Shown piece by piece: positions 1 to 63,673 of a stretch of 63,673 nucleotides of DNA (within the stretch, counting starts at the first letter, position 1; the number at the start of each line of letters is the position of its first letter). Source of the DNA: Halanaerobium saccharolyticum (lineage in GTDB: Bacteria; Bacillota; Halanaerobiia; Halanaerobiales; Halanaerobiaceae); NCBI RefSeq assembly GCF_003259895.1, contig NZ_QLME01000018.1, positions 1 to 63,673 on the forward strand. The letters are read 5' to 3'. The notes below the pieces were generated by a model, which was given only the letters and a program-made list of their open reading frames with translations, searched no databases and was not told where the DNA came from. The position numbers were made by a program, and so were the translations under genes.

Positions 1-75
1 CCCCGATAGCTCAGTTGGTAGAGCAGATGACTGTTAATCATCTTGTCGTAAGTTCGAGTCTTACTCGGGGAGCCA
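1..75 (+). tRNA. tRNA-Asn (GTT), 5' end cut by window edge
   Basis: The anticodon loop CTGTTAA sits between stems GATGA and TCATC, giving anticodon GTT at positions 33-35. The T loop TTCGAGT and an encoded CCA tail at 73-75 are visible. The 3' acceptor strand TCGGGGA (65-71) pairs with CCCCGA at the start only if one more T precedes base 1, so the gene lacks its first base because the window starts inside it. Confidence 0.96.
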
Positions 76-85
76 TTTTTATTTA

Positions 86-110
86 GAGACCTTTTAGAGG
101 TCTTTTTTTT
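86..110 (+). terminator. Terminator after tRNA-Asn
   Basis: AGACC (87-91) pairs with GGTCT (99-103) around a short loop, followed by a run of eight T. It directly follows the tRNA and fits a Rho-independent terminator. Confidence 0.85.
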
Positions 111-222
111 ATGCCATCTAAAATAAATCAAAAATTAGATCAAATTAATTATTATTTTACATATTATTTATTTATAGAAATAGAAGGGGATTTATTTTAT
201 TAAAAGTTTTTTGAAAATTGTG

Positions 223-251
223 TTGACAAACATAAACGAATAATATATAAT
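223..251 (+). promoter_or_regulatory. Consensus promoter of the fructose operon
   Basis: TTGACA at 223-228 is separated by exactly 17 bases from TATAAT at 246-251, both perfect consensus hexamers. It lies 67 bases upstream of the DeoR-family regulator start. Such a strong promoter normally needs repression, which fits the operator-like repeats overlapping and following it. Confidence 0.9.
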
Positions 252-291
252 CATAAATGAACAAAAACGAAAGTAAACAATCATAAACAAT
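230..291 (+). repeat. Phased operator-like repeats (putative FruR sites)
   Basis: Imperfect direct repeats resembling TCATAAACGAA occur at 230-240, 251-261, 261-271 and 281-291, with a weaker copy at 271-281. Starts are 21, 10, 10 and 10 bases apart, close to whole DNA turns, so all copies would face one side of the helix. DeoR-family sugar repressors typically bind short direct repeats near their own promoters. Assignment to the adjacent regulator is an inference. Confidence 0.65.
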
Positions 292-317
292 CAAAATAAT
301 GAAAAGAGGTTTTATTA

Positions 318-1079
318 ATGTTTGTCGAAGAGAGAAGAAAAAATATAGTAAGTTTATTACAAAATAAAAAAAGAGCAAGTGTTAATGAACTGAGTAAAAC
401 CTTTGATGTTTCACGTGCAACAATTCGTAGAGATTTAAGTGAACTCGAGAAGTCTGGTTTTCTTCGCCGCACCCATGGAGGAGCAATATTAAGTGGCAGC
501 AGCAAATTAGAACCTACTTTTAAAGAAAAGGAAGATAAATTAGCTGACGAAAAAAAGTCGATTGGAAAAAAAGCTGCTGAAATTATAAAAGATGGAGATA
601 CAATATTTATTGATGCTGGAACTACAACCAGACAGATAATTGATTTTTTAGAAGATAAAAAAAATATAACAATTGTTACTCATGCTCTGCATATTATAAA
701 TAAGATAAATGAAGATAATCTTGATTGTGAATTAATAGTTATTGGTGGTAATTTTAAAAAATCAACAGAGGCTATGATTGGACCACTGGCTGAAGATTAT
801 TTAAAAAAATTAAGAGTGGATAAAAGTTTTATTGGTTCAAATGGATTTAATTTAGATTCGGCTGCGACTACTCCTGATTTGAGTGAAGCAAAAATAAAAG
901 AAATTGGTATGGAAATTGCGGGAGAAAATTTTCTTTTATTTGATCAGAGTAAATGGGAAGATATATATTTTTATAGATTTGCAGAATTAAAGCAAATAGA
1001 TTTTATTATTACAGACTATATTGATGAGAATAGGGAAAAAAGTTTAAAACAGGAAAATATTAATATCATTTTAGCTTAG
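318..1079 (+). CDS. fruR: DeoR-family transcriptional regulator of the fructose operon
   Basis: A 253-residue DeoR-family repressor. The N-terminal winged helix-turn-helix (about residues 6-57) contains the family pattern VSRATIRRDL and the closing RTHGGA. The rest is the DeoR effector domain, related to ribose-5-phosphate isomerase folds, which senses phosphorylated sugars; IDAGTTT around residue 98 is its usual sugar-phosphate loop. It is the first gene of an operon with 1-phosphofructokinase and fructose PTS genes, so fructose 1-phosphate or a similar metabolite is the likely inducer by analogy with FruR of Gram-positives. The ATG is supported by AGAGG about ten bases upstream. The repeats overlapping its promoter suggest autoregulation. 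Confidence 0.9.
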   Translation: MFVEERRKNIVSLLQNKKRASVNELSKTFDVSRATIRRDLSELEKSGFLRRTHGGAILSGSSKLEPTFKEKEDKLADEKKSIGKKAAEIIKDGDTIFIDAGTTTRQIIDFLEDKKNITIVTHALHIINKINEDNLDCELIVIGGNFKKSTEAMIGPLAEDYLKKLRVDKSFIGSNGFNLDSAATTPDLSEAKIKEIGMEIAGENFLLFDQSKWEDIYFYRFAELKQIDFIITDYIDENREKSLKQENINIILA

Positions 1080-1101
1080 ATTTAATAAGGGAGGTGAGCA
1101 G

Positions 1102-2034
1102 ATGATTTTAACAGTTACTTTGAATCCTGCCCTCGACAAAATTATTATTCTGGATAATTTAAAATTGGGTAAATTAAATAGAGTTAAGGAAACAACTATT
1201 CTGGCAGGTGGAAAAGGTATAAATGTTTCTGAAGTTTTAACAGAATTAAAAATTGATAATAAAGCTCTTGGTATTGTGGGAGGAAATAATGGTAGGGTAA
1301 TCACTTCAATGCTTGAAAAAAAGGGTGTTAAATCTGATTTTATCTGGTCTGATTTTGAAACAAGAGTCAACTTAAAGGTTAAAGAAAAAAATATAAATAG
1401 AGAAACAGAAATTAATGAGGGTGGTAAGGTTAGTAAAGAAAATATTGATGATTTCAAGGCTGCTTTTGAAAAAAAAGTTAAAAAAAATAAAACTCTTGTT
1501 TTGTCAGGAAGTTTACCTGCAGGAGTTGAAAAAAATATTTATGCAGAATTAATTAATAAAGCTAAAGAAAATGATGCTAGAGTTATTTTAGATAGTTCTG
1601 GGGAAGAATTTAAACTGGCTTTAAAAATGGCGCCCTATTTAGTAAAACCAAATTTAGAAGAAATTGAAAATTTACTGGGACGAAAAATAAATAATAATGA
1701 TGATTTGAAAAAGGGAGCTAGATATTTGCTTGAACAGGGTGTAAATGTTGTAATGATTTCACTGGGTGAAAAAGGAGCTTTTATTGCTTCCGAAGAAGAG
1801 GGATATAGAATTTATACACCTCAGGTTAAGGTTTCTCAGACAACAGTTGGTGCTGGAGACACAATGGTTGCTGGCCTGGCTGCTGAAATAGATAAAAATG
1901 AAAGTTTAAAGGATACAGGTATTTTTGCTGCTGCTTTAGCAACTGCTTTTGTGGAATCAGGTTCCATTTCCAGGATTGATGAAGAGTTAATTGAAAGAAT
2001 AAAAAATAGCATTAAAGTTGAAAAGGTATATTAA
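1102..2034 (+). CDS. fruK: 1-phosphofructokinase
   Basis: A 310-residue PfkB-family kinase that phosphorylates fructose 1-phosphate to fructose 1,6-bisphosphate. Typical LacC/FruK features are the start MILTVTLNPALDK, the substrate loop GGKGIN (36-41), LSGSLPAG near the middle, and the PfkB signature VGAGD with the catalytic base at Asp253. Length is normal for FruK. A strong GGGAGGTG ribosome site precedes the ATG, 22 bases after the regulator. Placement between the regulator and the fructose PTS genes favours FruK over tagatose-6-phosphate kinase (LacC), the closest alternative. Confidence 0.93.
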   Translation: MILTVTLNPALDKIIILDNLKLGKLNRVKETTILAGGKGINVSEVLTELKIDNKALGIVGGNNGRVITSMLEKKGVKSDFIWSDFETRVNLKVKEKNINRETEINEGGKVSKENIDDFKAAFEKKVKKNKTLVLSGSLPAGVEKNIYAELINKAKENDARVILDSSGEEFKLALKMAPYLVKPNLEEIENLLGRKINNNDDLKKGARYLLEQGVNVVMISLGEKGAFIASEEEGYRIYTPQVKVSQTTVGAGDTMVAGLAAEIDKNESLKDTGIFAAALATAFVESGSISRIDEELIERIKNSIKVEKVY

Positions 2035-2055
2035 GTAAAGAAAAGGGGTATAAAA

Positions 2056-2505
2056 ATGGAAGTAAATGAATTTATTAATCAAAATTTAATTAAAATGAAT
2101 CTTGAAAGTAAGGATAAGGATTCTGTAATCAAAGAAATGATCGAGATTATGGCTGAAAATGAAATAATAACTGACAAGGAAGAAGTTATAAAAAAAGCAA
2201 TGGAAAGAGAAGAAAAAGGGACAACTGGAGTCGGAAAAGGTGTTGCTATTCCACATGTAAAAAGTGATGCTGTTAAAAGACCTGCTGTTGCTTTTGGACG
2301 TTCTGATGCAGGGATTGATTATGGATCAATGGATGAAAAACTTAGCCATTTATTTTTCTTAATTACTGTTCCCGAAGAATCTCACGATGAACATTTAAAA
2401 CTTTTAGCTCAGCTATCCAGAAACTTAGTTCATGATGATTTTAGAGATAGTTTATTAGAAGCTAAAGATGCAGAAGAAGTAATGAATATTTTAGAAAATA
2501 TCTAA
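2056..2505 (+). CDS. PTS fructose-type enzyme IIA component
   Basis: A 149-residue EIIA of the fructose/mannitol class, made as a separate protein. The phosphorylated histidine is His67 in VAIPHVKS, the standard active-site context. It accepts phosphate from HPr in the cytoplasm and passes it to the IIB domain of the next gene. It follows fruK by 21 bases and precedes the IIBC gene by about 60 bases, so it is part of the same operon. No HPr-like (FPr) domain is present; that differs from the enterobacterial FruB and is normal for this group. Confidence 0.93.
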   Translation: MEVNEFINQNLIKMNLESKDKDSVIKEMIEIMAENEIITDKEEVIKKAMEREEKGTTGVGKGVAIPHVKSDAVKRPAVAFGRSDAGIDYGSMDEKLSHLFFLITVPEESHDEHLKLLAQLSRNLVHDDFRDSLLEAKDAEEVMNILENI

Positions 2506-2564
2506 ATATTTTTTAAAAGTTATTTCTAAAATTAAGTTATTAAAAAAATGAGGAGGATTGGTTT

Positions 2565-3953
2565 ATGAAAAAAATTGTTGCTGTAACTTCTTGTCCAACT
2601 GGTATAGCACATACTTATATGGCTTCTGAATCATTAGAAGAAGCTGCTAAAAAAATGGATGTGCAGATGAAGGTAGAGACTCAGGGTTCTGTAGGAGTAG
2701 AAAATGAATTAAGTGAGCAGGATATTAAAGAAGCTGATGCCGTTATAATTGCAGCTGATACAAATGTCAGCCATGAGCGTTTTGGGGGTAAGTCTATTGT
2801 AGAAGTAGCGGTTGCCGATGCTATTGATGATGCTGAATCTTTAATCAATCAGGCACTGGAAAAAGCAGAAAAGGGTGAAAAAACAGAAGTAAAAGCAAAT
2901 TTACAGGGTCAGGTTAGTGATGAAAAGTCTAAAAGAAAAGCCAAAAGATCTGGTCCATATAAACACTTAATGACCGGTGTTTCCTTTATGCTACCTTTTG
3001 TTGTAGCAGGAGGTTTATCTATTGCATTATCCTTTGTATTTGGTATTAATGCTGCCGAACAGGAAGGTTCACTTGCTGCTGCTTTAATGCAGATTGGTGG
3101 AAGTTCGGCCTTTGCCTTGATGGTTCCAATTCTTGCTGGATATATCGCTTTCTCAATTGCTGATCGTCCTGGTATTGCTCCTGGTATGATTGGTGGTATG
3201 CTGGCAAGCAGTATAGGAGCTGGATTTTTAGGTGGTATTATTGCTGGTTTTTTAGCTGGTTATGTTACTCAGTGGTTAAAAGAACACATTAAACTTCCAG
3301 AAAATCTACAGGGATTAATGCCTGTTTTAGTTTTACCTTTTCTCTCCAGTTTAATAATTGGACTGTTAATGATTTATTTAATTGGGCCACCTGTTGAAGG
3401 AATAATGACAGGTTTAGAATCATGGTTACAGGGTATGACGGATGCTAATGCTGTTTTACTTGGACTTATTTTAGGTGCAATGATGGCTTTTGATATGGGA
3501 GGACCTGTTAATAAAGCAGCTTACACATTTAGTGTGGGACTTTTAGGTTCAGAAATTTATGGACCAATGGCAGCTGTAATGGCAGCTGGTATGACTCCTC
3601 CACTGGGACTTGCTTTAGCAACTTTATTATTTAAAAATAGATTTACCAATCAGGAAATTGAAGCTGGAAAACCTGCCTGGTTTATGGGTATTTCCTTTAT
3701 CACAGAGGGAGCTATTCCATTTGCAGCAGCTGATCCAATTAGAGTAATTCCTTCTATCATGACCGGTTCTGCAATTACAGGTGCTTTATCAATGCTCTTT
3801 GGTGTTGGTTTAAAGGCACCACATGGTGGAATATTTGTCTTACCAATTCCAAATGTTGTAACTAATCTTGGATTTTATGCTCTGGCAATTATTGCCGGAA
3901 CTATTGTCACAACATTTATGTTGAGATTATTAAAACCTAAATTAGCTGAATAA
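2565..3953 (+). CDS. fruA: PTS fructose-specific enzyme IIBC
   Basis: A 462-residue fusion. Residues 1-100 are EIIB-fructose with phosphocysteine Cys10 in [11 protein letters not shown] charged Lys/Glu/Arg linker (about 100-127) leads to the membrane EIIC domain with multiple hydrophobic helices and the conserved [14 protein letters not shown] segment. It imports fructose and phosphorylates it to fructose 1-phosphate. The missing A domain is encoded by the gene just upstream, so the permease is complete. RBS GAGGAGG lies before the ATG and a strong terminator follows, closing the operon. Confidence 0.94.
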
Positions 3954-4008
3954 AAATAAAGAGTGAGCAGCTATCAATATTTATTATCTAAATAGAAAAT
4001 TAGAGTTT

Positions 4009-4038
4009 AAAGGAGGCATCAATTTGATGCCTCCTTTT
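4009..4038 (+). terminator. Terminator of the fructose operon
   Basis: AAAGGAGGCATC pairs perfectly with GATGCCTCCTTT around the loop AATTT and runs into a T tract. This is a strong Rho-independent terminator 56 bases after the IIBC stop. Confidence 0.93.
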
Positions 4039-4084
4039 TTCTTGCCTTAATAATTAGAATAGGATTAGAATCACTTAAGTTCGT

Positions 4085-4112
4085 TTGCTTATCACTAAAT
4101 TTGTGGTATAAT
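4085..4112 (+). promoter_or_regulatory. Promoter of the PpiC-type foldase gene
   Basis: TATAAT at 4107-4112 is preceded by TG (extended -10) and by TTGCTT at 4085-4090 with a 16-base spacer. It sits 51 bases upstream of the foldase ATG. Confidence 0.7.
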
Positions 4113-4162
4113 AATTAACAATGGATAAATATTAAGAATATTTGAATTGGGAGTGTTTATTA

Positions 4163-5194
4163 ATGAATTTAAAGAAAAATATTTTAATTATTGCAGCAGT
4201 AATATTAGTAGTTTTATCTATGCCGGTAATGGCACAGGATATGGAAGATGTTAATGAGGCAGTAAGTGAAGAAACTCCAGAAGTTGCAGCCTATGTAAAT
4301 GGAGAAGAAATTTCAATGCAGGAACTTGAACAATTTGCTGGAGTTAGAAATATTTTAATGCAGATTTTACAATCAAATCAAGAATTTGGTTCTGTACTTT
4401 TACAGACTGAGGCTGGACAGAATGTTGTAGAAGAATTCCGTCAGTTGAAGCTGGAACAGTTAATTACAAATGAATTACTTGTTCAGGAAGCTCGGGATAG
4501 AGGACTTGAAGTTAGCAATGAAGAAATGAACAATATTTTTGATCAGCAGGTAAATGCTTTAAAACAGCAGAATAATTTAAATGATGAACAGTTAGAACAG
4601 GCTATTCAGCAGCAGGGATTTGAGTCCATGCAGCAGTATAAAGATATGTTTTTTGAAAATAATATGAATGGTTTTTTAGTTAATAAATTAAGAGAAGAAG
4701 TAGTAAACGAAGTCAGTGTAAGTGATGAAGAAGCAAGAGAGTATTATGATAATAATCAGCAGCAGTTTGAAACTTCTGAACAGAAAAAAGTTAGCCATAT
4801 TTTATTTGATGATCAGGCTAAAGCTGAAGAAGTACTGGCTGAAATTAATAATGGTGCAGATTTTGCAGAAATGGCCAGAGAACATTCTACCGGTCCTACA
4901 GCAGAAAATGGCGGAGATTTAGGTTTTATCACTGCTAATGAGCAGGGTTTAGATAGAACTTTCCGTGATGCAGCTATGGAATTAGAGGTAGGAGAAGTAA
5001 CTTCTGAACCTGTGGAAACTCAGTTTGGTTTTCATTTAATCAAAGTTACTGATTCCAGAGAAGCCGGAATGAGAGAGTTTGAGGAAGTTAAATCTCAAAT
5101 CAAAAGTCAGCTGAGAAGTCAGAAACAGAATCAGGCTTTTCAGGAATTTGTTGAAGGTTTAAGAGAAGAAGCAGAAATAGATATTCGATTATAA
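4163..5194 (+). CDS. Secreted peptidyl-prolyl cis-trans isomerase (SurA/PpiC type)
   Basis: A 343-residue exported foldase. The ATG at 4163 is preferred over an upstream in-frame TTG at 4142 because GGGAG lies just before it and a clean signal peptide follows: MNLKK, a hydrophobic core, and cleavage after PVMA. A SurA-like helical N-domain (about 30-180) precedes one parvulin (PpiC) domain with the signature KKVSHIL, DFAEMA and GGDLGF, ending in QFGFHLIKV. There is no lipobox Cys, unlike PrsA of monoderm Firmicutes, so the protein is probably free in a periplasm, which would fit a diderm cell. The gene is monocistronic with its own promoter and terminator. Confidence 0.9.
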   Translation: MNLKKNILIIAAVILVVLSMPVMAQDMEDVNEAVSEETPEVAAYVNGEEISMQELEQFAGVRNILMQILQSNQEFGSVLLQTEAGQNVVEEFRQLKLEQLITNELLVQEARDRGLEVSNEEMNNIFDQQVNALKQQNNLNDEQLEQAIQQQGFESMQQYKDMFFENNMNGFLVNKLREEVVNEVSVSDEEAREYYDNNQQQFETSEQKKVSHILFDDQAKAEEVLAEINNGADFAEMAREHSTGPTAENGGDLGFITANEQGLDRTFRDAAMELEVGEVTSEPVETQFGFHLIKVTDSREAGMREFEEVKSQIKSQLRSQKQNQAFQEFVEGLREEAEIDIRL

Positions 5195-5216
5195 ATTAAT
5201 AAAATAAAGTAAAGTT

Positions 5217-5254
5217 AAAATTCCTGCTCTGGTAAAATGAGCAGGAATTTTTTT
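5217..5254 (+). terminator. Terminator after the foldase gene
   Basis: AAAATTCCTGCTC pairs with GAGCAGGAATTTT over a nine-base loop and continues into T residues. It is a strong Rho-independent terminator. Confidence 0.93.
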
Positions 5255-5261
5255 AAAATAC

Positions 5262-5290
5262 TTGCATTAATTTATCAAAAGGTGTATAAT
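5262..5290 (+). promoter_or_regulatory. Promoter of the T-box amino-acid operon
   Basis: TTGCAT (5262-5267), a 17-base spacer and TATAAT (5285-5290) lie directly upstream of the T-box leader, placing the transcript start near 5297. Confidence 0.78.
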
Positions 5291-5310
5291 TATTAAAATT
5301 TAATATATAA

Positions 5311-5548
5311 TCCTGTTAAAGGAAGAGTAAATTTTAAATTAGTCTAAGCAAGCTGGAGTAGCTGTGAGTCCAGAACTAAGGTTGAATTGAAACGCATCCT
5401 GGAGGAGCTTTGCTGAAAAATATATAATAATATTTTAGGTAAAGACATTTAAGCTGTGTTAAAGCATTGAGTGGATTTTTGTCAAGAAGAGTGGTACCAC
5501 GGGTTTATTCTCGTCTCTAATTTATTTTAGGGGACGGGATTTTTTGTT
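5311..5548 (+). promoter_or_regulatory. T-box riboswitch upstream of amino-acid transport operon
   Basis: Hallmarks are the GGAAGAGTA start of Stem I, the distal-loop segment GCTGTGAGTCCAG, and the antiterminator T-box core GAGTGGTACCACGGG (5489-5503), followed by a terminator hairpin (about 5509-5541) and a T run. T-boxes read uncharged tRNA. Aligning this Stem I with the serS T-box in the same window (GAA-specifier-four bases-TGGAG) puts CGC (Arg) at 5393-5395 in the specifier position, followed by A as expected. ACG (Thr) at 5392-5394 is the alternative. The class call is firm; the amino acid is tentative. Confidence 0.9.
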
Positions 5549-5602
5549 TTATAGTATTTTTTAAAAATCTAAGGTGATAATATTTGAGGAGGAGAGAAGA
5601 AG

Positions 5603-6415
5603 ATGTTTAAAAGCAAAAAAATTATTTTATTATTAGTGATGATTGTTGGAGTTTCTTTATTATTAAGTGGTTGTACTGGTGGCAATAACCAGACGAAGTT
5701 TGAAAAAATAAAAGAAGAAGGAAAAATTGTTTTGGGAACAGCTGCTGATTACCCACCATATGAGTTTCATAAACAAATTGATGGTGAAGATCAAATTGTA
5801 GGTTTTGATATTGAGATAGCAAAAGAAATTGCAAATGATTTAGATGTAGACTTAGAAATTAAAGATATGAAATTTGATGGATTATTAGCCGCCTTAAAAG
5901 CCGGTAATATTGATTTTATTATTGCAGGAATGGTTCCTACAGAAGAAAGAGCTGAAAGTGTAGATTTTTCTATTCCTTACTATGAAGCTGAACAAAGTTT
6001 TTTAACTAAAGTAGAAAATAAATCTAATTATAAAAAAATGTCGGATTTAAATGGTCTAAAAATTGGAGCTCAAAAAGCAACTACTCAGGAAAATATTGCA
6101 AAAACAAAGATTGATGCTTCTGAGTATAAATTTATCAGCAAAATAACCGATCTAGTTTTGGAGCTTAAAAATGATAAAATTGATGGAATAGTTCTCGTTA
6201 AACCTGTTGCTGAATCATATGCAAAAGCAAATGGAGATTTAGCTGTAGCTGATTTTATGTTGGGAAAAGAAGATAGTATTGCAATAGCAGTTGATAAAGG
6301 AAATGAAGCTTTAATGAAAGAAATTAATTCTTCTTTAGAAAGATTATTGGAAAAAAACAAAATCACAGAATTTATTGCTGAAGCTACAAAATTAGCTGAG
6401 TCTAACCAGGATTGA
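5603..6415 (+). CDS. Amino-acid ABC transporter substrate-binding lipoprotein
   Basis: A 270-residue extracytoplasmic solute-binding protein of the polar-amino-acid family (SBP_bac_3). The lipoprotein signal peptide ends in LLLSGC with lipidated Cys24. The mature part shows the family pattern GTAADYPPYEF, VGFDIEIAKEIA, DGLLAALKAGNIDFIIAGM and ERAESVDFSIPYY. It delivers an amino acid to the permease and ATPase encoded about 3 kb downstream in the same operon. RBS GAGGAGGAG precedes the ATG. The overlying T-box suggests the ligand is the amino acid read by the leader, possibly arginine, but ligand identity cannot be read from the sequence. Confidence 0.92.
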   Translation: MFKSKKIILLLVMIVGVSLLLSGCTGGNNQTKFEKIKEEGKIVLGTAADYPPYEFHKQIDGEDQIVGFDIEIAKEIANDLDVDLEIKDMKFDGLLAALKAGNIDFIIAGMVPTEERAESVDFSIPYYEAEQSFLTKVENKSNYKKMSDLNGLKIGAQKATTQENIAKTKIDASEYKFISKITDLVLELKNDKIDGIVLVKPVAESYAKANGDLAVADFMLGKEDSIAIAVDKGNEALMKEINSSLERLLEKNKITEFIAEATKLAESNQD

Positions 6416-6441
6416 TAAAATTGAAAATTAGGAATGATAAG

Positions 6442-7605
6442 ATGAGCAATCGATATTTAAGTAGTATTTTTAAAAAAGAAAAAAAATCATTTTTTGCAAA
6501 AGCTGCAGAACTAAAAGAATCTAAAAAACATATAATAGATTTAAGTCTTGGCGATCCAGATTTAATTACAGCCAAAGAAATTATTAATAAAGCAACTTTT
6601 GATGCAAAAAATGGGCATACTCGTTATGCTCATCCTCGAGGCGATTATGAACTACGGACAGAAATTATAAAGTATTATAAAAAAACATATGATCAGAAAA
6701 TAGCCAGAGAAAAAATTATGCTGACTGTTGGGGCCTGTCATGGAACATTTCTGGCTCTAGCAGCAGTTTTGAATCCTGGAGAAGAAGTAATTATACCTTC
6801 TCCTTATTTTGCTCCTTATAAAGAACAGGTAAAACTTGTCGGAGGGCAAGCTGTTTTTGTTGAAAGTAAATTTGAAGATAATTTTAAACTAGATCTTAAA
6901 GCTATTAATGAAGCAGTAAATAAAAAAACGAAAGCTATTCTTATAAATTCTCCTCATAATCCTACTGGAGTTGTACAATCAAAAGAAATTTTAGATCAAT
7001 TAATGGAGATAGCAAGAGCAAATGATCTATTAATTTTCTCTGATGAAGTGTATGAAAGTTTTGATTTTGAAAATAAATTCCACTCTTTAATAAATTACAA
7101 AGAAGATTTTGAGAGAATTATAATCCTAAATAGTTTTTCAAAAACTTTTGCTATGACGGGTTGGAGATTAGGTTTTGTTATTGCGGATTCAGATATTTTA
7201 GATGTAATGCAAAATATTAATGAAGGTGTCTGCTATTCTGCCCCAACGATTTCTCAACGAGCAGCAACCGCTGCCTTAAAAAATGAAAATAAGTTTAAAA
7301 CTGAAATTACTGTTGAATTCTCTGAAAGAGTAAAATATGCTAACCATAGACTAAAAGAAAATAAAATAATTGAGGTTGTAGAGGCTGAAGGAGCATTTTA
7401 TATTTTTCCAAGAATTAAAAATACAGGTCTCACGGCTGAAGAATTTGCTTTGAGATTACTAAAGGAAAAAGAAGTTTTGGTTTTACCAGGAAATGATTTT
7501 GGTGATAAAAAAGGAGAATTTATAAGAATCGCCTGTACTTTAAAATTAGAAGAATTAAAAAAAGCTTTTGATAGAATAGATGAATTTACTGAACAATTTT
7601 TTTAA
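6442..7605 (+). CDS. Class I/II PLP-dependent aminotransferase
   Basis: A 387-residue fold-type I aminotransferase of the aspartate aminotransferase superfamily. PLP lysine is Lys234 in NSFSKTFAMTGWRLGF; upstream are the family motifs SLGDPD, NSPHNPTG and SDEVYE. I prefer ATG 6442, which has TTAGGA upstream, over the in-frame TTG at 6412 that overlaps the preceding stop. The gene lies between the binding-protein gene and the LarA-like gene, an unusual place for an aminotransferase. It probably converts the imported amino acid to its 2-oxo acid or the reverse. The substrate is not determinable from the motifs. Confidence 0.88.
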   Translation: MSNRYLSSIFKKEKKSFFAKAAELKESKKHIIDLSLGDPDLITAKEIINKATFDAKNGHTRYAHPRGDYELRTEIIKYYKKTYDQKIAREKIMLTVGACHGTFLALAAVLNPGEEVIIPSPYFAPYKEQVKLVGGQAVFVESKFEDNFKLDLKAINEAVNKKTKAILINSPHNPTGVVQSKEILDQLMEIARANDLLIFSDEVYESFDFENKFHSLINYKEDFERIIILNSFSKTFAMTGWRLGFVIADSDILDVMQNINEGVCYSAPTISQRAATAALKNENKFKTEITVEFSERVKYANHRLKENKIIEVVEAEGAFYIFPRIKNTGLTAEEFALRLLKEKEVLVLPGNDFGDKKGEFIRIACTLKLEELKKAFDRIDEFTEQFF

Positions 7606-7638
7606 AATAATTACGTAAAAAAGATTGGGGTGAATAAT

Positions 7639-8931
7639 TTGCAGCAAGAAATTTCCTTAAAATATGGAGAAAACAAATTTGAACTTAGAATAAAAAAAGA
7701 TAGAATAAAAAACATTATTACTGCAAATTCTGTTGAAAAAGTTGAATTTGATAAAATGATTAGTCATGCTTTAAAGAATCCAATCGGAACTAAAAGGTTG
7801 AGCCAAAAAATGAAGGTTGGAGAAAGTGTTACAGTTGTAATATCTGATATAACAAGAAGTTGGCAGCAGATTGATAAGTTTCTACCATTTCTAATTGCTG
7901 AATTAGAAAAAGGTGGAATTAAGCTTGCAGATATTACTATACTGGCGGCAACCGGTTCTCATCGTTTTCATACGGAAAAAGAAATTCAATCGCTACTTGG
8001 AGAAGAGTATTATGGTAAGTTGAATTTTATTGATCATGATGCTAACGATAAAAAACAATTAGAATTTTTAGGAGAAACTTCTTTTGGTACTCCAGTTTGG
8101 ATTAATAAATTAGCTCTAGATGCTGATCGCTTAATTTTAACAGGTGGAATTGTTTTTCATGACCTGGCTGGTTTTGCGGGAGGTAGGAAATCAATTCTAC
8201 CTGGTATTGCAGGTTATGAATCAATTATGAAAAATCATTCTCTTTCTTTAAAAAAAGATGAGGGAGGAATTAAAGAAACTGTTACAAGTAACAATTTAGC
8301 AAATAATCCAGTTAATTTAGATATGCTGGAAGCGGCCAAAATGGTTAATGTCGATTTTATTTTCAATGTACTACCTGATGGGGCGGGTGGTATTGCAGCA
8401 GCAGTGGCTGGGGATTTAATTAAGGCTCATGAAAAAGGCTGTGATATTTGCAGAAATTTATTTGGAATTCAAATGGAGGAAAAAGCTGAGCTTGTTTTTG
8501 CTTCCTGTGGTGGTTATCCAAAAGATATCAATTTATATCAGGGATCTAAATCACTTGTAAATGCTGTTCAGGCTGTTAAAAAAAATGGGTATTTAGTTTT
8601 ACTTTCAGAATGTAGAGAAGGGATTGGTCATCCAGAGGTCAAAGAAATAATTGAGAATTATAAAAGTAATATTGAGCGGGAGAAATATTTACGCAATAAC
8701 TTTACTATTTCTCGTTACACAGGATATTTAATCACTAAAGAAATTGAAGACATCAATTTAATTTTGGTTAGTGAACTTGATAAAAAGATATTAAGCAGTA
8801 CAAAGATAGAGGTCGTTGATAACTTGAAAGATGCTCTAAAGATTGTGGAAGCAGCATTTGAAGAACTGCCTGAGACATATGTTATGCCGGCAGCAGCAAA
8901 TACTCTTCCAATATTTAAAGCTGATGATTAG
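7639..8931 (+). CDS. LarA-family nickel-pincer racemase/epimerase
   Basis: A member of the LarA (DUF2088) family, of which lactate racemase is the founder. TTG 7639 is chosen because GGGGTG lies six bases upstream; the in-frame GTG 7630 overlaps that site. With this start (430 residues) the key residues fall at His108 (TGSHR), His174 (GIVFH), Lys184 (GGRKSILPG) and His200 (KNHSL). As far as I recall these are the numbers of the catalytic histidines, the cofactor-bearing lysine and the nickel ligand in Lactobacillus LarA. The active site therefore looks complete. The cofactor makers LarB, LarC and LarE are not in this window. Relatives act on several 2-hydroxy acids, so the substrate is open; the amino-acid transport operon around it is unusual. 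Confidence 0.88.
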   Translation: MQQEISLKYGENKFELRIKKDRIKNIITANSVEKVEFDKMISHALKNPIGTKRLSQKMKVGESVTVVISDITRSWQQIDKFLPFLIAELEKGGIKLADITILAATGSHRFHTEKEIQSLLGEEYYGKLNFIDHDANDKKQLEFLGETSFGTPVWINKLALDADRLILTGGIVFHDLAGFAGGRKSILPGIAGYESIMKNHSLSLKKDEGGIKETVTSNNLANNPVNLDMLEAAKMVNVDFIFNVLPDGAGGIAAAVAGDLIKAHEKGCDICRNLFGIQMEEKAELVFASCGGYPKDINLYQGSKSLVNAVQAVKKNGYLVLLSECREGIGHPEVKEIIENYKSNIEREKYLRNNFTISRYTGYLITKEIEDINLILVSELDKKILSSTKIEVVDNLKDALKIVEAAFEELPETYVMPAAANTLPIFKADD

Positions 8932-8940
8932 GGGGATAAC

Positions 8941-9618
8941 ATGGATTTTTCATTTTTAGCTGATTATAAAGGTTTTTTTATTAGGGGAACACAGATCACA
9001 ATTTTACTGGCATTTTTTGCAGTTTTATTTGGTATTTTAATCGGAATAGTTTTAGCTATGTTTAAAATTTCAAGCAACAAATTTTTAAAAGGAATTGCCT
9101 CAGTTTATATTGAATTTATTAGAGGAACACCGCTTTTGGTTCAGTTATTTATTATCTATTATGGTCTTCCATACTTGGGTATTGAATTCCCTGATTTTCC
9201 ATTATTTGGCCAGAACGTAGGAGATTTTATGGCCGGGGTAATTGCAATGTCTGTTAATAGTGGGGCCTATGTTGCTGAAATTTTTAGAGCTGGTATTCAG
9301 GCAGTGGATAAAGGTCAAATGGAAGCAGCTCGTTCTTTAGGTATGCCCTATTTGATGTCGATGAAGAAAATAATATTACCTCAGGCGTTTAAAAATATAC
9401 TACCTGCTTTAGGTAATGAATTTATAGTTGTAATTAAAGAATCAGCGATAGTTTCAATTATTGGTATTCACGATTTAATGTATAATGCAGATACTGTAAG
9501 AGGAAATACGTTTAAGCCTTTTGCACCTTTAATTGTAGCAGCTGTGATTTATTTTGTAATTACTTTTACCCTTTCTAAATTTGTTGGATTACTTGAAAAA
9601 AGGATGGATACAGAATGA
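8941..9618 (+). CDS. Amino-acid ABC transporter permease
   Basis: A 225-residue inner-membrane permease of the His/Glu/Gln transporter family. It has several hydrophobic helices and the EAA loop region [20 protein letters not shown], which docks on the ATPase; [19 protein letters not shown] is also characteristic. GGGGG precedes the ATG, nine bases after the LarA-like gene. Only one permease gene is present, so the transporter probably uses a homodimer. The gene overlaps the ATPase gene by four bases, indicating translational coupling. Confidence 0.93.
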
Positions 9619-10355
9619 ATATGATAGAAATTAATAAATTAAATAAATATTTTGGAGATTTGCATGTCCTCAAAGATATAGATTTAAAGGTAAAGGAGGG
9701 AGAGGTGGTTTCTGTAATTGGACCCAGTGGTTCAGGAAAAAGTACCCTTCTCCGCTGCTTAAATAGATTAGAAGAGCCCAGTTCTGGGGATATTATTTTT
9801 GAAGATATTTCAATTATGGATGATGAGCAGCATGATATAAATGAATTGAGACAGAAAATGGGGATGGTTTTTCAGCAGTTCAATCTATTTAATCATATGA
9901 ATGTAATGGAAAATATCACTTTAGCTCCTATAAAATTAAAAAAAATAAACAAAAACGAAGCTAAAAAAATTGCTTTAGATTTATTAGAAAAAGTTGGCCT
10001 TTTAAATAAAGCAGATGCCTATCCGTCCCAATTGTCGGGTGGACAAAAACAGAGGATTGCTATTGCTCGGGCTCTTGCTATGTCGCCTGATGTAATGCTT
10101 TTTGATGAACCAACATCTGCTTTAGATCCGGAAATGGTCGGAGATGTATTAGAAGTCATGAAAAATTTGGCTGCAGAAGGTATGACAATGGTCATTGTTA
10201 CTCATGAAATGAGCTTTGCGCGCGATGTTGCAGATCGAGTAGTTATTATGGATGCGGGTAATATTATTGAAGAGGGAAATCCTAAAAAAATATTTAATAA
10301 TCCTGAACATCCGAGAGCCAAAGACTTTTTAAGCAGAGTACTTAATCTATTTTAG
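9615..10355 (+). CDS. Amino-acid ABC transporter ATP-binding protein
   Basis: A 246-residue ATPase of the polar-amino-acid importer class (GlnQ/HisP-like). It shows Walker [11 protein letters not shown]-loop VFQQFNLF, signature [15 protein letters not shown], Walker [15 protein letters not shown] and the H-loop in VTHEM. It overlaps the permease stop (ATGA) and completes the importer with the binding protein and permease of this operon. The last codons form the 5' strand of the operon terminator. Confidence 0.95.
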
Positions 10356-10376
10356 ATTTAAGTACTCTCTTTTTTT
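10335..10376 (+). terminator. Terminator of the T-box transport operon, overlapping the CDS end
   Basis: AGAGTACTTAAATC-type arms pair: AGAGTACTTAATCTA at the CDS end with GATTTAAGTACTCT after the stop, then seven T. The upstream arm lies inside the final codons of the ATPase gene. Confidence 0.88.
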
Positions 10377-10479
10377 AAAAAAATGACATCAAAAATGAAA
10401 AATCTTTTATTAAAGTTTAATATCTGATATTATTAGTATAAATAAGATTTTCTTTAAAATAAATGAGGAGCTGATTTTA

Positions 10480-11604
10480 ATGATAATTGCTGTACCCAGA
10501 GAAATTAAAAATAATGAGAATCGGGTAGCTTTAACTGCTGCTGGAGCTGAAATTTTGAAAAAAACAGGCCATCAAATTTTAGTCGAAAAAAATGCAGGTC
10601 AGGGAAGTGGTATTTTTGATCAGGATTATAAAAAGGCTGGAGCCGAAATAGTTGCTGATAAAAAAGAGCTTTTTCAAAAAGCAGAAATGATCATTAAAGT
10701 TAAGGAACCTCTAAAAGAAGAATATGATTTATTTAAAGAAGGTCAAATTTTATTTACTTATTTACATCTGGCTGCTGATCGGGAATTAACAGAAGCTTTA
10801 AAAGAAAAAAGTGTGACTGCTGTTGCTTATGAGACAGTACAGAATGAAGATGATGAGCTTCCGCTTTTAACACCGATGAGTGAAGTAGCGGGCAGATTAT
10901 CAGTGCAGGCTGCAGCTTCTTTTCTGGAAAAACCTAAAGGTGGAAGTGGAGTTCTGCTGGGGGGAGTACCTGGAGTTAAACCAGCTAAATTAGTTGTTAT
11001 AGGTGGTGGAATTGTAGGTCGTAATGCTGCCAAAGTTGCACACGGTATGGGTGCAGATATAACAATCATGGATATTAAACAGTCCACTATGCGCTATATT
11101 GATGATATTTTCCAGGGGAAAATAAAAACTATCATGTCAAATAATGCCCATGTGGCAGAAGAAGTGAGTCAGGCTGATGTAGTAATTGGAGCAGTTTTAA
11201 TTCCTGGAGCCAAAGCACCTAATCTGGTTACAGAAAAAATGATAAAAACTATGACTGATGGCTCTGTAGTTGTTGATGTGGCAATTGATCAGGGTGGATG
11301 TATAGAAGGTACATATCCAACAACTCACGATGATCCAATATTTAAAAAACACGGAGTTATTCATTATTCAGTAGCCAATATGCCGGGAGCAGTTGCTCGA
11401 ACCTCAACTTTTGCCCTGACTAATGCAACCCTTCCTTATATCAAAAAATTAGCTGCTCAGGGATATAAAAAAGCAATGTTGAATGATTATTCTCTGGCTT
11501 TAGGTTTAAATATTTATCAGGGAGAAATAGTCTGTCAGGCAGTTGCAGAAAGTTTTGATCAGGAACATAAAGACTTAGATCAGTTATTAAAAAAATGGAA
11601 GTAA
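10480..11604 (+). CDS. ald: Alanine dehydrogenase
   Basis: A 374-residue NAD-dependent alanine dehydrogenase interconverting L-alanine and pyruvate plus ammonium. Family marks are the N-terminal VPREIKNNENRVALT, the active-site His in TYLHLAAD, the gap region SEVAGRLSVQ, and the NAD Rossmann loop VVIGGGIVGRNAA. C-terminal MPGAVARTSTFALTNAT is diagnostic. Length is standard. It has its own GAGGAG ribosome site and is followed 80 bases later by alanine racemase, so both may serve alanine metabolism. Like the operon upstream, the pair concerns amino acids, but a terminator separates them. Confidence 0.95.
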   Translation: MIIAVPREIKNNENRVALTAAGAEILKKTGHQILVEKNAGQGSGIFDQDYKKAGAEIVADKKELFQKAEMIIKVKEPLKEEYDLFKEGQILFTYLHLAADRELTEALKEKSVTAVAYETVQNEDDELPLLTPMSEVAGRLSVQAAASFLEKPKGGSGVLLGGVPGVKPAKLVVIGGGIVGRNAAKVAHGMGADITIMDIKQSTMRYIDDIFQGKIKTIMSNNAHVAEEVSQADVVIGAVLIPGAKAPNLVTEKMIKTMTDGSVVVDVAIDQGGCIEGTYPTTHDDPIFKKHGVIHYSVANMPGAVARTSTFALTNATLPYIKKLAAQGYKKAMLNDYSLALGLNIYQGEIVCQAVAESFDQEHKDLDQLLKKWK

Positions 11605-11684
11605 AGCTCAGAATAAAAAATGCCACATGCAATTTGATTAAAATTAGATTTGAAGTATAGAAAGTAGTTGATGGAGGTAAAGAG

Positions 11685-12812
11685 ATGGAGCTACAATTAA
11701 AAAGGCCGGCCTGGGTGGAGATTGATCTCAGCGCCTTAGAAAATAATTATAATTTTATTCGCAGTAGAATTAATGAGCAGACTAAAATTGCTGCAGTTGT
11801 AAAAGCAAATGCCTATGGTCATGGAGTTGTAAAGGTAGCTCAAAAATTATCTCAACTGGGAGCCGAATATTTTTGTGTTGGCAGTCCGGATGAGGGAATT
11901 GAATTAAGAAAAGCAGGAATAACAGAGCCAATTTTAGTGCTGGCTGAAGTTTTGCCAACTCAGTATCCTGATATAATTAATGGAAATTTAATTCAAACAG
12001 CAGCCTCTATAAAAACTCTAGAATCTTTAAATAAAGCAGGAATTAAGGCGGCCAAAAAAGTAAAAGTTCATTTAAAAGTTGATACCGGGATGGGCAGAAT
12101 TGGATTTTTCCCAGAAGAGTTAGCTGAAGTTTATTCTCTGGCTCATAAATTAGAAAATATTAAAATTGAAGGAATTTTTTCTCATCTGGCAACAGCGGAT
12201 GAGGAGAAAAAAGATTTTTCTTATCAGCAGCTGCAGAGATTTAATTCTGCCCTGGATAAAATAAAAGCTGACGGATTTAAATTGCCGCTGCTCCATATTG
12301 CCAACAGTGCAGCTGTAATTGATATTAAAGAAAGCTCTTTAGATTTAGTTAGACCCGGAATTATGCTTTATGGGCTTCTACCGTCGGCTGAGTTGAATAA
12401 AGAAGCAGATTTGAAGTCGCTGTTATCATTTAAGACCAGGGTAGTCCAGCTTCGAAAATTGCCTGCTGGTTCTGCGGTCAGTTATGGTTCTACATATAAA
12501 ACTGAGACTGAGGAAAAACTTGCAGTTCTGCCGGTTGGTTATAAAGATGGATATCCACGACTTCTTTCTAACCAGGGAGAAGTTTTAATTAAGGGGCAAA
12601 GAGCACCAATCAGAGGTAGAGTCTGTATGGGTCAGACTATTGTCAGTGTTGATCAGATAGATAATGTTGAAGTTGGAGATGAAGTTGTTTTAATTGGCAA
12701 ACAGGGAAATGATGAAATATCAGCTGCTGAAATAGCTAATCTCTGTGGGACAATAAATTATGAGATAGTCTGCAATTTAAGTGAGCGGCTGGAAAAAGTC
12801 TATTTTGATTAA
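11685..12812 (+). CDS. alr: Alanine racemase
   Basis: A 375-residue fold-type III PLP racemase making D-alanine for peptidoglycan. The PLP lysine is Lys40 in AVVKANAYGHG and the second catalytic base is Tyr267 in SYGSTY. The C-terminal barrel follows. One oddity is that the normally conserved Cys-Met-Asp near the substrate entrance reads Cys314-Met315-Gly316 (RVCMGQ), so the aspartate is replaced by glycine. Other motifs are intact, and I expect activity. ATG is supported by GGAGG. It may be cotranscribed with ald. Confidence 0.94.
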   Translation: MELQLKRPAWVEIDLSALENNYNFIRSRINEQTKIAAVVKANAYGHGVVKVAQKLSQLGAEYFCVGSPDEGIELRKAGITEPILVLAEVLPTQYPDIINGNLIQTAASIKTLESLNKAGIKAAKKVKVHLKVDTGMGRIGFFPEELAEVYSLAHKLENIKIEGIFSHLATADEEKKDFSYQQLQRFNSALDKIKADGFKLPLLHIANSAAVIDIKESSLDLVRPGIMLYGLLPSAELNKEADLKSLLSFKTRVVQLRKLPAGSAVSYGSTYKTETEEKLAVLPVGYKDGYPRLLSNQGEVLIKGQRAPIRGRVCMGQTIVSVDQIDNVEVGDEVVLIGKQGNDEISAAEIANLCGTINYEIVCNLSERLEKVYFD

Positions 12813-12827
12813 ACACTAAACTTGTGA

Positions 12828-12866
12828 GAGCAGATTATGGTTTAAAAATCTGCTCATTCTTCCCTT
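12828..12866 (+). terminator. Probable terminator after alr
   Basis: GAGCAGATT (12828-12836) pairs with AATCTGCTC (12847-12855), followed by a T-rich but interrupted tract. It is a moderate terminator candidate. Confidence 0.6.
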
Positions 12867-12891
12867 TTAATTAACTTTTAGTAAATTTAAC

Positions 12892-12920
12892 TTGAATTTA
12901 TAAAAATGCTGTAATATAAT
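12892..12920 (+). promoter_or_regulatory. Promoter of serS
   Basis: TTGAAT (12892-12897), 17 bases, TATAAT (12915-12920). It lies just before the serine T-box leader. Confidence 0.75.
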
Positions 12921-12954
12921 GAGCATAATAAATAAATAGCCAACTATCTAAAAG

Positions 12955-13178
12955 CTGTGAAGGACAATAGTAGATTTATTAACTGAAATTAGAGAGCTGA
13001 TGGCTGCTGCAAATCAGTCAGTTAAAAATCGAATCCAGTCTGGAGCTGTGAGGCCGAAATAATTTGAGTAAGCTGAACCGGTTGAGTCCGTTAAAACTAT
13101 TTAAGCGGCGGCATTTTTGCTGTCATTAGGGTGGCACCACGAGCAATCTCGTCCCTTTTTCAGGGAGGGGTTTTTTTA
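12955..13178 (+). promoter_or_regulatory. Serine T-box riboswitch of serS
   Basis: A textbook T-box leader. Stem I shows the AGAGAGCTGATGG apical region and the specifier loop GAA-TCC-A with the serine codon TCC at 13034-13036. The T-box core AGGGTGGCACCACGAGC (from 13129) is followed by the terminator TCGTCCCTTTTTCAGGGAGGGG plus T run. The TCC specifier agrees with the seryl-tRNA synthetase downstream, so uncharged tRNA-Ser should promote read-through. Confidence 0.96.
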
Positions 13179-13257
13179 TTTTCAGGGTAATTTTTTCTTA
13201 TAATCAATTTTTTATAACTTAAGCTAATAATAAATTTAGATTTCAAAATAAATTTGA

Positions 13258-14538
<1,281 letters not shown>

Positions 14539-14581
14539 AGTTAGTTCTTTGTAATTTATTTCAATTGTACCATATTTCACT

Positions 14582-14620
14582 TGTACCAGGTACAAAAAAA
14601 CCTTTTTGTACCTGGTACCA
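14582..14620. repeat. Nested GTACC/GGTAC palindromic hairpin
   Basis: Two 11-base near-palindromes, GTACCAGGTAC (14583-14593) and GTACCTGGTAC (14608-14618), face each other. They form a 17-bp perfect stem TGTACCAGGTACAAAAA / TTTTTGTACCTGGTACA with a four-base loop. A related CCGTACCGGGTACGG palindrome lies after the ribonucleotide reductase gene at 23428-23442. It looks like a small dispersed palindromic repeat placed after genes. Confidence 0.75.
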
Positions 14621-14656
14621 ATAATATATTAACTTTAAAAGATAATAATGTAAGTG

Positions 14657-14689
14657 ATAGAGTCCTTTTTAGGGCTCTATTTGTTTTTT
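14657..14689 (+). terminator. Terminator after serS
   Basis: ATAGAGTCC (14657-14665) pairs with GGGCTCTAT (14672-14680), followed by TTGTTTTTT. It is a good Rho-independent terminator, about 120 bases after the stop. Confidence 0.82.
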
Positions 14690-14981
14690 GTGAAATTTTT
14701 TAATTTTTTTGGTCAAAAAAGAAGGATTATTGCTCTGAGTATAGAATAATATTAAACGAGATGTAAATAAAACAGTGTTTTACTATTAGAAACAAAGTTA
14801 TTTACTTGGCAAATTTAGTTTTTAATAGTAATTTTTGAGATAAAGCCGGATTTTAAATTACAATAGATTTATATGTACTTACTGTATTTTCTAAAAATAT
14901 TTAATTACCGGCTGAGAGATTAGAGTAGATTGCTGAGCTGTTTTGACAAAGAAGATTTAAAATTAAAAGGAGGCTTATTTA

Positions 14982-15632
14982 ATGAGTAAAGTTGAAGATT
15001 TAAAAAGAGTTGAGGAAACTGGGATTGTTGCTGTTGTTAGAGCAGAGAATGCAGAAAAAGCATTAAAAATTACTGAAGCTGTAAAAAAAGGTGGAATTGA
15101 AGCCATTGAGATTACAATGACTGTTCCTGGAGCTGTTGATGTAATTAAGCAGTTGACTGATGAGTACAGTAAAGATGAAATCTTAATTGGTGCAGGATCT
15201 GTTTTAGATGCAGAAACTGCTCGTGCCTGCATTCTAGCTGGAGCTGAGTATATTGTTTCTCCTTCTTTAGATGAAGAAACAATTGCTATGTGTAATCGCT
15301 ATCAGAAAGCTGTTATGCCTGGTGCAATGAGTGTAACTGAGGTTGTTAAAGCAATGAAATATGGTGCAGATATTGTTAAGATTTTCCCTGCGACCTTATT
15401 TGGCCCCAAGATTATTAAAGCTGTTAAAGGACCTTTACCACAGGCACCTCTAATGCCTACTGGTGGAGTTAGCCTTGATAATGTTAAAGATTGGATCAAA
15501 GCTGGAAGTTTAGCTGTTGGTGTTGGTAGTTCTTTAAGTAAGGGTGCCAAGACTGGTGACTATGAACAGGTAACAGAAACTGCTAAAGAATTTATTAGGT
15601 TGATTAAGGAAGCCAGAGCAGAAATGAATTAA
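14982..15632 (+). CDS. eda: 2-dehydro-3-deoxyphosphogluconate aldolase
   Basis: A 216-residue class I KDPG/KHG aldolase splitting 2-keto-3-deoxy-6-phosphogluconate into pyruvate and glyceraldehyde 3-phosphate. The Schiff-base lysine is Lys133 in YGADIVKIFPA; Glu43 in IEITMTVPG and the phosphate-binding end PTGGV are present. It forms a single (beta/alpha)8 barrel of normal length. Strong RBS AAAGGAGG. With the two downstream PfkB kinases it makes up the phosphorylated KDG branch that drains uronic and aldonic acids. Confidence 0.94.
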   Translation: MSKVEDLKRVEETGIVAVVRAENAEKALKITEAVKKGGIEAIEITMTVPGAVDVIKQLTDEYSKDEILIGAGSVLDAETARACILAGAEYIVSPSLDEETIAMCNRYQKAVMPGAMSVTEVVKAMKYGADIVKIFPATLFGPKIIKAVKGPLPQAPLMPTGGVSLDNVKDWIKAGSLAVGVGSSLSKGAKTGDYEQVTETAKEFIRLIKEARAEMN

Positions 15633-15656
15633 ATTTTTAATTCAAAATCATTTTTA

Positions 15657-15784
15657 AGAATAACTATCATTCATCTCTCAGCTAACTCAGCTTACCTTCC
15701 CGATCAGCACCTCGTGTGCTGCGGTCAGCTCAAGACATCGTGTCTTTCGAGCTGAGTTAGCGGAGATATTCATTAAGTTATTCT
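15657..15784. repeat. Structured inverted repeat, MITE-like or RNA element
   Basis: The ends AGAATAAC and GTTATTCT pair perfectly. Further in, GCTAACTCAGCT (15681-15692) pairs perfectly with AGCTGAGTTAGC (15750-15761), with partial pairing between. The interior holds two more hairpins: GATC.AGCAC/GTGCT..GGTC (15702-15726) and AGCTCAAGACA/TGTCTTTCGAGCT (15727-15753). The second competes with the outer stem. The element is richer in G+C than its flanks and encodes nothing, so it is either a miniature inverted-repeat element or a structured RNA. Confidence 0.7.
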
Positions 15785-15888
15785 AGAAAAAATTATAATT
15801 CATAAAAATTTAATATCATTTCTTTTAGGTGAGAACGCTGAGTTAATTTGATTTCATACAGATAAAGTTCTTAATTTATGAGATTTAA

Positions 15889-15962
15889 GACCATTTCTTT
15901 TAGTTAAGAAGATTGGCTGAAGTGTTCTCAGATTTGTGAGCAGATTAGCCAGCTGAATGGTC
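15889..15962 (+). other. Nested stem region in the kdgK leader
   Basis: GACCATT (15889-15895) pairs with AATGGTC (15956-15962). Inside, TGGCT (15914-15918) pairs with AGCCA (15947-15951), and CTCA (15927-15930) with TGAG (15937-15940). The coaxial arrangement could be a leader RNA structure. Function is unknown, and chance pairing in AT-rich DNA remains possible. Confidence 0.35.
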
Positions 15963-16105
15963 CGTTTTACTGTCAGAAGTAAATTTAATTGAGACTTGTT
16001 CATTCTGATATTTCTAAGTTTTATTAAATAAGGCTTAGTATTAAATTGTTATTTACTTAAATTGATTTTAATTTAAAACAAAAATTAACAGGAGGTTTTT
16101 ATTTT

Positions 16106-17128
16106 ATGTCTAAGAAAGTTGTTACATTTGGAGAGATTATGTTGCGTTTGACTCCACCGGATCATGAACGTTTTGTTCAGGCTGACACATTTAATGTTAT
16201 TTATGGTGGTGGGGAAGCAAATACTGCAGTATCTCTAGCCAATTATGGCCTGGATGCTCGTTTTGTAACTAAGTTACCTGATAATCCACTGGGACAGGCT
16301 GCTTTAAATGAAGTTCGTCGTTTTGGAGTTGATACTGATTATATTGCCCGTGGTGGAGACCGTTTAGGAATTTATTACTGTGAGAATGGTGCAAGTCAGA
16401 GACCATCTAATGTAGTTTACGATAGAGCTCATTCTGCAATTGCTGAAGCTGAAAGTGCAGATTTTGACTGGGAAGAAATTTTTGCTGATGTAGACTGGTT
16501 CCACTATACTGGAATTACTCCAGCTTTAAGTGAGAAGATGTCAGATGTTACTTTAGAAGCTGTTAAAGCTGCTAAAAAGCATGGTGTAAAAGTAAGCTGT
16601 GACTTAAACTACCGCGCTAAGCTCTGGAGCAAGGAAAGAGCTGGTCAGGTAATGGAAGGTTTAATGGAATATACTGATGTTGTAATTGCTAATGAAGAAG
16701 ATGCCGAAATGGTATTTGATATTAAGAGTGGTTCTGATATTACCAGTGGTGACTTAAATGTTGAAGGTTACAAAGATGTTGCAAAGCAGTTAATTGACCG
16801 CTTTGACTTAGAATTAGTAGGAAGTCACTTAAGAATCAGCCACAGTGCTTCTCGTAATGGCTGGTTAGTTATTCTCTTTGATGGAGAAAATTTTGTTCAG
16901 TCAACTAAATATGATATCACAATTATTGACCGGGTTGGTGGAGGAGACTCCTTTGCTGGTGGCTTAATTTATTCTCTGGTAACCGGTAAAGAGCTTCAGG
17001 AAGCTGCTGAGTTTGGTGCTGCTGCTTCTGCTCTAAAGCAGTCAATACCTGGTGACTTTAACCATGTAAGTGTTAAAGAAGTAGAAACTCTAGCTGGAGG
17101 AAATGCTTCCGGAAGAGTTAAGAGATAA
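16106..17128 (+). CDS. kdgK: 2-keto-3-deoxygluconate kinase (PfkB family)
   Basis: A 340-residue ribokinase-family kinase, likely phosphorylating 2-keto-3-deoxygluconate to KDPG, the substrate of the aldolase encoded upstream. It opens with FGEIMLRLTPPDHERFVQ and the substrate loop YGGGEANTA. The catalytic loop reads VGGGDSFAGG, a known variant of the PfkB GAGD motif with Asp as base. The sequence style GIYYCENGASQRPSNVVYDR is that of KDG kinases. RBS AGGAGG precedes the ATG, after a long, possibly structured leader. Confidence 0.88.
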   Translation: MSKKVVTFGEIMLRLTPPDHERFVQADTFNVIYGGGEANTAVSLANYGLDARFVTKLPDNPLGQAALNEVRRFGVDTDYIARGGDRLGIYYCENGASQRPSNVVYDRAHSAIAEAESADFDWEEIFADVDWFHYTGITPALSEKMSDVTLEAVKAAKKHGVKVSCDLNYRAKLWSKERAGQVMEGLMEYTDVVIANEEDAEMVFDIKSGSDITSGDLNVEGYKDVAKQLIDRFDLELVGSHLRISHSASRNGWLVILFDGENFVQSTKYDITIIDRVGGGDSFAGGLIYSLVTGKELQEAAEFGAAASALKQSIPGDFNHVSVKEVETLAGGNASGRVKR

Positions 17129-17152
17129 GTAGTTAATAATTCTATTTCAATA

Positions 17153-17186
17153 AAGGGCTGCAGCTTTAAGCTGTGGCCTTTTTTTC
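17153..17186 (+). terminator. Terminator after the first KDG kinase
   Basis: AAGGGCTGCAGCTT pairs with AAGCTGTGGCCTT (with G-T pairs), followed by a T7 run. It separates the two PfkB kinase genes into different transcripts or attenuates the second. Confidence 0.85.
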
Positions 17187-17234
17187 AATTTTAGCATTAA
17201 AGGCAAATTTTTATTTTTTTAGGAGGAATTTCAA

Positions 17235-18194
17235 ATGATTGATCTTGTTACTATTGGAGAGACAATGGCGGCAATGGCACCAAATGAGGTAGGTTCCTTA
17301 AAGTATTTGAATAATTTTTCTAAGTATATAGCAGGAGCAGAATCTAATGTTGCAATTGGGGTTAAGCGGCTCGGTTTTAATTCAGGTTGGATCAGTAAAC
17401 TGGGGAAGGATCCGCTTGGTGATTATGTAGAGTTTTTTGTCCGCGGTGAAGGAGTAGATGTCTCTCAGGTAAGAAGAGATGAAGAACATAGAACTGGATT
17501 GTTGATTAAAGAAATGCATACAACCAAAGAACCGAAAGTTTTTTATTATCGTGATAATTCTGCTGCCAGTCATCTGGCTCAGGAGGATATAAATGAAGAA
17601 TATATTAAAAATGCTAAACATCTGCATTTAACAGGTATTACACCTGCTTTAAGTCAGAGTGCTCAGGGAGCATTTTTTGAAGCTTTAAGGGTGGCTCGAG
17701 AAAATGATCTGAAAATTTCTTTTGATCCTAACTTAAGATTAAAATTATGGGATTCTATAGAGGAAATGAGAGAGGTAATGTTAAAAATTATTCCTCAGGT
17801 TAATGTTCTGCTGCCAGGAGTTGAAGAAGGAAAAATTCTACTTGGCCTTTCTGAACCGGAAGCAATTATCAAGGGGTTTTATGAGATGATGGAGCCGGGA
17901 TCTTTAATTGTCTTAAAAATTGGTGCCAGAGGTGCTTTATATTATCAGGGAGACCAGATTGAACAGGTTGAGCCTTACTGTGTGGATAATATTGTGGATT
18001 TGATTGGAGCCGGAGATGCTTTTGCAGCGGGATTAATTACCGGTCTTTTAAGGGAACTGCCAATTAGAGAAGCAGTTGAGCTTGCTAATTTAGTGGGTGC
18101 CCTGTGTATTACTGTTAAAGGTGATATAGAAGGACTTCCCACCTGGGAACAGGTTGAGGTTTATCAGGGGAAAAAGGAAGAAATTCATCGATAG
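17235..18194 (+). CDS. PfkB-family sugar kinase, second KDG kinase-like gene
   Basis: A 319-residue ribokinase-family kinase with the substrate loop IAGAESNVAIG and the catalytic signature LIGAGDAFAAG. Its start VTIGETMAAMAPNEVG and the middle segment EPKVFYYRDNSAASHL resemble Bacillus KdgK. It is clearly a different protein from the preceding kinase, not a tandem copy. Possible substrates are 2-keto-3-deoxygluconate or a related keto-deoxy or keto sugar. RBS AGGAGG is present. The two kinases may serve different entry routes (uronates versus aldonates). Confidence 0.85.
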   Translation: MIDLVTIGETMAAMAPNEVGSLKYLNNFSKYIAGAESNVAIGVKRLGFNSGWISKLGKDPLGDYVEFFVRGEGVDVSQVRRDEEHRTGLLIKEMHTTKEPKVFYYRDNSAASHLAQEDINEEYIKNAKHLHLTGITPALSQSAQGAFFEALRVARENDLKISFDPNLRLKLWDSIEEMREVMLKIIPQVNVLLPGVEEGKILLGLSEPEAIIKGFYEMMEPGSLIVLKIGARGALYYQGDQIEQVEPYCVDNIVDLIGAGDAFAAGLITGLLRELPIREAVELANLVGALCITVKGDIEGLPTWEQVEVYQGKKEEIHR

Positions 18195-18228
18195 TAAAAA
18201 GAAATTAAGACTTAATAACTATTATAAA

Positions 18229-18289
18229 GTCCCCTTTGGAGTTTGAATTTATATTACAAGAAAGAATATAAATTTGTTCTAAAGGGGCT
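18229..18289. repeat. Long imperfect inverted repeat
   Basis: An arm starting AGTCCCCTTT and ending AATTTATATT pairs with an arm starting AATATAAATT and ending AAAGGGGCT around a nine-base loop, about 24 of 27 positions. No T tract follows, so it is not a standard terminator. Confidence 0.65.
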
Positions 18290-18379
18290 ATTATTGGAGC
18301 ATATTTTTTACCGTTTAATTATTCAAATATTTCTAAAAATGAAATAAATTTGTTAAATATATAATCCTACCTATAAATT

Positions 18380-18420
18380 ACAGTTAGCACTTTTTAAATT
18401 AGCTAACTGTTTTTCTGTTT
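18380..18420 (+). terminator. Terminator-like hairpin
   Basis: ACAGTTAGC (18380-18388) pairs perfectly with GCTAACTGT (18402-18410), followed by TTTTCTGTTT. It probably ends the second kinase transcript. Confidence 0.7.
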
Positions 18421-18454
18421 ATACCCCTTCAGCGATAATCGGTAAATTTATATT

Positions 18455-18487
18455 ATGAAATCCGCTTCTATTAAAAGGGGATTTCAT
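18455..18487. repeat. Inverted repeat upstream of the HD-GYP gene
   Basis: ATGAAATCC (18455-18463) and GGATTTCAT (18479-18487) are perfect reverse complements 15 bases apart. It may be a leader hairpin or a protein site; no T tract follows. Confidence 0.5.
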
Positions 18488-18578
18488 TGTAATCGAGAAT
18501 AAAAGTAAATAAGAGGAAATTTTTTGATAGATATTTAAAAATGAGTAATATCGTAATTAAAAACTGGAGGAAAAATTT

Positions 18579-20843
18579 ATGGAGGTAGATTATAAAGAGA
18601 TTGAAAATATAAATTTACTAGATCTTGGGGATCATGCTGTTTTATTTTATGAAGGAAATGAGGAACTTTTATCTGCTATTCATGCTTTTATAAAAGGAAG
18701 TTTGAAAAATAATGAAAAATGTATTTATATTGATGAAAAAGCTAACCAAAAGAAAATTTTAGCTGAATTAAATAATTCTATCGGAAATATAGATGATTTA
18801 TTAAAATCTGGACAGCTGCAGCTTTTTGTTTTAGAAAAATTATATGGTAATCCAGATGATTTTAGTGCTGATGATATGATTTCTTTAATTGAAACAAATG
18901 TAAAGTTAGCTAAAAAAGAAGGGTATAAAGGTCTAAGTATTACTGGCGAATTAAAAGGAGTTATCGATTTTAATGGTGGTAAAGAAGAAATAATTAAATA
19001 TGAATGGAAGCTTCATGATCAAATTTTTGAAAAATATCCAGTTAGAGCACTCTGTAGATATAATATTAACTTTTTTGATAATCAAACTATTAAAGCTGCA
19101 GTTGAACTTCATGACTATATAATCTGGCAGGGTATGCTGCATGAAAATCCCTACTATATTAATCCTGAAGGATACAAACAGCAGAGGGTAGAAGAATATG
19201 AAATAAAAAGTTGGCTTAAAAATATACAGCAATATCAAAAAAAAGAAACCATGTATAAAAAAGAAATAAACAAAAGTCAGCAGAAATATTTTGAACTTTA
19301 TAATGAGGCTCCAATTGGAATTATAAAAACAAATTCTAAGGGTCAGATAATCGAAGCAAATAAAAAAATGATGGAAATGGGCGGTTTTGATAGTATTCAG
19401 GAAGTTCTGAATAATTATGCTGATTTAGGAGAAATAATTTATTATAAACCTGATAAGAGAAAAGAATTTTTAATGAAATTAAATAAAAATGGTGAAATTA
19501 AAAATTTTGAATTTAGAGCTAGAAAAAAAGATGGAAAAATTATCTGGTTAAATATGAGTTCTAAAATTATCGAAAGAAAAGATAATGGGGATTTTATTAT
19601 CGAAAGCTTTGTTTTTAATATCAGCGAGAAAAAAGAATATGAAATTTCTTTAAAAGAGAAAAAAGAAGAACTTGCAGCTTACAATCAGCAGCTGCAGGCT
19701 TATAATGAAGAGACTACTGCAATAAATGAGGAGCTGGAAGAATCTTTTACTGAACTTGAAAAACTTAATGAGCGTTTTGAAAATATGGTTTCTCTGGTTT
19801 CTGATATAGATAATTTGAATACAATCTCGGAAGCTGAGTTTTTAAGTAAAATTTTACAGCAGGCAGTAGAGATTATTTATGAAGCTGATTATGGCAGTGT
19901 TTATACTTTTGGGGAAAATCATGTAAATTTTATTGACTGTGTAGGTTATGATTTAAAATTATTAAAAAATAGTGAAATTCCTAATCAAGCTTTTTATAAT
20001 CATGAGGCACCAATAGAGATTATTGATATTGAAGAAGTAAAAAAACGGAATAAAAAATATATGCGCAGTGATAAATTTAAAGAATTAACTGAGATTAGTT
20101 TAAATAAGCATAAAGAGATTATGTATTTTAATTTAATAATTAATGGAGAAAAAAAGGCGGGTATAAGTTTAGACATTAAAAATAGTAGTGATAAAAGCTT
20201 TACTAATAGTTCTAAAAAATTATTTTCTGCTTTTTATAATATTGCTTCTTCATTCTATAAACTTAAGGAATATAATAATCTCCAGGATGACTTTACTAAA
20301 GAGTTGATTTCTGCAACTGTTAAGATGCTGGAGATGTATGATTTATATACCAGGGGTCACTCCGAAAATGTAGCCGAGCTGGCAGTAGAAATTGCAGAAG
20401 CCATGGAGCTTGAACAAAAAAGAATTGATGATATATACTGGGCGGGTTTAGTGCATGATCTTGGTAAAATGCTTATTCCTTTAGAAATATTAAATAAAGA
20501 AGGAAAATTAAGCAAAAGTGAATATGAAATAATTAAAGAACATCCTGTTTTAGGAAGTAATGTCCTGGAAAGTTCCAATTCATTAAAACAGATAGCTAAA
20601 TTTGTGCGTCATCATCATGAACGCTGGGATGGTCGTGGTTATCCTGATGGTTTAAAAAAAGATGAGATTCCACTTGAATCCCTGATTCTCTGTGCAGCAG
20701 ATTCCTGGGATGCAATGCGTTCTAAAAGAACTTATAGAGATCCCTTAAGTTTTAACGAGGCTTTGACAGAAATTAAAAAAAATAGAGCCAGCCAATTTTC
20801 ACCGAAAGTAGTAGATGTCTTATTAGAAGTTTTAAAAAATTAA
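18579..20843 (+). CDS. MEDS-PAS-HD-GYP signalling protein, likely c-di-GMP phosphodiesterase
   Basis: A 754-residue soluble multidomain sensor. Residues 1-175 resemble the MEDS (DcmR-type sensory) domain (DHAVLFYEGNEEL, CIYIDEK, GYKGLSITGEL). A PAS domain lies at about 230-345, a coiled coil at 350-400 rich in Glu/Leu, a GAF-like region at 410-560, and a C-terminal HD-GYP domain from about 575. The HD-GYP motifs are complete: HSENVAEL, HDLGK, HHHERWDGRGYPDGL. HD-GYP enzymes hydrolyse cyclic di-GMP. No membrane segment is seen, so the input should be cytoplasmic. RBS GGAGG. A diguanylate cyclase gene sits elsewhere in the window. Confidence 0.88.
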   Translation: MEVDYKEIENINLLDLGDHAVLFYEGNEELLSAIHAFIKGSLKNNEKCIYIDEKANQKKILAELNNSIGNIDDLLKSGQLQLFVLEKLYGNPDDFSADDMISLIETNVKLAKKEGYKGLSITGELKGVIDFNGGKEEIIKYEWKLHDQIFEKYPVRALCRYNINFFDNQTIKAAVELHDYIIWQGMLHENPYYINPEGYKQQRVEEYEIKSWLKNIQQYQKKETMYKKEINKSQQKYFELYNEAPIGIIKTNSKGQIIEANKKMMEMGGFDSIQEVLNNYADLGEIIYYKPDKRKEFLMKLNKNGEIKNFEFRARKKDGKIIWLNMSSKIIERKDNGDFIIESFVFNISEKKEYEISLKEKKEELAAYNQQLQAYNEETTAINEELEESFTELEKLNERFENMVSLVSDIDNLNTISEAEFLSKILQQAVEIIYEADYGSVYTFGENHVNFIDCVGYDLKLLKNSEIPNQAFYNHEAPIEIIDIEEVKKRNKKYMRSDKFKELTEISLNKHKEIMYFNLIINGEKKAGISLDIKNSSDKSFTNSSKKLFSAFYNIASSFYKLKEYNNLQDDFTKELISATVKMLEMYDLYTRGHSENVAELAVEIAEAMELEQKRIDDIYWAGLVHDLGKMLIPLEILNKEGKLSKSEYEIIKEHPVLGSNVLESSNSLKQIAKFVRHHHERWDGRGYPDGLKKDEIPLESLILCAADSWDAMRSKRTYRDPLSFNEALTEIKKNRASQFSPKVVDVLLEVLKN

Positions 20844-20955
20844 ATCCAAAATATGAATAATGACATTAGCCTTATCATAAAAGCTTTAATTAGATTTCCT
20901 GTTTGCCAAAAACACTTATTTAGCAACAAAAGCAATTTATAAATGTTAAATTTTA

Positions 20956-20989
20956 TGCTATAATAAATGTCTAGACATTTATTATAGCA
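20956..20989. promoter_or_regulatory. 34-bp perfect palindrome at the ribonucleotide reductase promoter
   Basis: Two 17-base arms, the left one TGCTATAATAAATGTCT, meet at a central TA with no mismatch. The left arm contains TATAAT at 20959-20964, so it could mask the -10 element. It ends 27 bases before the RBS of the reductase gene. It lacks a T tract and does not resemble the NrdR box as I know it. It may be an operator or a hairpin leader. Confidence 0.75.
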
Positions 20990-21031
20990 CATTTAATATA
21001 AATGCAACAAAATTTTAAGGAGGTTTTTATT

Positions 21032-23422
21032 TTGAGTAAATCCGACATGACGGTAATTAAACGGGATGAGAGAGAAGTAGCATACAGTCGGGATAAGATC
21101 ACCAAGGCAATCTACAGAGCCATGATCGAATCAGGTGAAGATGCAGATAAAGATGATGCAGAACAGGTAGCCTTAGATGTAGAATCAGATTTGATAACAG
21201 AATTTTACAATCAGGATCGAGTTCCCAGGGTCGAAGAAATTCAAGACTTAGTGGAAGAAAAATTAATGAAGGCTGCTTATATTACAACAGCAAAGTCATA
21301 TATTTTATACCGAAATAAAAGACAGCAGTCCAGATTGCAGAGAAAAAAAGAAAGGGAAAATCCACTTTTAACTAATGATTTTTTAAGTAAATACAAGCAC
21401 CAGCCCAATCCTTTTCCAACTGAGCTGGGAGAATTTATTTATTATAGAACATACTCCCGCTGGTTAGAAGAAGAACAGCGTCGGGAATACTGGTGGGAAA
21501 CAGTAAAAAGAGCTGTGGAATACAACTGCTCACTGGCTCCTACAACTAAAAAAGAAGCAGAAAAATTATATGATAATGTCTATAATTTGAGAAACTTCTT
21601 AGCTGGAAGAACACTCTGGACAGCAAGTACGGAATCCAGCAAAAAATACGGTATGTCAAATTATAACTGTTCCTTTACGGTAATTGATAGTTTTAAAGCC
21701 TATCAGGATTTATTTTATCTGCTAATGATCGGATCAGGTGTAGGCTTTCGTGTCCTGCCGCGTGATGTAGAGAAACTGCCAAAAATTAGAACAGATATTG
21801 AAGTTATTCATAAATATTATGAGCCGGTAGAAAAGGATGAACGAAGAGAATACACTGACTTTGATTTTGATGAAGATGATGTAGTAACAGTTAATGTTGG
21901 TGACTCCAAAGAAGGCTGGATTCAGTCTTTAGAGTATTATTTTAAATTCTTAGTCGATCATGCCTATCGGCCTTTAAAAAGGATCATTTTTAATTATGAT
22001 TCTGTGCGTCCAAAAGGGGAAAAGCTAAAAACTTTTGGAGGAACGGCTTCCGGACATCAGAGTTTAAAGCGAATGTTTACTAAAATCGATAAATTATTAA
22101 GTGAAAAACCAGACCGTGCTCTGGATGATATTAAGCGGGTTAAATTAAAGCCAATTGACGCAATGGATGTGGCAAATATAATTGCCGAAAATGTTGTATC
22201 TGGTGGAGTTAGACGTTCATCTCAGATCTGTCTTTTCAGTGAAGATGATAAAGAAATTGCTCAGGCCAAGAACAATTTATATGTTAAAGAAGATGACGAA
22301 TGGGTAATTAATAAAGAAATATCTCACCGTCAGATGAGCAATAATAGTATTTTTTACGAAGACAAACCTACTAAAGAACAGTTAAACTGGCATGTTAAAC
22401 AGATGCGCTTTAGTGGAGAACCTGGATTTATTAATGCTGTAGAAGGAAGCCGCCGCCGTGATAACTTTAAAGGAGTTAATCCCTGTGCAGAGATTCTTTT
22501 AGATTCCAGAGGGGTCTGTAACTTAACTTCCTTAAATGTAATGGCTTTTGTTGATGAAGAAGGTAATTTAGATAAAGATTCGATGTTTGAAGCTCAAAAA
22601 TTATCTGCGAGATCTGGTTACCGAATGGCCTTAATTGAATTTGAATTACCAGAATGGGATCAAATTAATAAACGAGATAGATTAATCGGTACTTCCTTAA
22701 CCGGCTGGCAGGATATGAAAAATGCTGCTGATTTAAATGAAGCTCAGGAAGCTGAGTTGTTAGAAGAACTGAGTCAGGTTGCTCATCAGGCTGCTCAGGA
22801 AATTGCAAAAGAGGTAGGAGATAACGAGCCCAAGCTGATTACTACTGTTAAGCCAGAGGGGACTCAGACTCAAATGCCTACAGTTTCCAGTGGACTGCAT
22901 TATTCTCACAGTGCCTATTATGTGCGCCGGGTAAGAATTTCTGCTTCTGATCCGCTGGCCCGGGTCTGTGAAGAACTCGATTATCCGATCTATCCAGAAG
23001 TTGGCCAGGATCCAGATGATCCGGAAACACTGGTTGTAGAATTCCCTGTTAAAGCTCCCGAAGGAGAGGTTAAGGGAGATGTAGATGCAATAGATCAGCT
23101 GGAAACATATAAGATGTTTATGGAAAATTATGTTGATCACAATGCTTCTATTACTGTTCATGTTAAAGATGACGAATGGGAAGATGTAGAAGAATGGTTA
23201 TGGGAAAATTGGAATAGTGTAGTTGGAATTTCCTTTATTTCCTATAGTGATAACTTCTATGATTTAATGCCCTACGAAGAAATTACAGAAGAAGAGTATA
23301 CTCAGCGGGTTGAAGAGATGGAAAGATTTAATCCTTCTCTGGTCTCCAAGTATGAAACTGAGTACTTAGAAAGAGAAATTGATGATGCTTCCTGTGAAAC
23401 AGGAGCCTGCCCGGTAAGATAA
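21032..23422 (+). CDS. nrdJ: Adenosylcobalamin-dependent ribonucleoside-triphosphate reductase (class II)
   Basis: Reduces ribonucleotides to deoxyribonucleotides with coenzyme B12, without oxygen. TTG 21032 is chosen because AAGGAGG lies nine bases upstream; the in-frame ATG 21002 precedes that site. The product is 796 residues. An ATP-cone (about residues 5-95) precedes the catalytic barrel with VNPCAEILLDSRGVCNLTS and SGVGFR. The C-terminus DDASCETGACPVR carries the redox-active cysteine pair and resembles the single-chain Lactobacillus leichmannii enzyme (RTPR). The ATP-cone makes it longer than that protein. I see no cobalamin riboswitch upstream; the 34-bp palindrome is there instead. 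Confidence 0.93.
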   Translation: MSKSDMTVIKRDEREVAYSRDKITKAIYRAMIESGEDADKDDAEQVALDVESDLITEFYNQDRVPRVEEIQDLVEEKLMKAAYITTAKSYILYRNKRQQSRLQRKKERENPLLTNDFLSKYKHQPNPFPTELGEFIYYRTYSRWLEEEQRREYWWETVKRAVEYNCSLAPTTKKEAEKLYDNVYNLRNFLAGRTLWTASTESSKKYGMSNYNCSFTVIDSFKAYQDLFYLLMIGSGVGFRVLPRDVEKLPKIRTDIEVIHKYYEPVEKDERREYTDFDFDEDDVVTVNVGDSKEGWIQSLEYYFKFLVDHAYRPLKRIIFNYDSVRPKGEKLKTFGGTASGHQSLKRMFTKIDKLLSEKPDRALDDIKRVKLKPIDAMDVANIIAENVVSGGVRRSSQICLFSEDDKEIAQAKNNLYVKEDDEWVINKEISHRQMSNNSIFYEDKPTKEQLNWHVKQMRFSGEPGFINAVEGSRRRDNFKGVNPCAEILLDSRGVCNLTSLNVMAFVDEEGNLDKDSMFEAQKLSARSGYRMALIEFELPEWDQINKRDRLIGTSLTGWQDMKNAADLNEAQEAELLEELSQVAHQAAQEIAKEVGDNEPKLITTVKPEGTQTQMPTVSSGLHYSHSAYYVRRVRISASDPLARVCEELDYPIYPEVGQDPDDPETLVVEFPVKAPEGEVKGDVDAIDQLETYKMFMENYVDHNASITVHVKDDEWEDVEEWLWENWNSVVGISFISYSDNFYDLMPYEEITEEEYTQRVEEMERFNPSLVSKYETEYLEREIDDASCETGACPVR

Positions 23423-23427
23423 GGTGC

Positions 23428-23442
23428 CCGTACCGGGTACGG
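23428..23442. repeat. GTACC/GGTAC palindrome after nrdJ
   Basis: CCGTACCGGGTACGG is a perfect odd-length palindrome six bases after the nrdJ stop codon. It shares the GTACC-GGTAC core with the hairpin after serS. Confidence 0.65.
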
Positions 23443-23477
23443 AACCAATTAATGGTAAAATAACTCTGATAAATAAA

Positions 23478-23524
23478 AACACCCTTAAAGGCTTAATTAA
23501 TCAGCCGGTAAGGGTGTTTTTTTA
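23478..23524 (+). terminator. Terminator after nrdJ
   Basis: AACACCCTTA pairs with TAAGGGTGTT, with a smaller inner stem GGCT/AGCC, followed by a T run. Confidence 0.88.
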
Positions 23525-23593
23525 TAAAATATTTATTTTTTGATTTTAAATACTGCTTTTTATTTTAAGAATTTAGATACAAAAGGAGATGAT

Positions 23594-23647
23594 TTATCTT
23601 TGACCAGATCCGGCTTCTTCCACAAGTTCTCTTGCTACTTTTGCCAT
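23594..23647 (-). CDS. Possible 17-residue peptide of unknown function
   Basis: On the reverse strand, GGAGG (forward CCTCC 23658-23662) lies ten bases before an ATG opening the frame MAKVARELVEEAGSGQR and a TAA. I do not recognise the peptide. It is amphipathic in its first dozen residues (hydrophobic at V4, A5, L8, V9, A12) and has no Cys or signal sequence. Upstream on the same strand is TATAAT, with a palindrome AGGTAG..CTACCT just before it, which would fit a regulated short transcript. Chance occurrence of such a short frame is quite possible, and expression data would decide. Confidence 0.35.
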   Translation of the reverse strand: MAKVARELVEEAGSGQR

Positions 23648-23711
23648 AATAGTATAACCTCCAATTAAATTGATTTTTAATAGTTACCATTATTAATAGT
23701 ATTATAATTTT

Positions 23712-23729
23712 AGGTAGAGATCCCTACCT
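23712..23729. promoter_or_regulatory. Near-perfect 18-bp palindrome, operator-like
   Basis: AGGTAGAGATCCCTACCT has six-base arms AGGTAG/CTACCT and a central GATC, with one mismatched pair. On the reverse strand it falls between a poor -35 and TATAAT (forward ATTATA, about 23701-23706), upstream of the small peptide frame. It could also act on the MATE gene to the right. Confidence 0.55.
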
Positions 23730-23950
23730 GAATAAGAAAATAATTTTGAACATTTATAAAATTTAAAAAATAATACCTATTATATAAATCAAATTGTTGT
23801 CAGTCTTATTTTATTAGTCAGTATTTTTATGATAGAATATTTAAATAGTGAGATATGCGGCTAAAATTAAATTTATAGATCAGCTCAGATTGAATTTAAT
23901 CAATGCTACCTGAGTAAAACAAATTAAATTAGTTTGATTGGAGGGTTAAT

Positions 23951-25318
23951 ATGGCACTTAAATCAAAATCAAGTCGAATGGGGGAAGAGCCGATAATTAA
24001 ATTACTTTTCAAATTATCTGCTCCTGCAATTGCAGGGATGCTCATTCAGGCTCTGTATAATATAGTAGATAGTATTTATGTGGGCCGTTTAAGTACAGAT
24101 GCTTTATCTGCTTTATCAATCTCTTTTCCGGTGCAGATGTTTTTAATTGCGGTCGGAGTTGGAACCGGAGTCGGTACCAGTTCTTTGATCTCCAGGCTGT
24201 TAGGAAAGGGAGATAAGTGTAGGGCAAATAATGTGGCAGAACATGTCTTTTTTATTGCAATTATTTATGGAATTTTAGGTGGATTGCTGGGCATATTTTT
24301 TTCAGAAAATATAATCAGATTATTTACTAATGATCCAGTTTTAATAGATTTAGGTTATCAGTATATAAATATAATCTTAACTGGATCGATTGCCATCTTT
24401 ATCCCTGCAACTTTTAACTATATTCTGCGGGGAGAGGGGAATACTTTTTTACCGATGCTGACAATGATGATCGGAGCAGTCTTAAATATGATTATTGATC
24501 CCTTTTTAATTTTTGGCCTGGGACCATTTCCCCAGCTCGGTGTAGCCGGTGCTGCTTATGCAACTGTATTTTCGCGTTTCATTGGCGGTATATTTATTGT
24601 TTTTGTTTTATTTAGTGATAAAAATGAGTTAACATTAAAATTAGAGGATTTTAAATTTGACTTTCAAATTATAAAAGAAATTTATAATGTGGGTATTCCG
24701 GCGATGGCCAACCGGCTGCTGTTTAGCGTTTCAATTGTTTTTATCAATTTAATTTTAGGAGCCTTTTCTTCAACTGCAATAGCAGTCATGGGTTTAATTT
24801 TTAGAATGCAGTCTTTCTTTTTAATGATGGTCTTTGGCCTAACCCAGGGATATTTGCCGATAGTTGGCTATAATTACGGCCACAATAATCCTGAGCGGAT
24901 GAAAAAAACCATTCTGGTTGGTAATGCAGCTGCCTTAAGTTTTGGGGTATTTGGTTTTATAGTTTTTCAGCTATTTCCGGGGGCTATAATCAGATTATTC
25001 AACAGTGATCCACAACTTTTAAATATTGGAATCAGAGCTTTAAGGAGAGTCAGTTTATCTTACTTTTTTATGGTCTTAAATATTATTGGAGTCGCAACTT
25101 TTCAGGCTGTAGGTAAGGGAATGCCCAGTTTTGCGATAACATTTTTGCGTCAGGCGATACTTTTGGTTCCCGGAATGTATCTTTTAGGAGAGTTTTTTGG
25201 ATTGGATGCTGTCTGGCTTTCCTTTCCGATTGCAGAAACGGTGTCTTTTGTAATTATGATTATCTGGCTGATAGCTACAATTAAAAGTTCAATGGCCAGG
25301 ATGAGAGAAGCAGTTTAA
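23951..25318 (+). CDS. MATE-family multidrug/sodium antiporter
   Basis: A 455-residue inner-membrane exporter with about twelve hydrophobic helices in two related halves. It shows the family features MGEEPIIKLLFKLSAPAIAGMLIQALYNIVDSIYVG near the N-terminus, GEGN after helix 4 and a second-half QGYLPIVGYNYG. It exports cationic drugs or metabolites using a Na+ or H+ gradient. Substrate is not inferable. RBS GGAGGG precedes the ATG. The ABC-2 exporter genes start 61 bases downstream, so the three genes may form one efflux operon. Confidence 0.92.
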   Translation: MALKSKSSRMGEEPIIKLLFKLSAPAIAGMLIQALYNIVDSIYVGRLSTDALSALSISFPVQMFLIAVGVGTGVGTSSLISRLLGKGDKCRANNVAEHVFFIAIIYGILGGLLGIFFSENIIRLFTNDPVLIDLGYQYINIILTGSIAIFIPATFNYILRGEGNTFLPMLTMMIGAVLNMIIDPFLIFGLGPFPQLGVAGAAYATVFSRFIGGIFIVFVLFSDKNELTLKLEDFKFDFQIIKEIYNVGIPAMANRLLFSVSIVFINLILGAFSSTAIAVMGLIFRMQSFFLMMVFGLTQGYLPIVGYNYGHNNPERMKKTILVGNAAALSFGVFGFIVFQLFPGAIIRLFNSDPQLLNIGIRALRRVSLSYFFMVLNIIGVATFQAVGKGMPSFAITFLRQAILLVPGMYLLGEFFGLDAVWLSFPIAETVSFVIMIIWLIATIKSSMARMREAV

Positions 25319-25379
25319 AGCTTAATTGATTGATAAGAAGATAAGCCCCCTATTTTTTAGGGATAGAAGGAGGAATAAA

Positions 25380-26300
25380 ATGTCGACAGCCATTAAAATT
25401 AGAGAAATTAATAAAAGTTATGGTGAGTTACAGGCGTTAGATGATATAAATTTAGATATTCAAAAAGGTGAGTTTTTTGGTCTGTTAGGTCCAAATGGGG
25501 CCGGAAAAAGTACTTTAATTGGAATCCTGGGTGGTCTGGTCCATAAGGATTCGGGTGAGGTTACTGTACTAGGTAATGATATTATAACTGATTATAGGAA
25601 AACTAAAAAATCTCTGGGAATTGTGCCTCAGGAGATTACATTTGATCCCTATTTTACTGTGCGAGAAACACTGGAGATTCACTCTGGCTATTTTGGGATT
25701 AAAGATAATGGTGATAAAATTGATGAACTGCTGAATGCCTTAAGCCTTGATGATAAAGCAGAAATCGGGCCGCGACAGCTGTCAGGTGGAATGAGAAGAA
25801 GGCTCTTGATTGCTAAAGCTCTGGTCCATGATCCAGAAATAATTGTTTTAGATGAGCCAACTGCCGGGGTTGATGTAGAGTTAAGAAACAGCCTCTGGGA
25901 GTATGTGATTCAGTTAAATCAGCAGGGGAAGACAATTATTTTAACCACTCATTATTTAGAAGAAGCGGAAGCTCTCTGTGACCGGATTGCAATTATGAAC
26001 AAGGGCAAGATAGTTAAGGTTGACAGCAAGGAAAATCTGATTAATTCGATTGATAAAAAGGTGATTAGTGTTAAATTTGCTGCCCCAGTAAAAGGATTTG
26101 AGAAAGAATTAGTAGAAATTGATTTTGAAATAAGTGATGATCAAAGACAGATCAAAATAGAATCTGCAAAAAAGAATTTGAATAAAATTCTCAAAAAAAT
26201 AAATGATTTAAACTTAGATATTATCGATATGGACATTGAAAGTGCAAAACTGGAAGATGTCTTTATTAAGCTGACTAACTTAGGGGATGATGACAATTAA
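25380..26300 (+). CDS. ABC-2 type exporter ATP-binding protein
   Basis: A 306-residue ATPase of the drug/lipid/polysaccharide exporter class (CcmA/NodI-like). Walker A is GPNGAGKST, signature LSGGMRRRL, Walker B IIVLDEPTAGVD, and the H-loop lies in TTHYLEEAE. The C-terminal 80 residues form the accessory domain common in this class. The start is ATG 25380 because AAGGAGG precedes it; an in-frame extension to 25326 has no ribosome site. The gene overlaps the membrane partner by 14 bases. Confidence 0.93.
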   Translation: MSTAIKIREINKSYGELQALDDINLDIQKGEFFGLLGPNGAGKSTLIGILGGLVHKDSGEVTVLGNDIITDYRKTKKSLGIVPQEITFDPYFTVRETLEIHSGYFGIKDNGDKIDELLNALSLDDKAEIGPRQLSGGMRRRLLIAKALVHDPEIIVLDEPTAGVDVELRNSLWEYVIQLNQQGKTIILTTHYLEEAEALCDRIAIMNKGKIVKVDSKENLINSIDKKVISVKFAAPVKGFEKELVEIDFEISDDQRQIKIESAKKNLNKILKKINDLNLDIIDMDIESAKLEDVFIKLTNLGDDDN

Positions 26301-27057
26301 TACAATTACTTTTTTGAGTCTGGTTAAAAGAGAGGTTTCGAGATTTTCTAAGGTGGCCATTCAGACGATATTTGCCCCTTTGATTTCAACAGGGTTATAT
26401 TTAATTATCTTTTCCTATTCTTTTCAGAATCGAGAGGTTGCAGGATATGGAATTCCCTATATAAATTTTATTGTTCCCGGCTTGATTATGATGAGTTTAA
26501 TTCAGAATTCATTTGCCAATACGTCCTCCTCTCTAATTGGTGCTAAGTATAATGGGATTATCATTGACTTTTTGCTGGCCCCATTTTCTCATATTGAACT
26601 AACTTTAGGTTTTATGATCGGAGGAATGGTCCGGGGAATGCTGGTTGGTAGTGTGACTTATTTAGTAGCTACTTTCTTTTATGGGGGAGCTGTTGCCCAT
26701 CCATTTTTAGCAGTATTTTTTGCGATTTTAGTTTCTTCCATCTTCTCCCTTTTTGGAATAATTGCCGGTTTGTGGGCGGAAAAGTTTGATCATGTTTCAA
26801 TTTTTTCCAACTTTTTTATTACCCCGCTGACTTTTTTAAGTGGAGTTTTTTATTCTGTTAAAGGGCTGCCCGGAATCTGGAGTGAGGTATCTTTATTCAA
26901 TCCTGTTTTTTATATGGTAGATGCTGTTCGTTACTCTTTTGTCGGCCAATCCGATATTGCACCTGCTTTTTCAGCTTTGGTCATTGGAAGTCTAGTTGTT
27001 ATTTTGCTGGTAATAGTTACTTATTTATTTAAAATTGGATATAAGGTTAAGAGTTAA
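26287..27057 (+). CDS. ABC-2 type exporter permease
   Basis: A 256-residue membrane protein of the ABC-2 family (NodJ-like) with six hydrophobic helices. The conserved segment DFLLAPFSHIELTLGFMIGG and the FNPVFYMVDAVRYSFVG region near the last helices are visible. It pairs with the ATPase of the overlapping upstream gene. The substrate is unknown. The next gene has its own RBS 85 bases downstream. Confidence 0.92.
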   Translation: MMTINTITFLSLVKREVSRFSKVAIQTIFAPLISTGLYLIIFSYSFQNREVAGYGIPYINFIVPGLIMMSLIQNSFANTSSSLIGAKYNGIIIDFLLAPFSHIELTLGFMIGGMVRGMLVGSVTYLVATFFYGGAVAHPFLAVFFAILVSSIFSLFGIIAGLWAEKFDHVSIFSNFFITPLTFLSGVFYSVKGLPGIWSEVSLFNPVFYMVDAVRYSFVGQSDIAPAFSALVIGSLVVILLVIVTYLFKIGYKVKS

Positions 27058-27141
27058 ATATCTAGATAATTTTATTACTAAAATGTAAAATAAAGTAAAA
27101 AAATATTTGATTGATTACAAATTTAATTGGAGGTTAAAATT

Positions 27142-27918
27142 ATGGCCTGGATGGGAAAAATTCTTGGCGGTACAGTTGGTTGGTCTTTTGGTGGTCCTTT
27201 AGGAGCAGTAATTGGAGCTGCTATTGGGAATCACTTTGATCAGAGTGGTTCCAGTAATTCTAATGGTAATCAATTTGGAGCTGGACAGAGAGGTAATTTA
27301 AATCAGCAGGAAGAAAAACAGACAATCTTTTTTACCAGTATTTTTTCGATGCTGGCAAAATTTGCTCAGGCTGACGGAACAGTCAGCAGATCAGAGATTA
27401 AAACTATTGACCGTTTTATAAAAAATGAACTCAAGCTGCAGGGAGAAGCTCGCAGGCTGGCAATTAGTATTTTTGATGAAGCCAAAAGAAAAAATAATAG
27501 TTTTGAAGAATATGCACAGCAGTTTTATGATAACTTTAAAAATGAACAGACTCTAGTTTTAGGGATGTTTGATCTGCTGCTGAAAGTTGCGGTGGCAGAC
27601 AATGATTTCCACCATAAAGAAGAGCAGTACATAAAAAAGGCTAAAAAAATATTTAAGATAAATGACAGTCAGTACGAGAGCATCAGATCTCAGTATCTAG
27701 ATACAAATGACCTGGAGAAGTATTATAAGATTTTAGAATGTTCTCCTGAAGCAGATTTTAAAGAAGTTAAGCGCCAGTATCGCAAGAAAGCTAAGGATTT
27801 TCATCCTGATAATGTAATTGGTAAAGGACTGCCGGAAGAATTTGTGGATTTTGCTGAACAGGAATTCAAAAAAATAAATAATGCTTATGAGACAATTAAG
27901 GCAGAGCGAAGTGCTTAA
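27142..27918 (+). CDS. TerB-DnaJ domain protein (DjlA-like)
   Basis: A 258-residue protein with three parts. An N-terminal glycine-rich membrane-inserting segment (GKILGGTVGWSFGGPLG, residues 5-30) is followed by a TerB-like helical domain (about 60-175), where DGTVSRSEIKTIDRFI and VADNDFHHKEEQYI contain its acidic metal-type motifs. A C-terminal J domain (about 190-258) has HPD in DFHPDNV. It would recruit DnaK to the membrane, as DjlA does in Proteobacteria. The ATG at 27142 follows GGAGG. Neighbouring genes give no clear functional link. Confidence 0.88.
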   Translation: MAWMGKILGGTVGWSFGGPLGAVIGAAIGNHFDQSGSSNSNGNQFGAGQRGNLNQQEEKQTIFFTSIFSMLAKFAQADGTVSRSEIKTIDRFIKNELKLQGEARRLAISIFDEAKRKNNSFEEYAQQFYDNFKNEQTLVLGMFDLLLKVAVADNDFHHKEEQYIKKAKKIFKINDSQYESIRSQYLDTNDLEKYYKILECSPEADFKEVKRQYRKKAKDFHPDNVIGKGLPEEFVDFAEQEFKKINNAYETIKAERSA

Positions 27919-27966
27919 AATCAATTAACTTTTAGGTAATAATTATAATTTAGGGGGAGATGCTAA

Positions 27967-28920
27967 ATGAAAATTGTGATGATTGAGCCAATCAATATTT
28001 CGATGATGAAGATTGAAGAATACAGGCAGAGATTTGAGGCTGCGGGACATCAACTGATTGCCTATTCCAAACGTGCAGAAGATAATGAGGAAATGATAAA
28101 AAGAATTAAAGATGCTGAGATTTTGATTATTGCTAATCAGTCCTTACCCGCAGAAGTTATCAATGCAGCTGAAAAACTGAAGATGATTTCGGTTGCCTTT
28201 ACCGGTTTTGATCATATTGATATGGATGCCTGCCGGAAAAATGATGTTTTGGTTGCCAATGCTTCTGGTTATGCCAATCAGGCTGTGGCTGAACTGGTCT
28301 TTGGACTGACAATTGACTTAATGCGGAAGATTAAGGATTCTGATCAGGCAGTAAGAGCAGGAGAAACCAGAGCAGGTCTAATTGGAAACGAACTTGCTGG
28401 CAAAAATTTTGGGATAGTTGGTTTTGGTTCAATCGGCCAGAAAACCGCCCGGATTGCAGATGCTTTTGGCTGCAATATTTTAGTTGATAATCATAAAAAA
28501 CATCAAAACGAAGAAGAACTTGAAGTGGAATATCTGGAACTAGATGAGCTGATGCAGAAAAGTGATATTGTGAGTCTGCATGTCCCACTTAAAGAAGCAA
28601 CAGAAAATTTAATTGATGCCGAAAAAATTAAGCTGATGAAAAAGAGTGCAATTTTAATTAATACAGCCCGCGGTCCTGTAGTTGACAGTCAGGCGCTGGC
28701 TGAGGCTTTAAATAGGGAAGAAATTGCCGGAGCAGGTATCGATGTTTTTGAGATGGAACCGCCGATTCCTGGAGATCATCCGCTTTTAAATGCCAAAAAT
28801 ACTATTTTAACACCTCATACAGCCTTTGCAACAGAGGAAGCATTTATAAAAAGAGCTGAGATAGTGTTCAACAATATTGAAAAATGGTTGGCTGGAAAGC
28901 CGCAAAATATAGTAAGTTAA
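27967..28920 (+). CDS. D-isomer-specific 2-hydroxyacid dehydrogenase
   Basis: A 317-residue NAD(P)-dependent dehydrogenase of the PGDH/glyoxylate reductase family. The Rossmann loop is GFGSIGQKTARIADAFG. The catalytic triad residues sit in the usual places: Arg in NTARGP, Glu in DVFEMEPP, His in LTPHTAFAT. It reduces 2-oxo acids to D-2-hydroxy acids or the reverse. The two genes after it encode an iron alcohol dehydrogenase and a sugar lactonase, suggesting a sugar-oxidation or hydroxy-acid role rather than serine biosynthesis. The length lacks the regulatory ACT domain of SerA. Confidence 0.87.
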   Translation: MKIVMIEPINISMMKIEEYRQRFEAAGHQLIAYSKRAEDNEEMIKRIKDAEILIIANQSLPAEVINAAEKLKMISVAFTGFDHIDMDACRKNDVLVANASGYANQAVAELVFGLTIDLMRKIKDSDQAVRAGETRAGLIGNELAGKNFGIVGFGSIGQKTARIADAFGCNILVDNHKKHQNEEELEVEYLELDELMQKSDIVSLHVPLKEATENLIDAEKIKLMKKSAILINTARGPVVDSQALAEALNREEIAGAGIDVFEMEPPIPGDHPLLNAKNTILTPHTAFATEEAFIKRAEIVFNNIEKWLAGKPQNIVS

Positions 28921-28967
28921 ACTAATTGTAGCTTCTAAAAATTTTTGAGAAAGGTGGTATCTCTAAA

Positions 28968-30251
28968 ATGAATTTAAAAGAAAAAGCAAAAGAACTACTT
29001 TATGATTTTAAGGGAGATGAATATGCTCTGGGTGTTGGAATTTTAAATAAAGTAGGTGAATATGCTAAAGAATATGGGGATAATGTTTTATTAATCTCCA
29101 ATGACACTTATCGGGAGACAGCTGTTAGAGAGATTCAGAAATCCCTTAAGGAAAACAAGATAAAAATAGCGGGGAATAGAGTTTTTCCGGGCTCAAATCC
29201 AAATGCTCCCCGGGAAGATGTCTATCGACTGGCTGGATATATCCATACTTTTGAACCTGACTGTATAATTGTTATTGGGGGAGGAAGTACAATCGATGCA
29301 GTTAAAGCTGCAAATGTACTGGCTTCACTTGGCCATTATAGTCCTCATATTGATAAATACTTTGGAACGGATATGGTAACAGAAGCCTTAGAGCACAGTA
29401 AAGAACATTTAATCCCAACTATAGCGGTTCAGACTGCATCGAGTTCTGGTGCTCATCTGACAAAGTATTCGAATGTAACAGATGTAGTCAGCGGTCAGAA
29501 GAAATTAATAGTAGATGATGCTGTTATTCCTAAAAAATCTGTTTTTGACTATGAAGTGACAAAGACAATGCCCTTAAAAGTAACAGTTGATGGTGCGTTT
29601 GATGGTCTGGCCCACTGTCTGGAAGTTTTTTATGGGATTGATGCTCAAAATTATAACTTAGAAAAAGAAATTGCTTCTACAGCAGTAGAACTGATAGTTA
29701 AAAATACTCCAAAAGTAATTGGTGATCTGCAGGATACGGAAGCCCGTGAAGCACTGGGATTGGCAACAGATTTAGGTGCTTATTCGATTATGGTAGGTGG
29801 GACTAATGGCGGCCATTTGACTAGTTTTTCTTTAGTAGATGTCAGCAGTCACGGTCGGGCCTGTGGAATAATGAATATTTATTATACAGTCTTTTTTGCC
29901 CCGGCAATTGAACCACAATTAAAAGTTTTAGGAGATATATTTATTAGAAATGGTTTTCTGGATGCTGATCTTAATGATTTAAGTGGTCGTCAATTAGGAG
30001 AAGCAGTGGCCAGAGCTATGATTAATTTTGCTGAGGAGATTAACTTTCCCACCAAATTATCTGAACTGGATGGATTTACTGATCAACATATTGAAAGAGC
30101 TTTAGAGGCTGCTAAAGATCCGCAGTTAGAGATGAAATTAAAGAATATGCCGATTCCGCTTAATGCCTCAATGGTCGATGAATATATGGCTCCAATACTT
30201 GAGGCTGCAAAAACTGGGGACTTAAGTCTGATCAAAAATATAGAAGCTTAA
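28968..30251 (+). CDS. Iron-containing alcohol dehydrogenase
   Basis: A 427-residue group III (iron-activated) alcohol dehydrogenase. The NAD-binding motif is GGGSTIDAVKAANVLA. Metal ligands are the Asp and His of VDGAFDGLAHCLEVFYG and two downstream histidines in GGHLTSF and SSHGRACG. The central region TASSSGAHLTKYSNVTD matches the group, where TxTGSE is more usual; here it reads ASSSGA. It probably oxidises or reduces an alcohol or hydroxy acid. RBS AAAGGTGG. It lies between a hydroxyacid dehydrogenase and a lactonase gene. Confidence 0.88.
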   Translation: MNLKEKAKELLYDFKGDEYALGVGILNKVGEYAKEYGDNVLLISNDTYRETAVREIQKSLKENKIKIAGNRVFPGSNPNAPREDVYRLAGYIHTFEPDCIIVIGGGSTIDAVKAANVLASLGHYSPHIDKYFGTDMVTEALEHSKEHLIPTIAVQTASSSGAHLTKYSNVTDVVSGQKKLIVDDAVIPKKSVFDYEVTKTMPLKVTVDGAFDGLAHCLEVFYGIDAQNYNLEKEIASTAVELIVKNTPKVIGDLQDTEAREALGLATDLGAYSIMVGGTNGGHLTSFSLVDVSSHGRACGIMNIYYTVFFAPAIEPQLKVLGDIFIRNGFLDADLNDLSGRQLGEAVARAMINFAEEINFPTKLSELDGFTDQHIERALEAAKDPQLEMKLKNMPIPLNASMVDEYMAPILEAAKTGDLSLIKNIEA

Positions 30252-30267
30252 AAGGTGGATGAGTTGA

Positions 30268-31161
30268 ATGAAAAAAATTAATGATAGACTTGACCTTATT
30301 TTAGATGCTAAAGCTCAAATTGCAGAAGGACCTTTCTGGGATCAGGAAGAGCAAGTTTTGTACTGGGTGGATATTTTAGAAAAGAGAATAAATATTTATA
30401 ATCCAGCGGCAGAGGAAAACATGGTTATTCAGCTGGAGAAGATGATTGGAGCAATTATCCCTACAACTGAGAAGGGAAAATTGCTGGCAGCTCTGGAAGA
30501 TGGAATCTACCTAATTAATTCAGAAACAGCTGAGGCGGAGTTTTTAGTCAATTCAGAATCAAATACTGCCCAGACAAGATTTAATGATGGTAAATGTGAC
30601 CCAAAAGGAAGATTCTGGGTGGGAACAATGGATTTAGAAGAAAACAGGGAGCTTGGAACTTTATACTGTCTGGATCAGGATTTAAATTTAGAGGAAAAAA
30701 TTAAAAATGTTAAGATTTCCAATGGTCTGGCCTGGGGTCTGGATAATAAGACAATGTATTATATTGATTCACCGACTAAAGAAGTTTTAGCTTTTGACTA
30801 TGATTTAGAAACTGCTGAGATTTCAAATAAGAGATCAATTATTTCTTTTGCAGAAGGTGAAGGAGTACCTGATGGAATGACTATTGATGCTCAGGGCAAG
30901 CTCTGGATAGCACACTTTGGCGGAGCCCAGGTTTCAAGCTGGGATCCTGAATCTGGCAAAAAAATTGATAAAGTTGAACTTCCGGTCTTAAATGTTACCT
31001 CCTGTGCTTTTGGCGGTAAAAATTGGGACGAACTTTATATAACCACAGCCAGTGTTGGCCTGAGTGAAGAAGAAAAGAAAAGGCATCCTTATGCTGGTGG
31101 GATTTTTAGATATCAGGCTGAGGTTAAGGGTTTAGAGGCTGTTAAATTTAAATTAAAGTAA
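30268..31161 (+). CDS. SMP-30/gluconolactonase family lactonase
   Basis: A 297-residue six-bladed beta-propeller of the SMP-30/regucalcin/gluconolactonase family. Metal-binding Glu and Asn positions appear in AEGPFWDQEEQVLYWVD, RFNDGKCDPKGRFWVGTMD, ISNGLAWGLD and PDGMTIDAQGKLWIA. It hydrolyses aldonolactones to aldonic acids, following the action of a sugar dehydrogenase. The neighbouring dehydrogenase may supply the lactone. It has no signal peptide, so it acts in the cytoplasm. AAAGGTGG lies upstream. Confidence 0.9.
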   Translation: MKKINDRLDLILDAKAQIAEGPFWDQEEQVLYWVDILEKRINIYNPAAEENMVIQLEKMIGAIIPTTEKGKLLAALEDGIYLINSETAEAEFLVNSESNTAQTRFNDGKCDPKGRFWVGTMDLEENRELGTLYCLDQDLNLEEKIKNVKISNGLAWGLDNKTMYYIDSPTKEVLAFDYDLETAEISNKRSIISFAEGEGVPDGMTIDAQGKLWIAHFGGAQVSSWDPESGKKIDKVELPVLNVTSCAFGGKNWDELYITTASVGLSEEEKKRHPYAGGIFRYQAEVKGLEAVKFKLK

Positions 31162-31220
31162 ATCTGAATACTTATTAAAATTTATTGTAATTTTATATTT
31201 ATAATTTAATTAACATTGAC

Positions 31221-31265
31221 AAAAAGACAAAAACAGCGATAAATTTATCGCTGTTTTTGTCTTTT
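31221..31265. terminator. Bidirectional terminator between convergent genes
   Basis: A 22-base arm beginning AAAAGACAAAAACAGCG pairs perfectly with its complement ending in TTTTTGTCTTTT. A-rich and T-rich ends on both strands allow termination of the lactonase gene (forward) and the chemoreceptor gene (reverse). Confidence 0.92.
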
Positions 31266-31335
31266 CCATTTTTATTAAGATATAATTAATAAATGAATGT
31301 TTAAATTATATCTTAACAACTTTGTTTAAAAACAT

Positions 31336-33372
31336 TTAAAGTTCAAATTGTGAAACAATTTCTGATAGTTTTTCTGCCATTTTTGCTAATTCATCCGCAG
31401 ATGCAACAATTTCCTTAGTTGAGCGATTCTGTTCCTCTGTTGAGGCAGCAACTTTTTCTGCATTTTCTGCTGATTCCTGACTAACAAGAGAAATTTCTCC
31501 AACAGCAGTTTCAATATAATTACTGCTTTCTTCAATCTCTTCAATATTTCTTTTTATTTTTGAAATAAAGTCTTTTAAATTAATAGATGCTTGATCAACC
31601 TCTTTAAATGAGAGTCCTGTCTCTTCAATTGATTTAACACTACTATCGACAACTATTTCAGTATCATTCATTTTTTTTACTGCTGAATCTACACCATTTT
31701 GTATTTCTTTAATTAAGGAAGCAATTTTGTCAGTTGCATTTTCGGACTCTTCAGCTAGATTTCTAATCTCATCTGCAACAACACTAAATCCTCTCCCAGC
31801 TTCTCCAGCTCTAGCAGCTTCAATAGCAGCATTCAAAGCAAGTAAATTTGTTTGAGTGGCGATATCATTTATCAGAGATATTATTTCGCCAATTTCTTTT
31901 GATAGCTCTCCTAGATTATAGACATTGTCTGCAACTCTTTTTGAATTATCTTTAACATTTTTTATGTTTTGAATAGATTTATTTATATTTTTGTCTCCCT
32001 GTTCTATATTTTCTATAACAGATTCAGCTTGATTATCCATCTGTCCTGACATTTTATTGATTTCGATTATTTTTTTTGAAAGCAGATCTATACTGGAAGA
32101 AGTTTCCTCAATCTGGGCTGACTGTTCTTCTGCTCCCGAAGCGACATTCTGGACTGCATTTCCAACTTCATCAGCAGCTACGGCAACTTCTTGGCCTGAA
32201 GCGGCAAGTTCTTCACTTGAGGCTGATAGATTAGCTGATATGTCGGCAGCCTGACTAATAATTATTTTTAGATTGTTCTGCATTACTGAAAAAGCAGTTG
32301 TTAATTTTCCGATTTCATCTTTTCTATTTCTAAGTTTTTCTGGTATTTGATCTTTTAAATTTCCATTGGAAACTTTTTGGCAGCTTTCAACTGTTCTATT
32401 TAGGGCTTTAACTATAGAATTGGAACTAAAATATAAAACTCCTGCAATAAGAAGAAACAGAAAAGCACCGATAATTAATATCAAATTTCTGGTATTTGTT
32501 ATAGTAGTATATATTTTCTCCATTGAAAATTTCAAATTAATTATTCCCTCTGATTCTCCCTGTTGTTTAAAAGGAAGAAAAACACTGTAAATTCTCTGGC
32601 TAGATTCATTTTCATCAGTATATATTTCTTCTGTTGAATATACTTGATCACTATTTATTATTCTTTTTATATTTTCATCTGTTATTTTTTTGCCAATAAG
32701 CTGGCTGTTATTTGAAGCTTTAATGTTTAAATTTTCCTCAATAAATGAAGCCTCGACTATATCTTCACTAGCAGCAATTTTATTCATTATTGTCTGATAG
32801 CTGAAGCGTTCCGTTAGCGCTTTTACTTCATTTGCTCTGATTCCAACCTGAATAAAACTTTCATTATCAGCCTTTAAATAAGCATATTTATTATAATTAT
32901 CCGACTCAGAATCTTTACGAATATCTTCTATCAGCGATTTGTTTTCTGATCCTATAAAGTCATGGACAGGATGATCTGCTTCAGGTTTCCAACCCAGATA
33001 AGAATCTACTGTTGAATAAATAATTTCTCCCTGACTATTATACCAGTAGATTTCATTGACACCAGTTTGATTCATTATATCTTTAAGTAAATTGTTATTT
33101 AAATCTTCCCTTCTGCTCAGAACTATTCTGGCAGCCGTTATTAATTTTTCTCCCAGCATAGTTTCAATTTTATTTAGTGAGTTCAAATTATCAGAAAGCT
33201 GTAGCTCAGCCTGTTGAGCCAGTCTGATACCATCTTCTTTCTGATTTTGCAAAAGATTATTTTTTGTAATATCTGAAGCAAAAAAAGCAATTACATTAAT
33301 CCCAATTAAAATTAAAATAATTGGAACAACTAGTAGTTTGAACTTTAAAGATGAAAATATTTTATTAAACAA
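31336..33372 (-). CDS. Methyl-accepting chemotaxis protein
   Basis: A 678-residue transmembrane chemoreceptor. TM1 is at about 11-31, an extracytoplasmic Cache-like sensor at 35-290, TM2 at 296-315, HAMP at 318-372, and the long cytoplasmic four-helix signalling hairpin to the end. The hairpin tip contains the hallmark [34 protein letters not shown] region. The start is TTG with GGGG-type site upstream. The ligand is unknown; the sensor mentions no recognisable binding motif. The gene is monocistronic and convergent with the lactonase gene. Confidence 0.93.
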
Positions 33373-33593
33373 TTTTTATCTACCCCTCTCAATAATTAAA
33401 TAGCTATGATATTTTTATTATATAATAAAAACTTTAAAATTAAAATAAGGATTTGTTAAATTTTTGTAAGAGTTTATCTAAAAAAATTTTAGCAAGCAGC
33501 TTAAAAATATTTAATTATGGCAGCAAACAATTTTTTTATAATAAACAAAATATTTTGCCACAATGGCCAGAAAAAGAAGTAGTTTATTAACTA

Positions 33594-33623
33594 TTGCTAT
33601 TTCGAGAATCATAGGAGTATAAT
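33594..33623 (+). promoter_or_regulatory. Probable promoter of the ascorbate-type PTS operon
   Basis: TTGCTA (33594-33599) and TATAAT (33618-33623) with an 18-base spacer, 48 bases before the IIA start. The 300-base region around it otherwise shows only a short repeat, GCCACAATGGC. Confidence 0.55.
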
Positions 33624-33670
33624 GAAGGCAGAAGTTAAAGAAAAGCAATTAATTCCGGAGGTGAAAAGAT

Positions 33671-34126
33671 TTGATTTTAGATCTTTTGAAAAGTCAAAAT
33701 ATAGAAGTTAATGTAAAAGCAGCTGACTGGAAAGAAGTTGTTGATAAGACAGGTGATTTATTATTAAAATCCGGGCAAATTGAAGGAAAATATATAGAAG
33801 CAATGAAACAGTCAATTATTGATAATGGACCCTATGTAGTTATTGGGGAGGGAATTGCACTTTTACACGCCCGCCCTGAAGATGGAGTAAATGAAAATTG
33901 TCTCAGCCTGATAACTCTTAAGGAACCGGTCGAGTTTGGCAATAAAAATAATGATCCTGTAAAAATTGCCTTTGCTTTTGGTACAGTAGATAATGACAAA
34001 CATGTAAAAACAATTTCAGAACTGTCAGTGGTTTTAATGGAAGAATCAGCAGTTGATACGATTGCTGAAATGGGGAGTGCGGAGGAAATTTTAGAATATA
34101 TCAAAAATATACTGGAACAGCAGTAA
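33671..34126 (+). CDS. PTS IIA component, mannitol/ascorbate class
   Basis: A 151-residue EIIA type 2. The phosphorylated His66 sits in GIALLHARPEDGV, typical of the UlaC/SgaA group, where a proline usually precedes HARPE; here it is leucine. The start is TTG with GGAGGTG eight bases upstream. It is the first gene of a five-gene operon: IIA, IIB, IIC, PRD regulator, transketolase. It passes phosphate from HPr to the separate IIB protein. Confidence 0.9.
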   Translation: MILDLLKSQNIEVNVKAADWKEVVDKTGDLLLKSGQIEGKYIEAMKQSIIDNGPYVVIGEGIALLHARPEDGVNENCLSLITLKEPVEFGNKNNDPVKIAFAFGTVDNDKHVKTISELSVVLMEESAVDTIAEMGSAEEILEYIKNILEQQ

Positions 34127-34196
34127 TTTCATTTAAAATAATTTTGAAATTCGTAAATTTTATCAATTAGTCAACAAAAAATAGGAGGAGAAGAGC

Positions 34197-34466
34197 ATGA
34201 GAGTATTAGCAGTATGTGGGATGGGTCTGGGCAGCAGTCTGGTTTTAAAAATGAATATAGAAAAAATTATGGAGCAGGAAGGAATTGAAGGTTCCGTTGA
34301 AGTCAAGGATTTATCTTCTATTATGGGAGAACAGGCGGATTATATTTTTGCCAGTGAAGAAATTGGAGCAAAAATTGAACATCCAGCAGAAGTCATTAGT
34401 GTCAAAAATATGACAGATAAAAATGAAATTAAAGAGAAGGTTCTGGCAGCATATAAAAAACTTTAA
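34197..34466 (+). CDS. PTS IIB component, ascorbate class
   Basis: An 89-residue EIIB with phosphocysteine Cys7 in AVCGMGLGSSLVLKMNIE, the pattern of the lactose/ascorbate IIB superfamily. It phosphorylates the sugar acid carried by the IIC protein encoded next (14 bases downstream). RBS AGGAGGAG. Confidence 0.92.
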   Translation: MRVLAVCGMGLGSSLVLKMNIEKIMEQEGIEGSVEVKDLSSIMGEQADYIFASEEIGAKIEHPAEVISVKNMTDKNEIKEKVLAAYKKL

Positions 34467-34480
34467 GGAGGAAATAACTT

Positions 34481-35758
34481 ATGGATTTTTTAATGTCTTT
34501 TATTAACTTTTTAGTATATGAGGTTTTAAATCAACCAGCAACTTTAGTTGGTTTAATGGCATTTTTGGGACTGGCACTGCTTAAAAAACCATTTTCTAAA
34601 ATAATGTCAGGAACGTTAAAGAGTATCTTAGGTTTTGTAATCCTGGGTGCAGGTGCTAATGTATTAGTTGGCAGCCTGAATAATTTAGGCCCCATGATTC
34701 AGGAAGCATTCAATATTCAGGGTGTAATACCGACAAATGAAGCAATAGTCGCTCTGGCTCAGCAGACACTTGGGACTCAAACTGCTTTAATCATGGCTTT
34801 TGGTTTTATAGCTAATCTGCTTTTTGCAAGGTTTACACCCTTAAAATATGTATTTCTTACCGGTCATCATATTTTCTTTATGGCAGCCTTATTATCAGCG
34901 GTTTTAAGTACAGCAGGATTAACAGGAGTACCTTTAATAGCGGTTGGAGCTGCAATTTTAGGTTTTGTAATGGTTCTTTTCCCTGCTTTAGCAGAACCGT
35001 TTATGAAAAAAATTACCGGTGGTACTGATGTGGCACTTGGTCACTTTGGAACAACAGGCTATGTTGCAGCCGGTCTTGTTGGCAAAGTAGTTGGGGATCC
35101 GGAAGACAGCACAGAAGATATTAAAGTTCCTAAATATTTGAGTTTCTTAAAAGAATCAGTTCTTGCCACTATGCTGACTATGATCATTATTTTCTTTATA
35201 GTATCCTTAATTGCAGGTCGTGACATTTATTCTCAGTATTCAGGTGGACAGAGTATCTTTATGTTCGCACTGATGCAGGGTATTACTTTTTCAGCAGGTG
35301 TTCATATTATCTTAACTGGTGTAAGAATGATCATCGGTGAGATTGTTCCAGCATTTCAGGGCATTGGAGAAAAGTTAGTTCCGGATGCAAAACCTGCACT
35401 GGACTGTCCGATAACCTTTACCTACGCACCAAATGCAGTAATTATTGGTTTTTTATTCAGCTTTTTAGGTGGGCTTGTCAGCATGTTCTTCCTGGGACCT
35501 CTGGGTCTGGCTTTAATTATTCCTGGAATGGTTCCTCACTTTTTTACCGGAGCAACTGCAGGAGTATTTGGTAATTCCACAGGTGGTAAAAAGGGAGCAA
35601 TGCTGGGTGCCTTTGTTAATGGAATCTTAATCTCATTCCTACCAGCACTCTTATTACCGGTTCTGGGATCACTGGGTTTTGCAAATACAACCTTTGGTGA
35701 CGCAGATTTCGGGATTGTTGGGATAATAATTGGTTATATAGCGAAGCTGTTCGCTTAA
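34481..35758 (+). CDS. PTS IIC component, ascorbate (UlaA/SgaT) family
   Basis: A 425-residue membrane transporter of the UlaA family with about eleven helices. Family features include GFVILGAGANVLVGSL, FGTTGYVAAGLVG and FTYAPNAVIIGFL. UlaA of E. coli imports L-ascorbate, but homologues in other bacteria may carry other sugar acids or sugars. No ascorbate-6-phosphate lactonase, decarboxylase or epimerase genes follow here, and transketolase follows instead, so the true substrate is uncertain. Confidence 0.9.
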   Translation: MDFLMSFINFLVYEVLNQPATLVGLMAFLGLALLKKPFSKIMSGTLKSILGFVILGAGANVLVGSLNNLGPMIQEAFNIQGVIPTNEAIVALAQQTLGTQTALIMAFGFIANLLFARFTPLKYVFLTGHHIFFMAALLSAVLSTAGLTGVPLIAVGAAILGFVMVLFPALAEPFMKKITGGTDVALGHFGTTGYVAAGLVGKVVGDPEDSTEDIKVPKYLSFLKESVLATMLTMIIIFFIVSLIAGRDIYSQYSGGQSIFMFALMQGITFSAGVHIILTGVRMIIGEIVPAFQGIGEKLVPDAKPALDCPITFTYAPNAVIIGFLFSFLGGLVSMFFLGPLGLALIIPGMVPHFFTGATAGVFGNSTGGKKGAMLGAFVNGILISFLPALLLPVLGSLGFANTTFGDADFGIVGIIIGYIAKLFA

Positions 35759-35759
35759 A

Positions 35760-37943
35760 ATGAAAAAGAGTACAAGATTATTTGAGTTATATAAATACTT
35801 AGTTGATCAGAAGGAGCCTGTTTCTATAAAGGTTCTTTCTGAAATTCTAGAAGTAAGCAGTAGAACAATTCGCTATGACCTGAATGAGATTAAAGATTTG
35901 ATTCAAAAATATGAGTTAAAGCTGATTAAAAAACCAAATTTTGGTGTGCTGTTAGAAGGATCAGACGAAGAACAGTTTAAAGTCTTTGCAGAATTTAATA
36001 ATTTTTATAACAGCCGGCATTTTAGATCAGCTAAAATGCGAAAATATCTTATTTTATACAGACTTTTTCAGAAAAAAGAACCAGTGTTAATTTTTGAACT
36101 GGCTGATATTTTAGATGTGAGTTCTGCCACTGTGAGCAAAGATTTAGATCAGGTAGAAGAATGGCTGCAGAACAGAAGTTTGAATTTAATTAGAAGAAGA
36201 AATTATGGAGTTCAAATTGAGGGAGCAGAAATTGATATCAGACATGCAATGAAGAGCCTGCTCAATGAAAGTTATGAAACAGGAAATATGATTGAATTAT
36301 TAAATAAGAGCAATAAAAAGGTTGGTTTTAAGAGTCGTTTAGATCACGGATATAATGAGGAAATCAAAAATCTTCTGGGAGAGCTTAACCTGACAGAAAT
36401 CGAAGACATAGTTAAAGTGGCTGAAGAAGAATTAAAGATTAGTTTTACCGATAGTGCTTTTACCGGTCTGATTGTCCATATTGCTTTTGCAATTTCTCGT
36501 CTGTTAGCTGAACAGGATATTAAAATTGCTCCCGCAAGACTGCAGGTGGTAAAAGATAAGCAAGAATATCAGATTGCAGAAAAAGTAGCCCGGCTGTTGG
36601 AAAAAAAATTCCCAGTTGATATTCCAGAAGATGAAATAGCATTTATTACAATTCATCTTATGGGTGCAAAAATGAGACAGGGAGAAGTTCAGACTGATTT
36701 AAATGAAAATGAGCTGAACTATCTGGTTCAAGAAATGATTAAAGTTGTTGGACAATATTTCACCGTCGATCTTGCAGCTGATAAAAAGCTGCATTCCGGA
36801 CTTTTAATTCATCTGCAGGCAATAGTTAATCGAATAATCTTTGATCTGCCGATTAAAAATCCACTTTTAGAAGATATAAAAGAAAAATATGAAGAAGTTT
36901 TTCAAGCTTCAAAACTGGCAGCAAGATTGATCCAGAGTGAATTTTATGTAGAAGTCAGTGAAGATGAAATTGGTTATATTACAATTCATTTTGGGGCAGC
37001 ACTGGAGAGAATCAATTATCAGGAGAAAAAAAAAGCAAGGGTAGCAATAGTCTGTTCGAGCGGTGTTGGAACTACCAATCTTTTAGAAGTCAGATTAAAT
37101 AATGAGTTTAAGGTAATTGAGATAGTTGCCAGCCTTTCCAGTCTGGATTTAGAAAATAATGAGTTACTTGATGAGATTGATTTTATTATTTCTACTATTC
37201 CCTTGAGTTTGGAAAAAATAGATGTTATTGTAGTAAATCCATTTTTAAATGATAGTGATGTAGAAAAAATAAGAGCCTACCTTCGTAAAGAAAAAATTGA
37301 ATATGGTATTTTTTCTGAAGAAGAAAAGGATAAACACTATCAGCCCGAAAAAATCATAGATCTTCTAAAACCATATCTGGAAAAAGATAAGCTGCAGGAG
37401 GCTTTAAAAAAAGTTGAAATGCACTTTGAATCAGCTCAAGAAAATGTTAAAAATAAGATACAGCGAAAAAAAGATGCCAGGGGTTTACTCAAGTTATTAA
37501 AGAAGGATCAAATTAGAATAATCGATGAACAAATTGACTGGAAAGAAGCCATTAATACAGCAGGTAAACTGTTACTTGATAAAAAAATAATTGAACCAGG
37601 ATATATTAAAAGAATGATAGAAATTGTAGAAGCTAAAGGACCTTATATTGCAATTGCACCAGAGATCTGTCTTGCTCATGCAGGGATTGAAGATGGGGTT
37701 AATCAATCGGCAATTAGTCTATTAATAATCAGGGAAGGAATTAAGCTGGGTCATCAATTTGATCCAATAAAATTTATTTTTGTGCTGGCTCCAATTGATA
37801 AAAAAGGACATATGCCTGCTCTGACAGATATTATAGATTTTGCCAATAACCAGAAGCTGATGGAAAAACTAGCATCTGCAAAATCAGCGACATCTGCTTA
37901 TAAAATGTTAAAAAATAATTATGAAAAAGAAATTGAATATTAA
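35760..37943 (+). CDS. BglG/MtlR-type transcriptional regulator with PRD and PTS domains
   Basis: A 727-residue PTS-controlled activator. There are two N-terminal winged helix-turn-helix segments (about 1-60 and 88-150), PRD1 (about 190-305) and PRD2 (about 310-420), each with phosphorylatable histidines. An EIIB-like domain has Cys432 in IVCSSGVGTTN, and an EIIA-like domain has His640 in CLAHAGIEDGV. It is built as MtlR/UlaR-type activators are. It starts one base after the IIC stop, so it is translationally coupled. It likely activates this operon when PTS phosphorylation shows substrate is present and preferred sugars are absent. Confidence 0.9.
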   Translation: MKKSTRLFELYKYLVDQKEPVSIKVLSEILEVSSRTIRYDLNEIKDLIQKYELKLIKKPNFGVLLEGSDEEQFKVFAEFNNFYNSRHFRSAKMRKYLILYRLFQKKEPVLIFELADILDVSSATVSKDLDQVEEWLQNRSLNLIRRRNYGVQIEGAEIDIRHAMKSLLNESYETGNMIELLNKSNKKVGFKSRLDHGYNEEIKNLLGELNLTEIEDIVKVAEEELKISFTDSAFTGLIVHIAFAISRLLAEQDIKIAPARLQVVKDKQEYQIAEKVARLLEKKFPVDIPEDEIAFITIHLMGAKMRQGEVQTDLNENELNYLVQEMIKVVGQYFTVDLAADKKLHSGLLIHLQAIVNRIIFDLPIKNPLLEDIKEKYEEVFQASKLAARLIQSEFYVEVSEDEIGYITIHFGAALERINYQEKKKARVAIVCSSGVGTTNLLEVRLNNEFKVIEIVASLSSLDLENNELLDEIDFIISTIPLSLEKIDVIVVNPFLNDSDVEKIRAYLRKEKIEYGIFSEEEKDKHYQPEKIIDLLKPYLEKDKLQEALKKVEMHFESAQENVKNKIQRKKDARGLLKLLKKDQIRIIDEQIDWKEAINTAGKLLLDKKIIEPGYIKRMIEIVEAKGPYIAIAPEICLAHAGIEDGVNQSAISLLIIREGIKLGHQFDPIKFIFVLAPIDKKGHMPALTDIIDFANNQKLMEKLASAKSATSAYKMLKNNYEKEIEY

Positions 37944-37971
37944 TACTAAAAATAGAAAGGATGTTAAAATC

Positions 37972-39927
37972 ATGCTGCAAAAAATAGCGAATTCTGTTAG
38001 AGTTTTATCTGCAGATACTGTGGAATATGCTGGCTCAGGTCATGCCGGGATGCCCTTAGGTTGTGCAGAAATTGGAGCTTATCTATTTGCAAGGGAAATG
38101 AAATATAATCCTGATGAGCCTGAATGGTTTAACAGAGATCGGTTAGTTTTGTCTGCCGGTCATGGTTCAATCTGGCTTTATTCTTTACTTCATCTAACCG
38201 GTTATGATCTCAGTCTTGAAGATCTTAAACAGTATAGGAAGTTTGAATCTAAAACCCCGGGACATCCAGAGTATGGTATAACTCCAGGAGTTGAGATGAC
38301 TACTGGTCCTTTAGGTCAGGGCCTTGCTCATTCTGTCGGGATGGCCCTGGCCGAGGAAATTCTGGCTGACAAATTTAATAAAGAAAATTATAATTTGATT
38401 GATCATTACACTTATGTGGTTGCCGGTGATGGAGATCTGATGGAGGGAGTTAGTTATGAAGCAGTTTCCCTGGCCGGTAATCTGGGACTTGATAAATTAA
38501 TTGTGATTTATGATCATAATGGGGTTTCAATTGATGGACCAACTGATATAACTTTCGACGAAGATATTGAAAAGCGGTTTTCTGCAGCTAACTGGCAGGT
38601 TATTTCTCCAGTTGATGGTAATGATTTTTTAGATCTGGAATATGCTTTTAACAAGGCAAAAGCCGATCAGAAACGGCCAACTTTGATCATAGCTGATACT
38701 AAAATAGCAAAAGGAATAACTGCTAAAGAAGGTCAGAGTTCTGCTCATGCTTCACCGCTCGGTCGAGAAGAAATTTTGGAAATGAAAAGAAAAGCTGATT
38801 TTCCAGAAGCTGAATTTAAGGTGCCGGAAGAAGTATATCAATATTTTAAAGAACACAAACAAAAATTAGCTGCTAATTTTGCTGACTGGGAAGAATTAAA
38901 AGATCAATATGTAAACAAGTTTGAACAGGAATACAGAGAGCTGCAGGCCGGAATTAATTTAAAGAGTGAGCTTGATTTTGCTGGCTCAAGCATTAATTTT
39001 GAAGAAAAAATGCCTCCTAGAAATTATTCAGGGGAGTATTACAGATATTTAGCTGATCAGATTCCCTATTTAATCGGTGGCACAGCAGATCTTTCTGCCT
39101 CAACCAGAATTAATCTTGATCAGTATTCAGATATTCAAAAAGAGAATTTTAGCGGCAGAAATATTAAATTTGGAATTAGAGAACATGCAATGGCAGCTGC
39201 AGCAGGTGGCATTATGCTGCATCAGGGTTTAAGACCTGTTATTGCTACTTATTTAACCTTTTCTGATTATATGCGGCCTTCAATCAGGATGGCGGCAATA
39301 ATGGGATTACCTGTAATTTATGTATTTACCCACGATTCAATTTATGTTGGTCAGGATGGCCCAACTCATCAGCCAGTAGAGCAGCTTGAATCTTTAAGAA
39401 TGATCCCCGGTTTGAGAGTTATCAGACCGGCAAATGGCAGAGAAGTTAAACTGGCCTGGGAAGCTGCAGTTAAAGAAAATAAAAAACCTGTGGCATTGGT
39501 GATGGCCAGACAGGCAGTAGATTCTTATAGTAAGGAAATAAGCAGTCTAGAATTTGAGAGAGGAGCTTTTATAGTTTCAGATACTGCTGAAGCAGATATT
39601 GCAATTATGGCTGCTGGAAGTGAGGTAGAAACTGCTTTAAAGGTTAAAAACCTACTTAAAGGAGATTATAAAGTACGGATAATTTCCACTCCTGAAAAAG
39701 AAAAGCTGCATCAAAACCAGAAATATTTAGAACAGCTGTTTGGAAATGCAAAATTGACTGTTGCCATAGAAGCAGGTAATCCTACGGGATGGTATAGAGT
39801 AATGAAAGGTAACTCATTAGTTTTTGGAGTTGAAGATTTTGGCTTCAGTGCTCCTGGAGAAAAAATAGCAGAAGAGTTTGGCCTGACTGCAGAAAATATA
39901 GCTAAAGAGATAAAAAACAATATTTAA
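37972..39927 (+). CDS. tkt: Transketolase
   Basis: A 651-residue thiamine-diphosphate transketolase, a complete single chain (not the split archaeal type). The TPP motif GDGDLMEGVSYEAVSLAGN, the pyrimidine domain Glu in FGIREHAMAAAAGG and QDGPTHQPVEQL are present. I prefer ATG 37972 with AAAGGA upstream; an in-frame ATG at 37921 overlaps the regulator end and has no clear site. As last gene of the ascorbate-type PTS operon it may process pentose phosphates made from the imported sugar acid. Confidence 0.93.
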   Translation: MLQKIANSVRVLSADTVEYAGSGHAGMPLGCAEIGAYLFAREMKYNPDEPEWFNRDRLVLSAGHGSIWLYSLLHLTGYDLSLEDLKQYRKFESKTPGHPEYGITPGVEMTTGPLGQGLAHSVGMALAEEILADKFNKENYNLIDHYTYVVAGDGDLMEGVSYEAVSLAGNLGLDKLIVIYDHNGVSIDGPTDITFDEDIEKRFSAANWQVISPVDGNDFLDLEYAFNKAKADQKRPTLIIADTKIAKGITAKEGQSSAHASPLGREEILEMKRKADFPEAEFKVPEEVYQYFKEHKQKLAANFADWEELKDQYVNKFEQEYRELQAGINLKSELDFAGSSINFEEKMPPRNYSGEYYRYLADQIPYLIGGTADLSASTRINLDQYSDIQKENFSGRNIKFGIREHAMAAAAGGIMLHQGLRPVIATYLTFSDYMRPSIRMAAIMGLPVIYVFTHDSIYVGQDGPTHQPVEQLESLRMIPGLRVIRPANGREVKLAWEAAVKENKKPVALVMARQAVDSYSKEISSLEFERGAFIVSDTAEADIAIMAAGSEVETALKVKNLLKGDYKVRIISTPEKEKLHQNQKYLEQLFGNAKLTVAIEAGNPTGWYRVMKGNSLVFGVEDFGFSAPGEKIAEEFGLTAENIAKEIKNNI

Positions 39928-39955
39928 ATTTGATAAAAAATAGATTTAATTACAA

Positions 39956-39980
39956 AAAGCCCGCTGAGATAGCGGGCTTT
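39956..39980. terminator. Terminator between convergent transketolase and yaaA genes
   Basis: AAAGCCCGCT and AGCGGGCTTT pair perfectly around GAGAT. The T tract is short in the forward direction. On the reverse strand it ends the yaaA transcript. Confidence 0.75.
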
Positions 39981-40015
39981 GCAATATGGCTTAACTTTTA
40001 TTAATTATTTTAATT

Positions 40016-40753
40016 TTATTCTTCAAATGGTTTGATAAAATAAAAGTTTTTCTCATCAGAATGCTCTTCATTATATTTATAACCATCGACTTCAATTTCT
40101 TTAATTTGATCAATGCTTTCAATTCTGTTTTTAATCAGCTGATCAAGCATTTTTCCTCGATTCTGCTTAACATAATAGCCAACTGTTTTCAGGCTGCCAT
40201 CTTCTTTTTCTTCTTTAAAGTAAAAATCAATGATTCTCCCCTGATAATTTTTTTCGACTACCTTACTGTATTCATTTGAAGCCAGATTGAAAATTAAATC
40301 AACATCAGTAAAATAATCTTCCATTACTTCCTGCCAGTAATCATAAAGATTAGTTCCATCCGGTTTAAGCTTCATTTCCAGTCTGTAGGGCCAGATTTCT
40401 GTATCAGAATGGACTGGCCCATACATTGGGGAAAGAATGACCAGTTTTTCCTGGAGATATGAGAACTGATCCTGATCATAGCTATCTAGTTCAAGCTGTT
40501 TAAAAACAGCTCCATTATAGCATTCAATAGCTGGGATGGTCTGATCGTCAAAACTGTGTTCCTGATAGAGCTCATATGTTCTATCTAAAAGATTTCCCTG
40601 GATATCAAGTTCTGAAGCTAAATTTTCTTTTGAGAGTGATTTTAGACAATTAAATAATTTTTTGGTCTTTTTTTCTTTTAAAATATTTCCGCCTTCTTCT
40701 TTGCGATTTCTTTCGTGATTCTGTGTTTTGCTTGGTGATAAAATTATTTTCAT
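40016..40753 (-). CDS. yaaA: YaaA family peroxide-stress protein
   Basis: A protein of the YaaA (DUF328) family, starting MKIILSPSKTQNHE, the family's signature opening. Other conserved stretches are YNGAVFKQLE, LSPMYGPVHSD and DLIFNLASNEYSK. In E. coli YaaA limits iron-driven damage during peroxide stress. I prefer the ATG at 40753 (245 residues), nine bases after AAAGGA; an in-frame ATG at 40762 abuts that site. It is monocistronic or read with the AraC gene upstream. Confidence 0.88.
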   Translation of the reverse strand: MKIILSPSKTQNHERNRKEEGGNILKEKKTKKLFNCLKSLSKENLASELDIQGNLLDRTYELYQEHSFDDQTIPAIECYNGAVFKQLELDSYDQDQFSYLQEKLVILSPMYGPVHSDTEIWPYRLEMKLKPDGTNLYDYWQEVMEDYFTDVDLIFNLASNEYSKVVEKNYQGRIIDFYFKEEKEDGSLKTVGYYVKQNRGKMLDQLIKNRIESIDQIKEIEVDGYKYNEEHSDEKNFYFIKPFEE

Positions 40754-40873
40754 TAAATTCATTCCTTTCTATTTTAATTTATATATTATTTTCTTATTTT
40801 AATTATTCAAGAAAGGAAAGATTATACCTTTAATCTGATAAATATAGTTATTTGGGAATATCTTTGATGATAT

Positions 40874-41746
40874 TTATTCATTAAAAACTTGGTATCTTTC
40901 AATAGAAGAACGTTTTTCTTGATAATCTTTAGGAGAAATACCAACTTCTTTTTTAAACGATCTAAAAAAAGTAGAATAGTCTCCAAAATTCAACTTGGCG
41001 CAAACCTCACTACAGCTGTTATTATCTAGTAAAAGTCTTTTAGCTGACATAATTTTTTTATATCTGATATAACGTATAATTGAAACTCCAGCATGTTTTT
41101 TGAATATATGAGACAAATAAGACTTATTTAAATGAAAGTTATTAGCAAGTGAATCTAGAGAAATAGACTCATTGATGTGTTGATTAATATATTTAATAAT
41201 ATCTAACATACGTTCATTATATTTAATAGTTTCACTTTCTATTTTCTCTTTTCTGGTAAATAATTCATTAATTAGAATTAATAGTTGAACAAAAAGAGTT
41301 TCAATCATAAGTTCCGAGGTGTCATCTTTTTGATGAGCATATTCAATTATTTTTTTAAAGTAAGAGTATATTTTTTTATTTTTATCATATATTTTATTAT
41401 GGTTAGCTTCTTTTCTATTTTCAAAGCATTCTAATAAATTAAAATTATAAGAATCATATTTTGATAAAACCCAGGGGAAGAAGTGAATTATAATTCTTTC
41501 ATAGGGTTCATTTTTATTGAAAATTGGTTTGTGTAATTCTCGATTATTCATTATCAACAGAGTATTTTCTTTCAACTCATAAGCATGACCCTCAATGTAA
41601 TAGGTAACATCTCCTTTTAAAAAATAGAACAGCTCATAAAAATCATGAAGATGCATATTAAATTTGTCATAATCGGTTATTTTTTTTGATTGCTTATAAT
41701 CTACTTCCAAAAAATTATTATTTAAGTAGTAGTCATTTTTTCTCAT
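40874..41746 (-). CDS. AraC-family transcriptional regulator
   Basis: A 290-residue regulator. A cupin-like N-terminal domain (FNMHLHDFYELFYFLKGD, about 22-60) probably binds a sugar or sugar acid. The C-terminal double helix-turn-helix (about 180-280) has the AraC pattern LANNFHLNKSYLSHIFKKHAG and FGDYSTFFRSFKKEVGISPKDY. It is divergent from the TRAP-GH31-UxaC operon and 300 bases from it, so it is a likely activator of uronide uptake. AGGTG precedes the ATG on the reverse strand. Confidence 0.9.
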   Translation of the reverse strand: MRKNDYYLNNNFLEVDYKQSKKITDYDKFNMHLHDFYELFYFLKGDVTYYIEGHAYELKENTLLIMNNRELHKPIFNKNEPYERIIIHFFPWVLSKYDSYNFNLLECFENRKEANHNKIYDKNKKIYSYFKKIIEYAHQKDDTSELMIETLFVQLLILINELFTRKEKIESETIKYNERMLDIIKYINQHINESISLDSLANNFHLNKSYLSHIFKKHAGVSIIRYIRYKKIMSAKRLLLDNNSCSEVCAKLNFGDYSTFFRSFKKEVGISPKDYQEKRSSIERYQVFNE

Positions 41747-41883
41747 GGTTTCACCTCATTTAAGATTTATTTATATTATATCTTATATTATATCTAAAGA
41801 ATTGCAATATTTAAAGCAGAAAACTCAAAGATTAACGAGAAAAATTACTGTATAATTAATCTGAAGTTAACAATTCAGTACTG

Positions 41884-41912
41884 TTGACAATCAATTAGAA
41901 TAGATTTAATTT
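41884..41912 (+). promoter_or_regulatory. Possible promoter of the TRAP operon
   Basis: TTGACA (41884-41889) with a 17-base spacer to TAATTT (41907-41912). The weak -10 fits an activator-dependent promoter. The remaining bases between the AraC and DctP genes show no clear gene. Confidence 0.45.
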
Positions 41913-42045
41913 ATTAAATGATAAAAACTATCAAATTGGGGTGATAAATTCTAGATTTCAAAGAGCTTCAGTGTCTTAGATTTGTATTTATGTTAAAAGT
42001 TTAAGAGAATATATTAATTTTCAACTTAATTTAGGAGGATAATAA

Positions 42046-43047
42046 ATGAAAAAAGTTGCTTTATTTTTAATTCTATTTGTTTTATCAGTTGTTTTAGTAG
42101 GTTGCAGTTCTACAGATGAAAGTGTAGGTGATTCAACTCAAAAATTGAAATTAGCCCATAATCTAAATGAGAGACACCCAGTTCATCTTGCCTTAGAAAG
42201 ATTTAAAGAAACAGTAGAAGAAAAATCAGAGGGAAATATTGAAATAACAATTCATCCTAATGGACAGTTAGGATCAGAGTCACAGGTGTTAGAACAGCTT
42301 CAAGCTGGTGCTTTAGCGATGACAAAAGTTTCAGCAGCTGCTTTAACTTCTTATTCTGAAGGTTATAATGCCTTTACTTTACCATATGTTTTTGCAGATG
42401 AAGATCACTTTTTTAAGTCAATGGAGTCAGATGCAGTTCAGAAATTATATAATTCAACAGAAGAAAATGGTTTTATTGGTTTAACTTTTTATGATTCTGG
42501 CGCGCGTTCATTCTATCATGTTGATAAAGCAATTCTAACTCCAGAAGATTTAGACGGAGAGAAGATTAGAGTAATGGGTTTCCAATCTCAGATTGATATG
42601 ATGAAAGCTCTGGGTGGAACTCCAGTAACAATGCCTTATGGTGATGTATATACTTCTATTCAGTCAGGAGTAATTGATGGAGCTGAAAGTAACCCGACTG
42701 CACTGACAAATGGTAATCATGGTGAGGTTGCAAAACATTTCTCTTTTGATGAGCATACAAGGATACCGGATATTGTGGTTATAAGTGCACAGATTTGGAA
42801 TTCACTAACTGAAGAGCAGCAGGCTATAATTAAAGAGGCAGCTGTTGAGTCAACAGAATACCAAAAAGGTGTCTGGGATGAAGCTATATCTGAGGCTAGA
42901 AGTCAGGCAGAAGATGAGATGGATGTAACATTCCATGAAGTAGATAAAGAACCATTTAGAGAAGCCGTTCAGCCAATGCTGCAGAATTATAAAGATGAAT
43001 ATCCTGAAGTTAGAGAATTATTAAATGTATTTAAAGAACTTGAATAG
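42046..43047 (+). CDS. dctP: TRAP transporter substrate-binding lipoprotein (DctP)
   Basis: A 333-residue extracytoplasmic binding protein of the DctP family. The signal peptide ends in VLVGCSS, a lipobox. The conserved carboxylate-binding Arg lies in LDGEKIRVMGFQ, followed by the family stretch MPYGDVYTSIQSGVIDGAESNP. TRAP systems carry organic acids with Na+ or H+. With GH31 and uronate isomerase genes in the operon, the ligand is likely a uronic acid or uronide. RBS AGGAGG. A terminator after this gene probably raises its level relative to the membrane parts. Confidence 0.93.
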   Translation: MKKVALFLILFVLSVVLVGCSSTDESVGDSTQKLKLAHNLNERHPVHLALERFKETVEEKSEGNIEITIHPNGQLGSESQVLEQLQAGALAMTKVSAAALTSYSEGYNAFTLPYVFADEDHFFKSMESDAVQKLYNSTEENGFIGLTFYDSGARSFYHVDKAILTPEDLDGEKIRVMGFQSQIDMMKALGGTPVTMPYGDVYTSIQSGVIDGAESNPTALTNGNHGEVAKHFSFDEHTRIPDIVVISAQIWNSLTEEQQAIIKEAAVESTEYQKGVWDEAISEARSQAEDEMDVTFHEVDKEPFREAVQPMLQNYKDEYPEVRELLNVFKELE

Positions 43048-43057
43048 TTTTTTTAGT

Positions 43058-43085
43058 AAAAAGGTCTGTAAAAAGACCTTTTTAT
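43058..43085 (+). terminator. Intra-operon terminator after dctP
   Basis: AAAAAGGTCT pairs with AGACCTTTTT around a short loop and leads into TTTTTATT. It lies between dctP and dctQ and should reduce read-through so that the binding protein is made in excess. Confidence 0.8.
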
Positions 43086-43127
43086 TACTTTGTTTAAATT
43101 TCAAGAATATTTAAAGAGGTGAATTAA

Positions 43128-43598
43128 ATGTTAAAAATAAAAAAGGGAATGAATAAGGTATTATCTTATCTGACAGCTTTTTTATTGATTTCAATGACTG
43201 CTTTAGTTATCTGGCAGGTTTTTACTAGATATATATTAAGAAACCCGAGTACTTTTACAGAAGAATTAGTAAGGTTCATGTTAATCTGGACCTCATTTTT
43301 AGGTGCTGCCTATACTTTTGGAATCCGGGGACATATGGCATTAATATTTTTGAGAAATAAATTGGTAGGTAAAAAGAAAAGAGCTCTTTATCTTTTTATT
43401 GATTTAATTATTTTAATTTTTGCTCTGATATTAATCAAAGGCGGAATAAACTTATCTTCTAATTTAATTCAGATTAATACTCCTATTCTGGGGGTTTCAA
43501 AAGGTCTTGTTTATTCTATAGTGCCAATTTCGGGATTTTTAATTACAATTTATCAGATTTTTAATATACGCGAAGATTTAGAGATGGAGATTAATTAA
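43128..43598 (+). CDS. dctQ: TRAP transporter small permease (DctQ)
   Basis: A 156-residue membrane protein with four helices. It has the DctQ features TRYILRNPSTFTEELVRFMLIW and GAAYTFGIRGHMAL. It pairs with the DctM protein to form the transporter. RBS GAGGTG. It is encoded 21 bases before dctM. Confidence 0.92.
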   Translation: MLKIKKGMNKVLSYLTAFLLISMTALVIWQVFTRYILRNPSTFTEELVRFMLIWTSFLGAAYTFGIRGHMALIFLRNKLVGKKKRALYLFIDLIILIFALILIKGGINLSSNLIQINTPILGVSKGLVYSIVPISGFLITIYQIFNIREDLEMEIN

Positions 43599-43619
43599 TA
43601 TAATTTTAGGAGGTTAAAA

Positions 43620-44915
43620 ATGGGAAGTGCTGCAATAATATTATTATTTTCTTTTTTAATACAGCTTGGAATTGGAATTCCAATATCTATTAGTATCGGG
43701 ATGTCAACTTTAATTACGGCATTAACTACTCTGCCTGTTGATATTGTGTTTTTTTCAATTGCGCAAAAAATGATTGGTGGTATTGACAGTTTTTCGTTAC
43801 TGGCTGTTCCTTTATTTGTCTTTGCTGGTAATGTAATGAATAATGGTGGTATTGCAAAAAAATTGATAGATTTTGCTAAAGTTATTGGAGGAAGACTGCC
43901 TGGCGCTCTGGCCCACGCCAATGTGCTCGGAAACATGTTGTTTGGTTCTTTATCAGGTTCTGCTGTAGCTGCTGCGGCAGCGATTGGAGGAACCATGGGT
44001 CCAATTCAGGAAGAAGAGGGCTATGATCCTTCCTATGCTGCTGCAGTTAATATTGCCTCATCACCAACCGGAATGTTAATTCCACCAAGTGGGGTCTTAA
44101 TTCTTTATTCACTTGTGGCAGGAGGAGTATCTATTTCTGCTCTTTTTGTAGCAGGTTATATTCCGGGGATTTTAATGGGATTATCCTGTATGCTGGTTGC
44201 TTATGTTTATGCCAAGAAAAATAATTACCCAGTAGCAGAAAAAGTTACTTTTAGAGAAGGTTTTAAAGTATTTCTGAAGGCGATTCCAAGTCTGTTATTA
44301 ATAATTATAGTTATTGGAGGTATAGTAGCCGGTATTTTTACTGCAACTGAAGGTGCTGCTATGGCAGTTGTTTATACGATATTTTTATCTTATGTTTATG
44401 GAACTTTATCAATTAAATCTTTTAAGGATATAGTTCTTAAAACTGCTGTGACTACAGGAGTAATAATGTTTTTAGTTGCTTCATCTTCGGCTATGTCCTG
44501 GATTATGGCTTATACAGGTATTCCGCAGGCAATTAGTAATGCAATTCTTTCTGTTTCGGATAACCAAATAATTATATTATTAATTATGAATATTACTTTA
44601 TTAATAGTTGGAACTTTTATGGATTTAACTCCAGCAGTACTAATATTTACGCCAATATTTTTGCCGATAGCCAAACAATTGGGGCTGCACCCGGTTCATT
44701 TTGGAATTCTTCTGGTTTTCAATCTTTGTATTGGAATAACAACTCCACCAGTAGGAAGTGTTTTATTTGTAGGCTGTAGTGTAGCTGGAATATCTATCGA
44801 AAAAGTTATAAAACCAATGATTCCATTTTTTGCAGTGCTTATTATCGCCTTACTTATTGTAACATTCATTCCAGAAATCAGCTTATTTTTACCAAGGTTA
44901 TTTGGTTTATTATAA
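43620..44915 (+). CDS. dctM: TRAP transporter large permease (DctM)
   Basis: A 431-residue membrane protein with about twelve helices, the ion-coupled permease of the TRAP system. Family motifs include LLAVPLFVFAGNVMN near the N-terminus, SGSAVAAAAAIGG, and the C-terminal GITTPPVGSVLFVG. It takes its ligand from DctP and works with DctQ. RBS AGGAGG. It is followed 19 bases later by the glycosidase gene, so transport and hydrolysis are linked. Confidence 0.94.
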   Translation: MGSAAIILLFSFLIQLGIGIPISISIGMSTLITALTTLPVDIVFFSIAQKMIGGIDSFSLLAVPLFVFAGNVMNNGGIAKKLIDFAKVIGGRLPGALAHANVLGNMLFGSLSGSAVAAAAAIGGTMGPIQEEEGYDPSYAAAVNIASSPTGMLIPPSGVLILYSLVAGGVSISALFVAGYIPGILMGLSCMLVAYVYAKKNNYPVAEKVTFREGFKVFLKAIPSLLLIIIVIGGIVAGIFTATEGAAMAVVYTIFLSYVYGTLSIKSFKDIVLKTAVTTGVIMFLVASSSAMSWIMAYTGIPQAISNAILSVSDNQIIILLIMNITLLIVGTFMDLTPAVLIFTPIFLPIAKQLGLHPVHFGILLVFNLCIGITTPPVGSVLFVGCSVAGISIEKVIKPMIPFFAVLIIALLIVTFIPEISLFLPRLFGLL

Positions 44916-44934
44916 TTACAGGGAGTGCTAGAAA

Positions 44935-47340
44935 ATGATCTATAATAATTATTTGTTTAAATTTATTAAAATAGAAGATAATATATTATCATTTGAAGAT
45001 GATTTTAATTCAGCTGAATCTAAAATCAAGGTGAAGCTATTTATACTAGAAGAAGATATTATCCGTGTTCTTTTTATAGAAGAAGAACTAGAATTAGATA
45101 GAACCTGGCAGGTGGCTCCAGGGATGGGGGATATACCATATGAAGGTAGAGATAAAATGGATACAGCTGTATTTTCACTGCCAGATTTTGAATGGAGTCA
45201 GGAAAATAATGATTTTAAAATTGAAACCAAAAAGTTAAAAGCAAAAATAGATCTAAATGGATTTAAAATAGACTGGTTTGCAAAGACTAATTCTGGCTGG
45301 ATAAAGATTGCAGGTGATAGAAAAACCCAGAGTTATAATTTTAATAACAGTCTGGGAGATGGTATTTATCACTATCTGGAAAGAGATACTAAAGATCAGT
45401 ACTTTGGCTTAGGAGAAAAAGCAGGAGAAACCGATCGATATGGTAATCGTTATCGGATGTTTAATGTTGATCCGATGGGTTACGATGCTGAGCAAACAGA
45501 TCCGCTTTATAAACATGTTCCATTTTATATTACCAGAAATAAAGAAAACAAAATCTCCTATGGTTTATTTTACGATAACCTGTCAACTTCAGTCTTTGAA
45601 ATGGGATCAGAGTTAGATAATTATCACGGTTATTATAGATACTATCACGGTAGACATGGGGATTTAGATTATTATATGATACTTGGCCCAGAAATAAGTG
45701 GGGTAACTGAAAAGTTTTCCTGGCTGACCGGAAAAACAATATTTGAACCAAAATGGAGTATAGGTTATTCAGGTTCTACTATGACTTATACTGATTCAGC
45801 TAATGCTCAGGAGAAACTGCTAACTTTTATTGAAGATTGTCAGGAACATGATATACCCTGTGATTCTTTTCAGCTCTCATCAGGTTATACATCAATTGAT
45901 GATAAAAGATATGTCTTTAATTGGAATAAATCCAAAATACCTACTCCAAACAAAATGACTCAGGATTTTCATGATAATGGACTAAAACTCTGTGCTAACA
46001 TAAAACCCTGTTTATTACAGGATCATCCAAAATTTGAACAGCTTAAATCTGAGGATATGTTCATAATGAATGAAGATCAGAGCAGTGCTGAAATAGCTCA
46101 GTTCTGGGATGATTTAGGAGCCTATCTTGATTTTACCAATTATAAAACAATTAACTGGTGGAAGGAAAATGTAAAAGATAAGCTCCTGGAATATGGTATT
46201 GATTCTACCTGGAATGATAACAATGAATATGAAATCTGGTCAGAAGAGGCAAAGGCAAATGGATTTGGAAAAGCATTAGATATTGAATTGATCCGGCCAG
46301 TACAGACCTTACTGATGATGAAAGCTTCTTATGAAGCTCAAAAAGAATATGCACCTGATAAAAGGCCATATTTAATTTCTCGCTCAGGCTGTCCCGGGAT
46401 GCAGCGTTATGTGCAGACCTGGTCTGGAGATAACAGAACCAACTGGAAAACCTTAAAATATAACATAAAAATGGGAATAGGTTTAAGTTTATCAGGAATT
46501 TATAATTTTGGTCATGATGTCGGAGGTTTTTCAGGCTCAGCTCCTGAACCAGAATTATTTTTAAGATGGGTACAGAACGGTATTTTCCACCCCAGATTTA
46601 CAATTCATTCCTGGAATGACGATAAAACAGTTAATGTTCCCTGGATGTACAGTGATGTATTACCTGGGATTAGAGAAGCAATTAAATTTAGATCAAAAAT
46701 AACCCCATATCTCTATAATTTGCTTTATCAGTCATCTCAATTTTATTCTCCAATGGTTAAACCGACTTTTTATGACTTTGAAGAAGATGAAAACACTTTT
46801 AAAGAAAATGACGAATTTATGCTGGGTGATTATCTTTTAGTTGCTTCTGTTGTTGAAAAAGGGAAAAGAAAAAGAGATGTCTACCTGCCAGATGGTGCTT
46901 ACTGGTATGATTATCATTCTGATAATTTTTATGAAGGTGGAGATGAAGTTATTCTGGAATCCCCCTTAGAACAATTCCCTTTACTGGTTAAAGAAGGGGC
47001 CATTCTACCTGTTAATGAAGCTGAAATAACATTTGAGAATAAGGATGAAGATAAAAGAGCTTTTGAGATTTTCCCATTTATTAACAAGGGAAAAGAAAGT
47101 TATACTTTATTTGAAGATGATGGCTGCAGCTATGAATATCTAGAAGGTAATTATGCTGAGATTACAGTAGATATGAGCTGCGATCAGGAAAATATTAAAA
47201 TAAACATTGAAAAAACTGGAGCTTATAATCTTTCCTATGATGATATAAAACTTTATTTTCCAGAAGCAGAGAAAAGAGAAATTATTGTAAATGGAGAAAA
47301 ATTAAAAAGCGGTAAAAATACTTATACTTATCTAATTTAA
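44935..47340 (+). CDS. Glycoside hydrolase family 31 alpha-glycosidase
   Basis: An 801-residue GH31 enzyme without a signal peptide, so cytoplasmic. A beta-sandwich N-terminal domain (1-240) precedes the (beta/alpha)8 barrel. The catalytic nucleophile is Asp428 in TWNDNNEYE and the acid/base is Asp499 in WSGDNRTNW; family signatures GHDVGGF and FHPRFTIHSW follow. GH31 includes alpha-glucosidases, alpha-xylosidases and sulfoquinovosidases. Because it lies between the TRAP transporter and uronate isomerase, the substrate may be an alpha-linked uronide or a related short oligosaccharide, which would be uncommon for the family. Specificity cannot be read from sequence alone. Confidence 0.9.
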   Translation: MIYNNYLFKFIKIEDNILSFEDDFNSAESKIKVKLFILEEDIIRVLFIEEELELDRTWQVAPGMGDIPYEGRDKMDTAVFSLPDFEWSQENNDFKIETKKLKAKIDLNGFKIDWFAKTNSGWIKIAGDRKTQSYNFNNSLGDGIYHYLERDTKDQYFGLGEKAGETDRYGNRYRMFNVDPMGYDAEQTDPLYKHVPFYITRNKENKISYGLFYDNLSTSVFEMGSELDNYHGYYRYYHGRHGDLDYYMILGPEISGVTEKFSWLTGKTIFEPKWSIGYSGSTMTYTDSANAQEKLLTFIEDCQEHDIPCDSFQLSSGYTSIDDKRYVFNWNKSKIPTPNKMTQDFHDNGLKLCANIKPCLLQDHPKFEQLKSEDMFIMNEDQSSAEIAQFWDDLGAYLDFTNYKTINWWKENVKDKLLEYGIDSTWNDNNEYEIWSEEAKANGFGKALDIELIRPVQTLLMMKASYEAQKEYAPDKRPYLISRSGCPGMQRYVQTWSGDNRTNWKTLKYNIKMGIGLSLSGIYNFGHDVGGFSGSAPEPELFLRWVQNGIFHPRFTIHSWNDDKTVNVPWMYSDVLPGIREAIKFRSKITPYLYNLLYQSSQFYSPMVKPTFYDFEEDENTFKENDEFMLGDYLLVASVVEKGKRKRDVYLPDGAYWYDYHSDNFYEGGDEVILESPLEQFPLLVKEGAILPVNEAEITFENKDEDKRAFEIFPFINKGKESYTLFEDDGCSYEYLEGNYAEITVDMSCDQENIKINIEKTGAYNLSYDDIKLYFPEAEKREIIVNGEKLKSGKNTYTYLI

Positions 47341-47356
47341 TTGGAGGTGAAAATTA

Positions 47357-48772
47357 TTGAAAGAATTTATGAATGAAAATTTTCTTTTAGAATCTGAAAT
47401 AGCTGAGTCTTTATTTCATAATTATGCAAAAGATATGCCAATCTTTGATTACCACTGTCATTTAAGTCCTCAAGAAATTGCTGAGGATAAAAAATATGAA
47501 AATATTACAGAAGTATGGTTAGCAGGAGATCACTATAAATGGCGAGCAATGCGCAGTAATGGGATAGAAGAAAAATATATAACTGGTGAGGGAAGTGATT
47601 ATCAAAAGTTCTTAGCCTGGGCTAAAACTGTGGAGAACTGTATAGGAAATCCTTTATATCACTGGACACATTTAGAATTGCAGAGATTTTTTGATATCCA
47701 TCAAACTCTGAATGAAGAAACAGCCAGTAGAATCTGGAATAAGGCTAATAAATTACTGGCAGAAGATGAATTTTCTGCCCGCAATTTAATGAAAAAAATG
47801 AATGTTAAAGGGGTTTGTACTACTGATGACCCGATAGATAGTCTAGAATATCACAGGACAATTGCTAAAGATGATGATTTTGATATTAAGGTATTACCTA
47901 CTTTTAGACCTGACAAAGGAACTAAAATTGCTGAGCCCGGATTTTCTGACTGGTTAACTGAACTTGAAAAATTAGTTGCAAAGAAAATAGAAAGTTATGA
48001 TGATTTTCTTGCTGCCTTGAAAAGTAGAGTAGAATTTTTCCACAGATGTGGTTGTAGATTAGCTGATAATGATCTGCCTTATGTTATGTATCAGAGAGTT
48101 AAAATTGAAGATCTGAGAAATATTTTTAAGAAAGCAGTTAAACAAAAAGAGCTGACAAAATTAGAAAAAGACCAGTTCAGAACAGAAGTGCTGCTGTACT
48201 TAGCTGAACTTTATTCAGAATTAGGATGGGTAATGCAGCTGCATATTGGAACACTCAGGAATAATAACAGTCGAATGTTTAACAAAGTAGGTGCTGATAG
48301 TGGTTTTGATTCAATTTCAGACTGTCAAATAGCCAGACCATTATCTGATTTTTTGGATGCACTAGATTTGAATGATAATTTGCCTAAAACAATTTTATAT
48401 ACTAATAATCCTAATCATAATGAAGTTATTGGTACAATGATCGGCAATTTTCAGGGGGATGGAATTCCAGGTAAGCTGCAATTTGGTACTGCCTGGTGGT
48501 TTAATGATCATATTGATGGAATGCTTAATCAATTAAAAACTTTAGCAAATCTGGGAGTATTGAGTACCTTTGTGGGAATGTTAACTGATTCCAGAAGTTT
48601 CTTGTCTTACCCGCGCCATGAATATTTTAGAAGAATACTATCTAATTTATTAGGGGAATGGATCAATAAGGGCTATTATCCAGATGATGATAAGAAAATA
48701 AAAAAAATTATTCAGGATATTTCGTTTTATAATGCAGAAAAATATTTTGACATACATCTATCAAATTATTAA
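47357..48772 (+). CDS. uxaC: Glucuronate/galacturonate isomerase
   Basis: A 471-residue uronate isomerase (amidohydrolase-like barrel) turning D-glucuronate into D-fructuronate and D-galacturonate into D-tagaturonate. Hallmarks are IFDYHCHLSPQEIAEDKKYENITEVW at the N-terminus, KGVCTTDDPIDSLEYH and the C-terminal SRSFLSYPRHEYFRR-like region. TTG start, with GGAGGTG upstream, 16 bases after the GH31 gene. It is the first intracellular step of uronate breakdown, which leads by reductase and dehydratase (not seen here) to KDG, handled by the KDG kinases encoded near 16-18 kb. Confidence 0.94.
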   Translation: MKEFMNENFLLESEIAESLFHNYAKDMPIFDYHCHLSPQEIAEDKKYENITEVWLAGDHYKWRAMRSNGIEEKYITGEGSDYQKFLAWAKTVENCIGNPLYHWTHLELQRFFDIHQTLNEETASRIWNKANKLLAEDEFSARNLMKKMNVKGVCTTDDPIDSLEYHRTIAKDDDFDIKVLPTFRPDKGTKIAEPGFSDWLTELEKLVAKKIESYDDFLAALKSRVEFFHRCGCRLADNDLPYVMYQRVKIEDLRNIFKKAVKQKELTKLEKDQFRTEVLLYLAELYSELGWVMQLHIGTLRNNNSRMFNKVGADSGFDSISDCQIARPLSDFLDALDLNDNLPKTILYTNNPNHNEVIGTMIGNFQGDGIPGKLQFGTAWWFNDHIDGMLNQLKTLANLGVLSTFVGMLTDSRSFLSYPRHEYFRRILSNLLGEWINKGYYPDDDKKIKKIIQDISFYNAEKYFDIHLSNY

Positions 48773-48977
48773 TTCACCAATAAGATCAATTGAATGATCT
48801 GAGTTGTGGAATTTATCTATTATAAACGCTATTAAATTTCTAATTAGTTCAAGTTTATTTTGCAATTAAGCTTTGTAATAAAAAATAATAAACTGCCACA
48901 ATTAACAGTAGAATTTGTTGAAATTATAATAATTAGTGGAGTATCAAAAAATAATCTCTGAAAATAACTAATTTTTC

Positions 48978-49006
48978 TTGACACCACTAAAAAGATATAG
49001 TACAAT
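48978..49006 (+). promoter_or_regulatory. Promoter of tRNA-Ser
   Basis: TTGACA (48978-48983), 17-base spacer, TACAAT (49001-49006), 19 bases before the tRNA gene. Confidence 0.85.
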
Positions 49007-49024
49007 ACTACTTGTGACATAAGT

Positions 49025-49112
49025 GGAGAGATGTCCGAATTGGCTAAGGAGCCGGACTTGAAATCCGGTGAAGCCGAAAGGTGTCAGGGTTCGAGTCCCT
49101 GTCTCTCCGCCA
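49025..49112 (+). tRNA. tRNA-Ser (TGA)
   Basis: An 88-base gene including CCA. Acceptor GGAGAGA/TCTCTCC, anticodon loop CTTGAAA with anticodon TGA at 49059-49061, and the long variable arm GAAGCCGAAAGGTGTC typical of serine tRNAs. The T loop is TTCGAGT. Confidence 0.97.
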
Positions 49113-49141
49113 TTGAATATTAAGGGCTGATGCCCATTTAG

Positions 49142-49172
49142 AGACCTGCCGAGAGGCGGGTCTTTGTGTTTT
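49142..49172 (+). terminator. Terminator after tRNA-Ser
   Basis: AGACCTGCC pairs with GGCGGGTCT around GAGA, followed by TTGTGTTTT. It is a good terminator. Confidence 0.85.
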
Positions 49173-49179
49173 GGGGTTG

Positions 49180-49235
49180 AATCCTGCAATTTGAATTTCA
49201 GAATCAAATTGTTTTGAAATTTGCAGGATTTTTAA
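49180..49235 (+). terminator. Second terminator-like hairpin after tRNA-Ser
   Basis: AATCCTGCAA and the complementary TTGCAGGATT, with further pairing of TTGAATTTCA to TGAAATTTG, end in TTTTTAAATTTT. It would back up the first terminator. Confidence 0.7.
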
Positions 49236-49338
49236 ATTTTAGCTTGAAATTAGTAAAATATAGCATAAGGATAACTTTTAGCTAATTAATCATAGGGTCA
49301 TATAATTAAAATAACTATTTAACAGAAGGAGAATATAA

Positions 49339-50094
49339 ATGGTACATAATCCAACATATAGAGTTATTTCTATATTACAAGCTGTTTCTAATCATCAAGA
49401 TGGATTTACACTTAGTGAGCTAACTAAAGAAACCGATATTCCATTAGGAACAATTTCACCAATATTGAAAACACTATTGGACTATAGATTTTTAGAATTA
49501 GATAGTTCTACAAATAAATATACAATAGGGATTCAATCATATTATATTGGTTCTTCCTTTGTTAGTAAAAATTCTACTCTTGATTTAATACGTCAGGAGA
49601 TGAATTCACTCTCAAATGATTGTAATGAGACTTGTCAGCTAGGTATCTTAAAAAAAGGGCAGGTCTTTTATTTAATCAAGGTAGAAGGTCAAGAGCCAAT
49701 TCGAATTGTTTCAGAAGTAGGGAAAAGTCTTCCTGCCTATACTACAGCACTTGGAAAGGCGATTTTATCTCGTTATACAGAAACAGAGCTTGAAGAGCTT
49801 TATCCAGATGGTTTAAAAGCATTAACTTCTAATACAATTACAGATATGGGTATTTTAAAAGATCAATTAAAGGATGTTAAAGCTACTGGTTTTGCAATAG
49901 AAAATGGAGAAAGTGGAGAACACACAAGCTGCATAGCTGTCCCAATTCATCAAAATCATGAGATAGTTGCTGGTTTAAGTGTTGTTTATCCCAGTTTTAG
50001 AGAAACAAAAGAAAAACGAGATTTTATCAAAGCAGCTTTATTAAAATATAAAAATAATATTGAGAAGATTTTAGTGGAGCATAATTTAATATAA
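49339..50094 (+). CDS. IclR-family transcriptional regulator
   Basis: A 251-residue IclR regulator. Residues 1-65 form the winged helix-turn-helix (TLSELTKETDIPLGTISPILKTLL). The remainder is the IclR effector domain with LPAYTTALGKAILSRYTETELEELYP and the C-terminal SGEHTSCIAVPI. IclR proteins often sense 2-keto-3-deoxy sugar acids (as KdgR does) or related acids. It lies just upstream of the dehydratase-permease-aldolase operon whose promoter carries an inverted repeat, so it is a likely repressor or activator of that operon. RBS AAGGAG. Confidence 0.9.
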   Translation: MVHNPTYRVISILQAVSNHQDGFTLSELTKETDIPLGTISPILKTLLDYRFLELDSSTNKYTIGIQSYYIGSSFVSKNSTLDLIRQEMNSLSNDCNETCQLGILKKGQVFYLIKVEGQEPIRIVSEVGKSLPAYTTALGKAILSRYTETELEELYPDGLKALTSNTITDMGILKDQLKDVKATGFAIENGESGEHTSCIAVPIHQNHEIVAGLSVVYPSFRETKEKRDFIKAALLKYKNNIEKILVEHNLI

Positions 50095-50108
50095 AAATCT
50101 AGAAATAG

Positions 50109-50147
50109 CCCAGATCTATAATTATTATAGTTCTGGGTGTTTTTTTA
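50109..50147 (+). terminator. Terminator after the IclR gene
   Basis: CCCAGATCTATAA pairs with TTATAGTTCTGGG (one G-T and small mismatch), followed by TGTTTTTTT. Confidence 0.85.
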
Positions 50148-50275
50148 TGTCTAAAAGATTATGTTTAATGACATAGAAATAGTTTAGATAGGTCTTTTTA
50201 TTTTGCTTATTTTATAGAATAGGACCGGACATTTGTCCTAAATGTAAATAAATTAAAAAAATTCTAAAACAAAAC

Positions 50276-50304
50276 TTGATTTTCGTATATAAATAAGATA
50301 TCAT
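50276..50304 (+). promoter_or_regulatory. Promoter of the dehydratase operon
   Basis: TTGATT (50276-50281), a 17-base spacer and TATCAT (50299-50304) lie 43 bases before the dehydratase ATG. Confidence 0.65.
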
Positions 50305-50314
50305 ATATACGAAA
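50281..50314. promoter_or_regulatory. Inverted repeat operator at the dehydratase promoter
   Basis: TTTCGTATAT (50281-50290) and ATATACGAAA (50305-50314) are perfect reverse complements separated by 14 bases. They bracket the spacer and -10 of the promoter. A site of this form would suit the IclR regulator encoded next to it. Confidence 0.65.
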
Positions 50315-50346
50315 GAGAATACAATACAAAAAAAGGGTGATGTCAG

Positions 50347-52032
50347 ATGAAGTACAGAAGTGAAAAAACTTTACGAGGAACTGAAAATCAATATTATCGA
50401 GCAACTTATAAGTCGATGGGATATTCAACTGATGATTTAAAGCGTCCGATTATTGGTATTGCTAACTCATGGACTGAAGGTGTACCAGGACATTTTAATT
50501 TGCGTCAGGTAGCACAAAGAGTAAGAGATGGTATTTATCGTGCTGGAGGAACACCTGTTGAATTTGGAACTATTGCTTGTTGTGATGGGATGGCCCAGGG
50601 ACACGATGGTATGCATTATATTCTACCTTCTAGGCAAATTATTTGCGATAGTGTAGAAACTTTTGCTCAAACACAATTAGTAGATGCTCTGGTATTATTA
50701 GGATCTTGTGATAAGATTGTGCCAGGTATGTTGATGGCAGCAGCCAGACTGGATATTCCATGTATACTTCTTCCTGGTGGACCAATGGAAGGTGGTATTG
50801 TATTTGATGGAAGAGAGTCTGACCAGACATCAAGTATAGAAGCACTGGGGATGTTGAGTGCTGGTAAAATTACTGAAGATGAATACACTGTTTTAGAAAA
50901 TTTAAGCTGTCCCAGTTGTGGTTCCTGCTCTTATCTTGGAACAGCAAATACTATGTGCTGTTTATCAGAAGCTTTAGGAATGACATTACCCGATGGTGCA
51001 ATGATTCCTGCTACTTCAGCAGATCGCCTGAGAATTGCTGAAAAAACTGGCATAAAAATTGTAGAATTAACTAAACAAGAAATTAGTGCACGTAAGATTA
51101 TTACAAAAGAAGCTATTCGCAATGCTATTAAAGTTTGTCTGGCTATTAGTGGAAGTACTAATGCTGTTATGCATTTAACAGCAATTGCACATGAAGCAGA
51201 GTTAGATATGGATGTATTAGCTGAATTTGATAAATTAAGCCGTAAGACTCCTCAAGTTGCTAAAATTAATCCAGCTAGCCAGTATAATTGTGTTGATTTT
51301 CATAAAGCTGGGGGAGTACCACGAGTTATGGAATCTTTAAAAACAAAATTAGATCTGGATGCTTTAACAGTTACTAATCAGACAGTTGAGAAAAATATTT
51401 CTGATCATGTTTATCAATATCCAGAAGATACAAGAGTAGTTCGTTCAGCAGAAGAACCTTTTGGATTTGAAGGTGGGGTAGCTGTATTAAGAGGTAATCT
51501 AGCCCCTGATACAGGTGTAACTAAACCAGGAGCCTTTGATAAGAGTCTATATCACTTCACTGGTGAAGCTATTTGCTTTGATAGTGAAGAAGAGGCGGAA
51601 GAAGCTATTTTGAATGGAAAAGTTAAAGCTGGTCATGTAGTAGTAATTCGCTACGAAGGACCAAAGGGTGGACCTGGAATGCGGGAAATGTTTAAGGCTA
51701 TGAAATATCTCTATGGACGTGGTTTAGGTAAAACAACAGCTCTTATAACAGATGGTAGATTTTCCGGCACAAATAATGGATGTTTTGTTGGCCATATTTC
51801 TCCAGAAGCAGCAGAAGGTGGACCAATTGCAATTGTAAATGATGGCGATAAAATTGAAATTGATGTAGATAATCGCAGTCTGAAATTGTTAGTAAGTGAT
51901 GAAGAAATTGCAGAGAGATTAAGATCCTGGCAGCGTCCTGAGCCAAAATTCAAGCGAGGATATTTAGGACTTTATGCTAAACTTGCAGCCTCAGGTTCTG
52001 AAGGCGGTATATTAAAGACTGAGCAATTATAA
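50347..52032 (+). CDS. IlvD/Edd-family sugar-acid dehydratase
   Basis: A 561-residue Fe-S dehydratase of the IlvD/Edd family. Cluster-binding cysteines lie in GTIACCDGMAQGHDGM (Cys78/79), LLGSCDKIVPGML (Cys121) and SCPSCGSCSYLGTANTM (about 188-195). Glycine-rich GPKGGPGMREMFK and DGRFSGTNNGCFVGHISPEA near the C-terminus match the family. The family includes dihydroxyacid dehydratase (IlvD) and aldonate dehydratases for xylonate, gluconate and arabinonate. Operon with a GntP permease and an aldolase, under an IclR regulator, favours an aldonate dehydratase producing a 2-keto-3-deoxy acid over branched-chain amino acid synthesis. Confidence 0.9.
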   Translation: MKYRSEKTLRGTENQYYRATYKSMGYSTDDLKRPIIGIANSWTEGVPGHFNLRQVAQRVRDGIYRAGGTPVEFGTIACCDGMAQGHDGMHYILPSRQIICDSVETFAQTQLVDALVLLGSCDKIVPGMLMAAARLDIPCILLPGGPMEGGIVFDGRESDQTSSIEALGMLSAGKITEDEYTVLENLSCPSCGSCSYLGTANTMCCLSEALGMTLPDGAMIPATSADRLRIAEKTGIKIVELTKQEISARKIITKEAIRNAIKVCLAISGSTNAVMHLTAIAHEAELDMDVLAEFDKLSRKTPQVAKINPASQYNCVDFHKAGGVPRVMESLKTKLDLDALTVTNQTVEKNISDHVYQYPEDTRVVRSAEEPFGFEGGVAVLRGNLAPDTGVTKPGAFDKSLYHFTGEAICFDSEEEAEEAILNGKVKAGHVVVIRYEGPKGGPGMREMFKAMKYLYGRGLGKTTALITDGRFSGTNNGCFVGHISPEAAEGGPIAIVNDGDKIEIDVDNRSLKLLVSDEEIAERLRSWQRPEPKFKRGYLGLYAKLAASGSEGGILKTEQL

Positions 52033-52061
52033 ATACTATAAATTGAAAAGAGGTGAACTAA

Positions 52062-53321
52062 ATGAGTGTATCAGCTATAGGCGCTATATTGGCATTAGTT
52101 ATTGCAATTATTCTAATCTTAAAGAAGGTTCCTCCAACCTATGCGATGATAATTGGAGCAATCATCGGAGGATTAGTTGGTGGAGTGGGTTTATTTAATA
52201 CTGTTACATATATGATAGATGGCACCAAAAATATTGTTTCTGCTGTAATAAGAATTGTAGTTGCTGGTGTTCTCGCAGGAACATTAATTGAATCAGGGGC
52301 AGCAGCACGAATTGCAGAGTCCATTGTGGAAAGACTTGGCAGTAAAAATGCAATACTGGCAATGATACTTGCTACTTGGGCTTTGACTGCTGTAGGCGTT
52401 TTTGGAGATGTAGCTATAATTACTGTCTCTCCCATCGCTATTCAGATTGCCCAAAAGGTAGGCTATAGAAAACTAGGTATCTTGATTGCTATGATCGGAG
52501 GAGTTAAAGCCGGGAATGTAATGAGTCCTAATCCTAATACTATTGCAGCCGCCGAAACTTTTAAAGTTCCACTTACTTCTATGATAGCAGCAGGTATTCC
52601 AGCTGCAGCTGCAGCAATTGTTATTACATTGATTATTGCAAAGCGTTTATCACATCATGGAACAGAAGTAGTTGCAGAACATATTGTAAGTAGAGATGAA
52701 GATCTTCCTGGTCTAGTAGCCTCACTTTCGGGACCTGCAGCTACTATTCTTCTTTTACTGGGGCGTCCACTTTTTAATGTAACTATTGATCCTTTAATTG
52801 CTCTACCAGTTGGAGGCTTGGTAGGAATGATTGTAATGGGAAAAGTAAAGCATATTATTCATTATTTAGAATTTGGTTTAGAAAAAATGAGTGGAGTTGC
52901 AATGCTGTTGATTGGAACAGGTACTTTAGCCGGAATTATTGCTAATTCAACTCTAAAAGTAGTAATAATAGATGGTTTGAATTCGGTTGGTTTACCAGCA
53001 TTTTTACTGGCCCCAATTTCTGGAATTTTAATGGGCGCAGCGTCAGCTTCTTCCACAGCTGGCACAACTCTGGCAAGTCAGGTGTTTGGGGGAACTATTT
53101 TATCATATGGAGTAGGCTCCCTGGCTGCAGGTGCAATGGTTCACTCGGGTAGTTTTGTATTTGATGGTCTTCCTCATGGATCATTTTTTCATGTTAGTGC
53201 GGGAACTGTTAATATGCAGATTAAAGAAAGACTAAAATTAATTCCTTACGAAGCATTTATAGGGTTTTGTATGGTAACTACTTCTACAATTTTATATGGA
53301 GTAATTAAAATATTAGGATAG
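52062..53321 (+). CDS. GntP-family aldonate permease
   Basis: A 419-residue membrane transporter of the GntP (gluconate permease) family with many hydrophobic helices. It shows ALVIAIILILKKVPPTYAMIIGA near the start and VGAGIxxA-like glycine-rich helices later. GntP proteins take up gluconate and related sugar acids with H+. RBS GAGGTG, 29 bases after the dehydratase gene. It should provide the dehydratase substrate. Confidence 0.88.
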   Translation: MSVSAIGAILALVIAIILILKKVPPTYAMIIGAIIGGLVGGVGLFNTVTYMIDGTKNIVSAVIRIVVAGVLAGTLIESGAAARIAESIVERLGSKNAILAMILATWALTAVGVFGDVAIITVSPIAIQIAQKVGYRKLGILIAMIGGVKAGNVMSPNPNTIAAAETFKVPLTSMIAAGIPAAAAAIVITLIIAKRLSHHGTEVVAEHIVSRDEDLPGLVASLSGPAATILLLLGRPLFNVTIDPLIALPVGGLVGMIVMGKVKHIIHYLEFGLEKMSGVAMLLIGTGTLAGIIANSTLKVVIIDGLNSVGLPAFLLAPISGILMGAASASSTAGTTLASQVFGGTILSYGVGSLAAGAMVHSGSFVFDGLPHGSFFHVSAGTVNMQIKERLKLIPYEAFIGFCMVTTSTILYGVIKILG

Positions 53322-53330
53322 GTGAGAAAT

Positions 53331-54224
53331 ATGAAAGCTGAAATTATAACACCATCATTAACAATATTTAATGATGACGGAAGTATTGATTATGGTGGGA
53401 ATCGCAAGTTAATAAGACATTTAATTGATAATAAAGTAGATGGAATCGTACCGCTGGGAAGTACAGGCGAATTCACTTCGCTTTCATTTAAACAGAAAAA
53501 AGATTTTATAGACTTTTATTTATCTGAAATTGATGGAAGTGTTAAAGTATTACCTGGAACAGGATGTATAAATTATCAGGAAACAATTGAACTCTCTAAT
53601 TTTGCTCTAGCTAAAGGTGCTGAAGGAGTACTTATTATCGGGCAGTATTATTATGCTATGACTCAAGCAGATATTTTTCATTACTATGATTATTTAGCTA
53701 AGCAGATTGAAGGGAATATATATTTATATAATTTTCCTGCCCGGACCGGTACTGACATTACTCCGGAAACAGTATTACGTCTACTGCAGAATAATAAAAA
53801 TATTATAGGAATGAAAGAATCAGTTTCAACATTTACCCATACAAAAGATATTATGCAGTTAATTAAAACTGAATTTCCTCAGTTTAAAATGTATTCAGGT
53901 TTTGATAATCAGTTTTTAGATAATATTGATTATGGAGGTCAAGGATCTATAGGTGGTTTATCCAATATTTTACCTGGTCTTTGGTCAAAATGGGCTAATG
54001 CTAAAGAAGATGATCTTTATAATGAAGTCATTAGTATTAAAGAAAAAATTCTTTCGCTTATGAAATTATACCAAATTGAGTATAATTGCTCAGGTCTTTT
54101 CAAAGAATTATTGAAAGCAAGAGGATTAGATATCAATACTACAACACTATTTCCTTTTGAGGATGTAAAAAAAGAATCAATAACAGAAGGTTTAGAACTT
54201 ATTTCGCAGGTAATGGATGAATAG
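53331..54224 (+). CDS. DHDPS/N-acetylneuraminate lyase family aldolase
   Basis: A 297-residue class I aldolase of the dihydrodipicolinate synthase superfamily. The Schiff-base lysine is Lys162 in IIGMKESVS, and a Tyr lies in YLYNFPARTG; LGSTGEFTSLS is the pyruvate-binding pattern GSTGE. ATG 53331 is chosen with AGGTGAG upstream; GTG 53322 lies in that site. In this operon it is best read as a 2-keto-3-deoxy-aldonate aldolase releasing pyruvate and a short aldehyde, as YagE and KdgA-type enzymes do. It gives a non-phosphorylated route distinct from the KDPG route at 15 kb. Confidence 0.88.
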   Translation: MKAEIITPSLTIFNDDGSIDYGGNRKLIRHLIDNKVDGIVPLGSTGEFTSLSFKQKKDFIDFYLSEIDGSVKVLPGTGCINYQETIELSNFALAKGAEGVLIIGQYYYAMTQADIFHYYDYLAKQIEGNIYLYNFPARTGTDITPETVLRLLQNNKNIIGMKESVSTFTHTKDIMQLIKTEFPQFKMYSGFDNQFLDNIDYGGQGSIGGLSNILPGLWSKWANAKEDDLYNEVISIKEKILSLMKLYQIEYNCSGLFKELLKARGLDINTTTLFPFEDVKKESITEGLELISQVMDE

Positions 54225-54252
54225 AATATAAAAAAATTGAATTAACTACTTA

Positions 54253-54290
54253 AAAAGGCTTCTCTGCTAAGTTCAGAAAAGTCTTTTTTG
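54253..54290. terminator. Terminator after the aldolase gene, usable on both strands
   Basis: AAAAGGCTTCTCTG pairs with CAGAAAAGTCTTTT (two non-Watson-Crick positions) and is followed by T residues. On the reverse strand the hairpin also ends in TTTTT. Confidence 0.75.
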
Positions 54291-54317
54291 TATATATAGC
54301 TATAATAATTCACTAAC

Positions 54318-54346
54318 ATTACATAAAAATATTTAAGCATTGTCAA
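54318..54346 (-). promoter_or_regulatory. Reverse-strand promoter element, copy 1
   Basis: On the reverse strand TTGACA (forward TGTCAA 54341-54346) is 17 bases from TGTAAT (forward ATTACA 54318-54323). The surrounding 40 bases match a second element at 63587-63615 closely, spacer included. Confidence 0.5.
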
Positions 54347-54539
54347 ATTTAAGTTATTGATAAAGTATATTATCTATCAAATTAATCCATTAGAAAATGA
54401 TAAATATTATTTTTGGAGAAAAATAATGTGGTGATTGATGGTTTTTCTCTTAACAAGAACGACATTTTATTATTTTAAAAGTAAATTAATGAACATTTTA
54501 AAAGGAATTAATTTCTTTTTGCAGAATACTAATAGTTAG

Positions 54540-54561
54540 TTAGACTAGAATATCAGTCTAA
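54540..54561. promoter_or_regulatory. Inverted repeat upstream of the TetR gene
   Basis: TTAGACT (54540-54546) and AGTCTAA (54555-54561) are reverse complements eight bases apart. This is a possible protein-binding site 160 bases before the regulator gene. Confidence 0.45.
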
Positions 54562-54720
54562 ATGTGAATTTAAGTATAAAAGTATTTGTTACTAAAATCA
54601 TTTTAGAACTGATCTAATAAAGCTGCTCAATAAGTAGTCAGGGCTGCAGAAAATGCAGCTTAAAAGCAATAGATTTTTGGTATAAAAATACTAAAGAAAT
54701 AACTGTAAAGGAGGATGCAA

Positions 54721-55311
54721 ATGTCAACCAGCCGCGATATACAGGCTAAATTAACAAAAGAGAATATTTATAAAAATGCTGTCAAATTGATTCAAAAAAA
54801 GGGTTTTGATAATATTTCTGTTAATGAAATTTGTGATAGGGCAGATGTTTCTGTGGGGACTTTTTATTATTATTTTAAAAGCAAAGAAAATATTTTATTT
54901 GAGATATATAAAAAATCAGATAATTATTTTGAAAATACAGTTTATGAAAATTTAAAGTCAGAGAACAGCCTGGAGAAGGTGAGAGAGTATCTTTTTCATT
55001 ATATAAAGTTTGTCAAAAGTGAGGGTATCGATATGGTAAAAAAACTCTATATACCAAACAATAAGCTTTTTATTAAAAAGGGAAGAGCTATGCAAACAAT
55101 TTTGGAAGATATTATTGCAGAAGGACAGCAGAAGAATCAAATATCGAATAGAATGACTCCGAAAGAAGCTGTCAGATTTTCTTTTGTAGTAATGAGAGGA
55201 GTTGTCTTTGACTGGGCTGTTAATGATGGCAGTTATGATATTATAAATTATTCAGAATCATTTATAGACTCTGTCTGTGACTATCTTTCTATTAAACAAG
55301 AAGATTGTTAA
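54721..55311 (+). CDS. TetR/AcrR-family transcriptional regulator
   Basis: A 196-residue regulator with a TetR N-terminal helix-turn-helix (DNISVNEICDRADVSVGTFYYYFKSKENI, about residues 25-55) and a helical ligand-binding remainder. ATG 54721 is preferred over 54715 because AAAGGAGG lies seven bases before it. Its likely targets are the palindromes at 55370-55402 in front of the flavoprotein gene, the next gene on the same strand. The ligand is unknown. Confidence 0.9.
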   Translation: MSTSRDIQAKLTKENIYKNAVKLIQKKGFDNISVNEICDRADVSVGTFYYYFKSKENILFEIYKKSDNYFENTVYENLKSENSLEKVREYLFHYIKFVKSEGIDMVKKLYIPNNKLFIKKGRAMQTILEDIIAEGQQKNQISNRMTPKEAVRFSFVVMRGVVFDWAVNDGSYDIINYSESFIDSVCDYLSIKQEDC

Positions 55312-55343
55312 ATATAATTTAAAAATAAAGCTGTTTATGTATT

Positions 55344-55372
55344 TTGACAGTATTATTATTTTGTGATAAACT
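55344..55372 (+). promoter_or_regulatory. Promoter of the flavoprotein operon
   Basis: TTGACA (55344-55349), 17-base spacer, TAAACT (55367-55372). The operator palindromes begin inside the -10. Confidence 0.6.
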
Positions 55373-55402
55373 GAACGCATTCAGTGAATTAATTCACTGA
55401 AT
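55370..55402. promoter_or_regulatory. Overlapping palindromic operators (TetR-type)
   Basis: ACTGAA-CGCA-TTCAGT (55370-55385) overlaps a 24-bp perfect palindrome, arms ATTCAGTGAATT/AATTCACTGAAT (55379-55402). They share the TTCAGT half-site, giving three alternating half-sites across the start of transcription. TetR dimers bind sites of this size and position. Confidence 0.75.
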
Positions 55403-55604
55403 AGAATCTATAGAACATTCAGGGAGGTGATTTGCTAAGTAAAGTAGTGCTTAGTTTTTAAGTAGTAAATATTTTAGGGGATAACTAAAAGTTTTAAAGT
55501 AAAAAGGGAAAAATATATTTTTTTGATATTAAAGTTAATTTTTTCACAAAAAAGCACTATCAAACAAATTTCAAAAATTAACAAAAAGAAGGGAAGATAA
55601 AAAA

Positions 55605-57377
55605 ATGAAAAAGTTATCAATTATTTTATTTTCAGTAATGCTTACTTTATCATTATTGGTTACTCCTGCAGGAGCAGCAGTAATGAGTCTGGAAGCAGGT
55701 ACATATAGTGGTAATGGAGAAGGGATGAATGGAACAATTGAGGTTAAAGTTACAGTCGCTAAAGATGAAATTACTAATATTGAAGTAGTTTCAGAAAATG
55801 AAACCGATGGGATGACTGATGCTGTATTTGAGAAAATACCAGAGGATATTCTTGCTTATCAGTCATTAGCAGTAGATGCAGTTTCTGGTGCAACATTTGC
55901 CAGTAAAGGGCTGTTAGCTGCAGTTACAGATGCATTAAAAAAAGCAGGTGCTGATGTTGATTTCTTAAAAAACAAAAAAATTGAAAAAAAAGCAGCTAAG
56001 AAGATAGAAGATAGAACTACGAATGTAGTTGTTATTGGAGGTGGTAATGCAGGTTTAGCTGCTGCAGTGACCGCCAGTGATCAGGGAGCCGATGTAATTC
56101 TTCTAGAGAAAATGCCGATGCTTGGGGGGAATTCAATTAGAGCCGGTGGAGCCTATAATGCAGTTGATCCAGAAAGACAAAAAGAGCAGGGGATAGAAGA
56201 TTCTGTAGAAAGACATTTTTATCATACATATACTGGTGGTGATAAAGAAGGTAAAATCAAATTGATTTATACCCTGGTTGATAATGCAAATAAAGGGATA
56301 GATTGGTTGGAAAGTATGGGCATGGGTTTTGAAGATGAAATATTTACTGTACTTGGTGCACTCTGGCCCAGAAGTCATGCACCCAGTGAGCCAGTTGGAA
56401 ACGGATTTATAAACACTATGCGCGATCAGGCAGAAAAAAATGGTGTAGAAATTTTACTTAATACAAAAGCAGAAGAACTGATTACAGAAGATGGACGAGT
56501 TGTTGGAGTTAAAGCCAGCACAGAAGATGGTAATTTTGAAATCAGAGCCAGCCAGGGTGTGGTTATGGCAGCAGGTGGATTTGCGGCAAATGTTGAAATG
56601 AGAAAGAAATATAATCCTCTGCTAGACGAAAAAACTAAAACAACCAATCACCCTGGAGCTACTGGTGATGGAATCGTTATGGCAGAAAAAGTAGATGCGG
56701 ATCTGGTTGGGATGGAATATATTCAGAGTCTTCCTTTAGGTGATCCCAAAACAGGCTCACTCAAAGGTTGGGCAGGTATGAGTGTTGAAAACTATATTTT
56801 TGTCAACAAAAATGGTGAGAGATTTGTCAGTGAATCAGATAGAAGAGATGTAATGACAAATGCACTTATCGATCAGCCAGATAGCTTTATGTATATAGTA
56901 TGTGATGCGCATTCCATGCCGGCTGGGTCCAAAAACTCATTTAATGAAACAATTGAAGAGCTTGTAGCCAAAGGTAAAACTCTCAAAGCTATGACCATTA
57001 AAGGACTGGCAGAGAAAATGAATGTAGATCCTGAGGCATTTGCTCAGACAATTGAAAAGTATAATAAAGCTGTAGAAACTGGAGATGATGAGTTTGGTAA
57101 AACATTATTTGACAAAAAGTTAAATAAACCTCCTTATTATGCAAGTCCAAGAGTACCTACAGCTCACCATACAATGGGTGGAATTAAAATTAATTCGGAT
57201 ACCCAGGTAATTGATACAGATGGCAATGTTATCCCCGGCTTTTTTGCTGCTGGTGAGGTAACAGGTGGTATCCATGGAACAAATAGATTAGGTGGTAATG
57301 CTCTGCCTGATACAATTGTGTTTGGTAGAATTGCAGGAGAAGCTGTAGTTAAAAATTCACCTGCAGAAATAAAATAA
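55605..57377 (+). CDS. Secreted flavinylated FAD-dependent reductase (fumarate/urocanate reductase-like)
   Basis: A 590-residue exported flavoprotein. The signal peptide (1-25, ending PAGAA) leads to an FMN-binding domain (about 28-115) with flavinylation motif VSGATFAS; Thr97 is the expected covalent FMN site. The FAD_binding_2 domain begins NVVVIGGGNAGLAAAV (about 139) and contains HPGATGDG, SESDRRDVMTNA and the C-terminal HHTMGG and HGTNRLGGNALPDT. This FMN+FAD plan is that of periplasmic fumarate/urocanate/acrylate reductases. The electron acceptor is unknown. No ApbE flavin transferase gene lies in the window. Confidence 0.9.
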   Translation: MKKLSIILFSVMLTLSLLVTPAGAAVMSLEAGTYSGNGEGMNGTIEVKVTVAKDEITNIEVVSENETDGMTDAVFEKIPEDILAYQSLAVDAVSGATFASKGLLAAVTDALKKAGADVDFLKNKKIEKKAAKKIEDRTTNVVVIGGGNAGLAAAVTASDQGADVILLEKMPMLGGNSIRAGGAYNAVDPERQKEQGIEDSVERHFYHTYTGGDKEGKIKLIYTLVDNANKGIDWLESMGMGFEDEIFTVLGALWPRSHAPSEPVGNGFINTMRDQAEKNGVEILLNTKAEELITEDGRVVGVKASTEDGNFEIRASQGVVMAAGGFAANVEMRKKYNPLLDEKTKTTNHPGATGDGIVMAEKVDADLVGMEYIQSLPLGDPKTGSLKGWAGMSVENYIFVNKNGERFVSESDRRDVMTNALIDQPDSFMYIVCDAHSMPAGSKNSFNETIEELVAKGKTLKAMTIKGLAEKMNVDPEAFAQTIEKYNKAVETGDDEFGKTLFDKKLNKPPYYASPRVPTAHHTMGGIKINSDTQVIDTDGNVIPGFFAAGEVTGGIHGTNRLGGNALPDTIVFGRIAGEAVVKNSPAEIK

Positions 57378-57391
57378 TTAATGATTAAATT

Positions 57392-57434
57392 AGGCTGCCC
57401 TTTAGAAATAAAAATTTTAAAGGGGGCCTTTTAT
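57392..57434 (+). terminator. Probable terminator or attenuator after the flavoprotein gene
   Basis: AGGCTGCCCTTTAGAA pairs with TTTTAAAGGGGGCCT with small mismatches, followed by TTTTATCTT. Read-through could still feed the next two genes. Confidence 0.65.
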
Positions 57435-57466
57435 CTTAAATAAGTCAACTGGAGTGACAATGGTTT

Positions 57467-57817
57467 ATGAAGAAAAAGGAAATAATAAGTATTATAGTTT
57501 TACTGCTGATTTCTCTTGCTTTTATATTCTTTTTTAATATTGATTCAAATAAAGAAGCCAAAAAAATTATTGAGGTTCAGGTTGGAAGTCAGATTTATCG
57601 CAGAGTTGTTATAAAAAATAATGATTATGAAGAAACTATTCCTATCAAAAGCAATTTCGGTTTGAATATATTAAAAATATATAATGGTGGAGTCGAAATG
57701 ATTGAAGCAGACTGCAGAAATAAAGTTGGAATAAATACAGGCTTTATTAGTGAACCAGGTAAAATGATAGTATGTCTGCCGCATCAAGTCCTGGTTCAGA
57801 TTAAAGGAATGGATTAA
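57467..57817 (+). CDS. NusG domain II-like membrane-anchored protein
   Basis: A 116-residue protein with one N-terminal membrane helix (IISIIVLLLISLAFIFFF, about 6-23). An outward-facing domain follows with the NusG-II pattern: IIEVQVGSQIYRRVVIK, IYNGGVEMIEADCRNKVGINTGFI and MIVCLPHQVLVQI. Such proteins accompany Gx transporters and FMN-binding flavoproteins in many anaerobes, and a role in membrane electron transfer or flavin handling has been proposed. GGAGTG precedes the ATG by ten bases. Confidence 0.85.
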   Translation: MKKKEIISIIVLLLISLAFIFFFNIDSNKEAKKIIEVQVGSQIYRRVVIKNNDYEETIPIKSNFGLNILKIYNGGVEMIEADCRNKVGINTGFISEPGKMIVCLPHQVLVQIKGMD

Positions 57818-57837
57818 AAAAGAAGGGGGAGAAAACA

Positions 57838-58359
57838 TTGACTAGAACAAAGAAGCTTGTGATAATTTCACTGTTTGTATCCCAGGCCATAGTTTTAAGT
57901 ATTTTTGAACGTATGATTCCAATTAATTTTGCTGTTCCGGGTGCCAAACTTGGCCTGGCTAATATAGTTACAATTATATCTATATATATATTTGGTCTGC
58001 GCGAGACAATACTAATTGTTCTTTTAAGAACATTTATGGCCTCAGTTTTTGGAGGAACTTTTCTAACATTTTTGTACAGTGTTTCAGGTGCTCTGATAAG
58101 CCTGGTGGTTATGTATTTATTAAAAAAAATTCCCAAAGAGGAATTTACTATTGTTGGTATCAGTGTATTTGGCTCGATCTCTCATAATATTGGTCAAGTT
58201 ATTATGGCAGTATTGATAATTAAAAACATTAATATTGCCCTTTACTTACCAGTGCTGATTATTATTTCTATTCCTACAGGTCTATTTGTAGGTTATAGTT
58301 CTAAAAAAATGCTTAAATATTTAAGTAAAACAAAATTTTTAAGGACCTGTATAATTTAG
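57838..58359 (+). CDS. Gx transporter family membrane protein
   Basis: A 173-residue membrane protein with about five helices, of the family often labelled heptaprenyl diphosphate synthase component I or Gx transporter. It contains FAVPGAKLGLANIVTIISIY and FGLRETILIVLLRTFMASVFGG, which are the family hallmarks. TTG start with AGGGGGAG upstream, 20 bases after the NusG-II gene. It probably imports a small vitamin-like or quinone/flavin-related molecule; the actual substrate is not established. Confidence 0.87.
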   Translation: MTRTKKLVIISLFVSQAIVLSIFERMIPINFAVPGAKLGLANIVTIISIYIFGLRETILIVLLRTFMASVFGGTFLTFLYSVSGALISLVVMYLLKKIPKEEFTIVGISVFGSISHNIGQVIMAVLIIKNINIALYLPVLIIISIPTGLFVGYSSKKMLKYLSKTKFLRTCII

Positions 58360-59204
58360 AAAAATATTTTTTTGTTTTTATACATATTTTTATCTGCTAA
58401 TTCATAACAAACCTGGATGTCCCTACTCTCGTCATTTGCGGTAGAGATTCCTAAAGAAATTTTAAAATCTGCAGGGTATTCATTTTTATGATTTTCTTTT
58501 TCAAAATTTGTAGTTATTCTGTCTGAAATTTTTTCAGCTTCTTTTCTGGTTGTTTCAGCCAGAAGAATAACAAATTCATCTCCACCTACTCTTGCCAGGA
58601 TATCTTCACTTCTCAGGCTGGATTTAATTATTTCTGCTGCTTTTTTGATATAAAAATCTCCTTTAAGGTGGCCAAATTTGTCATTTACTTTTTTTAAATT
58701 ATCCAGGTCACCGATTATAATACTCACCGGATATTTTTTTGAACTGTTTAACTTATCAATCTCCTTTTTGAGATAATGTCTATTATAGACACCTGTTAAT
58801 TCATCATGAAAAGATAAATATTCAATTTTTTGCCTCTGTTCAACTTTTTTGCTAACATCAATCAAGTTAGCCAGCAGATAACCATTATTAAGAGGTTTAA
58901 TTCTGAATTCGATATATTTTTTATCTCCAGCTTTAGTTTTAATTTTTAAAGTCCGATTGTAATCTTCTCCCCTTTTCATTTTCTGTTCATAAAAAGATTT
59001 AACTTCTTTTCTTTCATCTAAATCATCATAAGCTGCTTCAAACCACTGCTCCACAGTCTTGATATCTTTTAGTGAATATCCGGTTATTTCTGTCATTAAA
59101 TCATTAATAAAAACAAGTGAACCCTCTTTGTTAGAGATTACTATTCCGACTGTTAAATTATTAAAAACTGTCTCTATACTCAGATCTTCAAAAATTGTTA
59201 TCAT
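58356..59204 (-). CDS. PAS-GGDEF diguanylate cyclase
   Basis: A 282-residue soluble signalling enzyme. A PAS domain (about 8-120) precedes a GGDEF domain (about 130-282). The active-site loop is GGDEF at 207-211, preceded by the allosteric I-site RxxD (Arg198-Asp201) five residues before it, so it should be an active, product-inhibited c-di-GMP synthase. AAAAGGGG abuts the ATG on the reverse strand, an unusually close spacing. The last four bases overlap the end of the convergent Gx gene. Confidence 0.9.
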   Translation of the reverse strand: MITIFEDLSIETVFNNLTVGIVISNKEGSLVFINDLMTEITGYSLKDIKTVEQWFEAAYDDLDERKEVKSFYEQKMKRGEDYNRTLKIKTKAGDKKYIEFRIKPLNNGYLLANLIDVSKKVEQRQKIEYLSFHDELTGVYNRHYLKKEIDKLNSSKKYPVSIIIGDLDNLKKVNDKFGHLKGDFYIKKAAEIIKSSLRSEDILARVGGDEFVILLAETTRKEAEKISDRITTNFEKENHKNEYPADFKISLGISTANDESRDIQVCYELADKNMYKNKKIFF

Positions 59205-59451
59205 CCCCTTTTACGGCTAAAAATTTGCACAAATCTTATTTATTAATTTTATCACAAAAAGAATAATATATAAAAATAAATAATAATATAATGCATTTTT
59301 TTTGGCTTGTTTTATTCTCTGCAGGACAATAAAACAAGTGAAAACTTTAATTATTGTTTAATAAAAGGAAAACCATTAGTTTTGAATAAGTATATTTATA
59401 ATAAGCGTAAATATTTTTAATATATTTATATAGAGGGACTGGTGAGCAAAA

Positions 59452-60909
59452 ATGAAATTATTTGCCGGACTTGATATTGGTACAGATGGTGCCAGAATTG
59501 ATGTCCTCACCGAAAATTTGGAATTAAAATATGAGAAGTCTATTAATTATGAACTGATTTCGCCCCAGCAGGGATGGGCAGAACAGGATCCTGATCAAAT
59601 TTTCGATACAGTCTATTCTCTGCTGGCTGAAGGGATAGAAAAGTTTGGTCAGGAAGACTTATATATTATTTTTTCATCAGTAATGCATAGTATTATGGCT
59701 GTTGATAAGCAGGGAAAAAGGTTAAACAATTTAATTATTTGGGCCGACAGCAGGGGAGAAAGATATCGAGATCAGTTAAGTGAAGATTATGATTCAGATT
59801 TATTCTATTCCAGAACTGGCTGTCCTCTTCATTCTTCCTACTGGCCTGCTAAAATAATGTGGCTAAAAGAAAATGTTTCTGAGAAAATAGATAAATATGT
59901 TTCTATTAAGGAATATATTATTTTTCGTTTAACCAACGAATGGAAAACGGATTATGCTCTGGCCTCAACCTCTGGAATTTTTAATTCATTAAAAAAGGAA
60001 TATGATAAAAAAATATTGAAAATACTTGCTTTGTCTGAAAATGATTTAGCAGATGTTTATTCCGGCCATCATATCTTTAAATTTAAAATTAAAAACAGAG
60101 AAGTCAATGGGATTTTAGGTTCTACAGATGGAGCTCTGGCTAATCTGGGGGCCGGCTCTATAAATAAAAGTAAAATTGTCTTAACAGCTGGTTCAAGTTC
60201 AGCAGTCCGCTACACTTCCTCTGAATATACTCATGATCCGGAGGGGAGGGCCTGGAATTATTTTATTGATCAGGACTTTTATATAATTGGTGAGGCTACT
60301 AATGGGGCCGGGGTAGTTTTTGACTGGTTTAAAAATATATTAAGCTATGATGATATAAAAAAATTCAGCAGCGAAAATCTGCCTCAAATACCATACCAGG
60401 GGAATGAAATTATCTATATCCCAACAATGATGGGAGAAAGAGCTCCCAGTTATAATGAAAAAACAAGAGGGTTTTTCTATGGGCTTTCTTTAAATCACAG
60501 CCGGGAAGACCTGGTTCTTGCTGTTTATGAAAGTATTGCTTTTCACCTGAAGCTTATTTATGAAGATCTTCTAAGATTAAATAATTGTGAGCAAATTGAT
60601 CTTATTATGACCGGAGGTCTGGGGCTGACAGATCATTTTATGAAATTACTTTCTTATTTACTTGGTGAAATTAAATATATTCCTGATTATAAACAGAATA
60701 CAGCTGTAGGAGCTGCTATGCTGGGAATTAAAGTTGTTGACGGAATATCTTATTCGGAGATGCTTAAACATTTTCCGGACTATAAGCTAGTTATTAATAA
60801 AAATGACTCTGATTTCACTTCTTATCTGGACTCAAAGTATCAGCATTTTTGTGAAGTCTACCAACATCTGCAGAAAAATTATGAAGTGTTTACTTTAAAT
60901 AAAACATAA
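59452..60909 (+). CDS. FGGY-family carbohydrate kinase (gluconokinase-like)
   Basis: A 485-residue sugar kinase. It has FGGY phosphate-binding DIGTDGARID at the N-terminus, catalytic-region IIWADSRGERYRDQL, GSTDGALANLGAG and the C-terminal MTGGLGLTDHFMKLLSYLLG. The phrase SSVMHSIMAVD resembles FGGY gluconokinase GntK. Possible substrates are gluconate, xylulose or a related acid or ketose. It stands alone, with a terminator after it, but fits the sugar-acid theme of the window. Confidence 0.87.
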   Translation: MKLFAGLDIGTDGARIDVLTENLELKYEKSINYELISPQQGWAEQDPDQIFDTVYSLLAEGIEKFGQEDLYIIFSSVMHSIMAVDKQGKRLNNLIIWADSRGERYRDQLSEDYDSDLFYSRTGCPLHSSYWPAKIMWLKENVSEKIDKYVSIKEYIIFRLTNEWKTDYALASTSGIFNSLKKEYDKKILKILALSENDLADVYSGHHIFKFKIKNREVNGILGSTDGALANLGAGSINKSKIVLTAGSSSAVRYTSSEYTHDPEGRAWNYFIDQDFYIIGEATNGAGVVFDWFKNILSYDDIKKFSSENLPQIPYQGNEIIYIPTMMGERAPSYNEKTRGFFYGLSLNHSREDLVLAVYESIAFHLKLIYEDLLRLNNCEQIDLIMTGGLGLTDHFMKLLSYLLGEIKYIPDYKQNTAVGAAMLGIKVVDGISYSEMLKHFPDYKLVINKNDSDFTSYLDSKYQHFCEVYQHLQKNYEVFTLNKT

Positions 60910-60926
60910 TTTAGAAAATAGTTCGC

Positions 60927-60956
60927 GAAACCCTCTGAGAGGCGGGCTTTTTTTAT
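60927..60956 (+). terminator. Terminator after the FGGY kinase gene
   Basis: CCTC and GAGG form a small hairpin around TGA, followed by GCGGGC and a T7 run. The stem is short, so efficiency is uncertain. Confidence 0.5.
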
Positions 60957-61018
60957 TTATCTCAAATCATGTTATAATTATTAACAATCAAGAATTATGT
61001 TAATAATTATAAAGGAAG

Positions 61019-61663
61019 GTGAAGATTATTAAAGTTATAGCTTTTAATGGTAGTCCAAAATCAGAAGGTAACACTTATCACGCTTTGAAAATTATGGAGT
61101 CTGAATTTGAGAAAGAAAAAATTGAGGTTGAAATTATACAGGTTGGTAATAAAAAAATAAGAGGCTGTCTGGCCTGTAATGAATGTGTTAAAAGTCAGGA
61201 TGAACGCTGTATTATCGATGATCAGGTAAATGGCTGGATTCAAAAAATGAAAAATGCTGATGGAATTATCCTGGGTTCACCAGTTCATTACGCGGCAATC
61301 GCAGGGACAATGAAATCATTCTTAGATAGAGCCTTTTATGTAGCAAGTGTGAATGGAATGATTTTTAGGCATAAGGTTGGAGCACCTGTTGTAGCTGTAA
61401 GAAGGTCAGGCGGGTTACCCACTTTCAATCAATTAAGTAATTATCTTAACTACTCAGAAATGATGATTCCAACTTCAAACTACTGGAATGTTATCCATGG
61501 AACCAGTCCAGGTGATGCTTTAAAAGATAAAGAGGGTAAACAAATCATGAGAGTTTTAGCAAAAAATATGGCTTATTTGATGAAACTAAAAAAAGCAGGA
61601 GAAAATGAAGTGAAAGCACCTGAACAGGAGAAAAAAGAATTTATGAATTTTATCCGAGAATAA
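61019..61663 (+). CDS. NADPH-dependent FMN reductase / iron-sulfur flavoprotein
   Basis: A 214-residue flavodoxin-fold protein. The FMN phosphate loop is NGSPKSEGNTY. A cysteine cluster GCLACNECVKSQDERC (about 45-60) suggests a 4Fe-4S site as in Isf proteins. LGSPVHYAAIAGTMKSFLDR is the flavin-ring segment. Start GTG 61019 has AAAGGAAG very close upstream; no better start is visible. It may handle low-potential electrons in the cytoplasm. Substrate is unknown. Confidence 0.87.
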   Translation: MKIIKVIAFNGSPKSEGNTYHALKIMESEFEKEKIEVEIIQVGNKKIRGCLACNECVKSQDERCIIDDQVNGWIQKMKNADGIILGSPVHYAAIAGTMKSFLDRAFYVASVNGMIFRHKVGAPVVAVRRSGGLPTFNQLSNYLNYSEMMIPTSNYWNVIHGTSPGDALKDKEGKQIMRVLAKNMAYLMKLKKAGENEVKAPEQEKKEFMNFIRE

Positions 61664-61683
61664 TATAAAAGTAGGTGCTGGTT

Positions 61684-62057
61684 ATGAATAGAAAAATATT
61701 AAAATTTGTTGTTATAATATCAATTATTATGACAGGTGTTTTATTGCTGAGACATTATGGTCTAGATGAATATGTGACCCTGGCAAATATCACAAATCTC
61801 AGACAAAATATTGATCAGTATGGATACTGGGGGCCTTTTATGCCCAAAATTATATTTATGGCCTTACAAATATTAAATTTGCCACCTATTTTATTTTTTC
61901 CTGGGTAGGTATGCTGCCCGGAACAGCTGTCTACTGTTTTGCAGCCGGTTCAATAGCGGGTGGAGGGAGTTTAAAGAATACAATATTTTATCTATCAATT
62001 GCCGGAGTTGGTTTTGTGATTTTATCTCTGCTTCCAAAATGGATCAAAAAAAAATAA
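61684..62057 (+). pseudogene. Broken TVP38/TMEM64-family membrane protein gene
   Basis: The first frame (61684-61908, ATG after AGGTG) codes for an N-terminal helix and NIDQYGYWGPFMPKIIFMALQ, as in TVP38/DedA-like proteins, then stops at PPILFFPG. Directly after, in another frame, WVGMLPGTAVYCFAAGS and a final hydrophobic helix ending LLPKWIKKK run to the TAA at 62057, matching the family C-terminus. The central part, normally about 80-100 residues, is missing. An internal deletion that also shifted the frame explains this. The gene is likely non-functional. Confidence 0.82.
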
Positions 62058-62131
62058 TGATTTGATTGATTAAGATGAATAGTAAAAATCAGATTATAAA
62101 AATGCTAAATGTTGAATAAGTATTAATAAAA

Positions 62132-62162
62132 GAGGTCTGCTTTTAAAAGCGGGCCTTTTTTA
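62132..62162 (+). terminator. Terminator after the TVP38 remnant
   Basis: GGTCTGCTTTT pairs with AAAAGCGGGCC (with G-T pairs) and ends in a T6 run. Confidence 0.82.
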
Positions 62163-62292
62163 ACTTTCAAGAGGATTTATTTTAGAAATAAGTTAAATAT
62201 AGTGTGTGATAAAAAATAAAAGTAGATAAAATTTCAAGACAACGTATGTAGACTTTTTTCAGCTTTGGAACTGGATGCAGCTAGTAAGAAAC

Positions 62293-62329
62293 ATGTATTA
62301 AAAATAGAGTGCATTTACTTTTAATACAT
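62293..62329. repeat. Inverted repeat upstream of the secreted-protein gene
   Basis: ATGTATTAAAA (62293-62303) and TTTTAATACAT (62319-62329) are perfect complements 15 bases apart. It may be an operator; its A/T richness leaves chance possible. Confidence 0.4.
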
Positions 62330-62430
62330 AAAAGAAAATAAAATTTATTTTAAAGAAAATAAAGGAAATATCACCTCTATCATGAATTATATTAATAACA
62401 AAAAATATTTTTTTGAAAGGGGTAATTTAT

Positions 62431-63360
62431 GTGAAAAAAACAATTATACCATTTTTTATATTATTCATTTTAATATTTAGTTTTTCCGTTTATGCTCTTG
62501 ATGATAGTACTCTATATAATGTTTATAATTTTCGAGTTAATGCAGATTTTGAAATTGATATGGGAAGCCGATTCAATAATATGATATGGGTTCCTGCTTC
62601 AAGTCTAGGAAAACCAGAAATAAATAAAGTTGATATTTATGATTTGAAAAATGATATAAAAATGGCCCAAAAAGAAATTGATAATGTTTATGAAGCTCTA
62701 ATGTTTGTGAATTTATTTTTTGATAGTTCAAGCGGGAACTTGAAAGTTAGATCTAAAAATATAGAATGGGAATTCTCTGAACCAATTGAATTAGTGTTTG
62801 AAACAAAAACTGGTAATTGTGCAGGAATGAGTAATCTAGTTGATTATTTGTTAGAGGGCGACTATGAAGAAGAAGGTTTAATGTGGAGGCATATGAATAA
62901 AAATGCAAAAAGAAATGGGGGACATATAATTAATTATGTTAAACATAATGGCAGGTATTATTTCTTTGATGTTTTAAGTGTTACTAAATCTAATGATAGT
63001 TACCCGGTAGAAAATGGTAGTATGCGAGAACAGGGGAGAGTAGACTGGGCAGACCCTGTAATAATGGCTAAACCAGAAGAATACATGAAATTTATAAACT
63101 CAGCAGCTGATTTTTCACTTTTTGCTATGATTAAAAATATAGATTATTCGATCGGTAAGGGTGCAGATAAATTCTATTTGCCTCACCATTTGGATAATTC
63201 TAATACAAAAATATATGTTACAAAAACCAATAAATGGGATATAAAAAAAGCAGAAATAAATTTACCAGTTCCCCAAGAATATAAAGGATATAATCAATAT
63301 AGTGAATACAAAGATGAATCCTCTGACAAAGATTTTAAGATTAATACACTAGACTTTTAA
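62431..63360 (+). CDS. Secreted transglutaminase-like protein of unknown function
   Basis: A 309-residue exported protein starting at GTG 62431, eight bases after AAAGGGG; an in-frame TTG at 62413 precedes that site. The signal peptide ends SVYA. I do not recognise the family, but a cysteine-histidine-aspartate triad in the transglutaminase-like order is visible: Cys130 in GNCAGMSN, His165 in GGHIINYV and Asp180 in YFFDVLS. The spacing fits papain-like transglutaminase domains, which may act as peptidases. The C-terminal tail is polar. It stands alone; no neighbour hints at a role. Confidence 0.6.
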   Translation: MKKTIIPFFILFILIFSFSVYALDDSTLYNVYNFRVNADFEIDMGSRFNNMIWVPASSLGKPEINKVDIYDLKNDIKMAQKEIDNVYEALMFVNLFFDSSSGNLKVRSKNIEWEFSEPIELVFETKTGNCAGMSNLVDYLLEGDYEEEGLMWRHMNKNAKRNGGHIINYVKHNGRYYFFDVLSVTKSNDSYPVENGSMREQGRVDWADPVIMAKPEEYMKFINSAADFSLFAMIKNIDYSIGKGADKFYLPHHLDNSNTKIYVTKTNKWDIKKAEINLPVPQEYKGYNQYSEYKDESSDKDFKINTLDF

Positions 63361-63421
63361 AACAATTGATTGATCGTTAAAAATTTAAGATTACTTTCTT
63401 TATTTAAATTGCAATTTTGAT

Positions 63422-63466
63422 CACCCAATATTTCTTGGATTTTAAGTTATATTGGGTGTTTTCTAT
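63422..63466 (+). terminator. Terminator after the secreted-protein gene
   Basis: CACCCAATAT and ATATTGGGTG pair around a loop of about 18 bases and are followed by TTTTCT. Confidence 0.75.
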
Positions 63467-63586
63467 TTATGGTACTTTTTTATTTTTCCAATTAATCAAT
63501 GTTAGAAGTTAAATTTTTAAAAGTTCTTGAGTAAATTAACTTAACAAAGGATTTATTTTTGTTTTTTCAGGCAAAAAATCACTAGC

Positions 63587-63615
63587 ATTGCATAAAAATA
63601 TTTAAGAAAAGTCAA
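63587..63615 (-). promoter_or_regulatory. Reverse-strand promoter element, copy 2
   Basis: On the reverse strand TTGACT (forward AGTCAA 63610-63615) is 17 bases from TGCAAT (forward ATTGCA 63587-63592). Spacer and flank closely match the element near 54318-54346. Confidence 0.45.
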
Positions 63616-63637
63616 GTTCTATTTTCAGCGAAAATAC

Positions 63638-63666
63638 TTGCTTAAAATAGAAAAACTCCTTATAAT
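63638..63666 (+). promoter_or_regulatory. Forward promoter at the window end
   Basis: TTGCTT (63638-63643), 17-base spacer, TATAAT (63661-63666). It would drive a gene beyond the window. Confidence 0.65.
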
Positions 63667-63673
63667 TGGGATT

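Follow-up and report, generated by a model that had tools for sequence, protein, structure and literature searches.

Organisation of the operon

The DNA analysed here (the window) is a stretch of 63,673 nucleotides from Halanaerobium saccharolyticum (NZ_QLME01000018.1). It contains one tight operon, entirely on the + strand, in which a T-box leader is followed by genes for a solute-binding lipoprotein, an aminotransferase, an enzyme of the LarA superfamily, an ABC permease and an ABC ATPase, with intergenic gaps among the five genes of 26, 24, 9 and -4 bases from 5' to 3'. This order, given in a preliminary description of the sequence, was confirmed by matches to RF00230 and to Pfam models. 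The features are as follows.

5306..5521, + strand: T-box leader RF00230 (cmscan 108.1 bits, E 4e-25 on a short stretch)
5393..5395, + strand: specifier codon CGC (arginine), within GAA-A-CGC-A; register calibrated on T-boxes of the same genome
5490..5503, + strand: T-box sequence AGTGGTACCACGGG, from the sequence; antiterminator-like stem in the fold of 5440-5515
5509..5545, + strand: leader terminator, hairpin 5509-5539 then TTTTTT (RNAfold -13.2 kcal/mol)
5603..6415, + strand: solute-binding lipoprotein SBP_bac_3 (Pfam 118.7 bits)
6442..7605, + strand, alternative start TTG at 6412: PLP-dependent aminotransferase class I/II (Pfam 242.6 bits)
7630..8931, + strand: LarA-superfamily NPN enzyme (Lar_N 230.5 bits, LarA_C 55.1 bits)
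8941..9618, + strand: ABC permease of amino-acid type (Pfam BPD_transp_1; TIGR01726 HEQRo_perm_3TM, 94.3 bits against a cut-off of 42.2)
9615..10355, + strand: ABC ATPase, GlnQ-like (Pfam ABC_tran; best NCBIfam model GlnQ, 335 bits against a cut-off of 379)

The same six-element order was found in 5 of the 38 genomes searched from the order Halanaerobiales, and this recurrence indicates that the arrangement is not due to chance. LarA is retained in the orthologous operons and larBCE in the genome, so that neither ground for refutation named in the preliminary description materialised, and the proposal that amino-acid sensing, an aminotransferase and LarA form a linked unit is supported. An alanine dehydrogenase gene lies after the operon in the window and in two other genomes (G015 and G021), and in G021 the carbamate kinase gene arcC is also found after it (393 bits against a cut-off of 358). 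No dehydrogenase was seen inside these operons.

The leader and its specifier codon

The score of the leader exceeds the RF00230 gathering threshold of 93 bits. To fix the register in which its codon is read, four other T-boxes of this genome were used, which precede genes named by NCBIfam as serS (UCC), ileS (AUC), valS (GUC) and argG (CGC). Read from the sequence in this register, the specifier is arginine (CGC), as in the argG leader, and CGC was found in all six T-boxes that precede the operon, in five genomes of three genera. The T-box sequence of such leaders binds the acceptor end of the tRNA and forms the antiterminator, and RNAfold places before the first gene both a terminator hairpin followed by a run of T and an alternative stem. 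The hairpin at 5509-5539 is absent from the output of a separate scan, and the leader taken as a whole has an unremarkable fold (z -1.57).

The binding protein

Membership of SBP_bac_3 (PF00497) is well above the cut-off of 26.4 bits. Arg116, which would bind the carboxylate, is retained and is invariant in all 16 aligned binding proteins, and Val111 and Val199 stand where relatives carry Thr/Ser and Asp/Glu. GlnH, HisJ, ArgT, TcyJ and 4ymx have Thr/Ser with Asp/Glu at these positions, and all 27 of the other SBP_bac_3 proteins examined from the order had Thr and Asp, these being only proteins from places with a given locus. In a docking study the N terminus of cysteine lies on Thr109 and Asp192 and its carboxylate on Arg114 (PMC7170509). 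K200 was also considered as the altered ammonium residue and was rejected because paralogues from the same genome and E. coli proteins place that residue at V199. By alignment, the binding protein appears to be without both side chains that hold the alpha-ammonium group, a loss that does not support the earlier view of an amino-acid transporter as such. Since valines replace the ammonium ligands, the imported compound is probably an arginine analogue with a 2-hydroxy or 2-oxo group.

Among binding proteins linked to LarA, Val111 is found in 13 of 14 and Val or Ala at position 199 in 13 of 14, the exception being that of Clostridium thermopalmarium (L067), which has Asn and Glu. At least four V/V-type binding proteins without an adjoining LarA were found in a survey that took in the best 30 loci. 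Downstream of one V/V-type transporter without LarA (L225), at a distance of about 2.6 kb and with other genes between, lies an agmatinase gene. The V/V state needs one change (support 84) on a quick tree for which both trait columns were left in and 4 of the 27 background rows were used. V/V and LarA linkage are inherited in clades, so these cases are not independent. Fisher tests, which take related rows as independent, are not counted as proof.

Ten of the 50 rows in the list of structural matches are titled as arginine-binding proteins. These include T. maritima ArgBP (6ggv; Z 21.7, rmsd 3.9, 210 aligned, 37% identity) and an ancestral arginine binder (4zv1; Z 20.6, rmsd 4.1, 218 aligned, 37%). 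The two top rows, 4h5f and 4i62 (36% identity), and 4ymx (40%) we take to be arginine-binding as well. The highest identities in the list are to arginine-binding proteins, and glutamine, glutamate and tryptophan proteins and cyclohexadienyl dehydratases are interspersed among them with similar Z. Octopine-bound OccJ is also among the matches (5org; Z 19.9, rmsd 4.1, 219 aligned).

LarA, its cofactor genes and the aminotransferase

In alignment LarA keeps R76, H111, H177, K187, H203, Y303, Q304 and K307, of which the catalytic His pair (H111, H177), the NPN Lys and Arg (K187, R76) and the Ni ligand H203 are invariant in all eight LarA sequences aligned. The predicted model superposes on 2yjg with Z 47.0 and rmsd 2.0 over 410 residues. 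The specificity positions, placed by alignment, are D178, L179, Y363 and T364. The best NCBIfam model is LarAH10 (NF052525) at 471.1 bits, under the curated cut-off of 540; in comparison with the HHR group, Y363 fits the F/Y found at the W358 position but the acidic D178 does not fit a hydrophobic pocket. This proximity to the 'hydrophobic' racemases was counted against the role proposed below. The residue of LarA that corresponds to D178 is F175, a specificity position in a 2024 survey, where Glu is given as usual at this position in gluconate epimerases (PMC11770544); an acid here is therefore no proof of a cationic substrate.

The cofactor genes larB, larC and larE, for which a genome check had been suggested, are present, all over cut-off, in a larE-larB-larC cluster (G000:C2:193842-196396). 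The same genome encodes another LarA that passes the lactate-racemase cut-off, so larBCE need not exist for this operon and may serve that lactate racemase.

For the aminotransferase the best NCBIfam model is PRK06348 (NF004975), at 477.3 bits under a cut-off of 549. Relatives fall on both sides of this value (L076 at 512.4 below; L067 at 568.8 and L222 at 626.3 above), and the motifs S-F-S-K and R-x-A-C-T are invariant in 12 members.

Linkage of D178-type LarAs to the transporter

LarAs of the D178 type, in which Asp adjoins the second catalytic His, were detected in Halanaerobiales and Clostridia, at 14 distinct loci altogether. All 14 adjoin a binding protein and a permease and 12 have an aminotransferase, and the LarA-transporter linkage holds in both bacterial groups and through two different gene orders. 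The DNA pattern scan used TGGIV[FY]HD, which includes the D and so favours D-type LarAs, and the search profile was built from D-type rows. Among the non-D LarAs examined none had this type of binding protein adjoining, neighbours being BLAST matches to the proteins of the window with E up to 1e-10 or 1e-8, such that remote transporters could be missed. Weak matches near non-D LarAs were seen at L106 (ATPase, 36%), L162 (ATPase, 30%) and L055 (ATPase, 37%, and permeases, 22%, at a distance of over 4 kb). Six of 54 loci lacked a called LarA ORF and were left out of the count, and of the 39 counted, two (L108 and L110) were scored on the ORF of a second LarA; one neighbourhood survey covered 1.5 kb on each side at 30 of 36 places. 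In two genomes (G011 and G013) the transporter has been lost at this place and Pro stands at the D178 position; on a quick tree their LarAs are nested inside the operon clade.

A search up to E 0.05 of the nine D-type loci from Clostridia found no T-box, and the link to arginine accordingly comes from the Halanaerobiales, from one arcC neighbour and from homology to arginine binders.

Proposed role and alternatives

We propose, with a probability of about 0.5 and from sequence comparisons, that in these salt-loving anaerobes the operon serves for salvage during arginine starvation, the salvaged compound being an arginine analogue that lacks the alpha-amino group. The likeliest candidates are 2-hydroxyarginine (argininic acid), 2-oxoarginine or both. 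Judging from the leader, uncharged tRNA-Arg would permit read-through at the CGC T-box. The ABC importer would then take up the analogue, with its carboxylate on Arg116 and its guanidinium group in an arginine-type pocket in which the two valines would leave no room for an ammonium group. LarA with its NPN cofactor would bring the two isomers of the 2-hydroxy acid into equilibrium, D178 next to the catalytic His presumably facing the cationic side chain, a putative hydroxy-acid dehydrogenase encoded elsewhere would yield 2-oxoarginine and the aminotransferase would convert this to L-arginine. The preliminary description had suggested a path from amino acid to 2-oxo acid to hydroxy acid; the aminotransferase-LarA unit stands but the direction is probably reversed, since genes behind an arginine T-box are switched on by starvation.

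The alternatives may be taken in order of decreasing probability. It is unlikely that this is simply an operon for arginine uptake that has gained, by insertion, a promiscuous LarA and an arginine-breakdown aminotransferase (arginine to 2-oxoarginine to hydroxy acid), although a T-box for arginine in front of an arginine transporter would be no surprise and the closest solved homologues of the binding protein are arginine binders. The alanine dehydrogenase gene that follows three of the operons would also suit such breakdown, as would the activity of LarAH10 on 16 substrates given in PMC11770544. Starvation control of breakdown genes makes little sense, however, both ammonium ligands are replaced in 13 of 14 binding proteins and the linkage is kept across gene orders and bacterial groups. 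A ligand that is some other amine-less or amine-blocked guanidino acid (4-guanidinobutyrate, N-acyl-arginine, an opine or D-arginine), with LarA acting on a derived 2-hydroxy acid, would agree with the agmatinase near L225 and the match to OccJ; we regard it as quite improbable, as such ligands provide no direct LarA substrate and the aminotransferase best fits a 2-oxo acid. Little likelihood is given to a specificity other than arginine, with LarA, transporter and aminotransferase all serving some other 2-hydroxy/2-oxo acid and the T-box acquired for reasons only indirectly connected with it: the clostridial loci, where arginine is suggested by homology only, are in keeping with it, but the uniform CGC codon of the Halanaerobiales leaders, shared with argG, is against it. 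Finally, a nickel-dependent amino-acid (arginine) racemase, the amino-acid substrate suggested earlier and pointed to by gene neighbourhood only, was rejected as very improbable because the enzyme retains both histidines that take the proton from the 2-hydroxyl as well as every NPN contact, and because the LarA-family reactions described in the available parts of two surveys are on 2-hydroxy acids (PMC11770544, PMC7583248).

Comparison with known systems

The operon LarA resembles LarAH10, LarAH52 and LarAH66 (HHR) in its best NCBIfam model, in Y363 and in its full catalytic set; unlike them, it falls below the cut-off, has an acidic residue at the F175 position and is linked to an arginine-type importer and an aminotransferase. 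Along almost its entire length it shares its fold with malate racemase Mar2 (6d6z; Z 43.9, rmsd 3.6, 391 aligned) and with the lactate racemases 5huq (Z 46.6, rmsd 2.2, 419 aligned) and 2yjg, and Mar2 and lactate racemases have the catalytic His, Lys and Arg in common with it. In PMC11770544, malate racemases have a Lys for the second carboxylate at the T359 position and LarA has F175/F176, whereas the operon enzyme has Asp/Leu and Tyr/Thr at these places.

With arginine ABC importers (T. maritima ArgBP, 4zv1 and presumably also AbpA and 4ymx) the operon shares a binding protein 35-40% identical, the carboxylate Arg and the use of one permease and one ATPase gene, but their ammonium-binding Thr/Ser and Asp/Glu are Val and Val in the operon protein. 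The argG leader of the same genome likewise matches RF00230 with a CGC specifier; the operon T-box differs in controlling LarA and a transporter that does not resemble an amino-acid transporter.

As far as the available parts of the surveys go, the LarA-family substrates of 2020 mirror Ala, Val, Leu, Phe, Asp and Glu (PMC7583248), those added in 2024 include glycerate and 2-hydroxycaproate (PMC11770544) and no cationic substrate was noticed in either. A described link between LarA, a T-box and arginine was not found in the paper listings examined; this gene neighbourhood may be listed among the LarA neighbours of PMC7583248 Table S1. Tentatively, then, T-box-controlled uptake of 2-hydroxy/2-oxoarginine, racemisation by a D178-type NPN enzyme and transamination to L-arginine could be an undescribed pathway of Halanaerobiales and Clostridia. 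Within that reading it is conceivable, and held with similar reserve, that this LarA is the first of the NPN enzymes to act on a cationic 2-hydroxy acid and that the ammonium site of the binding protein has been erased. The change from Thr/Asp to Val/Val may serve as a rule to separate importers that carry amine-less analogues from those for amino acids, and the relatives without the transporter, having also lost D178, provide a natural control. An arginine-like substrate, if true, would widen the LarA superfamily and, because the T-box names the amino acid served, would give one of its members a clear role.

Organisation of the operon and its leader

5306-5521, forward strand: T-box leader (108.1 bits against a gathering threshold of 93)
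5306-10355, forward strand: the whole operon; after the T-box come genes for an SBP_bac_3 lipoprotein, a class I/II aminotransferase, a LarA-type protein, an amino-acid-type permease and an ATPase

The order given in the preliminary description (T-box, binding protein, aminotransferase, LarA, permease, ATPase) was borne out by Rfam and domain matches and by the short spacing of the genes (26, 24, 9 and -4 bases). Before the first gene, the T-box is followed by a terminator hairpin (-13.2 kcal/mol) and a run of T. The specifier register was calibrated on the T-boxes of serS (UCC), ileS (AUC), valS (GUC) and argG (CGC) in the same genome, these genes being named by NCBIfam and ileS being a cut piece with a score slightly under the cut-off. 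In this register the operon leader reads CGC, an arginine codon. A search of 38 genomes of the order Halanaerobiales found the complete operon in five (the window's, G015, G018, G021 and G022), and CGC is present in all six of their operon T-boxes. G018 is assigned to the same genus as the window's genome. Close relatives of the binding protein (at least 63%) occur in exactly those five of the 38 genomes, the next match being at 42%. The two T-boxes of G022 are near-identical and stand in tandem upstream of the operon (L050:4438-5006).

On the 3' side, after a 124-base gap, the operon is followed by alanine dehydrogenase and alanine racemase genes (10480-12812) and then by a second T-box (12948-13159, 129.9 bits, serine codon UCC) ahead of serS. 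In G015 and G021, too, an alanine dehydrogenase gene is close to the operon. The enzyme may provide the aminotransferase with alanine or consume it, or have nothing to do with the operon. In G021 a carbamate kinase gene (arcC, over cut-off; L064:9874-10794) lies immediately 3' of the ATPase gene. The contig start truncates a tRNA gene (1-72, Rfam 62.2 bits).

The LarA-type enzyme

The active-site Arg, two catalytic His, Lys and Ni-ligand His are invariant in all eight aligned sequences, as are a Tyr, a Gln and a further Lys that we take to be equivalent to residues of the known enzyme. The modelled structure matches lactate and malate racemases at ranks 1-9 (Z 43.1-47.0, rmsd 2.0-3.6, 391-419 aligned). 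Roles for the first five residues are described in an excerpt of PMC11770544, section 6 of which gives F175, F176, W358 and T359 as the specificity positions; the window LarA has D178, L179, Y363 and T364. The Asp alone is no proof of a cationic substrate, since Glu is usual at the same position in the gluconate epimerases covered by that excerpt.

A check of the genome for larB, larC and larE, suggested in the preliminary description, found all three over their cut-offs, clustered away from the operon. They need not exist for the operon LarA, because another LarA in the genome scores 644 against the lactate-racemase cut-off of 460. Nearby are genes resembling GlcD, Etf and LctP, none of which reaches its own cut-off, and the region (L061:6233-12742) is likely to be a lactate-use operon. 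LarC is present in five of six clostridial genomes with the cluster; the sixth is a MAG.

Linkage of LarA to the transporter

Scanning of genome contigs for LarA gave 54 loci. Nine encode a LarA with Asp at the D178 position, beside the second catalytic His (D-type), and all nine adjoin a binding protein and a permease; a LarA ORF was called in 39 of the other 45, none of which has the Asp or adjoins either gene. When 391 Clostridia genomes were searched with a profile, the 30 LarA loci inspected comprised three of D-type, each beside a binding protein and permease, and 27 others, none so placed. With duplicates merged (L062, L063 and L064 being the loci of G018, G022 and G021), the D-type loci number 14, five in Halanaerobiales and nine elsewhere, including Clostridium thermopalmarium, two Tindallia and Anoxynatronum; these rows, like the V/V-type rows described below, are related, and the counts are not independent cases. 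The aminotransferase lies within the cluster at 12 of the 14 (missing in L066 and L083).

The order is binding protein-aminotransferase-LarA-permease-ATPase at the five Halanaerobiales loci and LarA-binding protein-permease-ATPase(-aminotransferase) at the nine others. Because gene order differs between the groups, the link between LarA and the transporter either survived rearrangement or originated twice; on the tree, the linkage needs three changes. The nine clostridial D-type loci have no Rfam-detectable T-box up to E 0.05, which confines the direct indication of arginine to Halanaerobiales. In G011 and G013 the corresponding position, flanked by a PPIase gene and serS, is occupied by a LarA orthologue (60%) with no binding protein, aminotransferase, permease or ATPase there; Pro replaces the Asp, and these sequences are nested within the operon clade:

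L051:7183-8475: stranded LarA orthologue, His-Pro for His-Asp at the specificity position
L049:7409-8704: stranded LarA orthologue, same replacement

The binding protein

In the FliY docking model, as excerpted from PMC7170509, the ligand N terminus is held by Thr and Asp and the carboxylate by an Arg five residues past the Thr; an excerpt of PMC7400645 gives Gly68, Thr70, Arg75 and Asp157 as ligand contacts of GlnBP. By alignment, the equivalents of Thr, Asp and Arg in the window protein are V111, V199 and R116. Thr and Asp are present in each of the 27 other SBP_bac_3 proteins compared from Halanaerobiales. Among the LarA-linked binding proteins 13 of 14 have Val at the 111 position and 13 of 14 Val or Ala at the 199 position, the sole exception at both being that of C. 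thermopalmarium (Asn and Glu).

Ten of the 50 structural matches listed have titles naming arginine-binding proteins. The highest identities in the whole list (35-40%) are to these named arginine binders and to 4h5f, 4i62 and 4ymx, which are presumably also arginine binders; proteins for other ligands are interspersed, with similar Z and lower identity. These identities, the retained R116 and the replacement of the ammonium ligands by V111 and V199 indicate that the pocket, as predicted from sequence, is of arginine type, with the carboxylate site retained and the ammonium site lost.

The best 30 binding-protein loci in the 391 Clostridia genomes comprise seven of V/V or V/A type (Val, or Val and Ala, at the 111 and 199 positions), three of them beside LarA, and 23 with other residues, one of them beside LarA. 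Four V/V- or V/A-type loci thus have no LarA nearby: L222 has an aminotransferase; L223 and L224 have neither gene, the L224 contig ending at that point; and at V/V-type L225 (L225:8478-14317) a gene scoring over the agmatinase cut-off lies some 2.6 kb 3' of the ATPase gene. At L223 (8617-12013) the V/V-type binding protein, permease and ATPase genes are followed by a EutH-family gene (397 bits, over cut-off). On the tree, the 17 V/V-type rows form one side of one branch (support 84).

Proposed pathway and comparison with known systems

Sensing, import, racemase and aminotransferase would fit a single line from 2-hydroxyarginine isomers through 2-oxoarginine to L-arginine. The T-box leader would sense arginine shortage and the transporter would import an arginine-like acid without the alpha-ammonium group. 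LarA, as a predicted 2-hydroxy-acid racemase, may then act on the 2-hydroxyarginine isomers; oxidation to 2-oxoarginine would fall to an enzyme from elsewhere in the cell, such an enzyme being absent from the operon's genes, and the aminotransferase would convert 2-oxoarginine to L-arginine. We know of no source of argininic acid in brines. The compound does occur in nature, since it is among the uremic retention solutes listed in an excerpt of PMC8745165.

The hydrophobic racemase group shares with the window LarA a Phe or Tyr at the W358 position (Y363) but not the Asp (D178). GlnH, HisJ, ArgT, TcyJ and 4ymx carry Thr or Ser with Asp or Glu, in contrast to V111 and V199 of the window binding protein.

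Follow-up and report, generated by a model that had tools for sequence, protein, structure and literature searches.

The locus described here raises the question of which substrate is cleaved by a glycoside hydrolase of family GH31 that is encoded between a TRAP transporter and a uronate isomerase. In the 63,673-nucleotide stretch of Halanaerobium saccharolyticum DNA that we analyzed (hereafter the window), five genes on the forward strand (42046-48772) form a compact dctP-dctQ-dctM-GH31-uxaC operon with intergenic gaps of 80, 21, 19, and 16 bases (Table 1). Pfam matches for all five products exceeded the curated cut-offs. UxaC was additionally recognized as an NCBIfam equivalog (659 bits; cut-off, 387), is 53% identical to K-12 UxaC, and is preceded by a GGAGGTG motif resembling a ribosome-binding site. 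No signal peptide was evident by eye at the GH31 N terminus. Terminator-like stems after DctP (43054-43087) and after UxaC (49139-49166) may be real. A promoter scan was dropped as evidence, with 46 promoter-like sites found against 37.4 expected.

Table 1. Features of the window bearing on uronate metabolism
Feature	Coordinates	Strand	Basis and remarks
KDPG/KHG aldolase	14982..15632	+	NCBIfam TIGR01182, 194 bits (cut-off 156); separate cluster, same window
PfkB-type sugar kinase, KDG kinase-like	16106..17128	+	NCBIfam best matches below cut-off
PfkB-type sugar kinase, KDG kinase-like	17235..18194	+	NCBIfam NF040938, 233 bits, below cut-off (400)
AraC-family regulator	40874..41746	-	Pfam HTH_18 and AraC_binding; divergent, upstream of operon
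DctP, TRAP substrate-binding lipoprotein	42046..43047	+	Pfam DctP, E 1.6e-82
DctQ, TRAP small permease	43128..43598	+	Pfam, 5e-30
DctM, TRAP large permease	43620..44915	+	Pfam, 1.7e-119
GH31, 801 aa, proposed alpha-D-glucuronidase	44935..47340	+	Pfam barrel, 2.5e-85
UxaC, glucuronate/galacturonate isomerase	47357..48772	+	Pfam, 6.5e-219; TTG start

Four Pfam domains, namely the N-terminal, barrel, and C-terminal GH31 domains (PF13802, PF01055, and PF21365) and DUF5110 (PF17137), each scored over cut-off and place the window enzyme in GH31; Pfam returned GH31 domains only, with no membership of GH67, GH115, or GH4. The nucleophile D428, within WNDNNE, aligned with YicI D416 and YihQ D405, and the acid/base D499, within WSGDN, aligned with YicI D482 and YihQ D472. 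Both residues were invariant across a 20-row alignment. The open reading frames, the Pfam matches, and the alignment to YicI and YihQ together confirmed the starting point of the preliminary description, that a GH31 enzyme with both catalytic Asp residues lies between a TRAP transporter and a uronate isomerase.

The same TRAP, GH31, UxaC order was found in another genome of the window's phylum (locus L098 of G956), where UxuA and D-mannonate oxidoreductase follow and where the GH31 is the nearest relative outside the genus (59 to 60% identical). It was also found in three alphaproteobacteria (Nitratireductor, Paracoccus, and Ruegeria), where one extra gene separates GH31 from UxaC. There, a GH2 gene and DctP are divergent to DctQM, GH31, a mannitol-dehydrogenase-family reductase, and UxaC, with UxuA at one end of the cluster, and the Ruegeria DctM is 59% identical to that of the window. 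Because it recurs in these four genomes, the gene order is far more than chance. The two closest relatives of the window GH31 (62 to 63%) are those of G009 and G004. In G009, of the same genus, a GH31 gene whose product is 63% identical to the window enzyme lies in an operon with an ABC transporter instead of a TRAP transporter, and an orthologue of the AraC regulator (76%, tblastn, L026) is likewise divergent to that operon. Between the window and G009, the regulator and GH31 are thus kept as a pair while the importer is swapped.

Relatives of the window enzyme form a sharply bounded group. Within its own phylum, 3 of 398 genomes, the source genome among them, gave matches scoring below 1e-130, and 5 of 249 Pseudomonas genomes contained clade members. 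In a plasmid collection, the best 25 of 84 matching records were 43.6 to 52.9% identical to the query, with at least 93% of it covered, and eight records were examined in detail. A search of Pseudomonadota found clade members in 25 of 398 genomes, all at E 6.2e-168 or better, and the next-best GH31 appeared only at E 1.7e-73. From the 44 lower-scoring GH31 places in the same 398 genomes, 29 were taken as controls and set beside 36 core loci and six outlying members (L099 and a five-row ABC clade, L093 to L097), which were held separate from the core rows. L084 and L005 are one place and entered the counts as a single locus. A control with a stop in its extracted reading (L114) was left out of the tree and retained in the 31-row control alignment. 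A 72-row GH31 tree contained a branch, supported at 100% SH-aLRT, that separated all 42 clade members from YicI, YihQ, and 28 further GH31s. The deep order was not used because this was a quick tree with long branches and a midpoint root. Phylogenetic placement, a check proposed in the preliminary description, therefore put the window GH31 in a clade of its own, outside the alpha-glucosidase and alpha-xylosidase clades among the rows tested. We found no solved structure within the clade; by both profile and fold comparison, the best match was the dextranase FjDex31A.

Residues around the expected position of C6 of the bound sugar, the second check proposed at the outset, also set the clade apart from the controls. 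At the position of YicI D306, all 36 core rows have Ser (S315 in the window enzyme), whereas Asp occupies it in 30 of 31 control rows, the exception being YihQ with Q288. We assume that the conserved GH31 Asp at this position holds the -1 sugar, at O4/O6 of glucose. The -1 Asp on barrel strand 2 that marks alpha-glucosidases is therefore Ser in the window enzyme. In all 36 core rows, N355 replaces YicI W345 and Lys is present at position 357, where controls have mainly Asn or Glu; R325 is invariant in the core rows. An independent HMMER profile alignment placed an Asp of FjDex31A (6JR6) and of maltase-glucoamylase at both the S315 and the K357 positions. The YicI-type alpha-xylosidase marks D306, W345, and K414 are replaced by S315, N355, and W426. 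YihQ residues Q262, Q288, R301, W304, and Y508, which we take to be the QQRWY sulfoquinovosidase motif, correspond to T286, S315, a gap, Y326, and F532. For these YicI and YihQ positions, the residue roles in the pocket are likewise assumed. R325 lies near YihQ R301 in sequence and could act similarly; an exact equivalence of the two was rejected because the alignment leaves R301 in a gap.

In an AlphaFold2 model of the window GH31 (pLDDT 88.1, pTM 0.91, 20 sequences), S315 follows barrel strand 311-314, N355 ends strand 351-356 with K357 beside it, and the nucleophile follows strand 424-427, at a strand end like the pocket residues. If, as we presume, YicI places C6 of the -1 sugar around the S315 and K357 positions, the pocket near C6 would have lost acidic residues and gained a base, and because of this exchange a carboxylate at C6 would fit. 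In the outlying five-row clade, the equivalent of YicI H540 is Asn and the S315 position is Gly, suggesting that its substrate may differ from that of the core.

Comparison with characterized GH31 enzymes placed the window enzyme close to them in fold and catalytic residues and apart from them in the pocket. FjDex31A shares the catalytic Asp pair and the fold (Z 37.9, rmsd 2.3 over 742 residues) but is only 24% identical, and its Asp residues at the S315 and K357 positions are not kept. YicI shares the fold (1xsi, Z 37.8, rmsd 3.0 over 724 residues), the catalytic residues, and H540, R466, and W479 (H558, R483, and W496 in the window enzyme) but belongs to a separate clade and differs at the three alpha-xylosidase marks. 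YihQ offers a functional parallel to what we propose, being a GH31 with the same Asp pair, with transporter and sugar catabolism genes alongside, and with a sugar that is acidic at C6; it is also the sole control row that, like the core clade, is without the conserved -1 Asp. However, its five sulfonate-site residues are all lost in the window enzyme, it lies on the opposite side of the supported branch, and the gene context of the window enzyme is catabolism of glucuronate rather than of sulfoquinovose.

Gene neighborhoods across the 36 core loci, 35 of which were scanned by script and one of which (G004, a 6.5-kb contig) was read by eye, pointed to hexuronates. The transporter beside GH31 was an ExuT-type MFS carrier in 27 loci, a TRAP transporter in 7, and an ABC transporter in 2 (G009 and G004, in whose clusters no uronate gene was found). 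The MFS carriers are 41 to 53% identical to K-12 ExuT, which is annotated as a hexuronate transporter, and the four tested were only 25 to 29% identical to GarP. We counted UxaC, UxuA, fructuronate reductase or mannonate oxidoreductase, ManD, Udh-like, and GudD genes as D-glucuronate-branch genes. These occurred in 13 of 36 core loci (the window, L035, L036, L039, L040, L041, L079, L085, L086, L089, L091, L092, and L098) versus none of 29 control loci (Fisher p 2.6e-4, a value that ignores relatedness). On the tree, this label required at least five changes and transporter type three. The strays at control loci were a distant GarD relative (31%, L116), a generic SDR (30%, L109), and an ABC binding protein (26%, L121). 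In the other 23 core loci, no uronate catabolic gene was found within 8.5 to 10 kb, and 21 of these 23 keep the ExuT-type transporter. One locus (L074) stops right after GH31.

The catabolic genes at core loci follow two routes, UxaC with UxuB/UxuA or ManD, and GudD. In Pantoea soli, UxuR, UxaC, fructuronate reductase, and UxuA genes are divergent to an MFS-GH31 pair, and L091 carries ManD above cut-off, a fructuronate-reductase-like gene, and a distant UxaC. The GudD at L085 is 72% identical to K-12 GudD. At L086, a glucarate dehydratase scored 703 bits, below the 829 cut-off with this as the nearest family by far, and the best NCBIfam match of the adjacent dehydrogenase was another sugar dehydrogenase; we read the latter as a presumed uronate dehydrogenase. 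With K-12 proteins as a yardstick, best matches in the core loci scanned were to UxuA, UxuB, UxaC, and GudD and never to UxaA, UxaB, or GarD. Because mannonate and glucarate are the D-glucuronate branches of catabolism, the released sugar is likelier to be D-glucuronate than D-galacturonate. The E. coli ExuT/UxaC/UxuAB system, which takes free uronates, has the same catabolic enzymes as the core loci, but K-12 ExuT has no adjoining glycosidase. A GH2 gene is present in the GH31 clusters of Nitratireductor, Paracoccus, Ruegeria, and G359, and the best NCBIfam match of the Ruegeria and Paracoccus GH2 proteins is beta-glucuronidase, below its cut-off. Since a beta-glucuronidase-like GH2 shares the cluster with GH31, a single locus may serve both anomers.

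By sequence, the nearest solved structure to the window DctP is 4N91 (E 7.7e-65, 30 bits above the next), which is Apre_1383, described as a D-glucuronate-specific binding protein (PMC7660916). Ligand contacts in 4N91 and related uronate-binding DctP proteins comprise two Arg and one Asn. The two Arg (R154 and R175; R150 and R170 in STM3169, positions matched by counting) are kept in all six linked DctP proteins. The position of STM3169 N210, also matched by counting, would be S215 in the window DctP and Asn in the other five; S215 could make room for a glycoside or simply change which ligand is bound. An AlphaFold2 model of DctP (four sequences, pLDDT 77.2) has a weak stretch at 201-214, close to ligand-site residue 215. 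This model was rejected as evidence for glucuronate: 4P47, 4N8Y, 4N91, and others matched at Z 31.6 to 30.5 and IseP at 30.4, a match list that fails to discriminate ligands.

The genome encodes four UxaC proteins and three full-length UxuA proteins plus a split match to a fourth, and candidates for the last steps lie in the window itself (Table 1); KDPG aldolase is the final step of glucuronate catabolism. A cluster on contig C16 contains a reductase, UxuA, UxaC, TRAP, GntR, GH3-like, GH67, and UxuA genes (GH3 and GntR assigned by eye). The window operon looks like this design with GH31 taking the place of GH67. Loci with GH67, TRAP, UxaC, and UxuA share this operon logic with the window, but the glycosidase families are unrelated and GH67 enzymes are inverting (PMC11036162). 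As the GH67 cluster exists besides the window operon, the genome has a separate xylan route.

Taking together the catalytic Asp pair, the separation of the clade from other GH31s, the D-glucuronate genes that recur around it, the altered pocket, and the kinship of DctP, we propose, with a probability of roughly 0.7, that the window GH31 is a cytoplasmic alpha-D-glucuronidase in an operon for scavenging alpha-glucuronides. In this proposal, the TRAP transporter would import a small alpha-glucuronide, and GH31 would hold glucuronic acid in its -1 subsite and cleave by the retaining two-Asp mechanism of its family. UxaC would convert the freed D-glucuronate to D-fructuronate, and genes at other places in the genome would supply the reductase, mannonate dehydratase, KDG kinase, and KDPG aldolase needed to finish catabolism. 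Points that weigh against the proposal are the 23 core loci with no uronate catabolic gene in the interval covered, the ABC transporters of the two closest relatives, S215 of the window DctP, and the use of UxaC for galacturonate as well. We infer the alpha linkage, the -1 sugar, the transported molecule, and hydrolysis rather than transglycosylation. The specificity for glucuronides or uronic acid-containing compounds suggested in the preliminary description is therefore supported as a prediction by clade, pocket, and context. It can be narrowed to D-glucuronate, as opposed to galacturonate or sulfoquinovose, by the two kinds of uronate-type transporter and the two catabolic routes at independent loci.

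Other substrates would account for parts of this evidence. An alpha-glucosidase-like GH31 could trim a neutral sugar from a disaccharide with a D-glucuronic acid aglycone, leaving the aglycone for UxaC. An acidic aglycone would explain the transporters and uronate genes equally well, and the nearest solved relatives of the window enzyme, by sequence and fold, are glucan-active enzymes. We nevertheless consider this unlikely, as loss of the -1 Asp to Ser in 36 of 36 core rows, with Lys in place of Asp, Asn, or Glu, fits an acid in the -1 subsite better than glucose. Galacturonides and sulfoquinovosides are both very improbable substrates: the K-12 UxaC annotation does include galacturonate and sulfoquinovosidases do belong to GH31, but the core loci scanned have mannonate and glucarate genes in place of any UxaA, UxaB, or GarD best match, and the alignment keeps none of the five YihQ residues.

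The enzyme might instead stand in for GH67 as an alpha-glucuronidase for xylan aldouronic acids (4-O-methylglucuronosyl-xylose), a substrate that the parallel TRAP-glycosidase-UxaC layout of the GH67 locus in the same genome would suggest. This is improbable given that contig C16 already supplies GH67, accompanied by a GH3-like gene, a TRAP transporter of its own, UxaC, and two UxuA genes, and that 27 core loci use ExuT-type carriers, which import monosaccharide acids and are not known to carry aldouronates. Small alpha-glucuronides would fit a carrier of monosaccharide acids.

Among such compounds, alpha-glucuronosyl-glycerol from phosphorus-free lipids would be an attractive candidate. Bacteria make GlcA-diacylglycerol under phosphorus stress, and in a marine mesocosm starved of phosphorus no other non-phosphorus lipid reached its abundance (PMC4796936). 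A SAR11 enzyme makes MGlcA-DAG, and its glucosyl product retains the alpha configuration (PMC8231724); plants likewise make GlcADG (PMC8124801). Deacylation of GlcA-diacylglycerol would give glucuronosyl-glycerol, in parallel to the sulfoquinovosyl-glycerol that feeds sulfoquinovosidase pathways (PMC10755693). Glycerol kinase and GlpD genes adjoin the Caballeronia core locus and are also near L085, and a GlpD-like gene (33%) is near L090; the other core loci scanned had no close match to glycerol genes. Glycerol genes were rejected as support for a glycerol glycoside, occurring at too few loci and too weakly.

The suggestion that uronide specificity may be new for GH31 agrees with the literature searched, in which we found no report of a GH31 alpha-glucuronidase or alpha-uronidase; subscription papers and preprints were thinly covered by this search, and a report may exist elsewhere. 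PMC11036162, PMC8790579, and PMC10664415 mention GH31 together with alpha-glucuronidase or glucuronate, and in the passages concerned none of them attributes the activity to GH31. Clade proteins in E. coli, Klebsiella, Pantoea, Pseudomonas, Caballeronia, Ruegeria, and others are annotated merely as "glycoside hydrolase family 31" or as YicI-like alpha-glucosidase. If correct, our proposal would give a function to proteins known only by the label of a large and old family and would supply a step missing from the recycling of alpha-glucuronides, possibly those of the GlcA lipids that accumulate under phosphorus shortage (PMC4796936).

By analogy, we tentatively raise a broader scenario, possible but doubtful at present, in which this widespread and undescribed GH31 lineage would be the glucuronate twin of the sulfoquinovosidases, recycling alpha-glucuronosyl-glycerol derived from GlcA-diacylglycerol, an anionic lipid of both bacteria and plants, and a cassette of regulator, ExuT-like or TRAP importer, and GH31 would move among distantly related bacteria, E. 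coli and Klebsiella among them. Of 5426 complete E. coli genomes, 335 matched a LacI-MFS-GH31 cassette, and in 327 of these the match spanned 80% or more of the cassette; the E. coli homologue of the window GH31 is WP_001313395.1. T7Express_LysY carries the cassette at tRNA-Sec, with yicIJ alongside and an integrase gene close by. T7 Express is a widely used laboratory expression host, and because the cassette occurs in this strain, the proposed function is directly testable.

In the genome of a congener (G009), the GH31 relative, 63% identical to the GH31 protein of the window, lies with an ABC importer in a cluster. This cluster additionally encodes a PA14-domain protein, an OYE-type flavoenzyme, a xylose-isomerase-like barrel, a Gfo/Idh/MocA oxidoreductase, an MGH1-like hydrolase, GH130, and DUF2264, a gene content that suggests a different, oxidative route for glycosides. 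An ABC-type binding protein was also found near the GH31 gene in four of the five loci (L093-L097) that form a deep sister clade to the GH31 group. In our alignment, members of this clade had Asn in place of the conserved His (H558 in the window protein) and Gly in place of S315.

The GH31 cassette of E. coli T7Express_LysY occupies a tRNA-Sec site adjoining yicIJ, the alpha-xylosidase genes.

Features within the window and at compared loci
Feature	Location	Strand	Remarks
GH31-relative cluster, G009	L026 5477-14001 and L027 1-9226		ABC importer with GH31 relative
GH67 alpha-glucuronidase cluster, own genome (contig C16)	L146 472-13917		With own TRAP transporter, UxaC, two UxuA genes
GH31 cassette, E. 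coli T7Express_LysY	L144 2569-11028		Adjoins tyrosine recombinase gene
Antisense ORF, 133 aa	43595-43996	-	Inside dctM
Second cluster	49339-54224	+	Downstream of GH31 operon, same strand; IclR-type regulator, IlvD/Edd-family dehydratase, GntP-family permease, DapA-family aldolase
Flavocytochrome c/fumarate-reductase-like flavoprotein	55605-57377		Probable signal peptide, judged by eye

Within the window, the second cluster perhaps encodes a sugar-acid pathway; the score of its IlvD/Edd-family dehydratase exceeded the dihydroxy-acid dehydratase cut-off. Most probably, the antisense frame has no significance and is just a product of mechanical ORF calling. We also observed Ser at residue 215 of the window DctP (42688-42690), a position held by Asn in each of the five remaining DctP proteins linked to GH31.
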